From Sclerodactyla briareus (lineage: Eukaryota > Echinodermata > Holothuroidea > Dendrochirotida > Sclerodactylidae), in the NCBI GenBank assembly GCA_026419785.1, contig JAODTK010002765.1, forward strand, positions 409,501-473,500: a stretch of DNA of 64,000 bases. Reading direction: 5' to 3'. The notes beneath the pieces were generated by a model. The model was not told the origin of the DNA. It saw only the letters and a program-made list of their open reading frames with translations, and made no database searches. This document shows positions 1 through 64,000 of this stretch, piece after piece. Both the position numbers and the translations under genes were made by a program. Within the stretch, counting starts at the first letter, position 1, and each line of letters begins with the position of its first letter.

Positions 1-230
1 CAGCAAGTCTACAAAGTTCCATGGACTCCCAGCTTGCAGCAGAAATTTCACAGTGTGAATGATTCCATGTGGGCACACAACAGAGCCCCAACCACCTAAT
101 GAGCCTTGTAACTTGGTGAAAACTTTCTCAAACGTATAGAATCATTGATTGATTATATCAGTGCATCCCATATTATCTTCATAATGCCAAAGTTTGACAT
201 GTTGGAGGTCTCTTTGCCACCTGCCTTACA
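1..230. repeat. Partial copy of the A module of the 0.81-kb repeat
   Basis: This stretch matches 5,905-6,040 and 6,735-6,960. All three share the words 'ctacaaag', 'tttcacag', 'tgattccatgtgg' (or close forms) and 'gagccttgtaac' in the same order. This copy and the one at 6.7 kb also share 'tttgacatgttggaggtctc' followed by 'ccacctgcc', where the 6.7-kb copy reads into an exon on the minus strand. The copy is cut by the window edge, so its true start is unknown. Confidence 0.75.
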
Positions 231-823
231 TAGTGTATGTAGCCTTAGTTAGCAATCTGTTAAAAATAACAGCTTCCAACAAATTTAAACTGAGGGGGAA
301 CAGGTCTAGATTTCAAGACAGGACTGGGAATCCAAGTCTGTAGAGGGTGGGACAATGTAACCGAAACTTTAAATAGCCTACTTGAATTGCAAACAGAGAA
401 ATATGACTCGAGAGAAGGCAAATGAACACAAAACAAGGATTGATATGGAACAATGAACCATTAATTTAAGTCTAAACTAGTCCTCTGACTCTAGTTTCTC
501 CATATTCACATTAAAGCAAAATACATGAATAACAAGATGGGGAATAATTCTTTAAAATATCAATTAAACTTACGGCGCCAATTTTACTCAGATGGAACTA
601 ATGTGCACACGCAGAACCTGGCACGGAACATGGACATCTGAAGTAGCTAATTAGGATGGGCTGAACGTCTTCTGGAAACGACTTGGTAGCGGGATGGACG
701 GCGGGGCGGCAGGATAGGAGACCACTTACGGGTGGAGTTGGTGGTAGGAAGGGCTTCAAAAGTGACGTGCCTCGTCCAGAAGGACATCAAAGTGGTGAGG
801 TAAAGATAAAGTAGTTTACTCAC

Positions 824-1129
824 AGTATGACAGGCTTCGCTGACGGCTCTGAATTTGTAGTTTCGATATCCACAAAAATAAACATAAAGCTGGAGCGTTC
901 CTGGATCCAGTGATGCAACTTCATACTCCAGTCTCACGACTACAAGCATATCTGATGAGTAAGGGAACTTTGATCTCACGATCACAAGTACCCAATGAAG
1001 AAAAACATTTCCTGATACAAGTTGCTCGAGTTGCTTCTTGGAAACAGCAAAAATGACAGAGTGCCTCTCTTTAGACTTAGCAGTTACTAGGTCTAACTTT
1101 GTCTTGCTTCCAAGTGATATAGCAATACG
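824..1129 (-). CDS. Internal exon of an unidentified gene, 102 codons, phase 0 at both ends
   Basis: Reading on the minus strand, an acceptor (…caatctag) precedes 1,129 and a strong donor (gtgagtaa) follows 824. The 306 bases between are exactly 102 codons without a stop, opening RIAISLGSKTKLDL and closing YKFRAVSEACHT. The peptide alternates hydrophobic stretches (VFLHWVLVIV; MLVVVRLEYEV; LQLYVYFCGY) with charged turns, which suggests a beta-rich or partly membrane-associated fold. I do not recognise the family. No flanking exon could be joined with confidence; the next stretch upstream on this strand is retrotransposon debris. The splice sites, the symmetric phase and the full-length open frame make chance unlikely. 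Confidence 0.6.
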
Positions 1130-2400
1130 CTAGATTGTATGCTCTGAACGGGGTGGTTGGTTTGAGAGTGAATTCCGATACAAATACATCCATTATAAGG
1201 GACTAGTACATGTAATACCCACAACAGGCCATCATACAGTAATTCCAATAGGGATGGTCAAAAGTTTTCCTAACTCAAGAACTTTCCTGATTGGCTAATA
1301 AAAATGATAAGTCACACCCCTCTCCATGGATTGGTCAATTGTCAAGTGCAGGATGCTGAACAATCGTTATTGCACCATAGGGCTGAAATCATCATTGTCC
1401 TTGTCTAGGTGCAGCTGTTTTTTGGAATTATCAACATATTGACTGCACGACCTTCCTGACTTCCTTTCAGACAAAATACATTCAATAAAAATATAGCATC
1501 CTCCAATCACAGAAATATGATCAAAGAAGTATTTTAGGTATAATTAAATAAAAGAGGAACTGTTAACTGGTCGTGGAATATGCAACCAGACACATCCGGT
1601 AACAAGTGGGCTAGGGCCATCGACCTCAGCAAGAGAGAAAAAACGAACTGACAAGGTCTCAACTCTTCCCTATGCTGGGACTGGACAAGGGTGATCATGA
1701 TCCAGCTAACTAATTAGTTGGTTAATTAATTAATATTGGACATACAACAGTATACATTTAGCCATCGGGCTACATCGTTCTCCTCTCAAAATAAACACTG
1801 TCCCAGTGTTACACCACAGTAACCATAACACCTCCATGGTTCACTACTAAAAATTAATAACATAGTGACATGTAACATGAAAGTAAATGTTCATTCGCGA
1901 ACATTCTGAAACCGACAGTACCAGTATCAACGTAATGAAACACTTGAACACATTTAAACATGCTTTTAAACATGTCCCGGATGACACATCTGTTCACTAC
2001 TCCTCAACCTAATCATTCTGTACCTACAGCAATATCACAATAGTCCATAAAATATTCTAGGACCCAGAACACATCAAGCATACTATTGAATAATAGTTAA
2101 AATGCTCTCTAAATTCTCGTTTGACAGTTTCCCAATTACACTGTCTGACGTGATATTTTGAAGAATATCTAATTTCTTCTCCCAATCAGTTTTAACACCT
2201 CCATCCAACCTAATTACATTGGCCTGTTTATATAAACAGGACTAATGTTTCTCTATTCCTCTGCAACCTTGCTGACCTCCTAACCCAATTGGTCTGCCGG
2301 GCCGCATCCTCCTCCTCCACATTTCCACTTGCTCCTCCCTCTGTACTGGAGGTGGGGTAGGCGGTGGAAGATCTAGGGCGGTACACGAATCAGGATTAGT
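1130..2400. other. AT-rich stretch without a recognised gene
   Basis: Stop codons are dense on both strands. I see no transposase or polymerase motif here. Any flanking exon of the gene at 824-1129 would be expected in this direction on the minus strand, but I found none. Confidence 0.5.
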
Positions 2401-5035
2401 TCTTCTCTAATTCTGTCACTGCTCCACCTCTCCAGCAAATACTCCCTATATCCCTGGCCTGTAGTGAATTGTGAAATTGAATGCTCCTAATGCTGCCAAC
2501 CATCTGTGCCGGTAGCATCAAGTTTTTTGCAGTGTTACCACATATGTGAGGGGATTGTACTCCTGGGTCATGACCTCAAATTCCCTTCCGTACGAGTAAT
2601 CTTGAATTTCTCTGTGAATTGCCCACTTTAAAGCAAGAAATTCCAATATGAGTCAGGGTAATTGCGTTTCTCCTCTCTGAAGTCCTCTACTGGCAAACGC
2701 AATTACCTGGTCCTTTCCCTCTTGCTTTTCATATAGGACTGCACCTGAGCCATCTGTACTAGCATCTGATGTACCTTAAAGGGGAGGCTGTAGTCATGTA
2801 TGCAGAATGGGTGGGCTAGAATACCCTTTGACCAGGCCTCAAATGACACTGACTCAGGGGGTCCACTCCCATTTAATCCAGTGACTTGTTCCTTTACTCT
2901 GTCAACTCATGAAGGGTTTAGCAATTTTGGAATAGCCTATATATAGTATCTATAGTAGCCCTCTGTAGTACCTGAAATCCTAGAAATGTCCTAAGTTCCT
3001 TCACATTACATGGGTGGGCCAAGTTTTAATGACTGCAATCTTATCAGGGTCAGTTTCAATTCCCTCTTCAACACAACATGACCTAGAAATTTTGACTCGT
3101 TTTGCTCAAAAGTCACACTGGCCGGCTTCCAGACATTTGAGACCAAACTCCCTCAACCTTTTCAAAATCATCTCTAGCCCTCGCACGTGTTCCTCAAAGT
3201 TGAAGAGAATGTATATATCGTCTGAAATAAATCCAGCTTTTTCATGACCATATCCCTAACAGTTTCCCATCAGTCTCTGGAACGGTTCCTGGGCAATCGT
3301 CAATCCCAAGGCCATCTGTTTCAGTCATAAAATCCTAAGGAGGTGGTGAATGCAGTCTTTGCCCTATCCTCCTCGTTTATGGAATCTGCCAGTAGCCATA
3401 CTCAATAAGTGTGATGTCTTAATTCTTTGCCTGAGGAGGGGGGGGGGGGGGGGGTTCGGGGTTAGGTAAGAAGGGCAGTTCATATGTGACTAGGTTGTAA
3501 TGTGTAAATCACTTTGGCATACCGTCAACCGGCCAAACTGATGTACCTCCGATATGGTGAAGATGTGGTCAGATATCAGAGCCAGGTTGTCAACCTTCTT
3601 CAGAGGAGATATTCCTGGCTGATTGGGATAAAACTCCTCCCAGCAGTTCTTTCTTTCTCTTCAAGTGCCGCTACTCTTGTGTCTGCCCTCTGCTGGTGGT
3701 ACTTCGCTTGTCCTTTTGCAGAATTTCTTCTTCGATCCTGCTTTACGCTGGCATGCTGACTCTGCTTCTGTAGATCTCGGGAGGAAAACCGTTGCCCCGG
3801 TCAGGGCATCCCAGACTCTTCGATCCTAAAGGTAGGGCATAACTATGCTTTTTATCGTTTTATTGTTTAGTTTCTGCATATCCTACAGATTCTTAGTTTA
3901 CGCATACCTGGCTTCTTATAACTATCACTATTGGTGATGCATAGGGACTCCTGGGATTCCCTAATACCTCCCACGAGCTAGCATATCCTTGAGACATTGT
4001 TTTACCTCATAATATTGACAGGAGGTCTTCATATCTCTCCTTGAATGGGGTGTCATCTCTGAGTGGAATTTCATATTCCACTGCAGAGGTAAGTCCTAAG
4101 TCATTGTCAGCACATGCCTCTATATTATTCCTGAGGACCTCCTTTAATTTTCCTGGTTGCCGAGCAACTTCCAAATTTAGCTCATTGATAACTTTGTTGG
4201 TCTTGTGTCACTTTGTTAGCTTCATCATTTGGATTTTGACTACATTAGTCAGGTTTGAACTGCATGTTTGGCTATCAGTTTCTGTTACTAGTGTGCATCA
4301 ATATATCTGCAACAACTTCTTTGGGCTTTGACTGTTGGGTTGGTTTGATCCATTAAAGAGGCTTATTGGCAGATCCGATTGATTTTGGACCATTCATGCT
4401 GTGAAACAGGGTTACGCAGAGCCTTCTGGCAGAGTTGGTTGTGTTGGGTATTCATACACACTTGAAAGGTATGCCCCGTTGACTCATTTGGGTTTCGCCC
4501 CCTTAGCACCACAGTTTGGTTGGGGTAAACCACGAGTGGTGGCTTTAAACAATTTCTGACGGGACCCAATCTCCCTCCACGTCTGTTCACTTTCTTCTTT
4601 CTCCTCTCACTTAGAATGTATGCCAAATACCAGGGGGTCCGAAATTGTTGCCATTACAGGTACTGTGCCCATGTATTCCCCTGCATTCTCTTTGACATGC
4701 CCAGCAGCCTTGTTGCTATTGTTGGGGTATCTCCTGAATTTAATGTTGTATCATTGAACAAGCAATGCCCACCCGGACCGCACCCTTTGGTGGCATTTTA
4801 CCCCCCCCATTGTGGGAAAGCTGATATCTAGATCACATATCCCAGACAGGGACGTCTTATCTCCAGCACCTACTACTTTAAATTTCTCCTCTAATGAGTG
4901 AACTGGTACTTCTGGAAAACAGTTGTCCCTGAACCACTTGGCACAGTGGTAACCTTTGACCCTATCCACCAATGCTATGCCACTTTTACATTCACAAAAC
5001 AGGACCAACCTTTTTTCTTTCCTGCACCAGCTCAA
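2400..5035 (-). mobile_element. Degenerate Ty3/gypsy retrotransposon pol (protease, reverse transcriptase, RNase H)
   Basis: On the minus strand the pol domains occur in the right order with many frame breaks. A retropepsin-like segment lies at about 5,035-4,751 (EEKFKVVGAGDKT, then LDISFPTMGGVK); the usual catalytic Asp-Thr-Gly is not readable, VDRV standing in its place. A linker with YPNQTVVLRGR follows at about 4,600-4,450. The reverse transcriptase starts at about 4,090 (DDTPFKERYEDL; RESRSPYASPIVIV) and resumes at about 3,410-3,010 (YWQIPINEEDRAKTAFTT; EEHVRGLEMILKRLREFGLK), with SDD where the family has a two-aspartate motif. RNase H is at about 2,780-2,430 (STDGSGAVLYEKQEGK; VIAFASRGL; IHYRPG). 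No gag, integrase or paired LTRs were recognised. It is not functional. Confidence 0.85.
3412..3785. repeat. Foreign segment splitting the reverse transcriptase (modules P and C of the 0.81-kb repeat)
   Basis: The reverse transcriptase reading is lost at about 3,785 and resumes at about 3,410. The segment between starts with 'tgtgatgtc', runs through 17 consecutive G residues (3,438-3,454) and continues into 'gcataccgtcaaccggcc', which recurs at about 5,542 and 6,350. Compared with the copy at 5,038-5,800 it lacks the roughly 360-base B module: the sequence jumps directly from 'aaatcactttg' to 'gcatacc'. Confidence 0.7.
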
Positions 5036-5037
5036 TA

Positions 5038-6960
5038 GTGTGATGTCCTTTGTTTCTTGCCTGAGGGGGGGGGGGGGGGGGTTAGGGGGTTATGTAGAAG
5101 GGGACGTCATCAATGTGACTAGGATGAGTGTAAAATCACTTTGTCAAGCAAAGGAGTGACTGAAAAGTAGGTATGGTAAGGAATCCTATGCAGTGATGCA
5201 TTCTCCTTATTCAGCTGATCACAAGGTTAATTATTAGTGGGAATCCTCACATATCAATCGTAATCTTCTTGGCATGCTCCGCGAAGGTTATCTCTATAGA
5301 AAGACCGATCTCCTCTAATGATCCGCCGTCGGTCGTATCAAGAAACGGACCACCTGGCAGCTCTCTACTGGTAGGTACCCTCATTTCACAAGGACCTTCT
5401 CCAGGATTGCCCCGGATTCTGATTCGCAGTAAGGTTTCAACTGGCAAGCAATCTGATGCAATTATACCTCATCATGGGAATTGAATCGCTGCATCAAACT
5501 GCTTCTTGGAGGAACTAGGGGCGGATCCAACAATTGTTGTGCGGCATACCGTCAACCGGCCAAACTGATGTACCTCCGATATGGTGAAGATGTGGTCAGA
5601 TATACAGAGCCAGGTTTGTCCACCTTCTTCAAGGAGATATTATGGCTGATGATCAAACTCCTCCAAGGAGGTTCTTCTCTTCAAGTACTCTTGGCGTCTG
5701 CTCTCTGCGGGGGGGGGGTAATGCGATTGTTAGGCCAGAATTTCTTTCTTCTGATCCGCTTTACGATGGCATGTGATCTGATTCTTTGTGAACGGTTGAT
5801 GAAACAGGTGGTTGACTATCAGTAGGAGGTTGCCAAAGATACAATATCAAAATTGTGTGAGCGGCAACATGTGAGGCAGATCAGTAATAGCAGTTTTGGA
5901 AGTGTTTCATGACACGCCAGCAAGGCTACAAAGTCATGTGGGACTCTCAGTTGGCAGCCAGAAATTTCACCGCGTGACTGATTCCATGTGGACACACACA
6001 GAGCCTTCGGCCACCTGACGAGCCTTGTAACTTACTAACTAGTGGGAAATACTACAATTTCAATTGTAAACTTCTTGGCTGGGCTTACGTTGGAAGGTAT
6101 CTATAGAAAGGACCGATTCCTTAATGATCCCCATGCTAGTCGTTATCAAGAAATGGACAACTGGCAGCACTCTTTACAGTGTAGGTACATCAGGTGCAAA
6201 GAACTTAAAGATTGCCTGGATTTCTTGATTTGCACGAGGGTTCAACTTCAGCAATCTGAATGCATCTCAATCCCATTCAAGGGAATGAAAATCCGCTTGT
6301 CAGGACCGCTTCTTCGAGGAGCTATGGCGGATCCTCGCATTGTTGTGCGGCATACCGTCAACCGGCCAAACTGATGTACCTCCGATATGGTGAAGATGTG
6401 GTCAGATCTCCGAGCCAGGCCGTCAACCTTCTTCAGAGGAGATATTACTGGCTGATTGATCACACTCCTCCAAGGAGTTCTTTCTCCTTAAGTGCCCTAC
6501 TCTGAGTCTTGCCTCTGTGGTTCCAGGATACTGACGCTTGTCTTTTTGGCCAGAATTATTTCTTTGATCCTGCTTCATGCTGGCATGCTGACTCTGCTTC
6601 TTTTGTGAACGTGTTGTGAAACAGGGGTTGCTAATTCAGAGTTGAGGTGTAAATATACAATACCAAAAAACTGCCGTGAGCGCAACCTGTGAGGCATATC
6701 AATAATAGCAATGTTTGGGAGGTGTTTCCTTGACTGACAGTCTACAAAGTCTGTGGACTCTCGATCCCGCGGAAATTCCACAGTGTGAACGATTCAAGGT
6801 GGACAAAAACCGTAGCCCCTAACCACTGACGAGCATTCAAAACCGGTGACAACTTCCTCAAACTTAGAATCATTGATTATCAGTGATTCGTCTGCTCTAA
6901 TAATGTCCAGTTTTGACATGTTGGAGGTCTCTTTGATTCCAGCATCTCTTCCCACCTGCC
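5038..6960. repeat. Tandem repeat, unit about 0.81 kb, modules P-B-C-D-A
   Basis: Landmarks recur about 808-810 bases apart: 'gcataccgtcaaccggcc' at about 5,542 and 6,350, and 'aacaggtggttg / aacaggggttg' at about 5,803 and 6,612. The A module ('ctacaaag…tgattccatgtgg') recurs at about 5,915 and 6,735. The P module, with a 17-G run, is at 5,038-5,155 and again at 3,412. The copies differ by many substitutions and small indels, so the duplication is not recent. The B module carries the exon at 5,251-5,452. Confidence 0.8.
5251..5452 (-). CDS. Candidate exon in module B, unidentified, 66 codons
   Basis: Minus strand, between a weak acceptor (…ttgcatcag) and a plausible donor (gtgagg). The 202 bases give 2 + 66 codons + 2 with no stop, beginning CLPVETLLRIRIRGNPGEG and ending TFAEHAKKITID. 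Glycine, proline and charged residues are spread as in a folded domain. The homologous stretch in the next tandem unit (about 6,060-6,330) has lost the open frame. I do not recognise the family. It could belong with the exon at 824-1129 or that at 6,956-7,298, both on this strand, but no join is proven. Confidence 0.4.
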
Positions 6961-7298
6961 TTGACGTGGTGCATATTGCTACCATGCAGTATTTTGACAT
7001 ACGCTTCTTGTGTTAAAACCTGGGTTCTCAGTTGGAGTGCGTTGATGTCTTGTTCCTGTCCTACAGTAATGTGGGGGCGACTAGGAACTATCTTTTCGAT
7101 AAGATATGGGTTACGCCATCGTATTGAGTAAGCTGTTGACCAAATGTATCGTTCAACATCAATCAAAAATTGCCTACAACTAACACTGTAAATTCTCTTC
7201 CCGATTTCGCTGTAGTCCATGCTTGTTGTCACATCGAAAGCACCCTTTTTATTTAAGTTCCGAATAACAATTTCTGGATGATGCCTACCGAGGGGCAC
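6956..7298 (-). CDS. Candidate exon, unidentified, about 110 codons
   Basis: An open minus-strand stretch begins near 7,298 and reads through KKGAFDVTTSMDYSEIGKR, SCRQFLIDVERYIWSTAY and INALQLRTQVLTQEAYVKIL to a donor-like site (aaggcag/gtggga) at 6,956. The composition is that of a soluble globular protein. The exon start is uncertain: a possible acceptor (ctcggtag) lies about eight bases inside the open frame. The donor end lies in the module that is repeated at 1-230, where a short remnant of the same exon end can be seen. No family recognised. Confidence 0.4.
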
Positions 7299-7299
7299 G

Positions 7300-8010
7300 G
7301 AGGGGGCCAGGTCCCCCCCGGGCCCGTTCTGTCGGGGCGTACCTGACAGGGCATGGCCTGAGAGCGCACGAAAGAGAGAGAGGGGGAAGCCGTCTGAACT
7401 ACCTGCTCGTCATCGCATATCGAGTGTCTTCCAAAAAAGGTTGTCGGAAGCGTGAACCTCCAGGGTATCCCTTCCGTCGGGGGATTTCCCTGGTAAGGAG
7501 GTCACTCAGTGGTTGGACGACTGCGCAAAAGGTCCATCAGAGCTCGCATAGACGCCATTTCTGCTTGGAGCCGAGCCCGGAGCGGCAACGCGGCTCGATA
7601 GTTAAAGCCGGTCCCTGGAGCTGGCGTCTCTAGGATCCTGTAGTGGCTGCGTGACCGGCTACGGTTTCTGCTTGTCGCTGTGGGCGGAGCGCGACCTGCT
7701 GTCGTGAGGATGAGAGTGCGTCGCTGCACCAATAGGAACCGACTGTCACCGCGACTGCGGGAAGTAGACTGGTGCGAGGAACGCGAGCGGCGGCGCACCC
7801 ATCCGTGTCACGGAACGGGGGGGGGATGGGATGATCGAGACGTCCCATCGCAGAGCGGGGGGTATACGTTCACAGTCTCCCCCGGACAATGCGGATTGCT
7901 TCGATCCACCCCTGCCGTGTCCGCGTCTGCGGTAACGGTCGTAGGGGGTTGCTTAGTCCGGGGGGGCGCCGATGGGACACTCAGTGGGCATTGAACGGAA
8001 GCCCCTGTTT
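7300..8010. other. GC-rich island with an Arg/Ser-rich open frame on the minus strand
   Basis: Base composition changes sharply to GC-rich, with many CG dinucleotides, between AT-rich flanks. On the minus strand 7,798-7,502 is open for 98 codons and rich in Arg and Ser (SRNRSRSRSHYR), ending MRALMDLLRSRPTTE; the reading continues upstream, broken by a stop, as TVTADADTAGVDRSNPHCPG. This could be a transposon ORF1 or gag-like basic protein, or a CpG-rich promoter region. Neither is shown. Confidence 0.35.
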
Positions 8011-8194
8011 CACGGCGTTAGGCGTTGGACTATGCCATAGGGCATGAAGGTTGCCACCCTGTTGGGCATAAGTATGTTTCGCTAGAAGGGCTAGTAGAAG
8101 GTAGGCACGCTTCTTCGTAAAATAGCCCCGCTAAATCTAAGAGGATTATTGAACGTGTATCCTCTTGGATACATATTGTTTTTTTTAGGCAGTG

Positions 8195-8320
8195 ATTTAT
8201 TGTTTTACTGGACTTGTATGTTCAATTCCCTTTGAGAGTAATCTATGCTACAGCTATTGTCTGTGGCCAGACTGGTATGTTCACAATTCTCATGTGAGAG
8301 AATCTGTGCTACAGCCTAAA
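8195..8320 (+). repeat. Short direct duplication
   Basis: Two diverged copies of about 65 bases follow each other, each running from 'ggac/agac-t-gtatgttca' to 'gagagtaat/aat-ctgtgctacag'. No coding frame is conserved between them. Confidence 0.5.
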
Positions 8321-9033
8321 GTGATTTTACACTCCAGATTCTTCTCAAACCTGATAAGACGCTATAAGGAGATCCAGGAAACTATTCATCGAAATTTGTG
8401 AAATCCCATGAATGTATTTCTTGATTGTTGAATGCGATATCACAACTGAGACTGAAACTTAAACAGTATGTTTCATGCCTTCTATTAAAAGCTCTGCTTT
8501 GTCATGAATCTGTACCTATTCCGTAATTCCGAACAATCGGGAGTCACTAATGGACCCCCCCAGAAAGACATGATGGAAGTGAAGAAACTGAAAGTGTTAA
8601 TTGGATTATTCTTTTTATGCTATTGCCAAGGAGGACGGCATGTCATTGTGCAATAGTTCCCCTCAGGTGCAATGATTGTGAAGGCCAGCCCGTAAAGACA
8701 TCTTCACAGGATTGCAAGCTTTGGTATGGGAGCTGGAGTCGACGTTTGCTCCATCTCCAACGTCTCTGCGACACTATAAACGTCTTACCTATACCTTCTG
8801 ACCAAGGACATGCTGCCTGAAGCTGAGTTGTGCCTTGAGCACACACACTTTCTCTTTGAGCGTGGAGTAGCTCTTCAGATGTTCTTCAATCTCATCCTCC
8901 TTATGCCACAGACCATTGATTAATATGTCGGGTGTTTACCTTTCAAGCTCCTTGCTTCTTGCCAGCCCTACGTTTGGTTTCTGCCTGCTTGTGCTTGATT
9001 AGCCTTTTATTTTCTCCATTTCTCCCCTATTTT

Positions 9034-9187
9034 CTACCGGGGGCTCATGGATCCCACATCAGCTCTGTCAGCAAGTTCATCTAGCACTGCATTGAGCTCA
9101 TGAGCTGCTCCTCGTTTTCCAGACGCTGCAAGATAATTGCCTCGAGTACATAACGCCACCAATTCAGCTTCAACTTGTGTGTGACCG
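9034..9187 (-). CDS. Candidate exon, duplicated nearby, unidentified
   Basis: On the minus strand, an acceptor-like site (aatcagattag) precedes an open stretch reading GHTQVEAELVALCTRGNYLA and then GAAHELNAVLDELADRAD before a stop near 9,034. A second, damaged copy of the HELNAVLDELAD part lies at about 9,340-9,410, where 'gacgaag' is followed by a strong donor (gtgagtgg). The corresponding position here is 'gat/gtggga', so the exon may end at about 9,055 rather than at the stop. Presumably transposon-derived; family not recognised. Confidence 0.4.
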
Positions 9188-9339
9188 CTAATCTGATTCC
9201 TTCTCAGCTTCTTCGAAAAAAAGGTTTCCTTTCAGTGCACCTGACAATAGCGATGAACACAGCCAACTGCTTACCTTGTCCAAGTTTGACTAGTCTGAAA
9301 GTTGCTCATCACGCTTACTGCTCTGTGGCTTTGTGGATC

Positions 9340-9415
9340 CCACTCACCTTCGTCAGCAAGTTCATCTAACTCTGCATTGAACTAATGAGCTGCCTCCATT
9401 GTTTTTTCCTGACTT
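9340..9415 (-). pseudogene. Damaged second copy of the 9.1-kb exon
   Basis: It shares 'gcagctcat-ag-tcaatgcag' and 'tagatgaacttgctgac' with 9,055-9,110, but its frame is broken by a stop. It keeps a good splice donor, gtgagtgg. Confidence 0.45.
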
Positions 9416-9614
9416 CTTCAGGATATTTATGTCGTCACTCCCCAGAAAGGACACGAAGACAGATATGTGGAATGTCACAATGCTTTAATCAGCCGACTAT
9501 GGGAAGAAATATCACAATCTGCAGCCACACAAAGCCAGGCCCCCCTCCTGGTCCGAAAGCCATGAACGCCTCAACACACAAATTCCCCAAACAACACCAC
9601 CACTGTGGTCCCAA

Positions 9615-9745
9615 TAACCATGATACCGCATGGCCCCTTGACATGAACCACATGGCCCCCACGCCATACCACATGGCTCCTGCCATGATACCGCTTGGCC
9701 CCACGCCATGATAATGCATGGCCCCCACACCATGATTACTGCAGG
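9615..9745 (+). repeat. Minisatellite, unit about 24 bp
   Basis: Degenerate copies of 'ccatgataccgcatggcccc' follow one another, alternating 'atgataccgcttggcc', 'atgataatgcatggcc' and 'atgaaccacatggcc'. Both strands are open through it because of the Met/Ala/Gly-rich repeat, which I do not take as coding. Confidence 0.7.
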
Positions 9746-9858
9746 GCCACTGGAAACAAAATTCCTGTGGCCCCCAGTTAAAAATGTTAACCCCAGCCCC
9801 CTGGGATTACCAAGGCAGGCTTTAAAAGCAGCAGGCAGTTAAAAATGAACTTACCATG

Positions 9859-10041
9859 AAAAGCGGCCTCATAATTAGCTCCCGAAGCGGCGCCCGGACA
9901 GACCTCTAAGGCGCTTTCCTCCACCCTGGCCGCGCCCATTGGAGAATGATGGAAGGTTCGCAAGTGACGCTCCAGGTTGGTGACGAACATTCCACAATTG
10001 GGGCAGTATTTCTTCATCCGTATGACAGAAATTGTGTTCAT
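9859..10041 (-). CDS. First coding exon of a C2H2 zinc-finger protein, probably transposon-type
   Basis: Minus strand, starting at an ATG (10,041) and reaching a strong donor (catg/gtaagttc) at 9,859. The protein begins MNTISVIRMKK and carries one zinc finger, YCPNCGMFVTNLERHLRTFHH split as C-x2-C and H-x4-H with leucines and phenylalanine at the core positions, about residues 12-32. It then continues through an alanine-rich linker (EVCPGAASGANYEAAFHG). A single N-terminal finger of the form KYCP.C.....L.RHL...H is common in transposon-encoded proteins of marine invertebrates (established pattern, recalled). No following exon was found downstream. Confidence 0.6.
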
Positions 10042-11940
10042 TTGGAAACAAAATTATTTCTATTAATAATATATATTATTTAATATTATTTTTGAGTTTT
10101 AGGATATTCCCCGTTGTCCCATGTAAACTGGATACTGGCAACGTCAGGCATGGACCACGTGGGAGTTGGGCTAGACAAATCGCCATTAAATGTCCCACGT
10201 GGCTGTTTTGTTCGTCAAATTTCCTCCTTCGACCAGTTCACTAACAAAACACCCAAGGTCATATCCTCGATGATCACCGCTGCAGGGCTTAAATTACACA
10301 GTCATTAAAATGTCATCATGATCCAGAGAATGCAGTTTATTGGGTTTTTGTCAGGAGAGTTCGTGTTGTCTCATGTTTGAATTCAGATTTCCGAACACGG
10401 AGGAAGGGCTGCCAGTTTGTTTGTTTTCATTGAGCCAGTGCCAAAGGCCACCTCTCAGTAATTTAGTAATATAATCGGTTAGGATCGAGAAGCTAGCGAG
10501 TGTATAACCAAGCGTGTATGGTTCACCAATGTGACCAACCCCAATGTCTGAACCTGAAACACCACTTCCCAACCCAGCCACCCATGCCATCCGCTAAAGC
10601 CCAAATCTTGGAAGGGCGGGTGGGAAACGCTGGTGAAAAACGCTGGGGACCAGAAAATGATACTCGTTCTCTGCCCTGGAACGGCAAACAGAACCATAAG
10701 CACCACCCACAAATGTGCTGGATGCAGCATGGAAAAACTCTACTAACCTCGGCCTGGAGGTTTGGAGAACAGCAAAGAAGTTGGCAACTGGCACTATGGA
10801 CTTATCTGTCCCTACAATAACTAAATTTTAACGATGGGCGAAGCAGTGAACATACAACGCCTGTGGAATCTTACGGCAGATCCTCCCTTGAACACCAGAC
10901 AACTTTCCACTCATGACGCTTGCCCAATGAGGTTAATGTCATTGCCAATGGATTTTAACCAACTCGTCTAAAATGCTCTCTTGAGAGTGAGCAGAGAATC
11001 GAGGCCCTCTGTGGATCTTAACCCCATGAACTCCTCATGGACTCCGCTATCAAAAAGGTACCATGTGAAAAAAAACTCATCTGTTCCTGTTTGGACAGAT
11101 CCTTTGTCTCATCAACAAGGACTGCAAAGTATTACACTCTCCAATTTCCTCTTTAATCTCATCCAAAATATGTCACCTAAAATGTCCAATTATGGTTATT
11201 TTGTGTTGTAAATGTTGTAAATGGTCCTCTCCACGTGAAGAAAAAAACAACAACAAATCATCATACCCAAGCGTAACTGCATAACCTCCATCAGCCTTTG
11301 GTAAAATGCATAAAACCGACCTGTTGATGAGCATGGGAATCTGGGACGTATTTTCCAGTGGATGAAAACATCAGGCCTGGGTGTAGTCCGAAACCGGATG
11401 GAAAGGCTATTTACGCAGCTCTCCGATCTGCAGCTTGGATGTCCTTTCTGGAGAGTAGGTCAGTACACTCAACATCCCAGAATGTTGTTTTTTTCACACA
11501 CTAGATTGTGTGCATTGGGTCTGGTGTCACTTCGTCGATGTATATCATGATATCGCAACATCCACCTGGGGTAGAGACCCTTCAAGGCCACTCTCCTTTG
11601 CCATCGCATCCCGCTGTTGCTTTGGCTTGCCCATACTTTCTACGACATGATGATGCATTGGCTAACTGTATTCGCTGCGGCTGTCTAGAATCAGCATGTT
11701 GGTATGTTGTTTGGTGTTGGAGAGGTGACGCAGGCTTGAATATGCCCGGTTACCTAAGTAAATGGTTTTGTTGTGTTCTCGGGATCGACAGCCTTTCAAG
11801 GAGCACCAGTGTCAAGCTCTGAACCCGTTGTTGCCAACCATTTTGAACACATTACTGAAGCCTGGAAATCTAGTATGAATCTTAGCACCTAACTTTTCGG
11901 TCGTAAAGAGGTTCAGCGTGAATGAAGTGCCCTGGTATGA
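10042..11940. other. No recognised gene; probable transposon debris
   Basis: Short open frames on both strands show no motif I can name. The stretch from about 11,480 to 11,700 read on the minus strand contains DIMIYIDEVTPDPMHTI, which may be a downstream piece of the Tnp2-like transposase that starts at 12,446, but this is too short to claim. Confidence 0.4.
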
Positions 11941-11944
11941 ATCA

Positions 11945-12446
11945 TAGAGAGGGTAATTCAGTGAATTGAATAAGTTCAGATATGAGTAGTCCCAGATATA
12001 TGTTACTTTCGAATCTCTTTAATTGCACCTCAGGCGGACAATACCCCATAGAAAGGGGAATGCAGGGGTGGTACGGATTTCTTTCAGGAGATTGTACAGG
12101 CACGCGCACAACATTATGGGCCACATGGAATAGGTTCGGAGTTGTGATAGGCAAATAGTGCCGAAGCCTAGCACGAGCCCTCTGTTATCCCCAGCAAATA
12201 TTCCCTTTGCACTGAACCAGTCGTTCCAATCATCAGTGCATGTATATCTGTTAATATTGTCTCGCGACGTACCAAGTGTTGTGCCTGTACAATATGTGCA
12301 TGGTTTGCTCTACCATAAATCCTTGCTAAGCGTTCCTTAATCGGCATGTATCTGAACGTTTTGTGTTTCTGGGGCCTTAGTTGTTCAGTGCACAAATTAC
12401 CCACCACCTGTGTTTTCTTTTCTGCCACATTCTCAAATAAGTACAC
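11945..12446 (-). mobile_element. EnSpm/CACTA-like transposase fragment (Tnp2-type)
   Basis: The minus-strand reading includes KTFRYMPIKERLARIYGRAN, a region typical of Tnp2-type transposases just before the DDE core. After a frame change it continues NDWFSAKGIFAGDNRGLVLG and then TYSMWPIMLCACLYNLLKEI, again matching the family order (established knowledge of the Tnp2 domain, recalled). At least two frame breaks separate these blocks, so the gene is dead. No CACTA termini were located. Confidence 0.65.
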
Positions 12447-12459
12447 TGGCCAGGATTAT

Positions 12460-14800
12460 CAAATGGCTGTCTTTTGAATACCTGTCAATTTGCGAACTCC
12501 TTCTTTGCTCGGCAAAATGTTGAATGGCTCATCTCGCACATCCTCATGAATTTCTCTTGACGGATACTCAAAATCCACTGACATGATGTAGCTATGCCTC
12601 TTGTTGTGAAAGAGAGTGATTTTATCCAGTAAAAACTGTGCCCTTGAGCCGTCTCCCAAGTAGATTTGCCTGGAATTCCTCATCATTTTGGTTGGACACT
12701 TGGTAGTACAATTGGCTGGCCAGCATTTGCTCCCAAATACCTGTCAATATGATTGGCGTGTTTTCTTGCCCACATACTTCTCACCGACTCCATTGGTTTT
12801 AAACGTTTGTGTTCGACAGTTGTAGGTCTGCATAGGTTTTGTTCTTAAAACCTTGTTCGACAGGAAATTCTCATACCAATTCCAAAGCTATGCCTAGCCA
12901 CACAAAGACTCGCTTGAGAACGAGCTGTCGGTGACACTGATGACTGTTTGGTGTGTTGCACCAAGGGGTATCAAAGGGGTGCTCGTATGCAGAGGAATCG
13001 GTGCAAGTCAGCCCTTGTTCACCCCCCACGAACAGAAATTATATTTGCACCCTGCAGACCTGAACGTGAACAGTTCCTGATTACTGTCGTTGTTCTTTTC
13101 TCGGCAGAAGTGTGTGTCGAGAACTCCATTTGGGCGCAAACTCCTCCTTCACTCAGTGAAATGTTGAATGGCTTATCCTGCACATCGCTTGCATAATTTT
13201 CATCCCGAAAATGTGAGAATCATGCAAGATTGCACATTGTGTGTAAATGTTAATAACAGACCCCTTTTCTATTATGATTAATGGACGCTTTTGACTATTA
13301 TGATTAACGTACTGTTTTTACTGTTGTGAATATCGAACTTTGTTGTTACTATGGATCAAAATTAAGGTCATATTTTGAGAATGTTACACGGTAGGCCATG
13401 TTGAACTCAACTCTCTCCTCGTGGTTGATGTTTTTTACCTTCGGGGGTTGGCACTGCCATATGTCCTGGAAGTGGCTCTTCGAGATCACAGCTTTTCTGT
13501 AGGATTCACCTTCTTATCCATATTTTGTGGTAACCCCTGCTTTTAGTTGTCCCGAATGGTAGCAGAATTGGTCCTGTGCGTCATTCGATCCCCAAACAAT
13601 GAGAAATGAGATTCCTACCATGTAGAGCTGAAAGTGAACAGTTCCCCAAGACTGTCGTTGTTCATTCGTCAGCGGAAGTGTTGTCAAACCCATTTGCAAA
13701 CTCCTTTGCTTGGCGAAATGTTGACTGCTTACCCAATACTCTCATGAATTTCTCTTGACAGATACTCAATGTCCCACTGACATTAATGCAGCTACGCCTA
13801 CTCTTGCTGTGAAAGAGAGCGCGGTTTATCCAGTAAGTCACTGTGCCTTCGAGTGACAGTCGTGGCCCCAATAGATTCGCCTGGAATTCCTAATCATTTT
13901 GGTGGACAATTTGGTAGTACAATTGGCTGGCCAGCATTTGCTCCCAAATACCTGTCAATATGATTGGCGTGTTTCTTTGCCCACATACTTCTCACCGACT
14001 CCATTGGTTTTAAACGTTTTGTGTTCTCCTGTGGTAGATCTACGTAGATTTGTTCTTACCACCTCGGAGGACTTGTTTTCGAGTTCGACAGTCGATTCTC
14101 ATACCAATTCCAAAGCCATGCCTATGCCACACACAGACTCGCTTGAGAACGAACTGTCCGGTGGCACTGATGATTTCCTTTTTCAATCCCCACACAACAA
14201 GAAATAAGAATCGCACCATGTAGAGCTGAACGTGAATGGTTCCTGATGACTGTCGTCGTTCATTTGTCGGTGGAAGTATGTGTCCAGGCCCATTTGCTCG
14301 GTAAAATGTTGAATGGCTTATCCCGCACATCGCTTACATAAATTTTTAGCCCTGAAATGTAAGAATCATGCAAAATTGCACATTGTGTGTAAATGTTAAT
14401 AACGGACCCCTTTTCTATTATGATTAACAGACTGATTTAACTATTGTGAATATCAAACCTTTCGTTGTTACTATGGATAAAAGTTAGGGTCAAAATTTGA
14501 GAATGTTACACGGTAGGCCTATGTTTGAACCTAACTCAACTTACTCCTCTATTGACTTTGACCTCCGGGAAGTGGCACCATCCTATGTTCAGGAAGTGGC
14601 TCTTTGAGATCACAGCTTCCCTGTTGGATCCAACATTCTCATAGTCTGGGTAAACTCTGCTTTAGTGGTCCTAAATGGTAGCAGAATCTGGTCTTTGTGC
14701 GGCATTCGATTCCTAAACAATGAGAAATGAGATTCGCACCATGCAGAGCTGAACGTTGAACGGTTGCTGGTGACTGTCGTCGTTCATTCGTCGGCGGAAA
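12460..14800 (-). repeat. Tandem duplication of about 1.15-1.2 kb within transposon-derived sequence
   Basis: Landmarks recur at a fixed offset. 'ggccagcatttgctcccaaa' is at about 12,720 and 13,930. 'gcacattgtgtgtaaatgtt' is at about 13,229 and 14,377. 'gagaatgttacacggtaggc' is at about 13,377 and 14,499. On the minus strand fragments of an unidentified transposon protein recur (DKI.LFHNK..HS.I), also seen twice at 16.2 and 16.9 kb. All copies are frame-broken. Confidence 0.7.
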
Positions 14801-15143
14801 TGTGTGTTGAGACTGAATTTTGTGTGTTCTTGCATAGGTCTCTACGGCCCCATAGAATGTGAGGATGGAGGAAGATTAAAATTCTCCTAAAAAATATCTT
14901 GTATAATTCTCCAATTCCTTCAACCCCATCTATTGTAGAAGTAGGCAAGAATGCCACATTGTGTGTTCTTGCATGATTCTCACTTCTCCAGACGTGAAAA
15001 ACAACACATTGTGTGGGCTCTTGCATAATTCTTTGTGAGTTCTAAGAAACGTTTTAGCACCTGCCAACTCTTCCATGCACTAATTTCCCTGCGGTGAGAT
15101 TTGAGATGCTCGAGCCATGCCTCTTCTAGCAAGCCTGTTCAGT

Positions 15144-15900
15144 TTAGTAGTATCCAGTGTGTTCACAGCGATTACTTATCCTAATGTCAAGTTCCATTTT
15201 GTGGCGTTCGCAGCAGGGTATATCGTCTACTCGAATCCTCTTTGAATGAGGTACTATACTGTGCAGGCTCGCTGGAAGTTTTGAGACTTTTGCCATGGCT
15301 TTCTGTTGCCCTGCTGTATCTCTTAACTCATCATGCACAACTAGTTGCAGAGTATGGGCAAGACATGACAGACAATTTGGGTGGCCTCATTTCTAGGAGG
15401 CATTCTCCTGGAACACTGGTAGGTCTTCTCAAAGCTCTGGACAATTCCATGTGAGGTGGGTTGCTGTGATCGCAGCCCACTGCAATTGCACCTGATAGCT
15501 TGATGGGTCAATAACTTCCAGGAGTCCTCCAGCATTGCTTTGGGGCCCAAAGTGGGTCTTAGCTCTCAGGCCATTCCTACGAAGATGGCTGTCAAAACCA
15601 TAAATCACCCCCCCCCAAGGACTTCCTCTGTCTAGTCTTGCTTGTAGAGCAGAAAGAGTTTCCCCCGTTTGTCTTGCTGAAACACTATTAATGGGGCCAG
15701 CTCTGATGTTGCATATTAGGTCCGTATGTACTCGAGGGTGGGTTTCTCAGTTTTGCAGCGAATACACTGACAGAGACATCTCCAGGGCAGCATGGCGAAT
15801 TGATGGGGGCAGTAGAAAGGAGTCTGGCCACTTTTCCAGGTCGGACATAGCTGCCAATGCTCGGTGCTGCTCCTCGGTGACATGCCAACCTCTTTCATAA
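15144..15900 (-). mobile_element. hAT-family transposase fragment
   Basis: The minus strand reads, in broken frames, HVTEEQHRALAAMSDLEK at about 15,885, LLEVIDPSSYQVQLQWAAI at about 15,500, then CLAHTLQLVVHDELRD followed by KAMAKVSKLPASLH at about 15,365-15,280. The C.AHTLQLVV block followed by a helix ending K.SKL is the conserved hAT region around the catalytic domain (established family pattern, recalled). Frames change between blocks, so this is a pseudogene. Its C-terminal dimerisation domain was not found here. Confidence 0.65.
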
Positions 15901-15944
15901 GGCTCATGGAAACGAATGCATCCTCTGACTGGTCCCGGGGTGGC

Positions 15945-17190
15945 TGTGCCGACTGCATCGATGCTCTGATGTAGGATCCTGCATGATGGGCATCAAAGAC
16001 ATTAGGCATGTGTTATCCTCCAGCAGGTGATATCTTGGGAAGAACACTCCCCGTTGGCAAGTCATTCCCTTGTTCAATCCCCACACAATGAAAGTGAGAT
16101 TTGCACTATGCAGAGCTGAGCGTGAATGGTTCCTTATGACTGTCATCATTCATTCGTTGGCGGAAGTGTGAGTCAAGACCATTTGCGAACTCTTCCTTTG
16201 CTTGGTAAAATGTTGAACGGCTAATCCCGTACATCCTCATGAAACCATCTTGGCAGATACTCAAGACCTTTCTGACATTGATAAAGCTATGCCTACCCTT
16301 GTTGTGGAAGAGAGCGATTTTATCCAGTAGACACTGTGCTCTATAGTGACAGTCATGGCCCAGAGATTTGCCTGGAATTCCTAATCATTTTGGTTGACAA
16401 TTTGGTAGTAAAGTTGGCTGGGCAGCATTTGCTTTCAAATACGATTGGGCACCTTTCTTGCCCATATACTTCTCACTGACTCCGGTTAAATGGTTATCAA
16501 GTTAAAATAAGTTAAAAAGGCAAGGAGATGGAACACTCTGTGCCAGCTGCATTGATCTCTGATGTAGGATCCTGCATGATGGGCATCAAAGACATTAGGC
16601 ATGTGTTCTCCCAGCAGGTGATATCTTGGGAAGAACACTCCCCGTTGGCAAGTCATTCCCTTGTTCAATCCCCACACATGAAAGTGAGATTTGCACTATG
16701 CAGAGCTGAGCGTGAATGGTTCCTTATGACTGTCATCATTCATTCGTTGGCGGAAGTGTGAGTCAAGACCCATTTGCGAACTCTTCCTTTGCTTGGTAAA
16801 ATGTTGAACGGCTAATCCCGTACATCCTCATGAAACCATCTTGGCAGATACTCAAGACCTTTCTGACATTGATAAAGCTATGCCTACCCTTGTTGTGGAA
16901 GAGAGCGATTTTATCCAGTAGACACTGTGCTCTATAGTGAACAGTCATGGCCTCAGTCGATTTGCCTGGAATTCCTAATCATTTTGGTTGACAATTTGGT
17001 AGTAAAGTTGGCTGGGCAGCATTTGCTTTCAAATACGATTGGCAACCATTTCTTGCCCATATACTTCTCACTGACTCCGGTTAAATGGTTATCAAGTTAA
17101 AATAAGTTAAAAAGGCAAGGAGATGGAACACTCTGTGCCAGCTGCATTGATCTCTGATGTAGGATCCTGCATGATGGGCATCAAAGACAT
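15945..17190. repeat. Recent tandem duplication, two copies of about 595 bp plus a partial third
   Basis: 'tctgatgtaggatcctgc' occurs at 15,965, 16,558 and 17,153, spacings of 593 and 595. The sequence between is nearly identical in the first two copies, differing by scattered single-base indels and a few substitutions. The third copy stops at about 17,190, exactly where the satellite array starts. The unit encodes, on the minus strand, the unidentified transposon fragment RAQCLLDKIALFHNKGRHSF and, further along, VWGLNKGMTCQRGVFFPRYH. Confidence 0.9.
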
Positions 17191-17194
17191 AAGT

Positions 17195-20100
17195 GATCCA
17201 TTTCATTAGTGATTGTTAACAGCAGTATCAAATCTAATCAACCTATCTTGTCTAGAGCTTTGGTGTGTGTCTTACTGTCAACCTTCCTCATGCAGTGGTG
17301 TCAAATCTGATCAACCTATCTTTCTTAAAGCTCTGATGAGAGCCTCCAGAGGTGGATGACCCCTTGTTTTTTCCCCATTTCATTGCTGCTGGTTAGCAGC
17401 GGTGTCAAATCTGATCAACCTATCTTGTCTAGAGCTTTGGTGACCCAAATGAAGGAAAAAATGTTACCTTACTGTCAACCTTCCTCATGCAGTGGTGTCA
17501 AATCTGATCGACCTATTTTCCTCAACGCTCTGATGAGAACTTCAGAGTTGGATTCACCCCTTTGGTGATCCCATTTCATTAGTGCTTGTTAACAGCGGTG
17601 TCAAATCGATCAACCTATCTTGTCTAGAGCTTTGGTGACCCAAATGCCAGAAAAAATGTTGCCTTACTGTCAACCTTCCTCATGCAGTGGTGTCAAATCT
17701 GATCAACCTATTTTCCTCAACGCTCTGATGAGAACCTATTTAAGCAGATGATTTTTTTTTCCCCATTTCATTGCTGCTGGTTAGCAGCGGTGTCAAATCT
17801 GATCAACCTATCTTGTCTAGAGCTTCGGTGATCCAAATGGAAGAAAAAAAAAAGGTAGTCTTACTGTCAACCTTCCTCATGCAGTGGTGTCAAATCTGAT
17901 CGACCTATCTTTCTTAAAGCTCTGATGAGAACCTCCCAAGATAGATGTTTGTTCTCCCATTTCATTAGTGCTTGTTAACAGCGGTGTCAAATCTGATCAA
18001 CCTATCTTGTCTAGAGCTTTGGTGACCCAAATGGAGGAAAAAATGTTGCCTTACTGTCAACCTTCCTCATGCAGTGGTGTCAAATCTATCAACCTATCTT
18101 GCCTTAGACGCTCTGATGAGAGCCTCCAGAGGTGGATTACCCTCTTTTCTATCCCTTTCATAAGTGCTTGTTAACAGCGGTGTCAAATCTTATCAACCTA
18201 TCTTGCTCGAACTTTGGTGTCCCCAAATGGAGGAACAGTTACCTTACTGTCAACCTTCCTCATCAGTGGTGTCAAATCCTGATCGACCTATCTTCCTTGA
18301 AGCTCTGATGAGAAACTTTCAGAGTTGGATTCACCCCTTTTGTGATCCCATTTCATTAGTGAAACTAATCTGTCACTGTCAACTTCCTCGTGCAGTGGCA
18401 TCAATCTTATCGACCTATCTTCTTACGCTCTGATGAGAACCATCCGAGTTAGATGATTTTTTTCCCTTTTCCTCAATGCTGTTTCGCAGCGGTGTCGAAT
18501 CTGATCAACCTATCTCGTCTGCGAGCCTGTTGACCCCAAATGGAGAAAAAAATGTTGCATTACTGTCACCTTCCCCTGCAGTGTGTCCAATCTGATCAAC
18601 CTATCTTTCTTAAAGCTCTGATGAGAGCATCCAGAGGTGGATGACCCCTTGTTTTAATCCCCATTTCTTTTTAAGTGCTTATTAACAGCGTGTCAAATCT
18701 GATCAACATCTTGTCTAGATCTTTGGTGACCCAAATGAAGGAAAAAAATGTTACCTTACTGTCAACCTTCCCATGCAGTGGTGTCAAATCTTAATCGACC
18801 TATCGTCCTTAAAGCTCTGTGAGAGACTTCAGAGATGGATTCACCCCTTTTGTGATCCCATTTCATTAGTCTTGTTAGCAGCGGTGTCAAATCTGATCAC
18901 CTATCTTGTCTAGAGCTTTGGTGACCCAAATTTCCAGAAAAAAGTTGCCCTTACTGTCAACCTCCTCAGTGGCGTCAAATCTGATCAACCTATTTTCCTC
19001 AACGCTCTGATGAGAACCTATTTAAGCAGATGATTTTTTTTTTCCACCATTTCATTGCTGCTTGTTAGCACGGTGTCAAATCTGATCAACCTATTTTAGA
19101 GCTTCGGTTATCCAATGGAGAAAAAAAAAGGTATTCTACTGTCCAACCTTCCTCATGGAGTGCGGTCAAATCCTTGATTCGACCTACTTTCTTGAAGCAC
19201 GATGAGAAACCTCCCAAGATAGATGTTTGGTCTCCCATTTCATTAGTGCTTGTTAACGCGGTGTCAAATCTGATCAACCTATCTTGTCTAGAGCTTTGGT
19301 GTCCCAAATGGAGGAAAAAATGTTGCCTCAACTGTCAACCTTCTTCATGCAGTGGTGTCAAAATTGATCAACCATCTTTCTAGAGCATCTGATGAGAGCC
19401 TCCAGAGTTGGAGTACCCTCTTTTTCTTATCCATTTCATAAGTGCTGGCTTAACAGCGGTTTCAAATCTGATCAACCTATCTGGTCTAGAGCTTTGGTGA
19501 ACCAAAGGGAGGGAAAAATGTTACCTTACGGTCAACCTTCCTCAGGCAGTGGTGTCAAATTGATCGATCCTACTTCCTGAAGTCTGATGAGAGACTTCAG
19601 AGATGGATTCACCCCTTTTGTGATCCCATTTCATGAGGGAAAACTAATCTGTCAAATGTCAACCTTCTCGTGGCAAGTGGCATGTCACAATCTGATGCGA
19701 CCACTATCTTTCTTGAAGCTCTGATGAGAGCCTCCGCGATGTAGATGATTTTTCTTTTCATCAATGCTGTTTCAGCGGTGTCGATCTGATCAACCTCCGT
19801 CGAGAGCTCTGGTGCGGCGCACCCAAATATAGGAAAAATTTCCTTACTGTCCACACCTTCCTCATGCAGTGGTGTCAAATCTGATCGACCTATCTTTCTT
19901 AGAGCCCTGATGAGAGCCTCCAGAGGTGGATACCCTCTTTTCTATCCCATTTCATAAGTGCTTGTTAACAGCGGTGTCAAATCTGATCATCCTATCTTGT
20001 CTAGAGCGTGTGGTGACCAAAATGAAGGAAAAAAATGTGCCTTACTGTCAACCATCCTTCCTCATGCAGTGGTGTCAAATCTGATGGACCTATGTTCTTA

Positions 20101-21967
20101 GAGCCGATGATGAGCCTCCAGAGGTGGATAACCTCTTTTTCTATACCATTTCTATCCCATTCATTAGGTTTGAACAGCGGATGTCAAATCTGATCAAACG
20201 ATCTTGACCCAAATGAAGGAAAAAATGTTACCTTACTGTCAACCTTCCTCAGGCAGTGGTGTCAAATCTGAGCGAACTATATCTTCCTTAAAGCTCTGAT
20301 GAGAGATTCCAGAGTGGATTCACCCCGGTTGTGATTCCCATGCCATCGTGAAAACTAATCTGTCAACGGTCAGACCTTCCTCATGCATTGGCATGGCATC
20401 AAATCTGATCGACCTACCTTCCTAAAGCTCTGATGAGAACCTCTAGATTATTTTTCCCTTTTCATAATGCTGTTAGCAGCGGTGGGAGGAATCTGATCAA
20501 CCTATCTGGCTCTAGAGCTTCGGTGACCCAAATGAAGGAAAATGTTCCTTCCTGTCAACCTTCCTCATGCAGTGGTGTCAAATCTGATCACCTATCTTCC
20601 ATAGCTTCCGGATGAGCGCTTCAGAGATGGATTCACCCCTTTTGTGATCCCATTTCATTAGTGCTTGTAGCAGCGGTGTCAAATCTGATCACACCGATCT
20701 TGTCTAAGCTTTGGTGACCCCAAATCCAGAAAAAATGTTGCCTTACTGTCAACCTTCCTCACTGGCGTCAAATCTGCAACTGATCTCCTTTTCCTCACGC
20801 TCTGATGAACCTCTAGGTAGATGATGTTTTCCCCATTTCATAGTGGCTGGTTAGAACGTGTCAAATCTGATCAACTCTATCTTGTCTCACCTTTTCGGTG
20901 ACCCAAAGAAAGAAAAAATGTAGTCTTACCTGTCACCCTTCCTCATGGCGTCAAATCTAATCGACCTATTTTCCTTAACGCCTTGATGAGAACCTCCCTA
21001 GGTAGATTTTTTTTCTCCCCATTCATTAGTGCTGGTTAGCAGTGGTGTCGAATCTGATCGACCTATCTTGTCTAGAGCTTTGGTGACCCAAATGAAGGAA
21101 AAAATGTTGCCTACTGTCAACCTTCCTCATGCAGTGGCGTCAAATCTGATCGACCTATCTTTCTTAGAGCCCTGATGAGAGCCTCCAGAGGTGGATTACC
21201 CTCTTTTCTATCCCATTTCATAAGTGCTTGTTAACAGCGGTGTCAAATCTGATCAACCTATCTTGTCTAGAGCTTTGGTGACCCAAATGAAGAAAAAAAT
21301 GTTGTCTTACTGTCAACCTTCCTCATGCAGTGGCGTCAAATCTGATCGACCTATCTTCCTCAACGCTCTGATGAGAACCTCCCTAGGTAGATGATTTTTT
21401 TCCCCATTTCATTAGTGCTGGTTAGCAGTGTTGTCAAATCTGATCAACCTATCTTGTCTAGAGCTTTGGTGACCCAAATGAAGGAAAAAATGTTACCTTA
21501 CTGTCAACCTTCCTCATGCAGTGGTGTCGAATCTGATCAACGTATCTTTCTCAAAGCTCTGAAGAGAACCTCCTGAGGTGGATTATTTTTTCCCCATTTC
21601 ATTAGTGCTGGTTAGCAGTGTTGTCAAATCTGATCAACCTATCTTTCTTAGAGCCCTGATGAGAGCCTCCAGAGGTGGATTACCCTCTTTTCTATCCATT
21701 TCATTAGTGCTTATTAACAGCGGTGTCAAATCTGATCAACCTATCTGGTCTAGAGCTTTGGTGACCCAAATGCCAGAAAAAATGTTGCCCTTACTGTCAC
21801 CTTCTCGTGGCGTGTCAAATCTGATCGACCTATTTTCCGTCCACGCTCTGATGAGAACTCCGTGATGATGATTTTTTTCCCCATTTCATTAGGTGCTTGT
21901 TAACAGCGGTTTCAAATCTGATCAACCTATCTTGTTTAGAGCTTTGGTGACCCAATGAAAGAAAAAA
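17195..21967 (+). repeat. Satellite array: about 192-bp dimer of two related ~96-bp halves, roughly two dozen units
   Basis: Each unit has half 1, 'agcggtgtcaaatctgatc-aacctatcttgtctagagc', then 'ttggtgacccaaatg…gaaaaaatgtt', and half 2, 'cttcctcatgcagtggtgtc' continuing 'aaatctgatcgacctat' and 'gctctgatgagaacc', then 'ccatttcattagtgctt'. Both halves share the ggtgtcaaatctgatc-acctatct core, spaced about 95-103 bases. Half-1 starts lie near 17,397, 17,594, 17,787, 17,977, 18,174, 18,686, 19,257, 19,971, 21,236, 21,427 and 21,718, usually 187-197 apart; some half units are missing or added (for example 18,174 to 18,490). The frame is not kept between units, so the short peptides (VKSDQPILSRALV) are by-products. 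Confidence 0.95.
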
Positions 21968-23690
21968 ATAATGAGTGAAGAATATACCTTGTTGTCTGAT
22001 TGGCGTGTGCCAGACCACAATTTCTACTATGCCTACCCTACTACCAGTCCATTCAATTCATTTTTAATTTGAAACTTATTCACATTGTTTCATCTGGTCC
22101 CACACGAGCACCAATTAGGTATTGGCTCATACTGATCACTCGAGCCTGTGAATCTTTACCTGACAATAAATCACCACCCAATGACTTTTTGATCCTTGAC
22201 ATCAGAGTAATCTATTGCAGTCATGACAGAGTGGTGACGTATGTATGTGTGTATGTGCCTGTGCTTTGTGAACACGATAACTTTACCCCAACCTGGATTG
22301 ATGAAGAGAGAGTACAGAACCATAAATTGTTTTGGTAAGGTCAGGGGTGAATTTCAATGGACAAATAGAAAATTTGTGAAAAGTTAATATTTTGCAATTA
22401 TAGCTGTTTTGTTAAAACCCCATAACTCGACCCCACCCGAATGGATGAAGCTCATACTTGTATGCGTGTCCCGATGATGAGTTCATGAACCCTACTGTGT
22501 TTTGTGAGGTCACCAAGAGTCAAAGTCTGAAATCCTCGAATTAGTGGTGCTATCTTATCAAGAGTATAGGAACCCTTTGGTTGGTTGGGATTAACGGGAA
22601 ATTTGACAGATGTACGTTCCCATAACGACCTGGTACAATCTCCAAATTTTCCTGTGTCTGGCTAAGATTGCCAGAAGAGTCAGGAATCCACTAAAGCTTT
22701 TGGGTTTCTGCAATCTGGAAAAATTGTTGGGACACTTGGCAGCATTTCGAACAGAGAAACCTATGTCCATGGTCTGGCATGAGTACTTGCCCTGGAAACA
22801 CTTGGTCCACCTCACCCCCCCCCTCCCCCCTCCCCCTGACAATTTGCACTTAGTTAACTTCTCCGCTGCAGACAACAACATTGAACGGGGCGGGGTGTCC
22901 AAGGTATTTTAATCCAAAGATTGTGGTTAACTTGAATTTGTGAACACCACAAATATCAGCCAAAGATTGAGGATGCTGCTGGCCGAGTAGTTTAAATTCA
23001 TATTTATGAGAAGCAGTTTCGATCGACCATTTGATGACTGCTTCCCTCCTAAACGCTATCAATGAACTTACATTGCTTTGATTAAATGAATACATGAGAG
23101 AATAAAATTGAAAAGAGTGAATGTGTCCATAACAATAATCCCATAGCCCGGACAGAAGTTTGCGAGAATATTTTTTATGTGCATGGATCTAGTGAAGGTG
23201 TTTAGTAAAAATTCCATAGCGGGACGGTTAGTTTTGGCAGAGAAGATCTCTGTGCAGGGATAATAGTGAAGGTGGGTTTGGTAAAATTTGCACTAACTAC
23301 TTGTAAGCCTACTGCGTCCAACGTCATCCTAGTCACTACAGGCTCACAATAATTTAAACAATGTGAAACAGATGCTATCTTAACCAGTTCCACCATGAAA
23401 CTTTGCGAAAGCCTTCGAAGATCTCTAAAAAAGCAATCAACTGCTCTCCACCTCTACTTGATCGAGGAGAAAAGGTCACAATGTGACTATCATCTCTCTG
23501 CACTAATCTATGTGTCTTAGATTATATACCATATTATATATTTTTTTGTTTCAGCTGTTATCTCGATATTTTCTATGGTCAACATCGTAATTTGAAAATA
23601 TCTCTTCTCTCCAGAATAGCACCATGTCATCACTCACTATAGTGGAGGTGCAAGGAACTGCAGTTTTGTGACCTTCTTCAACAGAATTTT
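21968..23690. other. Dispersed-repeat region, no gene
   Basis: Two diverged copies of a dispersed repeat occur at about 22,270-22,340 and 22,420-22,510, marked by 'ataact-ccccacc…gatgaagctcatactt', 'gttcatgaaccct' and 'gaggtcaa'. The same family is at 27,780-28,110, in pieces at 37.0-37.65, 43.2-43.7 and 44.3-44.7 kb, and reversed at about 62.0 kb. Confidence 0.55.
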
Positions 23691-23963
23691 TTAGTGGCAA
23701 TTTGGTCCCACTATCCATTTTCCTGAGTATACTTCAGCTTCCAGTATAAGTCTTTGCCAGTGAAATGTGTTGACTATTATTATCTCTTTGAAACCTTTAT
23801 GCCGGAGAAAACTGTATCCTGTTGCTGCTGTGCAAGTCACATGTGTGTTGTCGATGTTAACGACACAACACCATGCACGATATCCGTACTGTGGAACTGC
23901 AACATGTTCCTTAGCCTTATTGCTTCTAAGGAATGGCAAACAACATGAAGAACCTCTTGTCAT
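23691..23963 (-). mobile_element. Possible piggyBac-like transposase fragment
   Basis: A 90-codon open stretch on the minus strand reads CLPFLRSNKAKEHVAVPQYG, YRAWCCVVNI and, about 35 residues later, LEAEVYSGK. In piggyBac-derived transposases a block of the type PF.GR...K.....P..GYK.W is followed by …EVYTGK (recalled family pattern). The extra residues between the two blocks and the weak match keep this tentative. It may instead be an unrelated open frame. Confidence 0.3.
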
Positions 23964-25455
23964 GTTCTCCTGCCAACAGCCACAGTTGGATTGAAAAGTG
24001 AGCTATCGCATAGTCAAAACAAGAGAAGTATTCCAAATCATAGTAGAGCTCGCAACTGGTTGCATCGGACCTAATGACTCATACACGACGACATCCAAGT
24101 TTGGGACTACATGTCACTCACGTCAACGCAATATAATGATAATATTCCGGTCCTCATATAGCGCGTTTTCCATCTAAGTTCTACTATACATATATTACCC
24201 CATTCATTAGAACCAGTTCCGGCCACTCCGTCATCCCGAGAGTATATGTCTGCCAGTTCGGCCGCACAATTGTTCACAGGTTCGCACTTTCCCCTACCCT
24301 AGGTGGAGAAAGGCAAGAGACAAATTACTCCTTTGCCCATGGTTAGCTCTACCGACTGTGTGCAGTGACCTTGGGGTGAAATGTATACCCAACCCAGACA
24401 CAGCGGATTTGAAGAGGGTTTTGCCTCAGTCCCTGTCAACCCATTCTAGCTGAAAATCTGACGTAAACTGTTTAATAGGATGACTCATCTACTAATCAGG
24501 CCAATTGGAATACTCATGCGACCTAACCTGGCACCGAGTAGCTTTCCTAGACGCGTGATCAAACAAACTGAAGACTACGTCGTTTGATGGGGCATCCGCA
24601 CCACCCTGCCAGACGGGAAGTATCAGTGTATTAATACACTTTTGCCCGTGGTAAGAAGAATGTACTCGGCTGAAACATAATGGACTGCCATTTGGCTGGA
24701 AACCCCGCCCAGGACGGGCTCTCAGTTAGGTCACAAATTGTATTATGCCAGCCATGAGACCACCGATTACCTCCTGTATAACAACAAAAACTCATATGAC
24801 CATGGTATCCCAGAACAAGCTTGTATTTTCAACGGAAGGCTACAGTCAGTTCAATTGCAGTGCACTTCATTCCATGCAATTTCACATTTTGTTCATGTGT
24901 CATGAAGCAAAGCATGTGATCGTAATGATCTGTATTGTTTTCAAATGTTTTAGTGCTTATTTCACCTTCAGCCTATCCCTAAGTCAAGTGCTGGCACTAC
25001 TATTAACCATTCCCCCTAGAATACAATAGGGTAATCCCCATCACCTGGCTGGGTGGGCCTATTTTACCAGAAATGTATTATACTTTGTATAACAATCTGG
25101 ATAAACTATTGGGAACCCAAACCAGGCCACTGATTACACGTCTAGAAGTTCCCCACAGTCTGTGAGTAGGTGATTAGTCAGTTCTTGGGTCTGATAGGCC
25201 GCTAGCAGTATACATAATAGGCCAGGCTGGTAGTCTAGTCCAGTACGCTCGTTTGCTACTCTCTGCTAAATCATAGCCTGCAAGTAGTCTGAATAGACAG
25301 AAGGCTTCAGCCGCCATTATCAAGATGATTTGGGTGGGTAAGGTGCTACGGGATGACTCAGAATGGTTTGTGTTCGAGTGAAATGTGGGATTGCAAAGAA
25401 GGAAGAATGATTTTAAAAAAATCTGATATCAATCAAGTACATCCTATTTTTTCTG
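23964..25455. other. No recognised gene
   Basis: No convincing coding frame. A phrase 'ccggtcctcatatagcgc' at about 24,150 looks like the edge of a dispersed repeat. Confidence 0.4.
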
Positions 25456-25456
25456 A

Positions 25457-25458
<2 letters not shown>

Positions 25459-25487
<29 letters not shown>
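25459..25487 (+). repeat. Poly(A) tract of about 26 bases
   Basis: A long A run following 'ttctgattttt'. It could be the tail of a retroposed element inserted on the plus strand, but I could not name the element upstream or find a target duplication. Confidence 0.6.
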
Positions 25488-26193
25488 CGCAACCCGGAGG
25501 TCACTCCTACACAGGGGATGGTGTTAATATTGGGGAAGGTATCAGCAAAAAAGTACCCTCATTCCACAGTTTCTCATCATGACTGGAATATTCATGTCAA
25601 TACAGGAATCCATTGTATTTTCCTCAAGTGACATCAAATTGGAAAGATGCACTGCTGAAAGAGCTCTTTGTCTATTGCTCTATAGGAAGTTCCTTCCGCT
25701 ATCTGCCATGACTCCTCCAGTGACCTCTTCCCTGCCTTCGCTCCTCTCTGCATGCTTTCCTCCTCTTTCAGGCCTAAGCCTTCCCTAGCCTCTAGACCCT
25801 TTCCTTGCCTTCCGCCATGTGAAAAAATGCTGCTGTGGCAATGTTCCTCCTCTCTATAAGTCAACGTTTGGCAGACGCACCACTGTTAAACTGCAGGATG
25901 CCCAGAATCACTGCAATTTCAGTTGGCCCTCGATCCACCCCCTGAGTTCGTGCTTCGGTGCTCGGAGCCAGACCAGGCTGTTGAGGCTCTCAATTTGGTT
26001 TTGAGAGTAGCCTGGCAGACAACTGCGCAGCAAGAGGGCTCCCTCACCTCTCAAACCAGGCGAAAGAAAGTCTGAGACTGCCTCCTCTAGATGTTGACGA
26101 CTTCATGGGAATGCTGGTTGAAATCCTACTTGGTGGCACACCAACTGTCCTCGCCATCAGGACAATCTGATGACGAGGCTGCCAGTTCAGAGA

Positions 26194-26454
26194 TCATGAC
26201 ACTGTTATGAGCACAAGACGAAGAAGGCTTTCCTCAATCTCGCTAAGCTTTCTTGGATATAGACACGGACTCTGTTGGTGTGGTGGTTTCTCTAGTAACT
26301 TGCATGAATGGCCTGCCATAGTACAACTAGATATCATCAATACATCCATCTTTGAGCCGGTACCCTCTACTGCTGATTCCTTTCCATCAGCTTCATTTTT
26401 GCCTCCTTCTTTATTGCTTGACAAGTCGAGGAATCTGTGCATGCAATTCTCCAT
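26194..26454 (-). CDS. Weak candidate exon, unidentified
   Basis: An 86-codon minus-strand open stretch has protein-like composition (ENCMHRFLDLSSNKEGG; EADGKESAVEGTGSKMDVLM; RKLSEIEESLLRLV). Splice sites were not convincing, and the opposite strand is equally open at 26,207-26,473. No family recognised; listed because one of the two strands may be coding. Confidence 0.2.
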   Translation of the reverse strand: MENCMHRFLDLSSNKEGGKNEADGKESAVEGTGSKMDVLMISSCTMAGHSCKLLEKPPHQQSPCLYPRKLSEIEESLLRLVLITVS

Positions 26455-26479
26455 GATGATACATGAACGCTAGTGGTTG

Positions 26480-29400
26480 TGGTGTCAGGTCAGAAGTTAT
26501 CTAAGGTCCGCAGTCTTAAAACCTTGAAATGCGATGAGAATAACCTGGCTATGAACTGACTGTGTTCCTGTTGGTGCTGATCCCATCATGTCTTCAAAGT
26601 CATAGGTTGAGATGACATGCAGTGGCCCATTCTATCGGACAATGAGTTCGCAGACTTGAACAATGAGTTCATGGGCGTGAACAACAAGTCCACAGAAACT
26701 TGGCACCCTCCAAATACGACGTGAACGATAAGTTCACAGACGTGAACAATGAGTTCACAGACGTGAACAATGAGTTCACAGACGTGAACAATGAGTTCAC
26801 AGAACTATACAAGGAACCTAAACAAAACGACCAACAGATAATAAACCCGACAGGCAGAACACCCTGCAATCACAGCCTACCAAGCTATAAACGTTCAACA
26901 GGGTCAACAGTTCAGGGTCCTTTTTGTTCCATCAATATAGGCACAGCCTGGGATAGACCAATCTAGCGTTTTGATGTTTCAGACCTAATGGAGCAGGATC
27001 TCGCAAGACCCGTCTCTCGATCGTCCTCGCTCATGCTCAACACACATCCCAGCAGCAAGACAGTTCTCGGCAAAGATTCATGGAGGTTCTGTTAGGGTGG
27101 CACCACTTCTGCCAATTATGCAAGAGGATATAATGTTGAGATCACAAATCTGAATTTTCAGGAACAAACGGTCGCAAGGGACACCAACCACCGGAATGCG
27201 AACCTCGTGAATTTAGGTGTCATTAAAACTTCTAATGCAAACCGGCAAAACTCAAAAACCACCTCCGGGAACTCAAGCCTCGGGAACATCAAACCCCAGA
27301 AACATTGGACCCCAGGAACATCCGGTAGACCCTGTGGCCTCAACCTGAATTGACCTTCCTGTCTAAAGCTCTGGTGACCCAAATGCCATAAAAATGTATC
27401 ATACTGTCAACCCTCCTCAGTGGCGTCAAATCTGATCGACCTATCTCTCTTAAAGCTCTGATGAGAACCTCCCGAGGTGGATGATTTCTTTCTCGATCCC
27501 ATTTCAATAGTGCTTGTTAGGCGCGGTGTCAAATCTGATCAACATATCTTGTCTTTCTTGCCAGGAAAATGTTGCCTTAACTGTCAAACAACCTTCCTTA
27601 GTGACGTCAAATCTGATCGACATATCTTCTCAAAGCTTCTGATGATACCCTCCAGAGTTGGATGAACCCCTTTTGTGATCCATCTCATAGTGCTGGTTAA
27701 ACTGGTGTCAAATCTGATCAACCTCAACCTATCTGTCTAATGCTCTTGTCTGTTGCTCTATGAAACCAATTTTTGGGGTGTCAGGTCATAGGTCTGAAAG
27801 ATCTGTAAACACGATAATTCCAAATGGTTGGTCTGATTGAAATTTGGTTTGTAACTTTCTTATTGGGGGTACGAACCATATTGTCTTATTGGTTCTGGTC
27901 GGAGGTAAATTTTGATCAGAAATGAAAAAAGTTGGAAAAGTCTATATTTTAGCCAATTTTTGGTTGTGAACTTGATAACTCTCGACCCCACCTGGATGCA
28001 CAAAGCCAATACTTGGTATGTGTGTTCCCCATATGAGTACATGAAACCCTATTGTTTGTAGTATCAGTCGAGGTCAAAGTCTGAAAACTTTGAAATGTGA
28101 TGAGAATTACCTGGCTGTAAACTGACTGGGTTCCTGTTTGTGCTGATTCCCATCATTCTTTGAAGGTCACAGTTTGAGATGACATGCAGTTGTGGCCCAT
28201 TCTATCAGACAATGGTTCAACAGACGTGAACATGAGTTACAACGTGAACAATGAGTTCACAGAACTTGGACTAGAAAAACATTGTTAACCGTGAGTTCCA
28301 CAGAACTATGCAGGACCTAAACAAACGACCAACACGTAATAAACCCAACATGCAGAACAAACCCTGCAATCACAGGCTACCAAGCTATAACCTTTAACTG
28401 AGTTCAGTCCATTTTGTTCCAGAATCATATCGGCCAGCTCGTGAGAGCCGATCCAGCGTTTGAAGTGTTCAACCTAATGGATTCAGGATCTCGCAAGACC
28501 TCAATCGGCCTCACCCCCACATCCCGCATCAAGCTTAGTTCTCGCAACATTCATGAGGTTCCGTTTAGCGGGCACCACTTCTGCCTTTATACACAGAGTA
28601 ATATAATGGTTGATATCACAAATCTAATATTCGGGAACATCGATCCAGGGACACCAAACCTCAGAGTATCAAACCGCGGAAACATCAAAACTTGGTTGTC
28701 CTTAAACTTCCATGCAAACGGAAAAATAAACCCGGGAAAATCGGCCTCAGGAACATCAAACCTAGAAACATTGGGACCCCCGCACATTGGGTAACCCGTG
28801 GCGTCAAATCTGATTGGAGTGTAGTGTAGATAGCATGTCTGCGCAGTCAAAGTTTGAGATGACATGCAGTGGCCTATTCTATCGCACAATGGGTTCACAG
28901 ACGTGAACAATGAGTTCATGGGCCGTACCACGAGTCCAAAGAAAACTTGGCAACCCAAAATACACGTGAACAATGAGTCACAGACTGAACAACGAGTCCA
29001 CAGAAACTTGGCAACTTCAAAAAACATTGTGAACAGTGCGTTTCACACGAACTATACAATGGGAACCTAACTACAACGACCAATATAATAACCCAACAGG
29101 CAGAACACCCTGCAATCACAGTCTACCAAGCTATCACGTTAACAGATTCAGGTCCATTTTGTCCGCATCAATTAGCACCAGCTCGTCGATAGGCTGATCC
29201 AGCGTGAGTTTTTAGGCCTAATGAGCATGATCTCGCAAGACCTCAATCGTGCTCAACACACATCCAGCAGGCAAGTTAGTTCTCAGCATAAAGATCATGG
29301 GAGGTTCCGTTTAGCATGGCCACCACTCTGCCATTACAGTCAACTTCCTCCAAGTGGCGTCAAATCTGATCGACCTACCTTCCTAAAGCTCTGATGAGAA

Positions 29401-30830
29401 CCTCTCGAGGTTTGATGATTTTTTTTCGATGCCCAATTTCAAAAGTGTTTGTAAGCAGCGGTGTCAAATCTGATCACAAAACATATCTTGTCTTTCTTGA
29501 CAGAAACATGTTGCCTTACTGTCAACCTTCCCTGAGGGGGTGACTCATCTGATTGCTTACTTTCTCCTAAAGACTACTACTGGCAACTTCAAAAAACTTG
29601 TGAAACAGTGAGTTCACAGAAACTATACAAGAACCTAAACAAAACGACCAACAGTAATAAACCCAACAGGCAAACACCTGCAACCACAGCCTACCAAGCT
29701 ATAAACGTAACAGAGTTAGGTCGCATTTTGTTCCATCAATATCGGCACAGCCGTCGATAGCTGATCCAGCCGTTTGAGTTTTTAGGCCTAATGAAGCAGG
29801 ATCTGCGCCCAAGACCCAATCGCTGCTCAACACAATCCAGCGCAATTAGTTCTCAGCAAAGATTCATGGAGGTTCAATTTAGCGTGGCACCACTTCTGCC
29901 ATACCGTCAAACCTCCTCAGTGCATCAAATCTGATTCGACCTATCTTTCTTAAAAGCTATGATGGAACCTCTCGAGGTGGATGATTTTTTTTTTCGATCC
30001 CATTTCAAAAGTGTTGTAAGCAGCTGTCAAATCTGATCAACATATCTTGTCTTTTGCCTTGAACAGAAAAATGTGCCATTACTGTCACCATTCCTCAGTG
30101 ACGTCAAATCTGATTGACTTACGTTCCTAAAGCACTGCACGAGAGCCTGCAGAGGTGAATGACCCTTCTTTTATCCCCTTTCAATAATTGCTTGTTAGCA
30201 GCGTGTCAATTGATCAACCTATCTGTCCTAACGCTCTGGTGCCCCAAATGGCCAGAAAAATGTAGTCATACCAACATTCTTCCTCAGTGCGTCAAATCTG
30301 ATGACCTATCTTTTTTTCCTGAAGTCTCTGATGAGACCCTCCCGGTGGATTATTTTTTTTTCGATCCCATTTCAAAAGTGCTTGTTAGCAGCGATGTCAA
30401 TCGATCAACATATCTTGTCTTTCTTGCCAGGAAAAATGTTGCCTTACTGTCACCTTTCCTCGTGAACGTCAAATCGATTGACTTGTCTTTCCTAAAGCCT
30501 GCAGGAGCTGCAAGTTGGGATTACCCTTCTTTTGATCCATTCATCAGTGCTGTTAGCAGCGGGGTCAAAATCTGATCACCTATCTCGTCTAGAGCTCTGG
30601 TGACCCAAATGCCAAAAAAAAAAAAAAAAATGTAGTCCTACCGTCAACCTTCCTCAGTGGCGTCAAATCTGATGACCTATCTTCTTAAGCCTCTGATGAG
30701 GAACCTCCCTGGTGATGATTTTTTTTTTTTTTCGATCCTTTCATTAGTTCTGGTTAGCAATGTCAAATCTGATTGACCTATCTTTTTTCAGAAGCTTCTG
30801 TGCAGCCTCCAGGGCTCACTCCCAAAATAC
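26480..30830 (+). repeat. Mosaic array: minisatellite module alternating with the dimeric satellite
   Basis: Three recurring blocks interleave. Block M ('tgagatgacatgcagtggcc', then copies of 'gtgaacaatgagttcacag', then 'ctataca-gaacctaaacaaacgacc') lies at about 26,610, 28,180, 28,855 and 29,580. Block F ('ggaacatcaaac…cc-agaaacattgg') lies at about 27,170-27,330 and 28,630-28,800. Block S, the satellite of 17-22 kb, lies at 27,340-27,735, 29,335-29,570 and 29,915-30,800. Every M copy is followed by the 'cagcaagctagttctc…ggaggttccgtttagcgtgg' type tail, and then by F or S. Copies are strongly diverged with many one-base deletions. Confidence 0.8.
26719..26802 (+). repeat. 21-bp minisatellite, four perfect or near-perfect copies
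   Basis: Units start at 26,719, 26,740, 26,761 and 26,782; the last three are identical (acgtgaacaatgagttcac + ag). Being a multiple of three it translates as a TDVNNEF repeat on the plus strand. Degenerate copies continue upstream to about 26,640 and recur at 28,205-28,290 and 28,880-29,060. Confidence 0.9.
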
Positions 30831-31008
30831 ACTGTTGAGCGAGTTGCCAGATGGTACCTTGTCCTTATCACCATATTTAGAAATTCCATTCCTCTATATA
30901 GGGTTGTATTTTCCTTCCCATTAATCCCCTCTGCCACCAACTGCTCTTGGGGGACAGCCAACCTCTGCTAATTATTTGTCACTGTCGACATAGATGACAG
31001 CCTCTACA

Positions 31009-31330
31009 GGCGGATTAGCTCACTCGGTATAGCTTCCGACTTAGATCATAGATTGCGAGTTTGAATTCCAGTGAAGGCCCGAGGGCGTTTCCGCAGTGCT
31101 GTTAGACAAGGCATGTCACCTTGAATATCTCACGCTACCCAACATTCAAAGTGGGTAACCTGCGGGTAACGGAAGTGGGCGCCGCTGCGTTGGCTGCCAG
31201 GGGTGTAGTAGGTCGTGAGCGAATGTGCACCCTGGGTGGTGCGGCAGAGTCTCCATCAGGTTACCAATGCTCAGGGGAGATTTAGCGGCTAGTCGTGTGA
31301 AGAGGGGCTGCCTATAAACCTGAATTTGAC
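31009..31330 (+). mobile_element. tRNA-derived SINE
   Basis: The 5' part looks like a degenerate tRNA with internal RNA polymerase III promoter boxes: A box tagctcactcgg (31,016-31,027) and B box gtttgaattcc (31,059-31,069), about the usual distance apart. It is followed by a body 'gacaaggcatgtcacc…acgctaccca…gtgggtaacctgcgg' resembling tRNA-related SINE bodies of marine invertebrates. The tRNA part lacks a clean cloverleaf and continues into the body, so it is a SINE rather than a tRNA gene. The 3' limit is uncertain. Confidence 0.6.
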
Positions 31331-32250
31331 ACATTTTTTTTTTTTTTCCTGCTGGTGGGAGCTATATTCGCTTCTCATAGTGGTTAGTCTGACTGCCTAA
31401 TCTTTCGTAGAGCAGAGCCTCCTCTCCCTAATACTTCCCGTTGTCAGCTCTAGCTAGTCCAACGTTGTATTATGATCATCGATCTTCCTTTCATACATTT
31501 CATTATATATATATAAATGTGCTTATTTAAGGACGCACCTTGTCCGGGGCTGTAGGGGTGCCTCATACAATTAACAAGTGCATTATGGAATGACCTTTAC
31601 CTGTACACACGTTGTCCCGCTTCACAATCTATAAATGTCTTCTTTCGCACTGAATATGTCCGTTTCATGTGCACCCAAATTTCTTGAATGAAAGAATGCG
31701 GGATTATACTCGGCTGGCGGTTTACCCTCACCAACATTTTCTCTATTTTAATATGTTGTATGTTAGTTGATGCTGTGCTGATGTCTTACAATTACAACTT
31801 TCATATATGGAATGTTTGATATCTGCTAGCTTGGTGGCTATGTCCCTCAAACCAAGGACCCAGAATATTTGGTCCTCGTCTGATGTGATCCTCCTCCCAC
31901 TCCATCAAATTGTCACCATATCTAGAATCTTCCTTTGGCGAGACTTGGGCAACAGCTAACCATTGCAGAATTATGTTTGCCTCTGTCGACTCGGACGCTA
32001 GCCTGATACATGTTTATTATCAACCAATGGTACATTCTGAGTTATTTAGGATTTCAAGGTCTGATTAGAGTACAGTATCATGATACTTGATAGTGAAATT
32101 ATTTACCAGTGTGGTACTTGGGCTGTCCGAATTTACCAAGAAATAGATCAAGCATTCAACTCCCAAGTCATCTTTCTGTCTGCTGTGTGATTCCCAATCT
32201 CACATTCTCAGTCCTGTCGGAATGGAGTTCAGGAAGAGACTCAGCAATTA
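31331..32250. other. No recognised gene
   Basis: A T run at about 31,334-31,347 and AT-rich single-copy-looking sequence; a short (AT)n lies at about 31,503-31,516. Confidence 0.4.
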
Positions 32251-32254
32251 CTTC

Positions 32255-32277
32255 TGTGTGTGTGTGTGTGTGTGTGT
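32255..32277 (+). repeat. (TG)n microsatellite
   Basis: About 11 uninterrupted TG dinucleotides. Confidence 0.9.
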
Positions 32278-32409
32278 TTGTTACACTTCTACTTGTTAGC
32301 CAACTAATATCATTATATCCCTGCGACACTGGAAGCATCCGGGGATATTATTGGTTGTGGGTGCGTAGCCGCCGTCCCAGGCTCCGCCGCTGCCAGAAAC
32401 TTAGGTGGT

Positions 32410-32900
32410 TAGCGCATTAACTCTTGAACGCTTTGTCCGATTGATCTGAAACTTGGTACACATGTTCGCCCTAGTGGAATCTGGATGAGTTCAAAAGGGG
32501 CATCATCTGCAATGCTGGGAAGCCCGCTGATTTGCCATATTTACTGCGAAATTTTAAGAGTAGTCGGATTTGAACGAAACTTGGTGGGTAGGACTACTGA
32601 AGTGATTCTAGGAAATGTGGAGGTCATTCAAGGTCATCGAAGGTCAAATTTTTCGAAATTCATGCGATTTACCAAACTTTGTCAGATTTGAACGAAACTT
32701 GGTGGGTAGGGACTATAGTTGTTCCCGAAAAATGTGGAGGTCATTCAAAGTCATAGCGAGTCCAAATTTGCGAAAGCATGCAATTGACAAAAATTGGTGG
32801 AGGGGGGGGGGGGATTACATTTGTTCTCTCACGAAGTTTAGAAGATAGAAGTCATTTCAGAGCCATCATGGGTCAAATTTGCATAATTCATGTGCCTATA
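32410..32900 (+). repeat. Short tandem array, unit about 130 bp
   Basis: 'tttgaacgaaacttggtgggtagg' type words recur at about 32,569 and 32,687, with related forms at about 32,440, 32,790 and 32,925, each followed by 'aaatgtggaggtcattcaa-gtcat' or a relative. A run of 12 G residues (32,802-32,813) interrupts the third unit. Confidence 0.65.
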
Positions 32901-35251
32901 TTATTAAACTTCCATGGATTACAAACAAAAACTTGGTAGGTGAGTGTATCTGGGTTTATGACCAGAATGGGGTTCTTTATGGGGTGTTAGATACTCATTC
33001 CCAATGATGCTCAAAAGCATGGGATAGACACGTGGGCCGGCTTACCCACAACACATGTCTAGTTTTACATATATGGAAGGACAATGGTCATGTTTGTAAC
33101 AGATTTTCTTCAATAGCACAAGAAAAAGAGGAATGACAAAATGCCCACACCCCAAATAGCATTGTTCTCGCATTGTTGCCTTGTGATTCATTTCAATTTA
33201 CTTGTGAGGAATCTGACAGCATCGATGACATCACGAGGGTAACACCTTAGAGGCTGCCCATAGACTACCACAGTAAATGCTGCTCTGTTGCATCATGATT
33301 ACAGAAATATGAAATAGGTATTCAATTAGAAATAATGAGATCTTTGTTTAACTGTCATGAACAATTTTGTGAGCTTTTATTCGGATCCCATCTATAGTTG
33401 TTTGTTACAGGGTTTTCAAAAGCTCATGTTTTACATTGAGTTTGTATTACGGAAGGTCCTGTGGTTCCCCCCTTCCCCCATGATGTCACCAGGCAAATGT
33501 TGCAATAGCTAATTGCCCTATTGTCATTGATTCAGCTGGAAATTGGTATACGAAGGTTGGCTGCCACAGTGTAATAAATAGAAAGCACTGACCATTGGTC
33601 TTTTACAATGGAAAGAATGTATACTGCAACTGGAATTAGTGGATGGCCAATCTGTAAAGCATTAATTTGGCAGGTATATAGATATTGCATATTACTATTT
33701 GTTATGACATATGCTTGTTTACCTTATGGTGAGGTTTACATCTTTCTCGACTATATCGATAAGATCTGCATATGTATTTATCATGTATACAATAATTGTG
33801 GGCCGATATGTATATGAGTTCTGATCATTCTTCATCATCTAATATTTAACCACAGAACAATATGATTGCATAGGTTTTATTCCGTACCCTTAATGTTTAT
33901 CATGCCTGAGTCAGATCAGTGATGTTGACAGAGCTAATTCATGCACATTGGATATTACTATACCCCCATGATGAAGTGCACATCTTTCTTGACTCAAAAT
34001 ATTCCTAATAGTGTATCATTAGTAATGAATGACTGAGATTTCAATTGTGGCAGCTATATATTTCTAATACGGCTTCACCATTTGAATAAACATAAAAAAC
34101 AACGAATATGACAACTGAAATTGGACAATTAGGTTTTATTCTTGGTATATTCTTGGTACAGAGTGAAACCACAAATTCCCAGCAGTAGTTATTTCGATTA
34201 CAATAAAGAACTACCAGAATTCCCCAAATTCCTATTCTGGTCCACAGGCCCGGGACAGTCTATCTATCGGACCCGGCATTACAGACTGATCTTTCTGACA
34301 TGGGACATGAAAATAGTTAGGAACAAACACCCACCTGTCCCAAACTATCAACTAAGTGTTACACTACCATGTAGATACACTCAAAGTTAACGTGCATAGT
34401 ATAAGCCTTACAGTAATTCCAATGCTGTTCAGTAGAGCTAATCTACCTTGTGTTGTCTGTGTAAGCACTTTGGTATGTTATTATTCGAGCTGCTGTATAC
34501 AGTCTACCTCATGGTTCCCTTGATGTTTTACATATATTTCTAATATGCCTGTTTTTCATTCTGATATTTACTCATCACAGACAATACATATGAGCAACAG
34601 AAGAATGATACTGTTTGTAACAAATTTTATTCCTTGCCGGTACCATCAGTAACAATGTGGTGTTTTCAAAACGCTGTACCCTGGAATACCATAGCGTACA
34701 CCAAATTTGGGCATATCAGATGAAAACTATAGCTTCCGCATTCAGGCAAGGTCATGGGATGACGAATGTGTGGGAAGTGCATTGAAGTAGTCCAGTCGGG
34801 ACTATCAGTGTTTTTTCGAACTGGTATGTTATGTATGTATGCAAGATAAAACATGTTCTTTTGATACACAAGTGGTGACTTTGAGAATATCAGATGACCT
34901 CCACTTCCACTTTCAAAATGGCGACCAATTCGATACTCAAAATCGAGAATCATTCCAAAATGTTTCCATCCAGAAAGGTAATTCATGTGAACAAACTTGT
35001 AGATGGGAAGATTAGGACTGAATTCTTGCAATGGGAAAAAGACACAGTGGAGTGTCAATTGGATGCTGAAGGGTCCCCTGTATGACAAGTTTTGCGTGTC
35101 AAGAGAACGCATCCCACCAGTTGTGAACTTGTATGGACAGTTATTACAAGATCGAAGAACGCAGCAATAAGTAAGTCGGATAACAGTGGACCAGTACAGA
35201 TCCCTATGGAATGCCTAACCCAGCAGCAGCAGGTTCTGATAACTGGCTGAA
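32901..35251. other. Intergenic; diverged dispersed repeats
   Basis: Phrases such as 'gattgcataggttttattccgta' recur in altered form at about 33,865, 34,125 and 34,620, suggesting old repeats. A 148-codon minus-strand open frame at 34,666-35,112 lacks any motif or splice support, so I do not call it a gene. Confidence 0.4.
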
Positions 35252-35254
35252 TAA

Positions 35255-35644
35255 GGCTAGGATTCCATAGATGCGTATGCGTATTTGGAAATCGCAAATT
35301 CACGTGAACTGAGCGGGGGTAGTGTTTGAATATGTTCTATTAAGTTTGCAAAGATAGCTGATTGGTTCTTGGAAGCCAAAAATTCATAAATGAAGGCAAA
35401 CCAACGCTGAAAAGGCAAAATAAGCTCATTCACCGATGCGTATGCGTATCACCGCGAATGAATGGAATTCTATGGAATATCTTCCTTGAAAAGCCATGCA
35501 ACGACATATTCATATGCTTCTGCCTTGTTTATGGTCTTTTCGCATACATTTTATGTGTTTCCCTTCTGAAACAAACGTTCATTTTCGTAAATATGTGATT
35601 TTCACATCCAGCCGATACGCATACGCATCTATGGAATCCCAGCC
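35255..35644. mobile_element. MITE, PIF/Harbinger type, complete, 390 bp
   Basis: The left end reads GGCTAGGATTCCATAGATGC and the right end, reversed, reads GGCTGGGATTCCATAGATGC, an inverted repeat of about 30 bases continuing GTATGCGTAT. It is flanked on both sides by TAA (35,252-35,254 and 35,645-35,647), the three-base target duplication typical of PIF/Harbinger elements. No transposase frame fits inside. A third copy of gatgcgtatgcgtat lies inside at about 35,435. Confidence 0.85.
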
Positions 35645-36686
35645 TAAGCTCATGGCCCACTATACCACCCCAGCAAATGTACAGGAGGAACCACCCAAGG
35701 GCAGTGTCCATAGTAACTGTCATGAATGCCCTTTCCGTGCTATGCATATCCTCATAACTCTCTCTGACAGAGAAGTAATCCTCCGTATTGGTGTACAAGC
35801 TCCAAATGGTGAGCTGCAGTGAGGTATTCTTTGAGCTGCCAAGTGGGTTTATAGGTTCATTCTAGCTGACAAGTGGGTTTATATGTTCAGAAAGCAAGGA
35901 GCAAAATGAGATTGACTACAGGCAGTGGATGGCAGAGGATACCCCGGAAACTCAAACAATGCTGCTAAGTCTCCTGGCAAGGCAGGGCGTTACTTGTTGC
36001 ACATCCCTAGCTGAGTCCTGTTATAGCCGAGCTCTATCTCCGTGAACATCCACACTAAACTAGTGCATCATGATGGAAACATCCCCAGCGGAATGAGAAC
36101 ACATCCTGGCAACATAAAACATAATGTGCAATTATTTATTGTATATTTTTTAAAAATCCTAAAGGTTAATTGTCCCCCCCCCCTCCACTTTCCACCTGCA
36201 TAATAAGCATATGCATGAGGTTACGAACCTCTACATTGCTGAGCTACGGACCAACTCCTGCATCGAATGTGGAACCATCACCCAGATTCATACGCCATCA
36301 TTCCCACAAATATCAGACAGTTATTAACAGTCGATGGTGCTGTACGGACTCTATTCGTAAGGAATCCCACTAGCACAACCCTCAATCGTACCCGCGTCAC
36401 ACAATCAATAGGACCCAGTGCAGTCAGTCCATGTGGTAGGAAATTCCATCGGCCAGCAAAAACCCATCTTTTCGGCCAGCCCCGTCTCCAACAACCTGGC
36501 AGCATTGGGGGGCGCCATGGTGCAAAACCAGCCCAACACCACTTTCATAGTACTTGGTCCTTTGTCTGCTGCAAAGGTTCTAAAGCTATATCTGCAGTGT
36601 CATAGCCTGAACAGTTATTAACTTGACTGGGGAGACGAATGCAGAGCTAACTATCGGGTGGGGAGGAAACAACAGATCAAGTCCCT
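35645..36686. other. Region downstream of the minus-strand gene
   Basis: The likely 3' untranslated region of the gene ending at 36,687 lies here, read leftwards. An AATAAA on the minus strand at 36,140-36,135 is a possible polyadenylation signal about 550 bases after the stop. Confidence 0.3.
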
Positions 36687-36800
36687 TCAGGGGTTTTTAG
36701 CTGCAGGTGTCATGCTTAGGGAAGTCTCTGACAGACCCGCCAGCTCTGCTTCTTCACCGCTGTCCTGCAGCTCTTCATCATCGGGAAGCCCTGGTAGATC
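36687..36800 (-). CDS. Terminal exon of the seven-exon gene
   Basis: Acceptor with a strong pyrimidine stretch (ctctccatcgctcacttccag) then 37 codons, DLPGLPDDEELQDSGEEAEL, ending AAKNP and a TGA stop. It enters in phase 0, matching the preceding exon. The tail is acidic and probably disordered. An alternative acceptor at 36,913 would lengthen it, but that one does not fit the phase of the preceding exon. Confidence 0.6.
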   Translation of the reverse strand, partial: DLPGLPDDEELQDSGEEAELAGLSETSLSMTPAAKNP

Positions 36801-37668
36801 CTGGAAGTGAGCGATGGAGAGTTCAGGTAGGCGCCAGCATTGCTGCCAACTTTGAACCTTGAGTTTTAACGAGAAAGGTCTCAAAGGCTCAGTAACAGTT
36901 CCTGAACTCATATCTGATAACCTATGACCAAACACAAGAGCAAATGGGATGTAATAGTTCATTGTGTGATTCAAATTTAAGAAAAAAAAATTTTTGGAAG
37001 TGATCACACCATATTAACAGAAAACAATTTAGGCTTCCCATTCATATATAAAAATGGAAAAAAGAAAGAAACATATGACTCTCATCCTCCTTGGATTTAA
37101 GCATTCTTGACTCATCAGGTTGACCTCTAGTGACCCCAGTTGACCTTTTCTGACACAAAAACAGTATGGCTTTATGCATGTACTCCACGTTTAACATACA
37201 TACCAAGCATGAGCTTATCCACCCAGGAAAAGTTGACGTAACTATCATTTACACGACCCAAAAAACAATAGGTTTCATGTGCTTTAATAGGGAAGGAAGC
37301 TGTACACAAAATATGTTCACAAGGATTCCCGATGACCTCTGATCTGAGTGAAAATCAATGGAGTCCATGTACTGGCATACAAACCACGTATGAGCTTCAC
37401 ACACCCAAGCATGGTAGACTCATCCTGTTTTAATACAAGCTCAAATTGCTCGAACTAAAAAGGAATCTACAAAGGAAAATAGGGTGGACTGTACTCCCAT
37501 AGAAAAGCAGCACACAAAATTTTGCACTCAACACGTTTACAAGTAATTCAGATTTCAACCTCTGTTGACCTCTGATCTGACCTAAAATAGGTTCCATGTA
37601 CCCATCATGGGGTACATACATGCCAGGTATGATGCCTCATCCACCCAGGAATGGTGTATAACAATTAC

Positions 37669-37830
37669 CTGAGGGACTGCATGCCCTGCTCCGAGACGGA
37701 GTTCACTGCTCGGTGAAGTTTGAAAAAAGGACGCATCAGTCATGAAGCTACCGGCAGCTGAGTTGATCTCGCCATCGATCAGATCGATGATGATCGATTC
37801 TACAGATGAATCCAGGAGAGTCTCCCTCAC
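37669..37830 (-). CDS. Exon of the seven-exon gene, 54 codons, intact
   Basis: Acceptor tttttactcaaccag, donor cag/gtaatt, exactly 54 codons, phase 0 at both ends, no frame break. It begins VRETLLDSSVESIIIDLIDG, an amphipathic helix with a V.S.I.DLI pattern shared by the neighbouring exons, then a Ser-rich stretch ending GAGHAVPQ. Confidence 0.65.
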
Positions 37831-38500
37831 CTGGTTGAGTAAAAACGAGGAAAATGGAACTGGTACCGACAGGGCTAATTGTCTCGAAGAAAGCAGAAAT
37901 GTAATATAAATTAATTTGTGATACAAAAAGACATTTCTGTGACTCTGTAGCATGAAACCATGCATGGAGACGACTGGAAGTCTCATCAGAGGTTGACTCC
38001 TGCCTAGAATTCAATGACGCATGAACAATCAATCTTGTCTGCAGTAATATATTGATATAAAGTCGATGCAAAATGAGCACTTTCCAAAACCTCCTAAAAA
38101 TAACAGTAAGTGACGTATGATCGCAGCATATGAAAGAGTCATCACATTTTTATGCAAGGGCATAGGACCACAGAGGCTGGAGGATTAATAAAGTATCAGT
38201 GCGCTTCCCGCTCTTTCGAGTCGGAATACCCCTTTCACATTTCTCGGTTAAATGATGACATCATTGAAATATGTATGTACAGGCGTGCTGATTTGCATCA
38301 ATTTGCAACACACAAAGACACATACAAAGTCAACCGCCCAGATCCTTCACAAGGAATAAGAGACCCTTACCTATAAAAAATAAAAAAAACACTGAGCTGG
38401 GTTATCAGATCAATTCTGTACTCGGACACTCATGCATGTACAACTGTGCATATACGAATATATACCACCAATAAGGTGAAGAATTCTAAGAGGTATTTAC

Positions 38501-38705
38501 CACTCCAAACAGCAAGTCCTCCGCAACACTCTCATAAATTCCATATAGACATCCACTACGTTACTCTCGGCTAGGTAGTCATTGACCAACTCGCCAATGG
38601 CATCGACTGCCACTGATCTCAGCTCGCTGTTGATCATCACATTGAGTAGAATCATCTCTCACAGGGTACAGTATTGTGGGGTCAACGGCAACATCCTTCC
38701 AATAA
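38501..38705 (-). CDS. Exon of the seven-exon gene, with two compensating frame breaks
   Basis: Acceptor ttacccattcacatacag, donor gtg/gtaaat. The 205 bases enter in phase 2 and leave in phase 0. Three readings succeed one another: YWKDVAVDPTILYPVRDD, then ELRSVAVDAIGELVNDYLAE, then IYESVAEDLLFGV. The first and last share a frame and the middle one does not, so one base has been gained and one lost, or the assembly is wrong twice. The middle block is another amphipathic helix of the V.AI.ELV type. Confidence 0.6.
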
Positions 38706-39540
38706 CTGTATGTGAATGGGTAAAATAAAGGAGAAAGTGTGAAACATAAAACACGTGGCTGCTAGGTTATTTGTAACGAGTCATCAACCATTTGAACCAC
38801 CAAAAACATCTTAACATGCCAGCCATGAACTCTGGATATATAGAAGAATTAGTATAACAGATGAGAAGATCACTGAAGAGATGTTGGGTGGTTGTGCTCC
38901 CGGATAGAAGAAAATCAGGAATACTTGAACATCCCATCCATTAACAATATGGCCAGGGTTCCCTGATGGGCCTGAATTGACTTCTTGAACCCGAAGAGAA
39001 TTTAATCAATTAAAAAAGAGCTGTATGACTATTAGGCTTCAAACTTGGAAAGGTGAAAAAAGGACATGCCAAAATCTCACAACCTCAATTTTGAGATTGG
39101 AGCAAGTGCCTGTGTGAGTGTTCCACCTGTGGAATGTCACAGCCTCACAGGGGAGATGATGAACAGTTCAACCACTGACTATTACCCAATAAATGCTACC
39201 ACTCTGCAACATGTTAACAAGTTTTTTTTTCAGATGCAGTTTTTAAAGGGCTTTTCAAAGTTTTATGTCTATGACTTTGAAGTTGTAACACAGGTTCCTC
39301 TAAGCCTCCTCCAAGCTTTGTCCTTGTGGCATCGGAGGGTATATGTTACCATGTCTGAACTACCCATATGACGAGGGTGCCGTGACAAGAGTGCTCCGGG
39401 TTGGGCAGACCGGTTCTACTCCGAATAAAGGGTGGTTACCTCAGAATTTCGAAAAACTTTTCGAGTGTGTGGAACTATAAGGAATCGCATGAATGCCTAA
39501 TGTGAGAAACAGATAGTACCAAACCAAAGATCGAGTTGAT

Positions 39541-40080
39541 TTTTTAGCTCAAAACCAGCTATGCTGGTTGAGCTATTGTGATGCCCATGTCATTCTATCT
39601 ATCCTCCTATCTATCCTCCGATCTATTATTCTATCTATCCAGTCTGTAAACTTTTGCTTTTTGGGCCACAAAATGTTCATGTTTTGATGAATCTTGACCA
39701 GACTTGGTCACAATGTTCATTGAATGATGGGTCATCTTTGACCACTAAAGGTCAAGGTCAAATGGCATTAAAGGGGCACAATGGGCTACTTCTCCTACAA
39801 ATTTTGGTGCACAGTGCTGTGGTTTAATCATTTGATGGTCTAACAGCCGTTCCTTCAGGGTGTTCAGGAATTTTTGATCCAAGTTCCCATTGGGCCCTAG
39901 GGCCCATTTTATGAAATTCACACGATGGTACTTGAAAGGCATCTCTTACCACAAGCTTCAATTTATTTTTTTCAAAGTTGCATGTAATGGACCTCAGGTA
40001 GAGGGGGTGTCCAGGGTTCTGGGGGCTTGGGCCCATTAGGACCTTAGGACCCATGGCCCAGTGTGGGCTGAAACACATTT
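39541..40080 (+). repeat. Dispersed repeat with a 5' hairpin, copy 1
   Basis: Begins tttttagctcaaaaccagc, whose reverse complement (gctggttgagct) follows after a few bases, forming a hairpin. Then come CTAT-type repeats (39,596-39,645) and the words 'aaaatgttcat', 'gaccagacttggtcacaatg' and 'aaggtcaaggtcaaatggca', also present in copy 2. Confidence 0.75.
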
Positions 40081-41782
40081 TTAGAGAGAATTGCTGTGAT
40101 TCATATAGTTCTCATACACATTGGCTGTTAGTTCTATTTTTTAAAATGTGGCTGGGAACACTACCAAACTCATCTCACTGGAAATTCCCCCTACTGGATC
40201 TGGGTCCAGTGGTCACTGTGCTCTCCAACCCAGCTCTCACTTACTGTACTGTAATAAGTGTATTAACAGGCTACAGCTAGCTATCTATAGGCACCTGTAC
40301 ACTATTGTTTCCCACTACACTGATTAAGTACAGTAGGGTTTAGACATCGATCTGTCCAAATTAGAATATTATAAATAATATTGAATGCATCACTGAATAT
40401 GAGCCATCAGGGAGGAAGAAATGAGTCTGAAGGTTTACTTACTTTTCAAGATGGAAAATTCTTATTAGGAAGTCATGTTGTTTTCTTTTTCCTACTCTTG
40501 TTAGGTGGGACAAAATAGTAAGTATATTAGGCCTACTATCATACTGTAACCCATAAGTCCCTCAGTATCATACTTCATATTAAACAAACAAAATCATGTG
40601 ACAGTTGCCGACTGTTACCGTTGTGCCAGTATTACTCTTGTTACAGTTCCCGATATTTGTCCTGATGTTCAAAGATGCGCACTGTTGCGCAGTAGCATTA
40701 GAGCTTCACTATGGCCTAGTACTTTTAGTGGTATTCTTGCATAGTATAGGCCTCAATCAGAATCTGAACAGTCAACTTCTTTTCTAAACATATTCAGTAT
40801 GTATAAATGATTGTACATTCCTGAAATTTGTCATGACCTCTGACACAAAAATACATGCGTAGTTGAGAACAGTGACACAGATGCAGTTCAGGTCATTTTG
40901 GGACATTTCATGCAAATAGGCCTACGCCAAATGCTTCTTCTCCTAGAGTTGAAATCAGAGGATGATCTTGAACTGTGGTTATAATATCTATAATAACTAT
41001 TATTATATTAAACTGCCTCGATGTTATAGCTTACAAATTCCAGGAGGTTCTTAGTCTAATGTATAGACGACTGTGTCTTTAACGCCGGGCTTACGCGTAT
41101 TACACCCGCCAAGTTTTTTTTATATATGCATCAGTGGTGTAGCCTCTCCCATTCAGTCGATGTGAACTGTTAATCTGCTGCATATTCTCAAGCGGCCAAT
41201 CACTTCATTTCCCAGCGTTGTCAATGGTAACTGTATTAACGCCCGCAGAACATACACGCAGGCCGCGTGGAGATCGGACTTAGTTAAAAATTTTGCCTTA
41301 CCGTCTCGCTAGTGGCAGTGGCAGGTACGGTGGAATGGAGACGACTTACTGGTTTGAAAGTTGCTATGATAGAGCTGAATTAACGCGATTAGTCATCACC
41401 TCGTCGTGTCTTCTCAATACTACCATGGGAAAGCCGTTTTACAGCCTACAAGAGACTCCGATGTCGGGGTCTAGTCTGTGAGAGGTGTAGTAGTTGTCGC
41501 GCGCTATCACTCGACGTTTGCTGTATCGCAAGATGATTCATCGAGTCTTGAACAAGACTAGGAGGTTCTGGGCATTTTGGTTGCTGGATATAATTCATAT
41601 GAGTAAGATAGCGAGCAGAATGTGAAAGGTCCCAGGCTTCCCTAGATACTACCTATGGGAGGTTTATTATACCTACAAATTTGGCATTCCTTCCCTGTTT
41701 ATCATGGTAGGCTGTTTCTAAGATCGAAAACAGCATCATTTGAGCTAGAAAAATCAGATTTCAATCAAAATTCCTGCAATTT

Positions 41783-42500
41783 TTAGCTCAAACCACCAGC
41801 TGGTTGAGCTATTGGAATTTGCTGTCTATCAATCAATCAATCAATCTATCTATCTATCTATCTACTCTATCTATTCAATGTGTCAACAATTGCGTTTTGG
41901 CTCCCAAACAGTCATTCTGCAATGATGTTGACCAAACTTGAACACAATGTTCATTGACCCATGGGACAATGTTTTGACCTTGTGAAGGTCAAAGTCAAAT
42001 GCCATTAAAGTTGCCACTTGGGCCCCCGTCGGCCCATTTTGAAATTTCACACAATGGTACTTGAAATGCATCTCCTCCAACAAGATTCAGTTGATGTTCT
42101 TCAAAGTTACATGTAATGGTCCTTGGGTAGAAGGCCATCAGGGGTGTTTTGGATCGGGGTCCAGTTTGGGCCCTAGAGCCCAATATATGAAATACTGCAA
42201 ATCTTGTATCTCCAACAAATTCTGTCGCAAATTGCTGATGTTCAGTCATAAGGACTACTAGCTCATACCCTCAGGGTCCCCGGGATTTAGGATCCAAGGC
42301 CCATTGTCACTGTGGCCCATCATATTGATTGAATGCTAAGACATCTTTGGGACATGCATGATCAAAAGTCGTACAGGGGCACAATAGGCCATTGTTTTGA
42401 AACTGCCTCCTTTGCCTAAGATCTTGAACATTTATCACAACATTGTACATTCGTCTTGGTACATTTGTGCAGTTTGAGCTACAGCACCATTGGTGCTCTA
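41783..42500 (+). repeat. Dispersed repeat with a 5' hairpin, copy 2
   Basis: Same order as copy 1: the hairpin agctcaaaccaccagctgg then ttgagct, a (TCTA)n/(AATC)n microsatellite (41,826-41,870), 'gaccaaacttgaacacaatg' and 'gaaggtcaaagtcaaatgcc'. Orientation is the same as copy 1, about 2.24 kb away. Confidence 0.75.
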
Positions 42501-42612
42501 GTTTAATGTATGTACCCATGTAGCAACAACATCAGTGATACTGCAGAAATGCTCACCACATTTTATATTGGACCTGGATCCTTATAGCCTATCCCAGTTA
42601 CTTCTCTCTCAC

Positions 42613-42730
42613 CTGATTACTAGCGGCACTCTCACTTTCTTTGCAGCACTTATCAGCTCTCGTTCAGACATTCTTGTAGAACATCCTTAGCAGCTGAGAT
42701 AACAGGCCGAGATGTCCGGTCTAGGATATC
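42613..42730 (-). CDS. Exon of the seven-exon gene, one base short
   Basis: Acceptor atctaacccacag, donor cag/gtgaga; 118 bases. The first part reads DILDRTSRPVISAAKDVLQE and runs into a stop; the part nearer the donor is open in another frame (LISAAKKVRVPLVI). One missing base would make both parts a single frame of 119 bases and give exactly the phase needed by the next exon at 38,705. Confidence 0.55.
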
Positions 42731-42819
42731 CTGTGGGTTAGATGGTAGATCAGATTATATTACAAAGTGACCGCCACAAGTGTCATTTGCGTGATCAGTT
42801 CCAGGTGAATCAGATGAAC

Positions 42820-42855
42820 TTCAGTTATGGCAGATGAACTTCAGTTATGGCATAT
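42820..42855 (+). repeat. 18-bp direct duplication
   Basis: 'agatgaacttcagttatggc' occurs twice in immediate succession. Confidence 0.85.
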
Positions 42856-43199
42856 TCATTGAAATTAGTCACAAGAAATTACCTTGAGCGACCTTAACTC
42901 TACTGATAATTTTCAGTGAAACTGAGGGTAGACCATAGTCTCCAGTTCCCTCATCCCAGGAGGTTGGTATTGAGTTAGTAAGGTATTGATGGTGGTAGGT
43001 GGCTAGACGCAGAGTATGGTAGAACTGAACTGCAACAGATATAACCGCAGATGCAAGTGCACCCAGCCCCGCCTTTGGGGCCAGCCAGGGTGAAGGAAGC
43101 CTAGAGGTTTAGTGATTTCCTTGGATGAGCGGACTTCTATTAGGACTGACCATTGTTGACTAAACATGTTTGCAATATATGCACATACTTTGACCTTAG

Positions 43200-43760
43200 A
43201 AGACCTTACCCAATAGTCGAAACAACAGGGTCCATTTATCCACTATGGGGAGGCAATATAGTAAGGCTTGCTCCATCCTGGTGGGGTCAAGTTACACAAG
43301 ACGAAAGTTGCCCAAATGTCAATTTCCTATTTTCACCACAAAACTTTTGTACTTTCCATAAGAAAGCTGCTCAGATTTCAGCTTGATCCAACCATGCATT
43401 CTGGATTTATCATGTTCACAAGGTTACCAGACTTTAACCTGACATTGAGCTTTGAAGTATGAGCTCGATTCATCAGGTATCATTCTCACCAGCAAAATTG
43501 ACCAAGACACCAATTGTTCCCATATATATCCTTCATTTAGACTTAACCAGTAGGGTTCTTGTACTACTCATATTAAAGAAGCTGCACCCAAAATTTCGCT
43601 TGAAAGAGCTCCTGGACTTATCGACGAATTTTGAATAGGTTTCAGACTTCAGCCCGCTATGACGCTTGGACTACCTTTGACCAGACTCAAAACAATAGGG
43701 TACAGGTACTCATGTCATACCCACTCCTTTGAGGGATCACACAAGCTGGGCAAAATAATA
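43200..43760. repeat. Degenerate dispersed repeats
   Basis: Several copies of a unit with 'ttgaccttag…acccaatag…aacaacagggt' and 'atcctggtggggtcaagtta' occur here and at 44,290-44,640, in the introns of the minus-strand gene. A C run (43,873-43,887) and a short (CA)n follow. Confidence 0.5.
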
Positions 43761-44157
43761 TGGAAAAAAATGAGCAAAGGAGGCAGTCTCAAAAAAATTC
43801 ACTCACACATTCAAAATTGGGGTCTGAACAAAGCAGCAATGAGCAGCGTGCTCTGTGAGGAGGCCATGATGACCCCCCCCCCCCCCCACACACACACAGT
43901 GGCATGCCCTTGCCCTTGTGACATAGTGGAATCATGCCCCAACTAATACAACAATTCGAAATCCTGGAGTTCACTGATAGTCCTCTCAGATGCAGACGTA
44001 AAATGGCATTCCCCGGAGCAGGTTGCAATTGGTTCCCCCCTGCCTCAATATTATCTGGGATATTAACAAGGGTTCCCAGATGAGCCGTAATTGGCTTCCT
44101 GAACCCGCAGAAATCAAATCAAATTAAATCAGGTCGAGTTGATTGATCATACTGTAC

Positions 44158-44291
44158 CTGTAATTCCTTGGACTCTACCAGTACCTCCGCAGCCACATCT
44201 ACCAGCAGTCCCTCAACACAGGAGTGGATGAACCTCTCGATGAAAGACGCAGCATGACTGGAATCAGCCAGGAATCTCAGGCTCAGGGTAT
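44158..44291 (-). CDS. Exon of the seven-exon gene, 44 codons, intact
   Basis: Acceptor ctgttttttctccag, donor cag/gtacag; 134 bases, entering with two bases and leaving in phase 0, which fits the next exon. It reads TLSLRFLADSSHAASFIERF and then VEGLLVDVAAEVLVESKEL, helical with the same spacing of valine, leucine and glutamate seen in the neighbouring exons. Confidence 0.65.
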
Positions 44292-45179
44292 CTGGAGAAA
44301 AAACAGATTAGATTTTGTAATCAGACAGCCAAAAGGCTTAGTGATTCCTTGATTCTTTCTGACAATCTATGGCCAGACACAAGGACAAATGGGAGATTGT
44401 ACAAGCTTATCATGGGCAACATAACATCTGACAAATTTCCTATTTATCCCAACCAACCAACCTATACTCTTGATTGGGAAGCTACACACTCAATTTCAAG
44501 GTTTTCAGACTTTGACCGCGCTCTGGTACGATAAGGTCATGTACTCACATGGGAATCACAATACCAGCATGAGACCTCTTTCCATCCAGGTGGGGTCGAG
44601 TTATTGTGTTTACAAGCTGGGCGTCACATACGCACACACATACACACCACCACGCACACACATACTGTCATGACTGCATAGATTTCTTCTGGCACTGTCA
44701 AGGGATCGAAAATAGCAGCATTATACTGCATTATTATGGAGAAATGATTGATGATCAGTGCTTAACACCAAGCAATTCAATACATATGTAAACTTTTTCC
44801 ATTCTAAGACAACCTGCTGTCCGAAATGAGCTGAGGAAGTTGTTCCGTAGCTTGCAGGCAATACATATATCACATATATTCAGACTAGCCAACTGTTGAC
44901 AGATAAATCGCCAACATGTAATGCCCCAACGTTAGTGAAATCATTGCATTTCCTATCAGAACAGTATCTACGAATGGTGCGCTTGAGCCCCAGGTGAGTG
45001 GAATGCAGAAATTAGGCCAGAAGATTTGTTCCACAACATGTTTTGTTGAGAGCAAGAAAGAGCCCACAACACTGTAATGCCTTTATTGTTGCTATTATGC
45101 CATTTTCAGAAGTGCACAATGTTGAGTTAACAATGACAACAAGTATCTGAAAATTGAACTAAGGTGACCTTGAAATATA

Positions 45180-45737
45180 TATTTAGTTTAGTTTAGTGAA
45201 TAAGGGTCAGGAAGGACAAAATCCTCATAAACGACCCTGGAGCCACAACATCCCAGGAAAGAAAATGAACCAACCATAAATAATTCGCCTGTGATTCCTC
45301 TGAAAAATAAATCAAGACTGTTCTTGAACGCATTCACACTCTTCGAGAGAACACATTTTCAGGAAGACAATTCCACTCATTGATCACTCTCTGCGAGAAG
45401 AAATATCTACGAATGTCCAATCTGCAGCGCTTGCCACGAAGCTTGAGACAGTTACTCTATTTGCAGTAACATTGGAAAATTCAGAGAAGTAGTGGAAGGA
45501 AAGGCCAACGGAATCATGGACCATTTTGAAAACCTTGATCAAGTCAACCCCGCATTCGCCTCGCTCAATGGTAGTTAGCCGAACGCCTTAATTTCTTTCT
45601 CGTAGGACAATTTTTCAGACATTCATCATCTAGTTGCCCCTATGCTGAAAACGTTTTCAATAACCTGCTTGTCTTTTGCAAAGTTGGGATTCCACACTTG
45701 TACAGAATATTCCAGGTGCGGTCACCCCAATTCACGG
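45180..45737 (-). mobile_element. 5'-truncated non-LTR retrotransposon (CR1/L2 type), 3' end of reverse transcriptase ORF
   Basis: The minus strand reads PHLEYSVQVWNPNFAKDK, then a broken stretch, then RGECGVDLIKVFKMV, and finally LDIRRYFFSQRVINEWNCLP and, after a frame change, NAFKNSLDLFF. These are the thumb and C-terminal blocks conserved in CR1/L2-like elements (recalled). It ends in a short 'actaaactaaact' repeat near 45,190, like the microsatellite tails of this clade. It lies in the intron between the exons at 45,761 and 44,291, in the same orientation as the gene. Confidence 0.85.
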
Positions 45738-45760
45738 TGAGTGAACCAAGTTTCAGATAC

Positions 45761-46506
45761 CTGATATGGTGCATCATTCCATAAGCCTGTCTTCTCTCTC
45801 CAGTAGCTATATCTCTGATGAGGCCAGGGTCTTTCCAGTCATGCAGCGATGGCAGTGAGTTGTGCCGTTTCTTGAGCTTGGTTTCCCAACGCACCGCGTC
45901 TCCGAAATAGGATCTGCAGGAATTTTTCTCGAGTGTTTTTGTAACTGCTGCCTCGGCCATTTGGTGGATGGTCATGAGAATGAGGTCGTAGGTCATGAAC
46001 TGGCCGACCCTTAGTAGAGAACTTTGGGAAGTGAACTGCTCGTAAAATGTGATCCGCAGGCACATCCGGGGGTCAAGATTCTCAACAAAGTGTTCTCTTC
46101 TCAAATTCCTCCGACTGTCAGTAGATGACGACAGATACCTCTCCTGATTATCAGAACCATGATTGAGAATGGGAGGCAAATCATGCCTATGTAAGTGACC
46201 ATCCAACGAATATGGATAGTCCCTCTGCCGTCATATCAAGTCCACCCCATACCCTGATTCTGGTTTTGGGTTTCTTGCGATACTTTGGTAGTCATGGAAT
46301 GGGTCGGTCCAGTTCCCCCTTTCTTTCTGTGGATTCCGTACTCCTGCATTTGGCTCAGAAGGAAGACCCCAGGAGACTCCTGGGTTTGGTCTCCATCGAT
46401 CATTGAAGCATCGTTTTGATGATAGGGTGGAAGAGGTGGTACCCTCGGATGACTGACTCTATTCATTGGTGACAGAGAGCTCCTTAGTGCTGAGTCTTCT
46501 CCTGAT
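45761..46506 (-). CDS. Largest exon of the seven-exon gene, about 248 codons with a frame break
   Basis: Acceptor cttcattatcgccag at 46,506; donor cag/gtatct at 45,761. The first half reads SGEDSALRSSLSPMNRVSHP and on through a proline- and glutamine-rich, probably disordered part (PPLPPYHQND; FLLSQMQEYGIHRKKGG). Near 46,235 the frame shifts; the second half reads RREHFVENLDPRMCLRITFY, RVGQFMTYDLILMTIHQMAE, YFGDAVRWETKLKKRHNSLP and SLHDWKDPGLIRDIATGERR. That half looks like a folded helical domain. I do not recognise it. The way it joins the exon at 44,291 is not settled: phases disagree by one, so another exon or a further indel is likely. Confidence 0.6.
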
Positions 46507-46879
46507 CTGGCGATAATGAAGAATCCAGATGTATGTATTGAAGCATTCAAACTCTGCCCTGCCATTACAAATATGGAGAGAGGGAGAGTGGGGGGGGGGG
46601 GGGGCATTAGACCTGACGATCCTTATGACACACCAATAGGTCGGTGGGAACAACATCAAAAATAAGTTGTATATCTCCCAAATGGAGAATAGTTCCTTAA
46701 GCTTCACACGTTTTAGACAAGTCAAGCTATGATAAAATGTCGTTTTTTTTACTGTATACTTTTTCTGCCAGGAATTTGGCACATACCAATTTGTGTTACA
46801 ACACGTCAATGTAGAGCCAGACAGACAGAAGCAGGTACGTGGAGTCCTGATGGAGAGTCCCGATTAAGTGCTTCAATAC

Positions 46880-46955
46880 TTGTGTGAATATCTTGCAAGC
46901 AGCTTGTTCCAATCAAAAAACTTCTCAGCCATTATTTTCAGCTCAGTCCTACATT
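46880..46955 (-). CDS. Exon of the seven-exon gene, 24 codons, intact
   Basis: Acceptor gattttaggcaag, donor caa/gtattg. The 76 bases are 2 + 24 codons + 2 and fit both neighbours in phase. It reads CRTELKIMAEKFFDWNKLLA, ending RYSHK across the junction. The acceptor's pyrimidine tract is poor, so the boundary could shift. Confidence 0.5.
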
Positions 46956-47426
46956 CTTGCCTAAAATCTTATACAGTCGATGGTTGTGCGGCTGTGCCTA
47001 AGGTACAAGACTGCTGTGAACTGGAAGAGGACAGAACCCTCAAAATGTTGGTTTGAAGAAATGGGCACTATTAGTTCTATTTTTTCAAAGGAGTCCAGCT
47101 CACATAGCCATGACACTGCAGGATATTCATCATCAATAGCTATCGTTCTGCAAAACCAATTTGAGATGTGGAATTTGGAAAAAAGCTAGAAGCGTTGTGG
47201 CCTAAGAGTGGACATTAATAAACCTGCCATTTCAGACTCAACCCAACAAGACAATTATATAATTGAACAGTGTTGTAAATACCCAGGTGGAGAAGGACTG
47301 TTAAATCAAAAACCTGCAGTTACCACTCAGTTGATAGGCACAACATATTAATACCATCTTACTGACAGAAATTCCAGGTAATTAATAAATATTATATGAA
47401 CTTATCAATGAATTGCAACTCTATAC

Positions 47427-47540
47427 CTGAGTGACTCCATAATTCTTTCTGAAGGTGGTGGTCGATGCTACGTGCCATGGTGACTGTGACCTCCATTGAG
47501 TGACAATTGTCAACGTCGGTCATGCATCCATAGATTGAAT
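47427..47540 (-). CDS. First recognised exon of the seven-exon gene, 37 codons, intact
   Basis: Acceptor tttcggttgtaactacag, donor cag/gtatag. The 114 bases are 2 + 37 codons + 1 and the outgoing phase fits the exon at 46,955. It reads SIYGCMTDVDNCHSMEVTVT and then MARSIDHHLQKELWSHS. The real start of the gene is upstream; the open frame at 47,640-47,978 is a candidate. Confidence 0.55.
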
Positions 47541-47639
47541 CTGTAGTTACAACCGAAATTGTTATCATTGTCGGAACATGATTTTCGGAAAGAAAAGTTG
47601 ATTGGCACAAGGGCTCTACATGGTTCAACGCTACATTAC

Positions 47640-47978
47640 CTAATTTTTGCTGTACTTCACTAGGAACTCTGGAGATCCACGAAGGATCAAATCCAGCTTA
47701 TACTGTGTTGTACTTATACCCCCCTTGCCATGTGTCGATAGAGTCACAGTATAGGGAAGGGGTCCCAATTTCGTTAGTGCCCGCATTTCGTTACCAGCAT
47801 TTCTCGGTGGCGTATATAACTGGATCCTAGATTGCGCGTGTTTTATAACTAACGCGCACTGATGAGCTAACAATACGCAATGAGATTTTTTGAACGACGC
47901 AGAAGACACGCTCCATTCCTGTGATGGCAGAAATCTCATTGAATTTTGACTAACCGATTTGTTACAATCACTCTCCAT
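47640..47978 (-). CDS. Possible N-terminal exon of the seven-exon gene
   Basis: A 112-codon open stretch starting at an ATG, MESDCNKSVSQNSMRFLPSQ, continuing through LPYTVTLSTHGKGGISTTQY and KLDLILRGSPEFL. Protein-like in composition and correctly placed, but no donor gives the phase needed by the exon at 47,540, so it may end differently or be unrelated. Confidence 0.3.
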   Translation of the reverse strand: MESDCNKSVSQNSMRFLPSQEWSVSSASFKKSHCVLLAHQCALVIKHAQSRIQLYTPPRNAGNEMRALTKLGPLPYTVTLSTHGKGGISTTQYKLDLILRGSPEFLVKYSKN

Positions 47979-49490
47979 GCATATTATTGTTATTGCCGTT
48001 TACTATATTCTTGTGGACAACTTGGGTTTCCCATGTCGAGAAAGCCGAATTCCTTGACTCTTTTATAGAGCCCGGAATAAATTTCCAGATTGGGTTTAAT
48101 AGGAGAATAGCGCCCCCCCCCACAAGTTTTATTGGTAACAGAGAACTCAGACCCTAATTGAGTTTATTGCGTTCACGGACATGCCCGCCCAACTTTCCAG
48201 CTGGAGGACAAACCCTGCCTAAACTTGTTGTTCGCCGGTGATACATACTGAAAGATAACAGATGCACAATAACCAGGACCCAATTGTGAGTTTCTTTCTA
48301 TGTAGTCAATACACGAAATGGTTTCGCAAAATGTAATAAAGGTAACGACATTTGGACCCCCCATCATACATCTCGTGATCTGTCATAACAAACATCGTGT
48401 AGCAGAACCCTTTCAATCAGTAGCATAATTTTTACATAGCCTATAGGTGAGTGTTAATCAAATTCATCCACCACTGCCGTGTACTACACAGGTCCACTGC
48501 ACAGCAGATTTTTTATTAATGGCTAATGGCGGTACCAGAGTTGTTTTAAGCTAGCACCGGTGAAGAGAGGGCAAGTCAAAACCCCAACTCGGAGGTCTAT
48601 CATGTGCCCTGTACTTTTGAGAAATTTGAGGATGACATCACGGAGGGAACGATGCAAAGGCGCCCATGGACCCTTCACAGTAATGTTGCATTTTGCTCCA
48701 TGTCAACATAAAGACGAACGTATCACTCAGAAATGAATGATATTATCTTTGATATGTTTTTTATCGTAATGTTTTGTACCTTGACTTTGTATTATAATAG
48801 GGTATCCTGCGGTCCAACACAAAGTACCCCTATGAATTGAGTTTAGCACGTTGCTTATATACCTTTCCAACAGTTGCCAGTCAAAACGTACCTTATCCCA
48901 ACGGGTCCCGCTATTCAACACCAAAAATGTCCCCGGGTACGACCAAAACGTCCCGTTGATTTCGTATGATAAAAATGAGGTGAGTTACAAACGTCCCCGG
49001 GTACGCGTTTTTAGGCGCCAAACGTTTTCGAGGATGTTACAGGAATTTTGTAGTAGAAATCGAATATCTTCTCGTACTTACAGTCTTTGAGAAAATAGTC
49101 TGAAATTCAGTGGCAGGTACCTGCCCCACGCATCCCCGCGGCTTGTCGCACGCGCAACACGTAACAAACTGCAATAGATCTGCACAACACGGGTTCGCCA
49201 TGTTCCCCAGACTGAGTTCGGTTGGCAACTGAATTTGAATTAAATATATTTTTTCTTTCCACTCTTCGGGAAAGGCTGTATAGGTGCATATTTCGAATGC
49301 CAAATGAAGAATTCTTTGGGATTATTCAGTCGTTTTTCTATTTTAACATTGGAGAAACATGTCATTGCTGAGCACTCGAATTCACCTGTAAATGTATAAC
49401 TCAGTTGGCAACATTCACTCTCACACTTGCGGTTGTTCATGGTGAGTATTACCTTTAAAGTGGGAAATTCCCCGATTAGCCCGTTTATTT
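47979..49490. other. No confirmed gene; short open frames
   Basis: On the minus strand 49,303-49,037 is open (MANPCCADLLQFVTCCACDK) but has no splice support. On the plus strand two related phrases 'cgtccccgggtacg' occur at about 48,940 and 48,990. Confidence 0.35.
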
Positions 49491-49495
49491 ACGCA

Positions 49496-50633
49496 AAGGG
49501 TTTTCAACCCGGGCGACGCGTCCCCACCGGTGGGACACAATCTTGCAACTTCTGGTGGGACGTGACTGTCCCAAGTCCCACAGAAAAAAAATGGCAAAAT
49601 GATACATTTTTTAAATACAAGCGAACCTATTTTCAGTACATACTAGGCCGTGGTGCAATGACTGTTGTGATCAACAAACACGACATACTGCGCGCATGGT
49701 AACTTGACAATATGTGGGTATTTTCGGGGAGGGGGCGTTTCCCGCCTCCGTCCGTCCGTCAAACGTTGTGAGAGGGGGGCCGTAGCGAGCGGGGGTGTTG
49801 GGGGTGTCACGAAAACTTCAACCATTTTTGTGAAAACATTAAGAAATATTTCCCCGAACTTAGCAATGAAACAGATCGGTTTCAGGCGGAAATCATGCGA
49901 GCGGCATAGCCAGAGTACAATACGAGAAATAAGGGCAGCCCCCACCCCTGCGTTTTTTTAGATCGAAAATTTCAGCAGGGAACTACCAAAACTTGTGGGC
50001 CATAATAAGGTATTTTAAATCTGGTTAGAGATTCCTAAGCAAACCGATGAAAGATTTTCTGAAATTTGTATAAGTGGCCGAAAATTTTTTGATCATTGCC
50101 CCATTGACGTTCAAATTTTTGCGGCGCGATTTCGCGCGCAGTGTTGTCGATGGTCTACGTTAGACTCACGGCTCAGTGAAAATTGGGCATTGCTCAGGAT
50201 TCGGGCAGAATTTTTCAAATTGAAAGGGTACCGCATACGTGGTGAGCGAGGTCAAGTAATTACTGACGCCCAATTTTACTGTAAATATTGCACCAGATTG
50301 CATCTGAGGACGTTTCAAATGTTCAATTTTTTTTCCAAATCGGGAGGGAGACACTCTCCCCATATCGGTATCCATTGCCGATCCGTCGGCCAAAACATGA
50401 TCTCTACAACCCCCCCCCCCCCCCAATTATCAACCCTTTCGCTACGCACCTGCGTGACGAGTCCGTGCGTGAAACTATAGGGGGCATGCTCTAACAAATC
50501 CCACAAACGGCAAAAACCATTTTTTCAGTGCTTTAGCCACTTTTCTACTCATACCGCTTCATTTACTAAGAATGGTGGGAACGTAATACAATTCATGAAT
50601 GCCCAATGGGGACGAAACCAAAAAGGTTGAAAA
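49496..50633. mobile_element. Probable non-autonomous hAT element
   Basis: The left end AAAGGGTTTTCAACC (about 49,496) and the right end, reversed, CAGGGTTTTCAACC form inverted ends about 1.14 kb apart. Flanks read atttacgc and atttacca, an 8-base target duplication matching at 6 positions, as expected for an aged hAT insertion. The interior holds a CG-rich part, a 15-C run (50,410-50,424) and no transposase frame. Confidence 0.55.
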
Positions 50634-51189
50634 CCCTGATTTACCATATCCTATTGGTCGACTCCCATGTCACCTATAGAACAATTCAAGTAGCCTATAG
50701 TACGTTGACGAGGTTCTCACTTTCTCTCCTATGTTTCTTCATTACGGCCTATTTTTAAACTGTCACCAGTCACGACTCTTCGAAAACAAATCGACAGTCA
50801 TCCCTTATTCGCTTGTGTTACCGTAATGTTCACTGGTGTCCACTGTCCACTACAAATTCAGAGGTCAGACGTTTATTTCTCTCCACCTGGTTCGTCATTA
50901 TACGGACTAGTTTTAAACTGTCCGACCATCTCCAAAACAATCAATCACCCATGTTTTATTTCAGGGCCGGATTTTAAGCATGGGCCGCGGCACATGCCCA
51001 GGGGCCCCCACAAAAGGGCCCCCAAATTTCATAAACTTATTTTAATAAGTGTGTTAAGAATGTCACCAATTGAGACTGATGAAGTCTGTAGCATTCCTCC
51101 CAAATCAGCACCATAATCCGCAGGACTGCTGATGACCTGAGGGCTTCTTGCATTCCATGGTAATTAATATAGGCCCACAGTCGCGGCCA

Positions 51190-51981
51190 TCATATGACAT
51201 GCATCAGCCATGATGGTCATACAGTTGTCTTCAGGCCGAAGTCGCTGATGTCAACCCTCTGGCAGCATGGTACCTTGCCAGGACATTCCGAATCTAGTTG
51301 GGCAAGGATGCGCAGAGTGCTGCCCAGCTGTTGTGGCTTCTTTCTTTTCCGGACTGAAGAAATCTATGTTTCTTCCGGCCTCCACACACTTTCGAGAACT
51401 GATTGGGGACATCTTGAAACCATGTGACCGCCAGTCATCGTTTTCCAAACGCATAACACAACGCGGTGGTTCATGTAGAGCACGATGCAGTTTAAACTCT
51501 CTATTCTGGTTCTCTCAGTTTCAAGCCTGCGTTGCAGGACTGGCTGAGATGTAGATCTAACACGCAGAGCGTGGTACGAAAGCCAACGGGCTCTTTGAGG
51601 AAATGTGTCCTTCTCGACTGTCATCTACACATTTTTCTGGGCACTGTTTCTGAACGTGAGCGACTGCAACAGTAAAATCTTGGCAGTATACTGCACTCGA
51701 CCCAAACAGGCAGTTGCAGCTATGGCCTTCCTCTACAACAGTTACGTGTGAGGGAGCGACGAAGTGGTTTTTGGCCCATACGAGCACAGGTGCTAATTGT
51801 CAGGGCACGCCACACTACTCACAAACTCGAGGCGGAGAGGAAAGTTCGACTAACTCCCCTAGATTATGGTCATAGGGAAGAGGCGGTCCTTTCCTCATCA
51901 GAGAAGTTCAGTGTGGAAAACTTCTTTCCAGTGGTTGACCACTTTGTTAGCTCACTAAAGCAGCGATTGGCAGCATACTGA
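51190..51981 (+). mobile_element. hAT-family transposase remnant (ZMYM1-like C-terminal part)
   Basis: The plus strand ends in LTPLDYGHREEAVLSSSEKF followed by FFPVVDHFVSSLKQRLAAY, the block before the C-terminal dimerisation domain of hAT transposases with DUF4371-type cores (recalled). Upstream, broken frames to about 51,190 contain further matches in order. A 'gggccgg…ggggccccc' region at about 50,960 may belong to the same insertion. Frame breaks make it inactive. Confidence 0.55.
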
Positions 51982-53455
51982 AGAATCTGCATTCCATTCG
52001 GTTTCCTAGGGCAGTTGGGCTCATTAACCGACGATCAAATCCAGCGATCCGCCACTGCTTTTCACAAGTCAAGGATGATTTAGATGAAACGATGGGGATC
52101 GAGCCCTAGCACAATTCAGGGAGTTTTTTCAAAACTCTTTTCTGATAGCAATATCCAGTGAGGTGAGCCAACCGGACTGCAGTCCCGCCCAGATCGTTCT
52201 ATGTCTGTCATTGCAAGGTGTTAATGCCGTTCTCAAGTGGTGAATCGCACTTCGCATGTACCTGGTCGTAATGTTTCAAACTGCAGCGGTGAGCGTCTTT
52301 CGTAAAATGAAATTCTTTACAAAATATTTAAAAAACAGCTAGAACGACCATGATGATTCCCGGCTCTTCCGCCTTAGCATTATGAGCATCTAGTAATGAC
52401 ATCTTACGACTACTTCAGTGCGTTTTGCGGGACTTCTCTAAACAGCAAGCTCGCAAAGTCTGGTAATAACGGTAGGTTGCCAACGGGAAAGGAATACATT
52501 TTTTGCTATGGAGTACATGTCGGAGTGGGTGGGTGGTGGGGTAAAGTATTGGATCTCCGCGCTGTTCGTTACAGGCTTGTTTAGTTAGCACATACCGGTA
52601 CTAACATATTGTAACCATCTGGGCAACTGTCGGCAATTTGTGCATACCTGCCGGACTATTGGACCCCTACGTACCGTCGGTACGAGCGATTTGTCCTAGA
52701 AGGGAGAGGGGGTTGGTTCGCACATTCAACAGCTGATGCATGAAAAAGGGTGTAATGTGTGCCGTTTCACATTGTTACAAACACATAAGGCCATTGAAAC
52801 AGTCAACATCTTGGAAAGTCAAATTTTGTAAGCGTTTGAAATTGTTTTGAGAGAATAAGTTTAATTTCTAGACATTCAGGCTGTCGCTTGTGTGAAATTT
52901 TACTATGTTTTGCCGCCTAGAGATATTTGCGAAAACCAAAATATATGACGGACACGTGAATGCACGCACACACGCACACACAATACAGTCACCTTTTAGA
53001 GTGCACTCAGGCTCCTTGCTGTACACCCCATCTCCATGGGCACCCCACAATAGGTCTATACAGTGGATAGTCCTGACCATACAATTTGTACCACACAATT
53101 GTTGCTATCGCTACGATGCTGTTAAGAAAATTTTCTCTTGTTTCCGCCTTTCTTTCTGAAAGCCCACGCCAAGTTCAGTTCATCTAGTGTATCTCTGGAA
53201 ACTGTAGTAGCCACTGGATTTACAAGGTTTTCTAAAACAAAAATATTACTGACGATGTCGGCTGTGCATTCTCTTGAAAAAACTGAGTAAGACCATGTGC
53301 CGTCCCCCATTATCCTACTATCCACAATATTGTAGCTTCGTATAGACAATTGATTGATCCCGCGTTTCCATGCGCGGGCGGGCGGGCGTTTTTCCCGGTC
53401 ACGCCCTCTTCTCACTTTTAGTGTTTAATATGCTCGATATAAGAACCTATGTAGC
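51982..53455. other. Intergenic, one weak exon-like frame
   Basis: The minus strand 53,415-53,122 is open and reads IMGDGTWSYSVFSRECTADI and VSRDTLDELNLAWAFRKKGG. It has protein-like composition but no clear acceptor or donor. A short (CA)n lies at about 52,968-52,982. Confidence 0.3.
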
Positions 53456-53458
53456 CTA

Positions 53459-53562
53459 CTATTTTATTATGTTATTATTATATTATTATTATTATTATTT
53501 TATTATATTATTATATATTATTATTATTATTATTCATTATTATTATTATTATTATTTATAGA
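53459..53562 (+). repeat. (TTA)n microsatellite, interrupted
   Basis: About 100 bases of TTA/TAT/ATT repeats with a few interruptions. Confidence 0.9.
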
Positions 53563-54850
53563 ACACCGGACGCATACTATTTTTTAACCTAACACCGGTG
53601 TCGTTTTGAAAACCATTGTTCTTAAGTCACGATTACGCCACTATTAATTTGACAGGTTTTGGAGATTTAATTAGCAAATACTTGGCATATCATGGTTGAA
53701 GCATGATAAATATTTTGTTCCAATAGGTGTCTGACCGTCAAAACAGAGACAATCTGTAGAAAATCTCACTCCTAGTGTTGAAACAGTATGTTGTTTGGAC
53801 GCATTATTTGAACCTAAATTGTCCTCTACTCTCCATTAACGGGCTACAAGCCGGTAAAGATTGCAGGGAATCCCCGGAAATCGATACGAATACCACGCGG
53901 CACGCGGGCGGGCGGAAACAATCGCTACATGACGATTTCGAGAACGCCCGCCTGCCGGGGTGTCATGGAAACAGCTCCATTGAACTAAGATAGCGATTTT
54001 AATACTCCCCTCCGCCCGCGTGCATGGACACGCCCCCCCCGGGGGCCTCAAGGAATCCTTTTGGATGTGTAGATGATTTGTTTTACAACCAAGAGTCCGA
54101 CATAGCCTTAGGCGGCGATCATGGGAGACAGGATACGCCGTCCCTCACTGTCAAAATTTTAGTTGGGGGGGGGCTACAGTGCAATGCGTCCCCCCCCCCC
54201 AATAGTGAGCCTAAGTTCTATTTTCTAAATCCAAATTGAAAATAACTAGATTGACTATACTACGACGAACTACCATAGTGAAGAGCTGGTGATTCCTGGA
54301 ATTTGTTGTGCATATTAATATTTTTTGGCAGAGTCGTCAACAGTTTCCCGTGGATTTGGGGAACCGGGCTTTTCAAAAGGCGCCACTCATACAACGATTT
54401 TCAGTTTCTGGGTAAAAACTCAGATGTTCAATAAGACCTATTATTTGTTCATTGTTAGGGCCTGTTGGCAGTCTGCATGGACCGATGATTAACAACGTTT
54501 AACGAGCACGAGGACTACTCCCGTGAGACTATCCACGTTTAACTACAGAGAATGAATTTTAGATCGGTTTAATGGCCTCCTCATGCTCAAAGATGATTGG
54601 TACTGCGCTTCACTCTATCCCATGACGGGCCGCTAGGAGGGATCCATGGGGGGGTAGAAACATTCTCCTCCTCGCCGGGAGCACATGTTTCACTTTTCCA
54701 GTGTCTTCTTCCCGTTGTAAGTCCTAGCCGAGTCATACAAAAAATGGGACATAGTGCCAATATTGTATCAGCTATATGGAGTATGGAAAACGGATTAGAA
54801 TTGAGGTGTACTGCTGCGTGATTGTACCTCTACTAGTCGAAATAAGTAAG
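53563..54850. other. No gene recognised
   Basis: A CG-rich patch (53,890-54,060) contains the related phrases 'gcgggcgggcgg' and 'cgcccgcctgccg'; similar phrases occur at about 53,370. A C run lies at 54,190-54,200. Confidence 0.4.
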
Positions 54851-54854
54851 GAGT

Positions 54855-55003
54855 GAGAATTAGTGAGGCTTGTTGGGTGTGTTGGGTGTTGTGCGTGCGT
54901 TTGTGTATCAGTGTTGGTCTGATTGTGTATTGTGTGTGTATGTGTGTTTGTGTTTAATTTTGTGTGTGTATGTGTGGGCATGTGTGCGTTGTTGTATATC
55001 TAT

Positions 55004-55050
<47 letters not shown>

Positions 55051-55105
55051 TGTGTGTGTGTTTGTGTGTTTGTGCGTGTGCGTGTGCGTGTGCGTGTGTT
55101 GTGTA
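54855..55105 (+). repeat. Compound TG/TA microsatellite
   Basis: TG-rich sequence (54,860-54,990), then about 26 TA dinucleotides (54,995-55,047), then TG/GCGTG repeats to 55,105. Open frames here are simple-repeat artefacts. Confidence 0.95.
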
Positions 55106-56195
55106 CAGTATGTTAGGTAGAATGAAGCTCACATGAGAATGAATTGCGTGGTTGAGGTCACGGACTGGGGTCACTGGACTGTAACCTGTAACCTGGATAT
55201 GACTGCGTTATTGCATGGGTCCATGTTATATAAGGCGGCAGTTGAACCAAGTGACGTCCCAGTATGATCATGCTGTTAATCTTCGTATAGCGTGCAGGGG
55301 ATTTAGCAGTGTCACTCGACGAGGGCCTATTTAAGTTCATTTTTTTGACAGCAGAAAAGTGGACCGATTCTCCTGAATTCTCGGAACTTTGGAATGAACT
55401 CCTCTTTCAGATAAAGTTGGGAAGTAACTCAGCTCTCTTCCCACGAAGCGCAGCTGTTAACCCCCACAAAGGTCAGCATGGCCTAATTTTTTACCTTTCC
55501 TCGGATGAACCTTCGCCAGACTAACACCTTATTATATGGCAGTTAGGACAGACTAATTAAACGCCGCCATATAGAAGTCAAGTAATATTTGGAAACCATT
55601 CTCTTGCGTTACTTTTATTATCACCACGGGATCATTGGTACACATATCCCTCCTCGATTATGCGAGCACCATTTTTAATAATCAGATTTGCGCATATTTT
55701 TTCTGCTGCTAGGCGCGTGGGCTACGCCCTTCGGCATCACGATATTCTTCGAATATACAAGCGAAATAGGTGGACCATGGAATTCTTCACGCTTCAGCAA
55801 GTCCCTCGGTTTTATTTCCAGACTCGTATGGCAAGGGAACATCTTTCCGACGTTATTGAGATACGTGACGACACGCATAGAAAATTAAGATATGGCATCC
55901 TAGCATCAGCAGTACATGCCCGGCCGTCTGTATTCGGATCGTGTATGTCGGAAGAAGCAGATGTTATTATTTTCCGGGCGATAGCAATACAGGAATGACT
56001 GTATAGCCACACCCACTCACGGATGCGATTTACCGATTTAAGTGAAGGTGGATTCGTTAAACATTTGGAAGAACGTATTTAGCATTCGTGCTTATAATAT
56101 AACTGAGGCTCCCGACTAGATAGGTGCTGTCTACTTATTTCTAGTTCCTCTTCTCTTCTATTAGCTTTCTAAAAAAAAAAAACTATTACATATAT
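55106..56195. other. No confirmed gene
   Basis: A 112-codon plus-strand open frame at 55,660-55,998 (RKLRYGILASAVHARPSVFG) overlaps an open frame on the other strand and shows no splice or family evidence. Confidence 0.35.
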
Positions 56196-56545
56196 GTTTA
56201 GAGATTATATGTCCGATTATGTGCTGTTTCTGTAAACAGAATACTACGAGGAGATAGAAACATAAACTAGAAATGAACTACGCCCACATAAATCTTCAAT
56301 TTGCTCATATAACTATAGGTACCAGGAAACCAGGAAAGTGTCTACTATTCATGATTCCTCTACTTTCTCTATTTGCTTTTGAAGGAAACATTACGTATGC
56401 GATTACATGTTCCGATTATGTCTCCGTTCCCATAAACGAAATTACGTGGAAAGGAAAGATAAACATATTAACATTAACACATATAGGCTATGTTAAGCGA
56501 TTATATGTTCCGACTATGTCTCTGTTTAGAAAATAAAATGGAACT
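56196..56545 (+). repeat. Three diverged direct copies of a ~45-bp motif
   Basis: 'gattatatgtccgattatgt' at about 56,203, 'gattacatgttccgattatg' at about 56,401 and 'gattatatgttccgactatg' at about 56,500, each followed by a 'ctc/ctgtttc-taaac-aaat' tail. Confidence 0.65.
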
Positions 56546-59090
56546 GGACCTACATGAAGCTTCAATCAAATTCATTCGAATTCCTGTTGCAACTCACAAA
56601 AATGTTGTGTAACTAGGGCACCATCCCGGTGTTGTGTAAGCCAATTACACAATCATCGTGTATGATCTGCATAATTTGTGTATTCTTTATACATTTCGTA
56701 TAGGTGTGCTAGTTACCCATTGTTGTGTACCTTCTACACAAGCATTTTCAGGAGTGTACCAAGTCGGTCACATCAGTGAAGTTCGTGATATCCTGTGCTG
56801 TCAAACTGCCCTGCACCGGAACGCACATCAAACAAGGTGTTTGCTAGCCGCATAATCAGTGTGTCCTGTTAGTGAACAGGGGAGAAGAGTCGTTGAGGCA
56901 TAACGTACGGAACGTGTGTACTAGATAGGTTCAAATCCAGTCTAGTTTTGATTGAAGACACACACCAGTCCCTGCGAGGAGAAAACAACATATCTGAAAT
57001 TTAGGACATATAAATGAAGACGCATTGCTATTTTTTTAGTGAGGCGGTGTTTAGTTTATTTTGAAAGAAGTTAACCGAAAGAACGACAATAGTGGCATAC
57101 ACCACCCCCCGTCTGACCTTTCAACATCTGACGAGATCGAAAGCACATAATTACCTAAATGTCTAATAAAGTATTGTACCCCTTTAACTGCCCCCTGCCT
57201 GGAGAGAGGCCAAATGTTGGAACAAAACAATGGAACACCAATTACCATTGACCACCTAACATGATATTAAAGCGATAAAAGGAACGACTATATAATAAGC
57301 CCTATACAAAAATAAAATTACGACGCGTCCAAACCGCCGTCGCACATTCAAAAAACACATTTTAAACTCTATATTATTTTATTGCACAACAGGGTCTTGT
57401 TCCACAGAAGGTTACGATCGGTCTTATGGTTGATTTACGGTGCGTGAGTCACCCGACCAAGCATTAATCCTAAACGTTCACACTTTCCACAAAGGAAGTT
57501 ACGCTCGATACCATCAGTGCATGCGTATGCTCAAAGTTGAAGTTTCACTGTCCCCGGAGAAGATACGCTTTTTGGTGTATGTGTAAAAAATCAGCACAGA
57601 CCAAGCGTTACATTACGCACGCATTTAACCTGCTGTAAATTAGCTTTCTCCGCTCCCATAATCATGGCTTCATGTCATCTAATTGCCTGATCCTGTTTTT
57701 GTTTCGTTTGCCTGCGTGCAATAAGTAGTAATTGTCATGGTACTTTGAAGAGCGGATTGCTCAGTATTGCATTACGACGATGCACTACAACACGGCATGT
57801 TCCGCCCAGACTCTTACCACCACGCTGAGACTCTCACAAAAGAAGGAAACACTTTTACATTCTACAGAATATTTGTGATATGGGCTTACCGCCATTCTGA
57901 AAGAGAATCCCCCCCCCCTCCCCCTATTGGGTAACGTGACCTTTATCAAAAACAGCTAATTCATATTAACCCAAACAAGGAAACACAATCAAGCAATGGA
58001 GAACAGCAACAGGAAACACATCGTCGCCACCGGAAATCTCCCTCAACGGATGTTTTTATTATCAGACATAGGGGTTGGGCGACAAAGTTAGGCACGTTGG
58101 GGTGGGAATTGTCTCCGGGGTGGGAATTGTACAGGTGGGAATTGTCCGGGAAAAACAATCGCGACAGCGATGCCGCATCACAGCATATTGCTCCTATCAA
58201 ATTTACTCCTACCTCATTTCCAAAAGTGAAATCAATCTCCAAGGAAGGCGAACAGTATTTTACGGAAACATGCAGCACTTGCTATCGTCATCCACGACAT
58301 ACCCCTCGTTCAGCACGTGGAAGGAGACAGACGGAAAATTGACTGCACCCAACTCGGTCCTTTTTTTTGTAAATGGGAAACGGTATCTCCAGCAGTTCGT
58401 AGTAGCCTAATGCAAATTGTACAATGTAACCGTGAGTATAGAGTCCCAAGGTTATAAATGCACGAAGTAGCAAACCCGAAAATAACAAGGAGGATATAAC
58501 CCCTTCCTCCCCCTCCCCCCGTCCTTCATTCCGTATTTGTATACTACTAGTGACGTGAGAGTCCATGTTGTCTGTTAGCGACAAGTAGGGGATATTTTCT
58601 TAATTCCGGAGAAAAGCATATGTCGAGCTTTCATTTCGTCGAAGAGGCATTATCTTACAACACCCAGCGCGAAGTTCGAACTCAAACTCGATATCGTAGT
58701 ATATTCCTTCGAATTATTAGATGAATTGGCGTATTTAATACTTATTCAATTCATAACCCTGAATCCGAAATTGCGAGTTTCAAATCCATCTCGTTTTCGT
58801 GTTATTTATGCATTAAACAGGCCAATATTGGGCCGAAACACCTGATGAATATTGGACAGCTCCGTTGCACCGAGACAGCAAATACCGTCTCCCATATATC
58901 GGGACGTTTGCGTTGACATATCTTAGTTACGATATATCGAATCATTGTCAAATTGTACTGAGGCGGTTCTTCGTCCCCCCATGACGTCATGCAAACGGGA
59001 TTCGAACAGAATTTGTTGATGTCGCTCTGACTTTTTTCTTTTCTTTCGGCACCCTGGGATAGATGGCATCTACTACACCAACCACCCTTC
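56546..59090. other. AT-rich intergenic sequence
   Basis: A cluster of 'ttgtgta' words (56,600-56,760) is a local repeat. Mixed C runs lie at about 57,910 and 58,505. No coding frame supported. Confidence 0.4.
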
Positions 59091-59113
59091 TCACCCCCCA
59101 AAAAACCGCTACT

Positions 59114-59302
59114 TACACCCAACCACCCTTCCTACACCCAACCACCCTTCCTACACCCAACCACCCTTCCTACACCCAACCACCCTTTCTACACCCAACC
59201 ACCCTTCCTACACCCAACCACCCTTCCTACACCCAACCACCCTTCCTACACCCAACCACCCTTTCTACACCCAACCACCCTTCCTACACCCAACCACCCT
59301 TT
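59114..59302 (+). repeat. 19-bp minisatellite, about 10 copies
   Basis: The unit acacccaaccacccttcct repeats almost without change; a few units have cttt instead of cttc. Because 19 is not a multiple of three the three frames rotate, giving a 57-base protein period (Thr-, Pro- and His-rich) that I do not regard as coding. Confidence 0.95.
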
Positions 59303-59345
59303 CCTTTCCTAGCCTATATCCGTGGGATCCGTAACTTATCACTCA

Positions 59346-59830
59346 TTAACGTCCAACAAATCCTCGAGCCATCCGTAGAGCGCCAATAATGAAAATTTCG
59401 TCTTGAGGCCTCGACGTTCCGAGAATCCGAGGATTCTCTTGGATTCTGGAAGATCCCCGAGCACTGATGACACGAATGACCCCGCACACGGAAGAGGATT
59501 CCGCAGATGACCCTACACTAGATCCAACTGACTGGAAAGAACCCGCTATTCCTGATGATGCCAGTGATAAGGATGACGACGCTTCAGAGGGCGCGGAAGA
59601 CTCTTCACTCGATCCGGGAATGAATTCCGATCCGAGAGATTCAGAAGATTTGTATACCTCCAATAATTCCTCGAACAAGGATGATGGCTCCTTTCTTTCA
59701 AAGTCGGATGCCACTGACTCAGAGGATTCCAGCGTTTCGAATGATCCTACCGAATCGGATGATCCTACCGTTTCGGATAGTCCCGCCGATTCGGATGATT
59801 CCAGCAATTCAGTATGATCCTACGATTCCG
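59346..59830. repeat. Degenerate GATTCC/GATGAT-rich low-complexity block, open on both strands
   Basis: The sequence is a decayed array of words such as gattcc, gatgatcctacc and gattcggatgat. The plus strand is open for 116 codons (Asp/Ser-rich, e.g. DPTVSDSPADSDDSSNS) and the minus strand for 153 codons (Ser/Glu-rich, e.g. SSESVASDFERKEPSSLFEE). Real coding by one strand, for example an acidic secreted or matrix protein, cannot be excluded, but the repeat alone explains the openness. Confidence 0.6.
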
Positions 59831-62550
59831 GATAATCCCAATGATCCCGGAGATGATTCCAAGGATCCCTAAATGAACCCCAAGATTCAAAGAAGACCTC
59901 CAGGAATCTGCAGACGAGGCTAAATATCCGGAGAAATCCAGATCCTGTAAACAGATAAGATTCATGTTATCAATATACGTGACCTCCAATTATAATAATA
60001 TAAACCGTCCTGGTAAAGCGGATCTGTAATGGGCCCAATGGTCCAATTGCGCCTAAGAACAAATCAAGACACAAAGATGTATATAGTAATTTGTCATTTT
60101 GTAACAATACCAAATTTTATAACAATTGGATGCCTGAAGTTTGGACTAACGATCAGTACAATCGAGCACTTTCTACCGATATTTGGTGCAGCTAATCCCA
60201 CTTATTTGATGTTGAACAATGTGTTCAAAGTTATTTTTCTAGGATTTGACACCCATGGCCATAGACTGCATGTTCCTGAACAATTGAAACTTTTCTCCCC
60301 TTTTTTTTTGGCAACTTTCATTCCTAATTTGTACTCAACGTGTTTGTTTTTCTAGATATCATAATCGTGCATTTTTCCCGTAACTTGACTGTGAATTGGT
60401 TAAAAAAAATGCGGTTCGTTCTTTTCATACCCCTATAACATATTTGCCCGATTGATTCTAATATGTGCGTTCCCTGAATGCCGTGGAATCTTACCTCTCG
60501 ACCGCGAATTCCCCCCCCCCCCCCCCCCTCCACTAACTGATGGAATTCGATCTTGGGTTGCCAGACTGACCTAAGTCCACTAATCCATCACTTGCTGGAG
60601 GAGTCCGGTGGACACCAGATGAACATTCCAAGGTCATTGAATTGTCCTTCTGTGAGAACTCGTTGAAGTACAATGGCAACGAAATTAATTTTCGTCAAAA
60701 TTCATTGACTGTTTCTGTACGATACATTGATGCATCAACCAAAAAGCATTTGATTTATGTGTGTACTACGTTTTTATTGGCCAAGTAGTTTATAAATAAT
60801 GCATTGGCCAGAACACCGCATATGAAATACCGGTAACCTAGAAAACATCAAGGTATCAGGCAGCGCGTTTCTTACATTCCACGCGCTAACACGCGTCACG
60901 CCAAAACCTGGCTTCAGAGAAACAGACACGTGAGTGTGCGTTGTTTAGTACAGATTTTCCGTCGTAGAAACTTTAGACGTGCGCGCAAAAATCGGGAGAC
61001 GCGTAATCTTCGCGTCAGTGCTTGATTCATGCATGCTATGTTAAACAATATGTTGGACGCGGTATGTTGGATACGAACAGTTCATGGCGCAATCTAGCAA
61101 GAATGTCCAGGGGCGCTGTTCCCCGCAGGGACACCGGACGCGTCCCTCACCAAAAACGCCAGAGGTGGGGACATGGTATACCGTCTTTTGAGTGACTATC
61201 CGTGACTATCGCGATACCCTGCTATTAGGCGTTATCAAAATAAGCACCACCACAAATTATTGAGGGAATGCAGAAGATGAGGACAAGTTACAATTACGAT
61301 GCGGGATGTTGGATTGCGTTCAAGAGCTCGAGAAATCTTCCAATCATTCTGGCAAAGTCGAAGAACTTTGCTCAAACTTGCCTTCAGAAGAACAAAACAA
61401 TCCCATACCTCACTGAAACCAAGTTGCCCAACAAAATGGCTGACCCATGCGCCTGCGGTCATATTAGTATTAAGCAATCACACAGCAGCGATTAACTGCG
61501 CTATATAGTCAGGGAATATTAGCCGAAATTTAGCTAATCCAGGAATAAATTCCTTACCAAAATGTTTCTCCTCCAATGTGTCAGTGAAGGTGTCTAGTTG
61601 TCTACTAACATTTATGTTAAGAAGTTTCACCTCAACTCCCCTAGGACAACACTTACAGATGCTGACCATTAACAGCTGCTGACATTTGAGGTGCCTAAAA
61701 CGGCGTACGGCAAGGGTCGCATATATGCCCTTCTGTGTCATTGCATCATCCGTTTGTCAGGTTTTAGCAGATTATGATGTGATTGTAAAAAGCTGTACAC
61801 CACAGCCAGGGCACAGACCAAACTGGGGGAATCCCCCATGCGTTAATTTTGGATAATTTTGGATTTTTGGATACCCTGGCTAGAACCCTGGTCATTATGA
61901 TTATCGTCATTGTTATTATTGTTATTGTCATTTTTATTTTGGTTTGGTTGTTGTTGTGGTGGTAGTTGTGTGTGTCACGCTTTCAGGTCGCAGGTCAAAG
62001 GTAATCTTAGGTAAGCAGAGGTCAAAATCTGAAATCTTGTTGACACGATAAAACCATGCGGAATGTCTGGTCCGGTCGAGTTTTTCTTCTTGGGGAGCAC
62101 ATTCATATGCCCCCCCCCCTCCTGGTGTAGACTGCATGGAGGTCTTATTCTTAGAATGCAGACAGGGTAACCCATCCATCGTTGCACTCTGTCCAGAATT
62201 TCCCATATTCTCTGCCAAATTCCGTTTCCGATGATTTTTGTGTTACATTCTCGTTCTGCCCCCTCGTCCCACCTCGTATATGCAAAGTGTTCTACTGAAG
62301 AAAAAAATTGCTGCGTCAATTTTATCCTATCATGCAGTAGAAATATCGAGCAGAGAACCTATTCATGATGTTGCACTCTGTCAGAATTTCAACTGAACGG
62401 AAATTTAGCGCCTTTGTTCAAGGTTATTTCAGTGGGGCACCCTGTTCTGCTCGAACAGTAGAATCATGGAGAATTATAGCGAATTGGGCCAGTTCTCCAA
62501 GAGTATATACGTATAACTTCCAGTCGTCTTCAAGGGCGGGTAAAATGGGC
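59831..62550. other. Intergenic; no confirmed gene
   Basis: A minus-strand open frame at 61,741-61,478 (GVEVKLLNINVSRQLDTFTD; FGKEFIPGLAKFRLIF) is protein-like but unsupported. An 18-C run is at 60,511-60,528. A fragment of the dispersed repeat family of 22 and 28 kb lies reversed at about 61,985-62,100. Confidence 0.35.
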
Positions 62551-62559
62551 TTCAACTCA

Positions 62560-62705
62560 CCCAGTTTTTGAGCAGACGAAGAAGGCATTTAGTGCAAGCA
62601 ATATTTGTCTTCGAATGACAGCCTGGGAAAACGCATTTGTAGCACTTGATTTCAGACTCCTGATGAAGTGTGCCCTCGGGATCTTCGGGCATGCACCCGA
62701 TTCGA
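62560..62705 (-). mobile_element. Cysteine-rich fragment, possibly the C-terminal zinc domain of a piggyBac-like transposase
   Basis: The minus strand reads GCMPEDPEGTLHQESEIK, then CYKCVFPGCHSKTNIACTKC, ending in a short leucine-rich tail and a stop. C-x2-C … T-x3-C-x2-C with a basic K-S/R-K-T stretch is the arrangement of piggyBac C-terminal zinc domains (recalled). The spacing is only approximate, and no catalytic core is present nearby. Confidence 0.3.
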
Positions 62706-63223
62706 AACTGGCTCTATACACTATGGCTCGGACTGTCGGATAGGCTCGAACGTGGGTCGTCGCCACATGACTGGGGCCTATTAATTCGCCCCAGTTTTAC
62801 TTACACGTTGGAAAAGGAGAAAACTTAGAACCGAGGCGTGATACATGTAATCAGCTGCATACTTCCTGCTAATGATACCTGACTGGAAAAATCATAGTGG
62901 TTGCGCGTGGCTAGGTTTATGATGGTAATTTGGTAAGAATTCGCGAAAATGCTGGCATGGTTAGAGAACTGTAGTTTTTTATTCAGCATTTAATCACCGG
63001 CAGGATCTTATTGATGACACTTGCTTTGTCGTACTGCTATATTATCATTAATATGCTGGTATTGTTTAGGCTCCTATTACTCTGTGATTGACTTTCGTGG
63101 GTTTTAGGTACATTCTGATAGCTTAGTTCATGAAGACCCCCGACGTTGAAAACGAGGGTTGAAGCAACCTCTTGTAGTATGACCGATAGAGATGTTCAAA
63201 GAATGCTTTTAAACTGCATTGAA

Positions 63224-63235
63224 GGGGGGGGGGGG
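63224..63235 (+). repeat. Run of 12 G
   Basis: One of at least nine mononucleotide G/C runs of 11 or more in the window. Confidence 0.9.
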
Positions 63236-63713
63236 TCTTCAGATTCTGACACAGGGACTTATGATAAGACAACCGACCATCGACCAACTAATACCCTCCA
63301 CCCTCCAGGTTTCTCGACGAGAGGGGGGGGGTATAAACACTCTCACACCAAGATATGCAGTTCATCCCCGACCCTCTACACCATAAATGTTTTTCTCCTC
63401 ACTTCTAGTTTTTGTTTGGTCGTGTTCCCCACTTGACTGCGTACTTTAATATTAGTTGTGTGTGTTGGAGGGGTTACTTCACGAATGGCTAGCTACCTTG
63501 GATTATGGGTTGTCACTTGCAATTACAATTATTTATATGGTTCGATCGTCGGTGCCAGGGCTAGTGGGCTTCACTGGCCGTATAATAACCTATGAGCACC
63601 AAGGATGGAGTCTTCAATAAGTCACTACATGGGAAGAACCAAACCGTTGTCAGAGAATAAGACGAGCAGCAATAAACTCGTTCAGGCACGCAACTAACGT
63701 CTGTGTTACTCGA

Positions 63714-63870
63714 GCAAAAGAATGTCCTGCCGCGTAAAAGTTCAATGTAAAATTCGTACAGGAAAAAAAATGTTTGACGACTGCCCGTCACGGAAATATC
63801 AGTCTTGCATAAAATTGTCCATATGTCGTAGACGCCGTGAGGATCTTGTTCTCTCCAAGTTATCACGTAG
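63714..63870 (+). CDS. Possible exon: second zinc finger of a nuclear-receptor DNA-binding domain
   Basis: After an acceptor-like site (ttactcgag) the plus strand reads KRMSCRVKVQCKIRTGKKMF and then DDCPSRKYQSCIKLSI. The C-x5-C pair, the basic stretch, and the CPS.(R)KYQSCIKL end resemble the second zinc finger of nuclear receptors, whose usual form is C-x5-C-x9-C-x2-C followed by R..KC...GM. One cysteine of the second pair is not present and the loop is two residues longer, so if real it is degenerate or contains a small sequence error. The first finger was not found in the preceding bases. The window ends shortly after. Confidence 0.3.
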
Positions 63871-64000
63871 TTCCAGCACAAATTTTTTGAATAAATGTTG
63901 TCACACAATCAGTCAATGGGGGTGTTTGATATCAGGACAAGCCATACCCATAATGCAATGCGCGACCCTTTAGTTGCGATAAGGTCCATGTCCACCCTAT

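Follow-up and report, generated by a model that had tools for sequence, protein, structure and literature searches.

The minus-strand exons that we analyzed in a 64,000-nucleotide window of the Sclerodactyla briareus genome are real features, and they probably belong to a real, ordinary and unplaced animal protein-coding gene whose frame breaks are probable assembly errors. The window covers 409,501–473,500 of its contig, which runs 9.3 kb past the window end, and is part of a 319-Mb assembly. An animal source is indicated by exons elsewhere in this assembly that look like receptor-tyrosine-kinase, GRK and MAST genes. At a probability of about 0.68, the locus represents the 3′ portion of a minus-strand animal gene of ordinary kind with several exons, whose frame is probably intact and whose breaks are probably assembly indels. 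This assessment is based on codon bias and splice signals, on amphipathicity in some of the pieces, on the lack of a detectable second copy and on the occurrence of like breaks in conserved genes. In the explanation that we propose, the C-terminal half of the protein would be a run of helical segments, most of them acidic and in part amphipathic, encoded by E3–E6 (Table 1) and most likely serving to dock or scaffold partner proteins, the gene would be expressed with an intact reading frame in the animal, and the single-base breaks in the contig, at least two in number, would be residual indel errors of the assembly.

Table 1. Exons of the gene model in transcription order, and the repeat fragment following E2 (window positions)
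Feature	Position	Strand	Remarks
E1, possible first exon of the earlier model	47,427–47,540	−	weak; codon-score fraction 0.055, with a single frame of the three open
E2	45,761–46,186	−	start uncertain, several weak acceptors at 46,186–46,009; donor CAG/gtatct
E3, helical peptide	44,158–44,291	−	starts in phase 1, ends in phase 0; scan rank 2
Decayed non-LTR retrotransposon fragment, dispersed	45,182–45,732	−	lies in the intron following E2; assigned by eye to the reverse-transcriptase end
E4	42,613–42,730	−	one frame break, in the second half (frame profile)
E5	38,501–38,705	−	two breaks with the better acceptor (38,705), one break with the weak acceptor (38,626)
E6	37,669–37,830	−	probable further frame break ahead of the last third
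E7, terminal in the model	36,687–36,800	−	two open frames compete

Splice sites were scored with a standard animal splice matrix, and their strength is given as percent rank among all AGs or GTs of the window. The E3 acceptor and the E4 donor each fall within the top 0.1%, the E4 acceptor ranks at 3.2%, the acceptor and donor of E6 at 1.1% each and the E7 acceptor at 1.2%, with the E3 donor at only 8.1%. The recognizable acceptors and donors that the earlier note had ascribed to the exons are therefore upheld for E3, E4, E6 and the last exon, whereas the exon at 47,540–47,427 (E1) is marginal and the sites of E5 are weak (donor 6.4%; acceptor 10.7% at 38,705 or 33% at 38,626). Introns between exons with splice signals are about 0.7–3.9 kb long, and exons and introns of this kind speak against a processed (retro-) pseudogene. 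Agreement of phases, claimed for most joins, is found between E3 and E4 (0/0) and, only with breaks inside E4 and E5, between E4 and E5 and between E5 and E6, but not between E2 and E3. There the phases are mismatched (2 vs 1), which means a missed exon, a misplaced donor or one more break. The missing base postulated in the 42.6-kb exon is borne out by the break in E4, and the two compensating breaks postulated at 38.5 kb apply with the first of the E5 acceptors listed in Table 1 but reduce to one with the other.

Codon scores were trained on 33 of the 34 conserved kinesin and kinase matches of the genome (1,865 codons, including a few from intron sequence at the edges of matches), leaving out L048, a multiply broken copy, and are expressed as the share of equal-length open segments, taken from the window outside the gene and satellites, that score as high. 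Read as guides and not as formal p-values, as frames and piece ends were picked after viewing the sequence, these fractions are 0.0011 for E3, 0.0037 for the middle of E5, 0.0030 for the first 36 of the 54 codons of E6 (0.022 for the whole exon), 0.07 and 0.14 for the pieces of E4 and 0.09 for the end of E5. When synonymous codons alone are scored, E3 (0.009) and the first 36 codons of E6 (0.047) are the only pieces of E3–E7 below 0.05. In the last 17–18 codons of E6 another frame reaches 0.017, compared to 0.47 for the frame of the earlier model, and in E7 the corresponding values are 0.0046 and 0.037. The C-terminus is therefore ambiguous, the C-terminal frame proposed earlier is doubtful, as is the acidic C-terminus that goes with it, and another break probably lies in E6 (37.7 kb), since its last third and E7 prefer the other frame. 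For E2, the claimed frame beats the other five of the six frames by 17 bits (46,230–45,761). Position 46,230 marks just the beginning of its stop-free stretch, and its coding signal begins near 46,120; given this onset and several weak acceptors inside the open frame, the frame shift formerly invoked at 46.2 kb is unnecessary.

A free exon scan of both strands over 73 kb, which avoids the bias of frames and piece ends picked after viewing the sequence, returned four of its five top candidates inside the gene interval and on one strand: E3, E2 (as 46,009–45,761, rank 3), E7 in the other frame and E6 occupy ranks 2 to 5, and rank 1 is a purine-rich stretch. Forty dinucleotide shuffles gave a mean of 0.225 candidates at that score, with a maximum of two, and a single shuffle peaked at 20.8. 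As checks, a LENG8-like exon elsewhere in the genome scored 14.5, about level with the candidates of the gene, and a GC-rich, non-coding-looking stretch scored 31.4, so that a high scan score alone is no proof; it is the clustering of the candidates on one strand that convinces.

Of the open frames behind the exon peptides, only that of E2 is repetitive, and only in its tail. The retrotransposon fragment takes up the end of the 45,640–46,230 open frame, starting at 45,732 and running down, and the E2 donor (45.76 kb) lies about 29 bases upstream of it. At the protein level at least 149 other places in the genome match this tail (150 of 256 candidates scored), and among the matches listed, from the same 150 of 256 candidates, the self match alone starts upstream of residue 147 in this open frame (~45,792). 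All 19 fetched loci align to the fragment, 17 of them almost end to end at about 76–89% identity, one only partly and one as two pieces. Repeats are present in the introns of the gene. The E3–E7 peptides match only themselves in the genome (five of five matches), and a transposable element was rejected on these grounds. A genome search for a second copy of the gene found none, a result that is weak because the assembly gives the impression of being incomplete or difficult to search.

The breaks were set against those in conserved genes of the same assembly. The control set holds 39 conserved exons, of which 34 are kinesin or kinase (5,850 nt), two CCT and three elongation-factor-like, with matched stretches of about 6.6 kb; all gene names (GRK, CCT7, CCT1, mitochondrial EF-G, MAST, NEK, receptor-tyrosine-kinase and LENG8) are what we take the matches to be by eye. 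Single-base frame breaks interrupt clear homology in four of the 39, some of them beside the matched stretch rather than within it: a GRK-like (L066) and a mitochondrial EF-G-like exon (L071) carry one each, a CCT7-like exon (L068) carries two compensating breaks, as does E5 in the earlier model, and a CCT1-like exon (L069) combines a single-base break with a G-rich insertion. Within the CCT and elongation-factor sets alone, three of five exons are broken. Nine of the 34 kinesin and kinase exons list stops: L048 is the multiply broken kinase copy, in-frame stops interrupt L042 and L044, the reading of L058 is ambiguous, and for L015, L041, L045, L056 and L067 the stop, by reading, is at or past the exon end. 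These controls are biased, in that intact exons are easier to find and pseudogenes may be among the broken ones. CCT and EF-G should be indispensable genes, so breaks of this kind in them implicate the assembly. Runs of G or C at least nine bases long are also frequent in the window (19, versus 14 of A or T). Matches to some conserved families are few in the genome (kinesin five, CCT two, Rpb2 none, the Rpb2 search being uninformative on breaks), which suggests that the assembly is incomplete, error-rich or hard to search. A 2025 paper (PMC12007338) reports that, in small genomes, long-read errors can cause frameshifts and premature stops that pseudogenize genes. The gene resembles the GRK-, CCT7-, CCT1- and mitochondrial EF-G-like exons in being well kept with one or two single-base breaks per exon, but those belong to known families, whereas the gene matches no family searched.

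The earlier note had left the choice between assembly indels and a very young pseudogene. Our controls favor the former, and a young unprocessed pseudogene, its splice sites and codon bias retained although a handful of short indels have recently destroyed its frame, is the main rival, one that we consider unlikely. It would account for the two to five breaks per ~1.3 kb of proposed coding sequence (versus about five in the 39 controls over 6.6 kb, a high density if the upper count is right), for the failed join between E2 and E3 and for a retrotransposon so close past the E2 donor, and it has company in the genome, where besides the multiply broken kinase copy one MAST-like and one NEK-like exon have in-frame stops. 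Its case is weakened in that no intact parent was found, with the reservation on searching this assembly given above, and in that the codon signal picks up again past the breaks, clearest within E5, the stops close to the E4 and E5 breaks sitting in the abandoned frame. Because conserved, probably essential genes of the same assembly are broken alike, we favor assembly indels. That open stretches arising by chance, or a little-characterized repeat, were taken for exons appears very improbable: AG...GT intervals of 100–160 bases are common, the signals of E1 and E5 are weak and repeats occur in the introns, but the rank of the exons in the scan against the 40 shuffles and the self-only matches of E3–E7 argue against such an origin.

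With the locus read as a gene, the encoded peptide shows a helical pattern in part. By a best-18-residue measure of helical periodicity, four of seven pieces have p ≤ 0.05 (E3 0.013, E4a 0.017, the middle of E5 0.040 and E6b, which is in the alternative frame, 0.013), and three lie above it (the end of E5 with E6 0.053, E2c 0.25 and E4b 0.59). By a whole-piece amphipathic measure only two of the seven (E4a and E6b) are significant, so that the amphipathic pattern described earlier is a partial one. The E3–E6 pieces are mostly acidic, with the exception of E4b and E6b. On the Eisenberg scale E3–E6 lie outside the top 40 amphipathic scores and an E2 piece ranks 37th. Internal repeats between exons are unconvincing, the best of ten comparisons being E3 with E5 (p 0.010) and E3 with E6 (p 0.017). 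The most likely role of the peptide would be to provide helices on which partner proteins dock or are scaffolded.

No family was found in Pfam with the exon peptides, the nearest matches (TetR_C_35, FDX-ACB, GSH_synth_ATP and ScsC_N; E 0.027–0.26) being far under the cut-offs and dismissed, and a sequence search of PDB returned nothing even with E values as high as 10 admitted; the description of the gene as of unknown family holds for these two databases only. Read-through frames were searched against Pfam at E cut-offs of 0.05 to 0.5, on the minus strand over 36,001–64,000, 18,001–36,200 and the 9.3 kb to the contig end, and on the plus strand over 33,001–62,700 and the 9.3-kb contig-end piece. 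Two families emerged: a Death domain (E 9.6e-5), located by exclusion in minus 18,001–27,200, and a KIN17 zinc finger (E 0.025), under its cut-off. Among viral contigs there were nine pattern matches and no relative. We tentatively entertain the more specific possibility of a functional gene, intact in frame in the animal, for a helical docking protein that is lineage-specific and whose family neither Pfam nor PDB contains.

One known system that might be considered is the Sus1/ENY2- and centrin-binding region of a GANP/Sac3-like mRNA-export scaffold, the docking helices of which presumably resemble the peptide in being successive and in combining hydrophobic with acidic residues. We regard such an assignment as remote, as only this general pattern of successive helices speaks for it. 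The exon peptides have no Pfam CID_GANP match and no PDB match at E up to 10, read-through frames of the minus strand, from the gene as far as the contig end, show no SAC3 domain (one that is broken or divergent could escape), and the sole SAC3 match in the genome lies on another contig and is LENG8-like by eye. CID_GANP and MCM3AP_GANP have no match anywhere in the genome, the search controls being likewise silent, and the MCM3AP_GANP C-terminal domain gave none in the genome and none in the control genomes either. The gene therefore differs from the GANP/Sac3 CID region in lacking a sequence match and an upstream SAC3 domain and, in the present model, in ending soon after the helices. The Sac3/GANP docking-helix region is the subject of PMC2726291.

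A caution for work with this assembly is that a disrupted frame says little in favor of a pseudogene, given that conserved genes, probably essential ones, show the same kind of damage. Should the gene prove real and intact, it would add one more uncharacterized helical protein to those of animals.

A Pfam search of read-through frames scored a Death domain at E 9.6e-5, which was placed by exclusion in minus-strand 18,001-27,200. The large tandem-repeat array listed below reads 'ALRKIGRSDL' on the minus strand, so the Death-domain match may be derived from this repeat. Further repeats are present in the window, comprising a tandem duplication at 15,944-17,193 (660 bases at 97% identity), a 19-base minisatellite at 59,114-59,301 (about 10 copies, matches 97%) and, within the intron between E4 and E5 (two minus-strand exons of the proposed gene), a repeated pair at 39,541-40,005 and 41,780-42,134 with an identity of 74-81%. 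The non-LTR retrotransposon fragment is approximately 76-89% identical to the genome copies that were fetched.

Repeat features and example homopolymer runs, in window coordinates
Feature	Position	Remarks
Large tandem-repeat array	17,271-21,942, and in part 27,353-30,784	Units of ~97 and 191-198 bases
Long G and C runs (examples)	43,873; 46,590; 50,410; 60,511	
Non-LTR retrotransposon fragment	45,182-45,732	Many genome copies

Homopolymer runs of nine or more bases, counted across the whole window, number 19 for G/C versus 14 for A/T at a GC content of about 43%, and this excess of long G/C runs is either a trait of the assembly or real biology. Among the conserved exons from elsewhere in the same assembly that served as frame-break controls (gene names assigned by eye), the CCT1-like exon L069 (C219:466,191-466,319 and flank) is broken into by a G-rich low-complexity stretch, an interruption that is likely an assembly fault. 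The kinase exon L048 (C352:189,826-190,056) carries multiple breaks and is possibly a true pseudogene.
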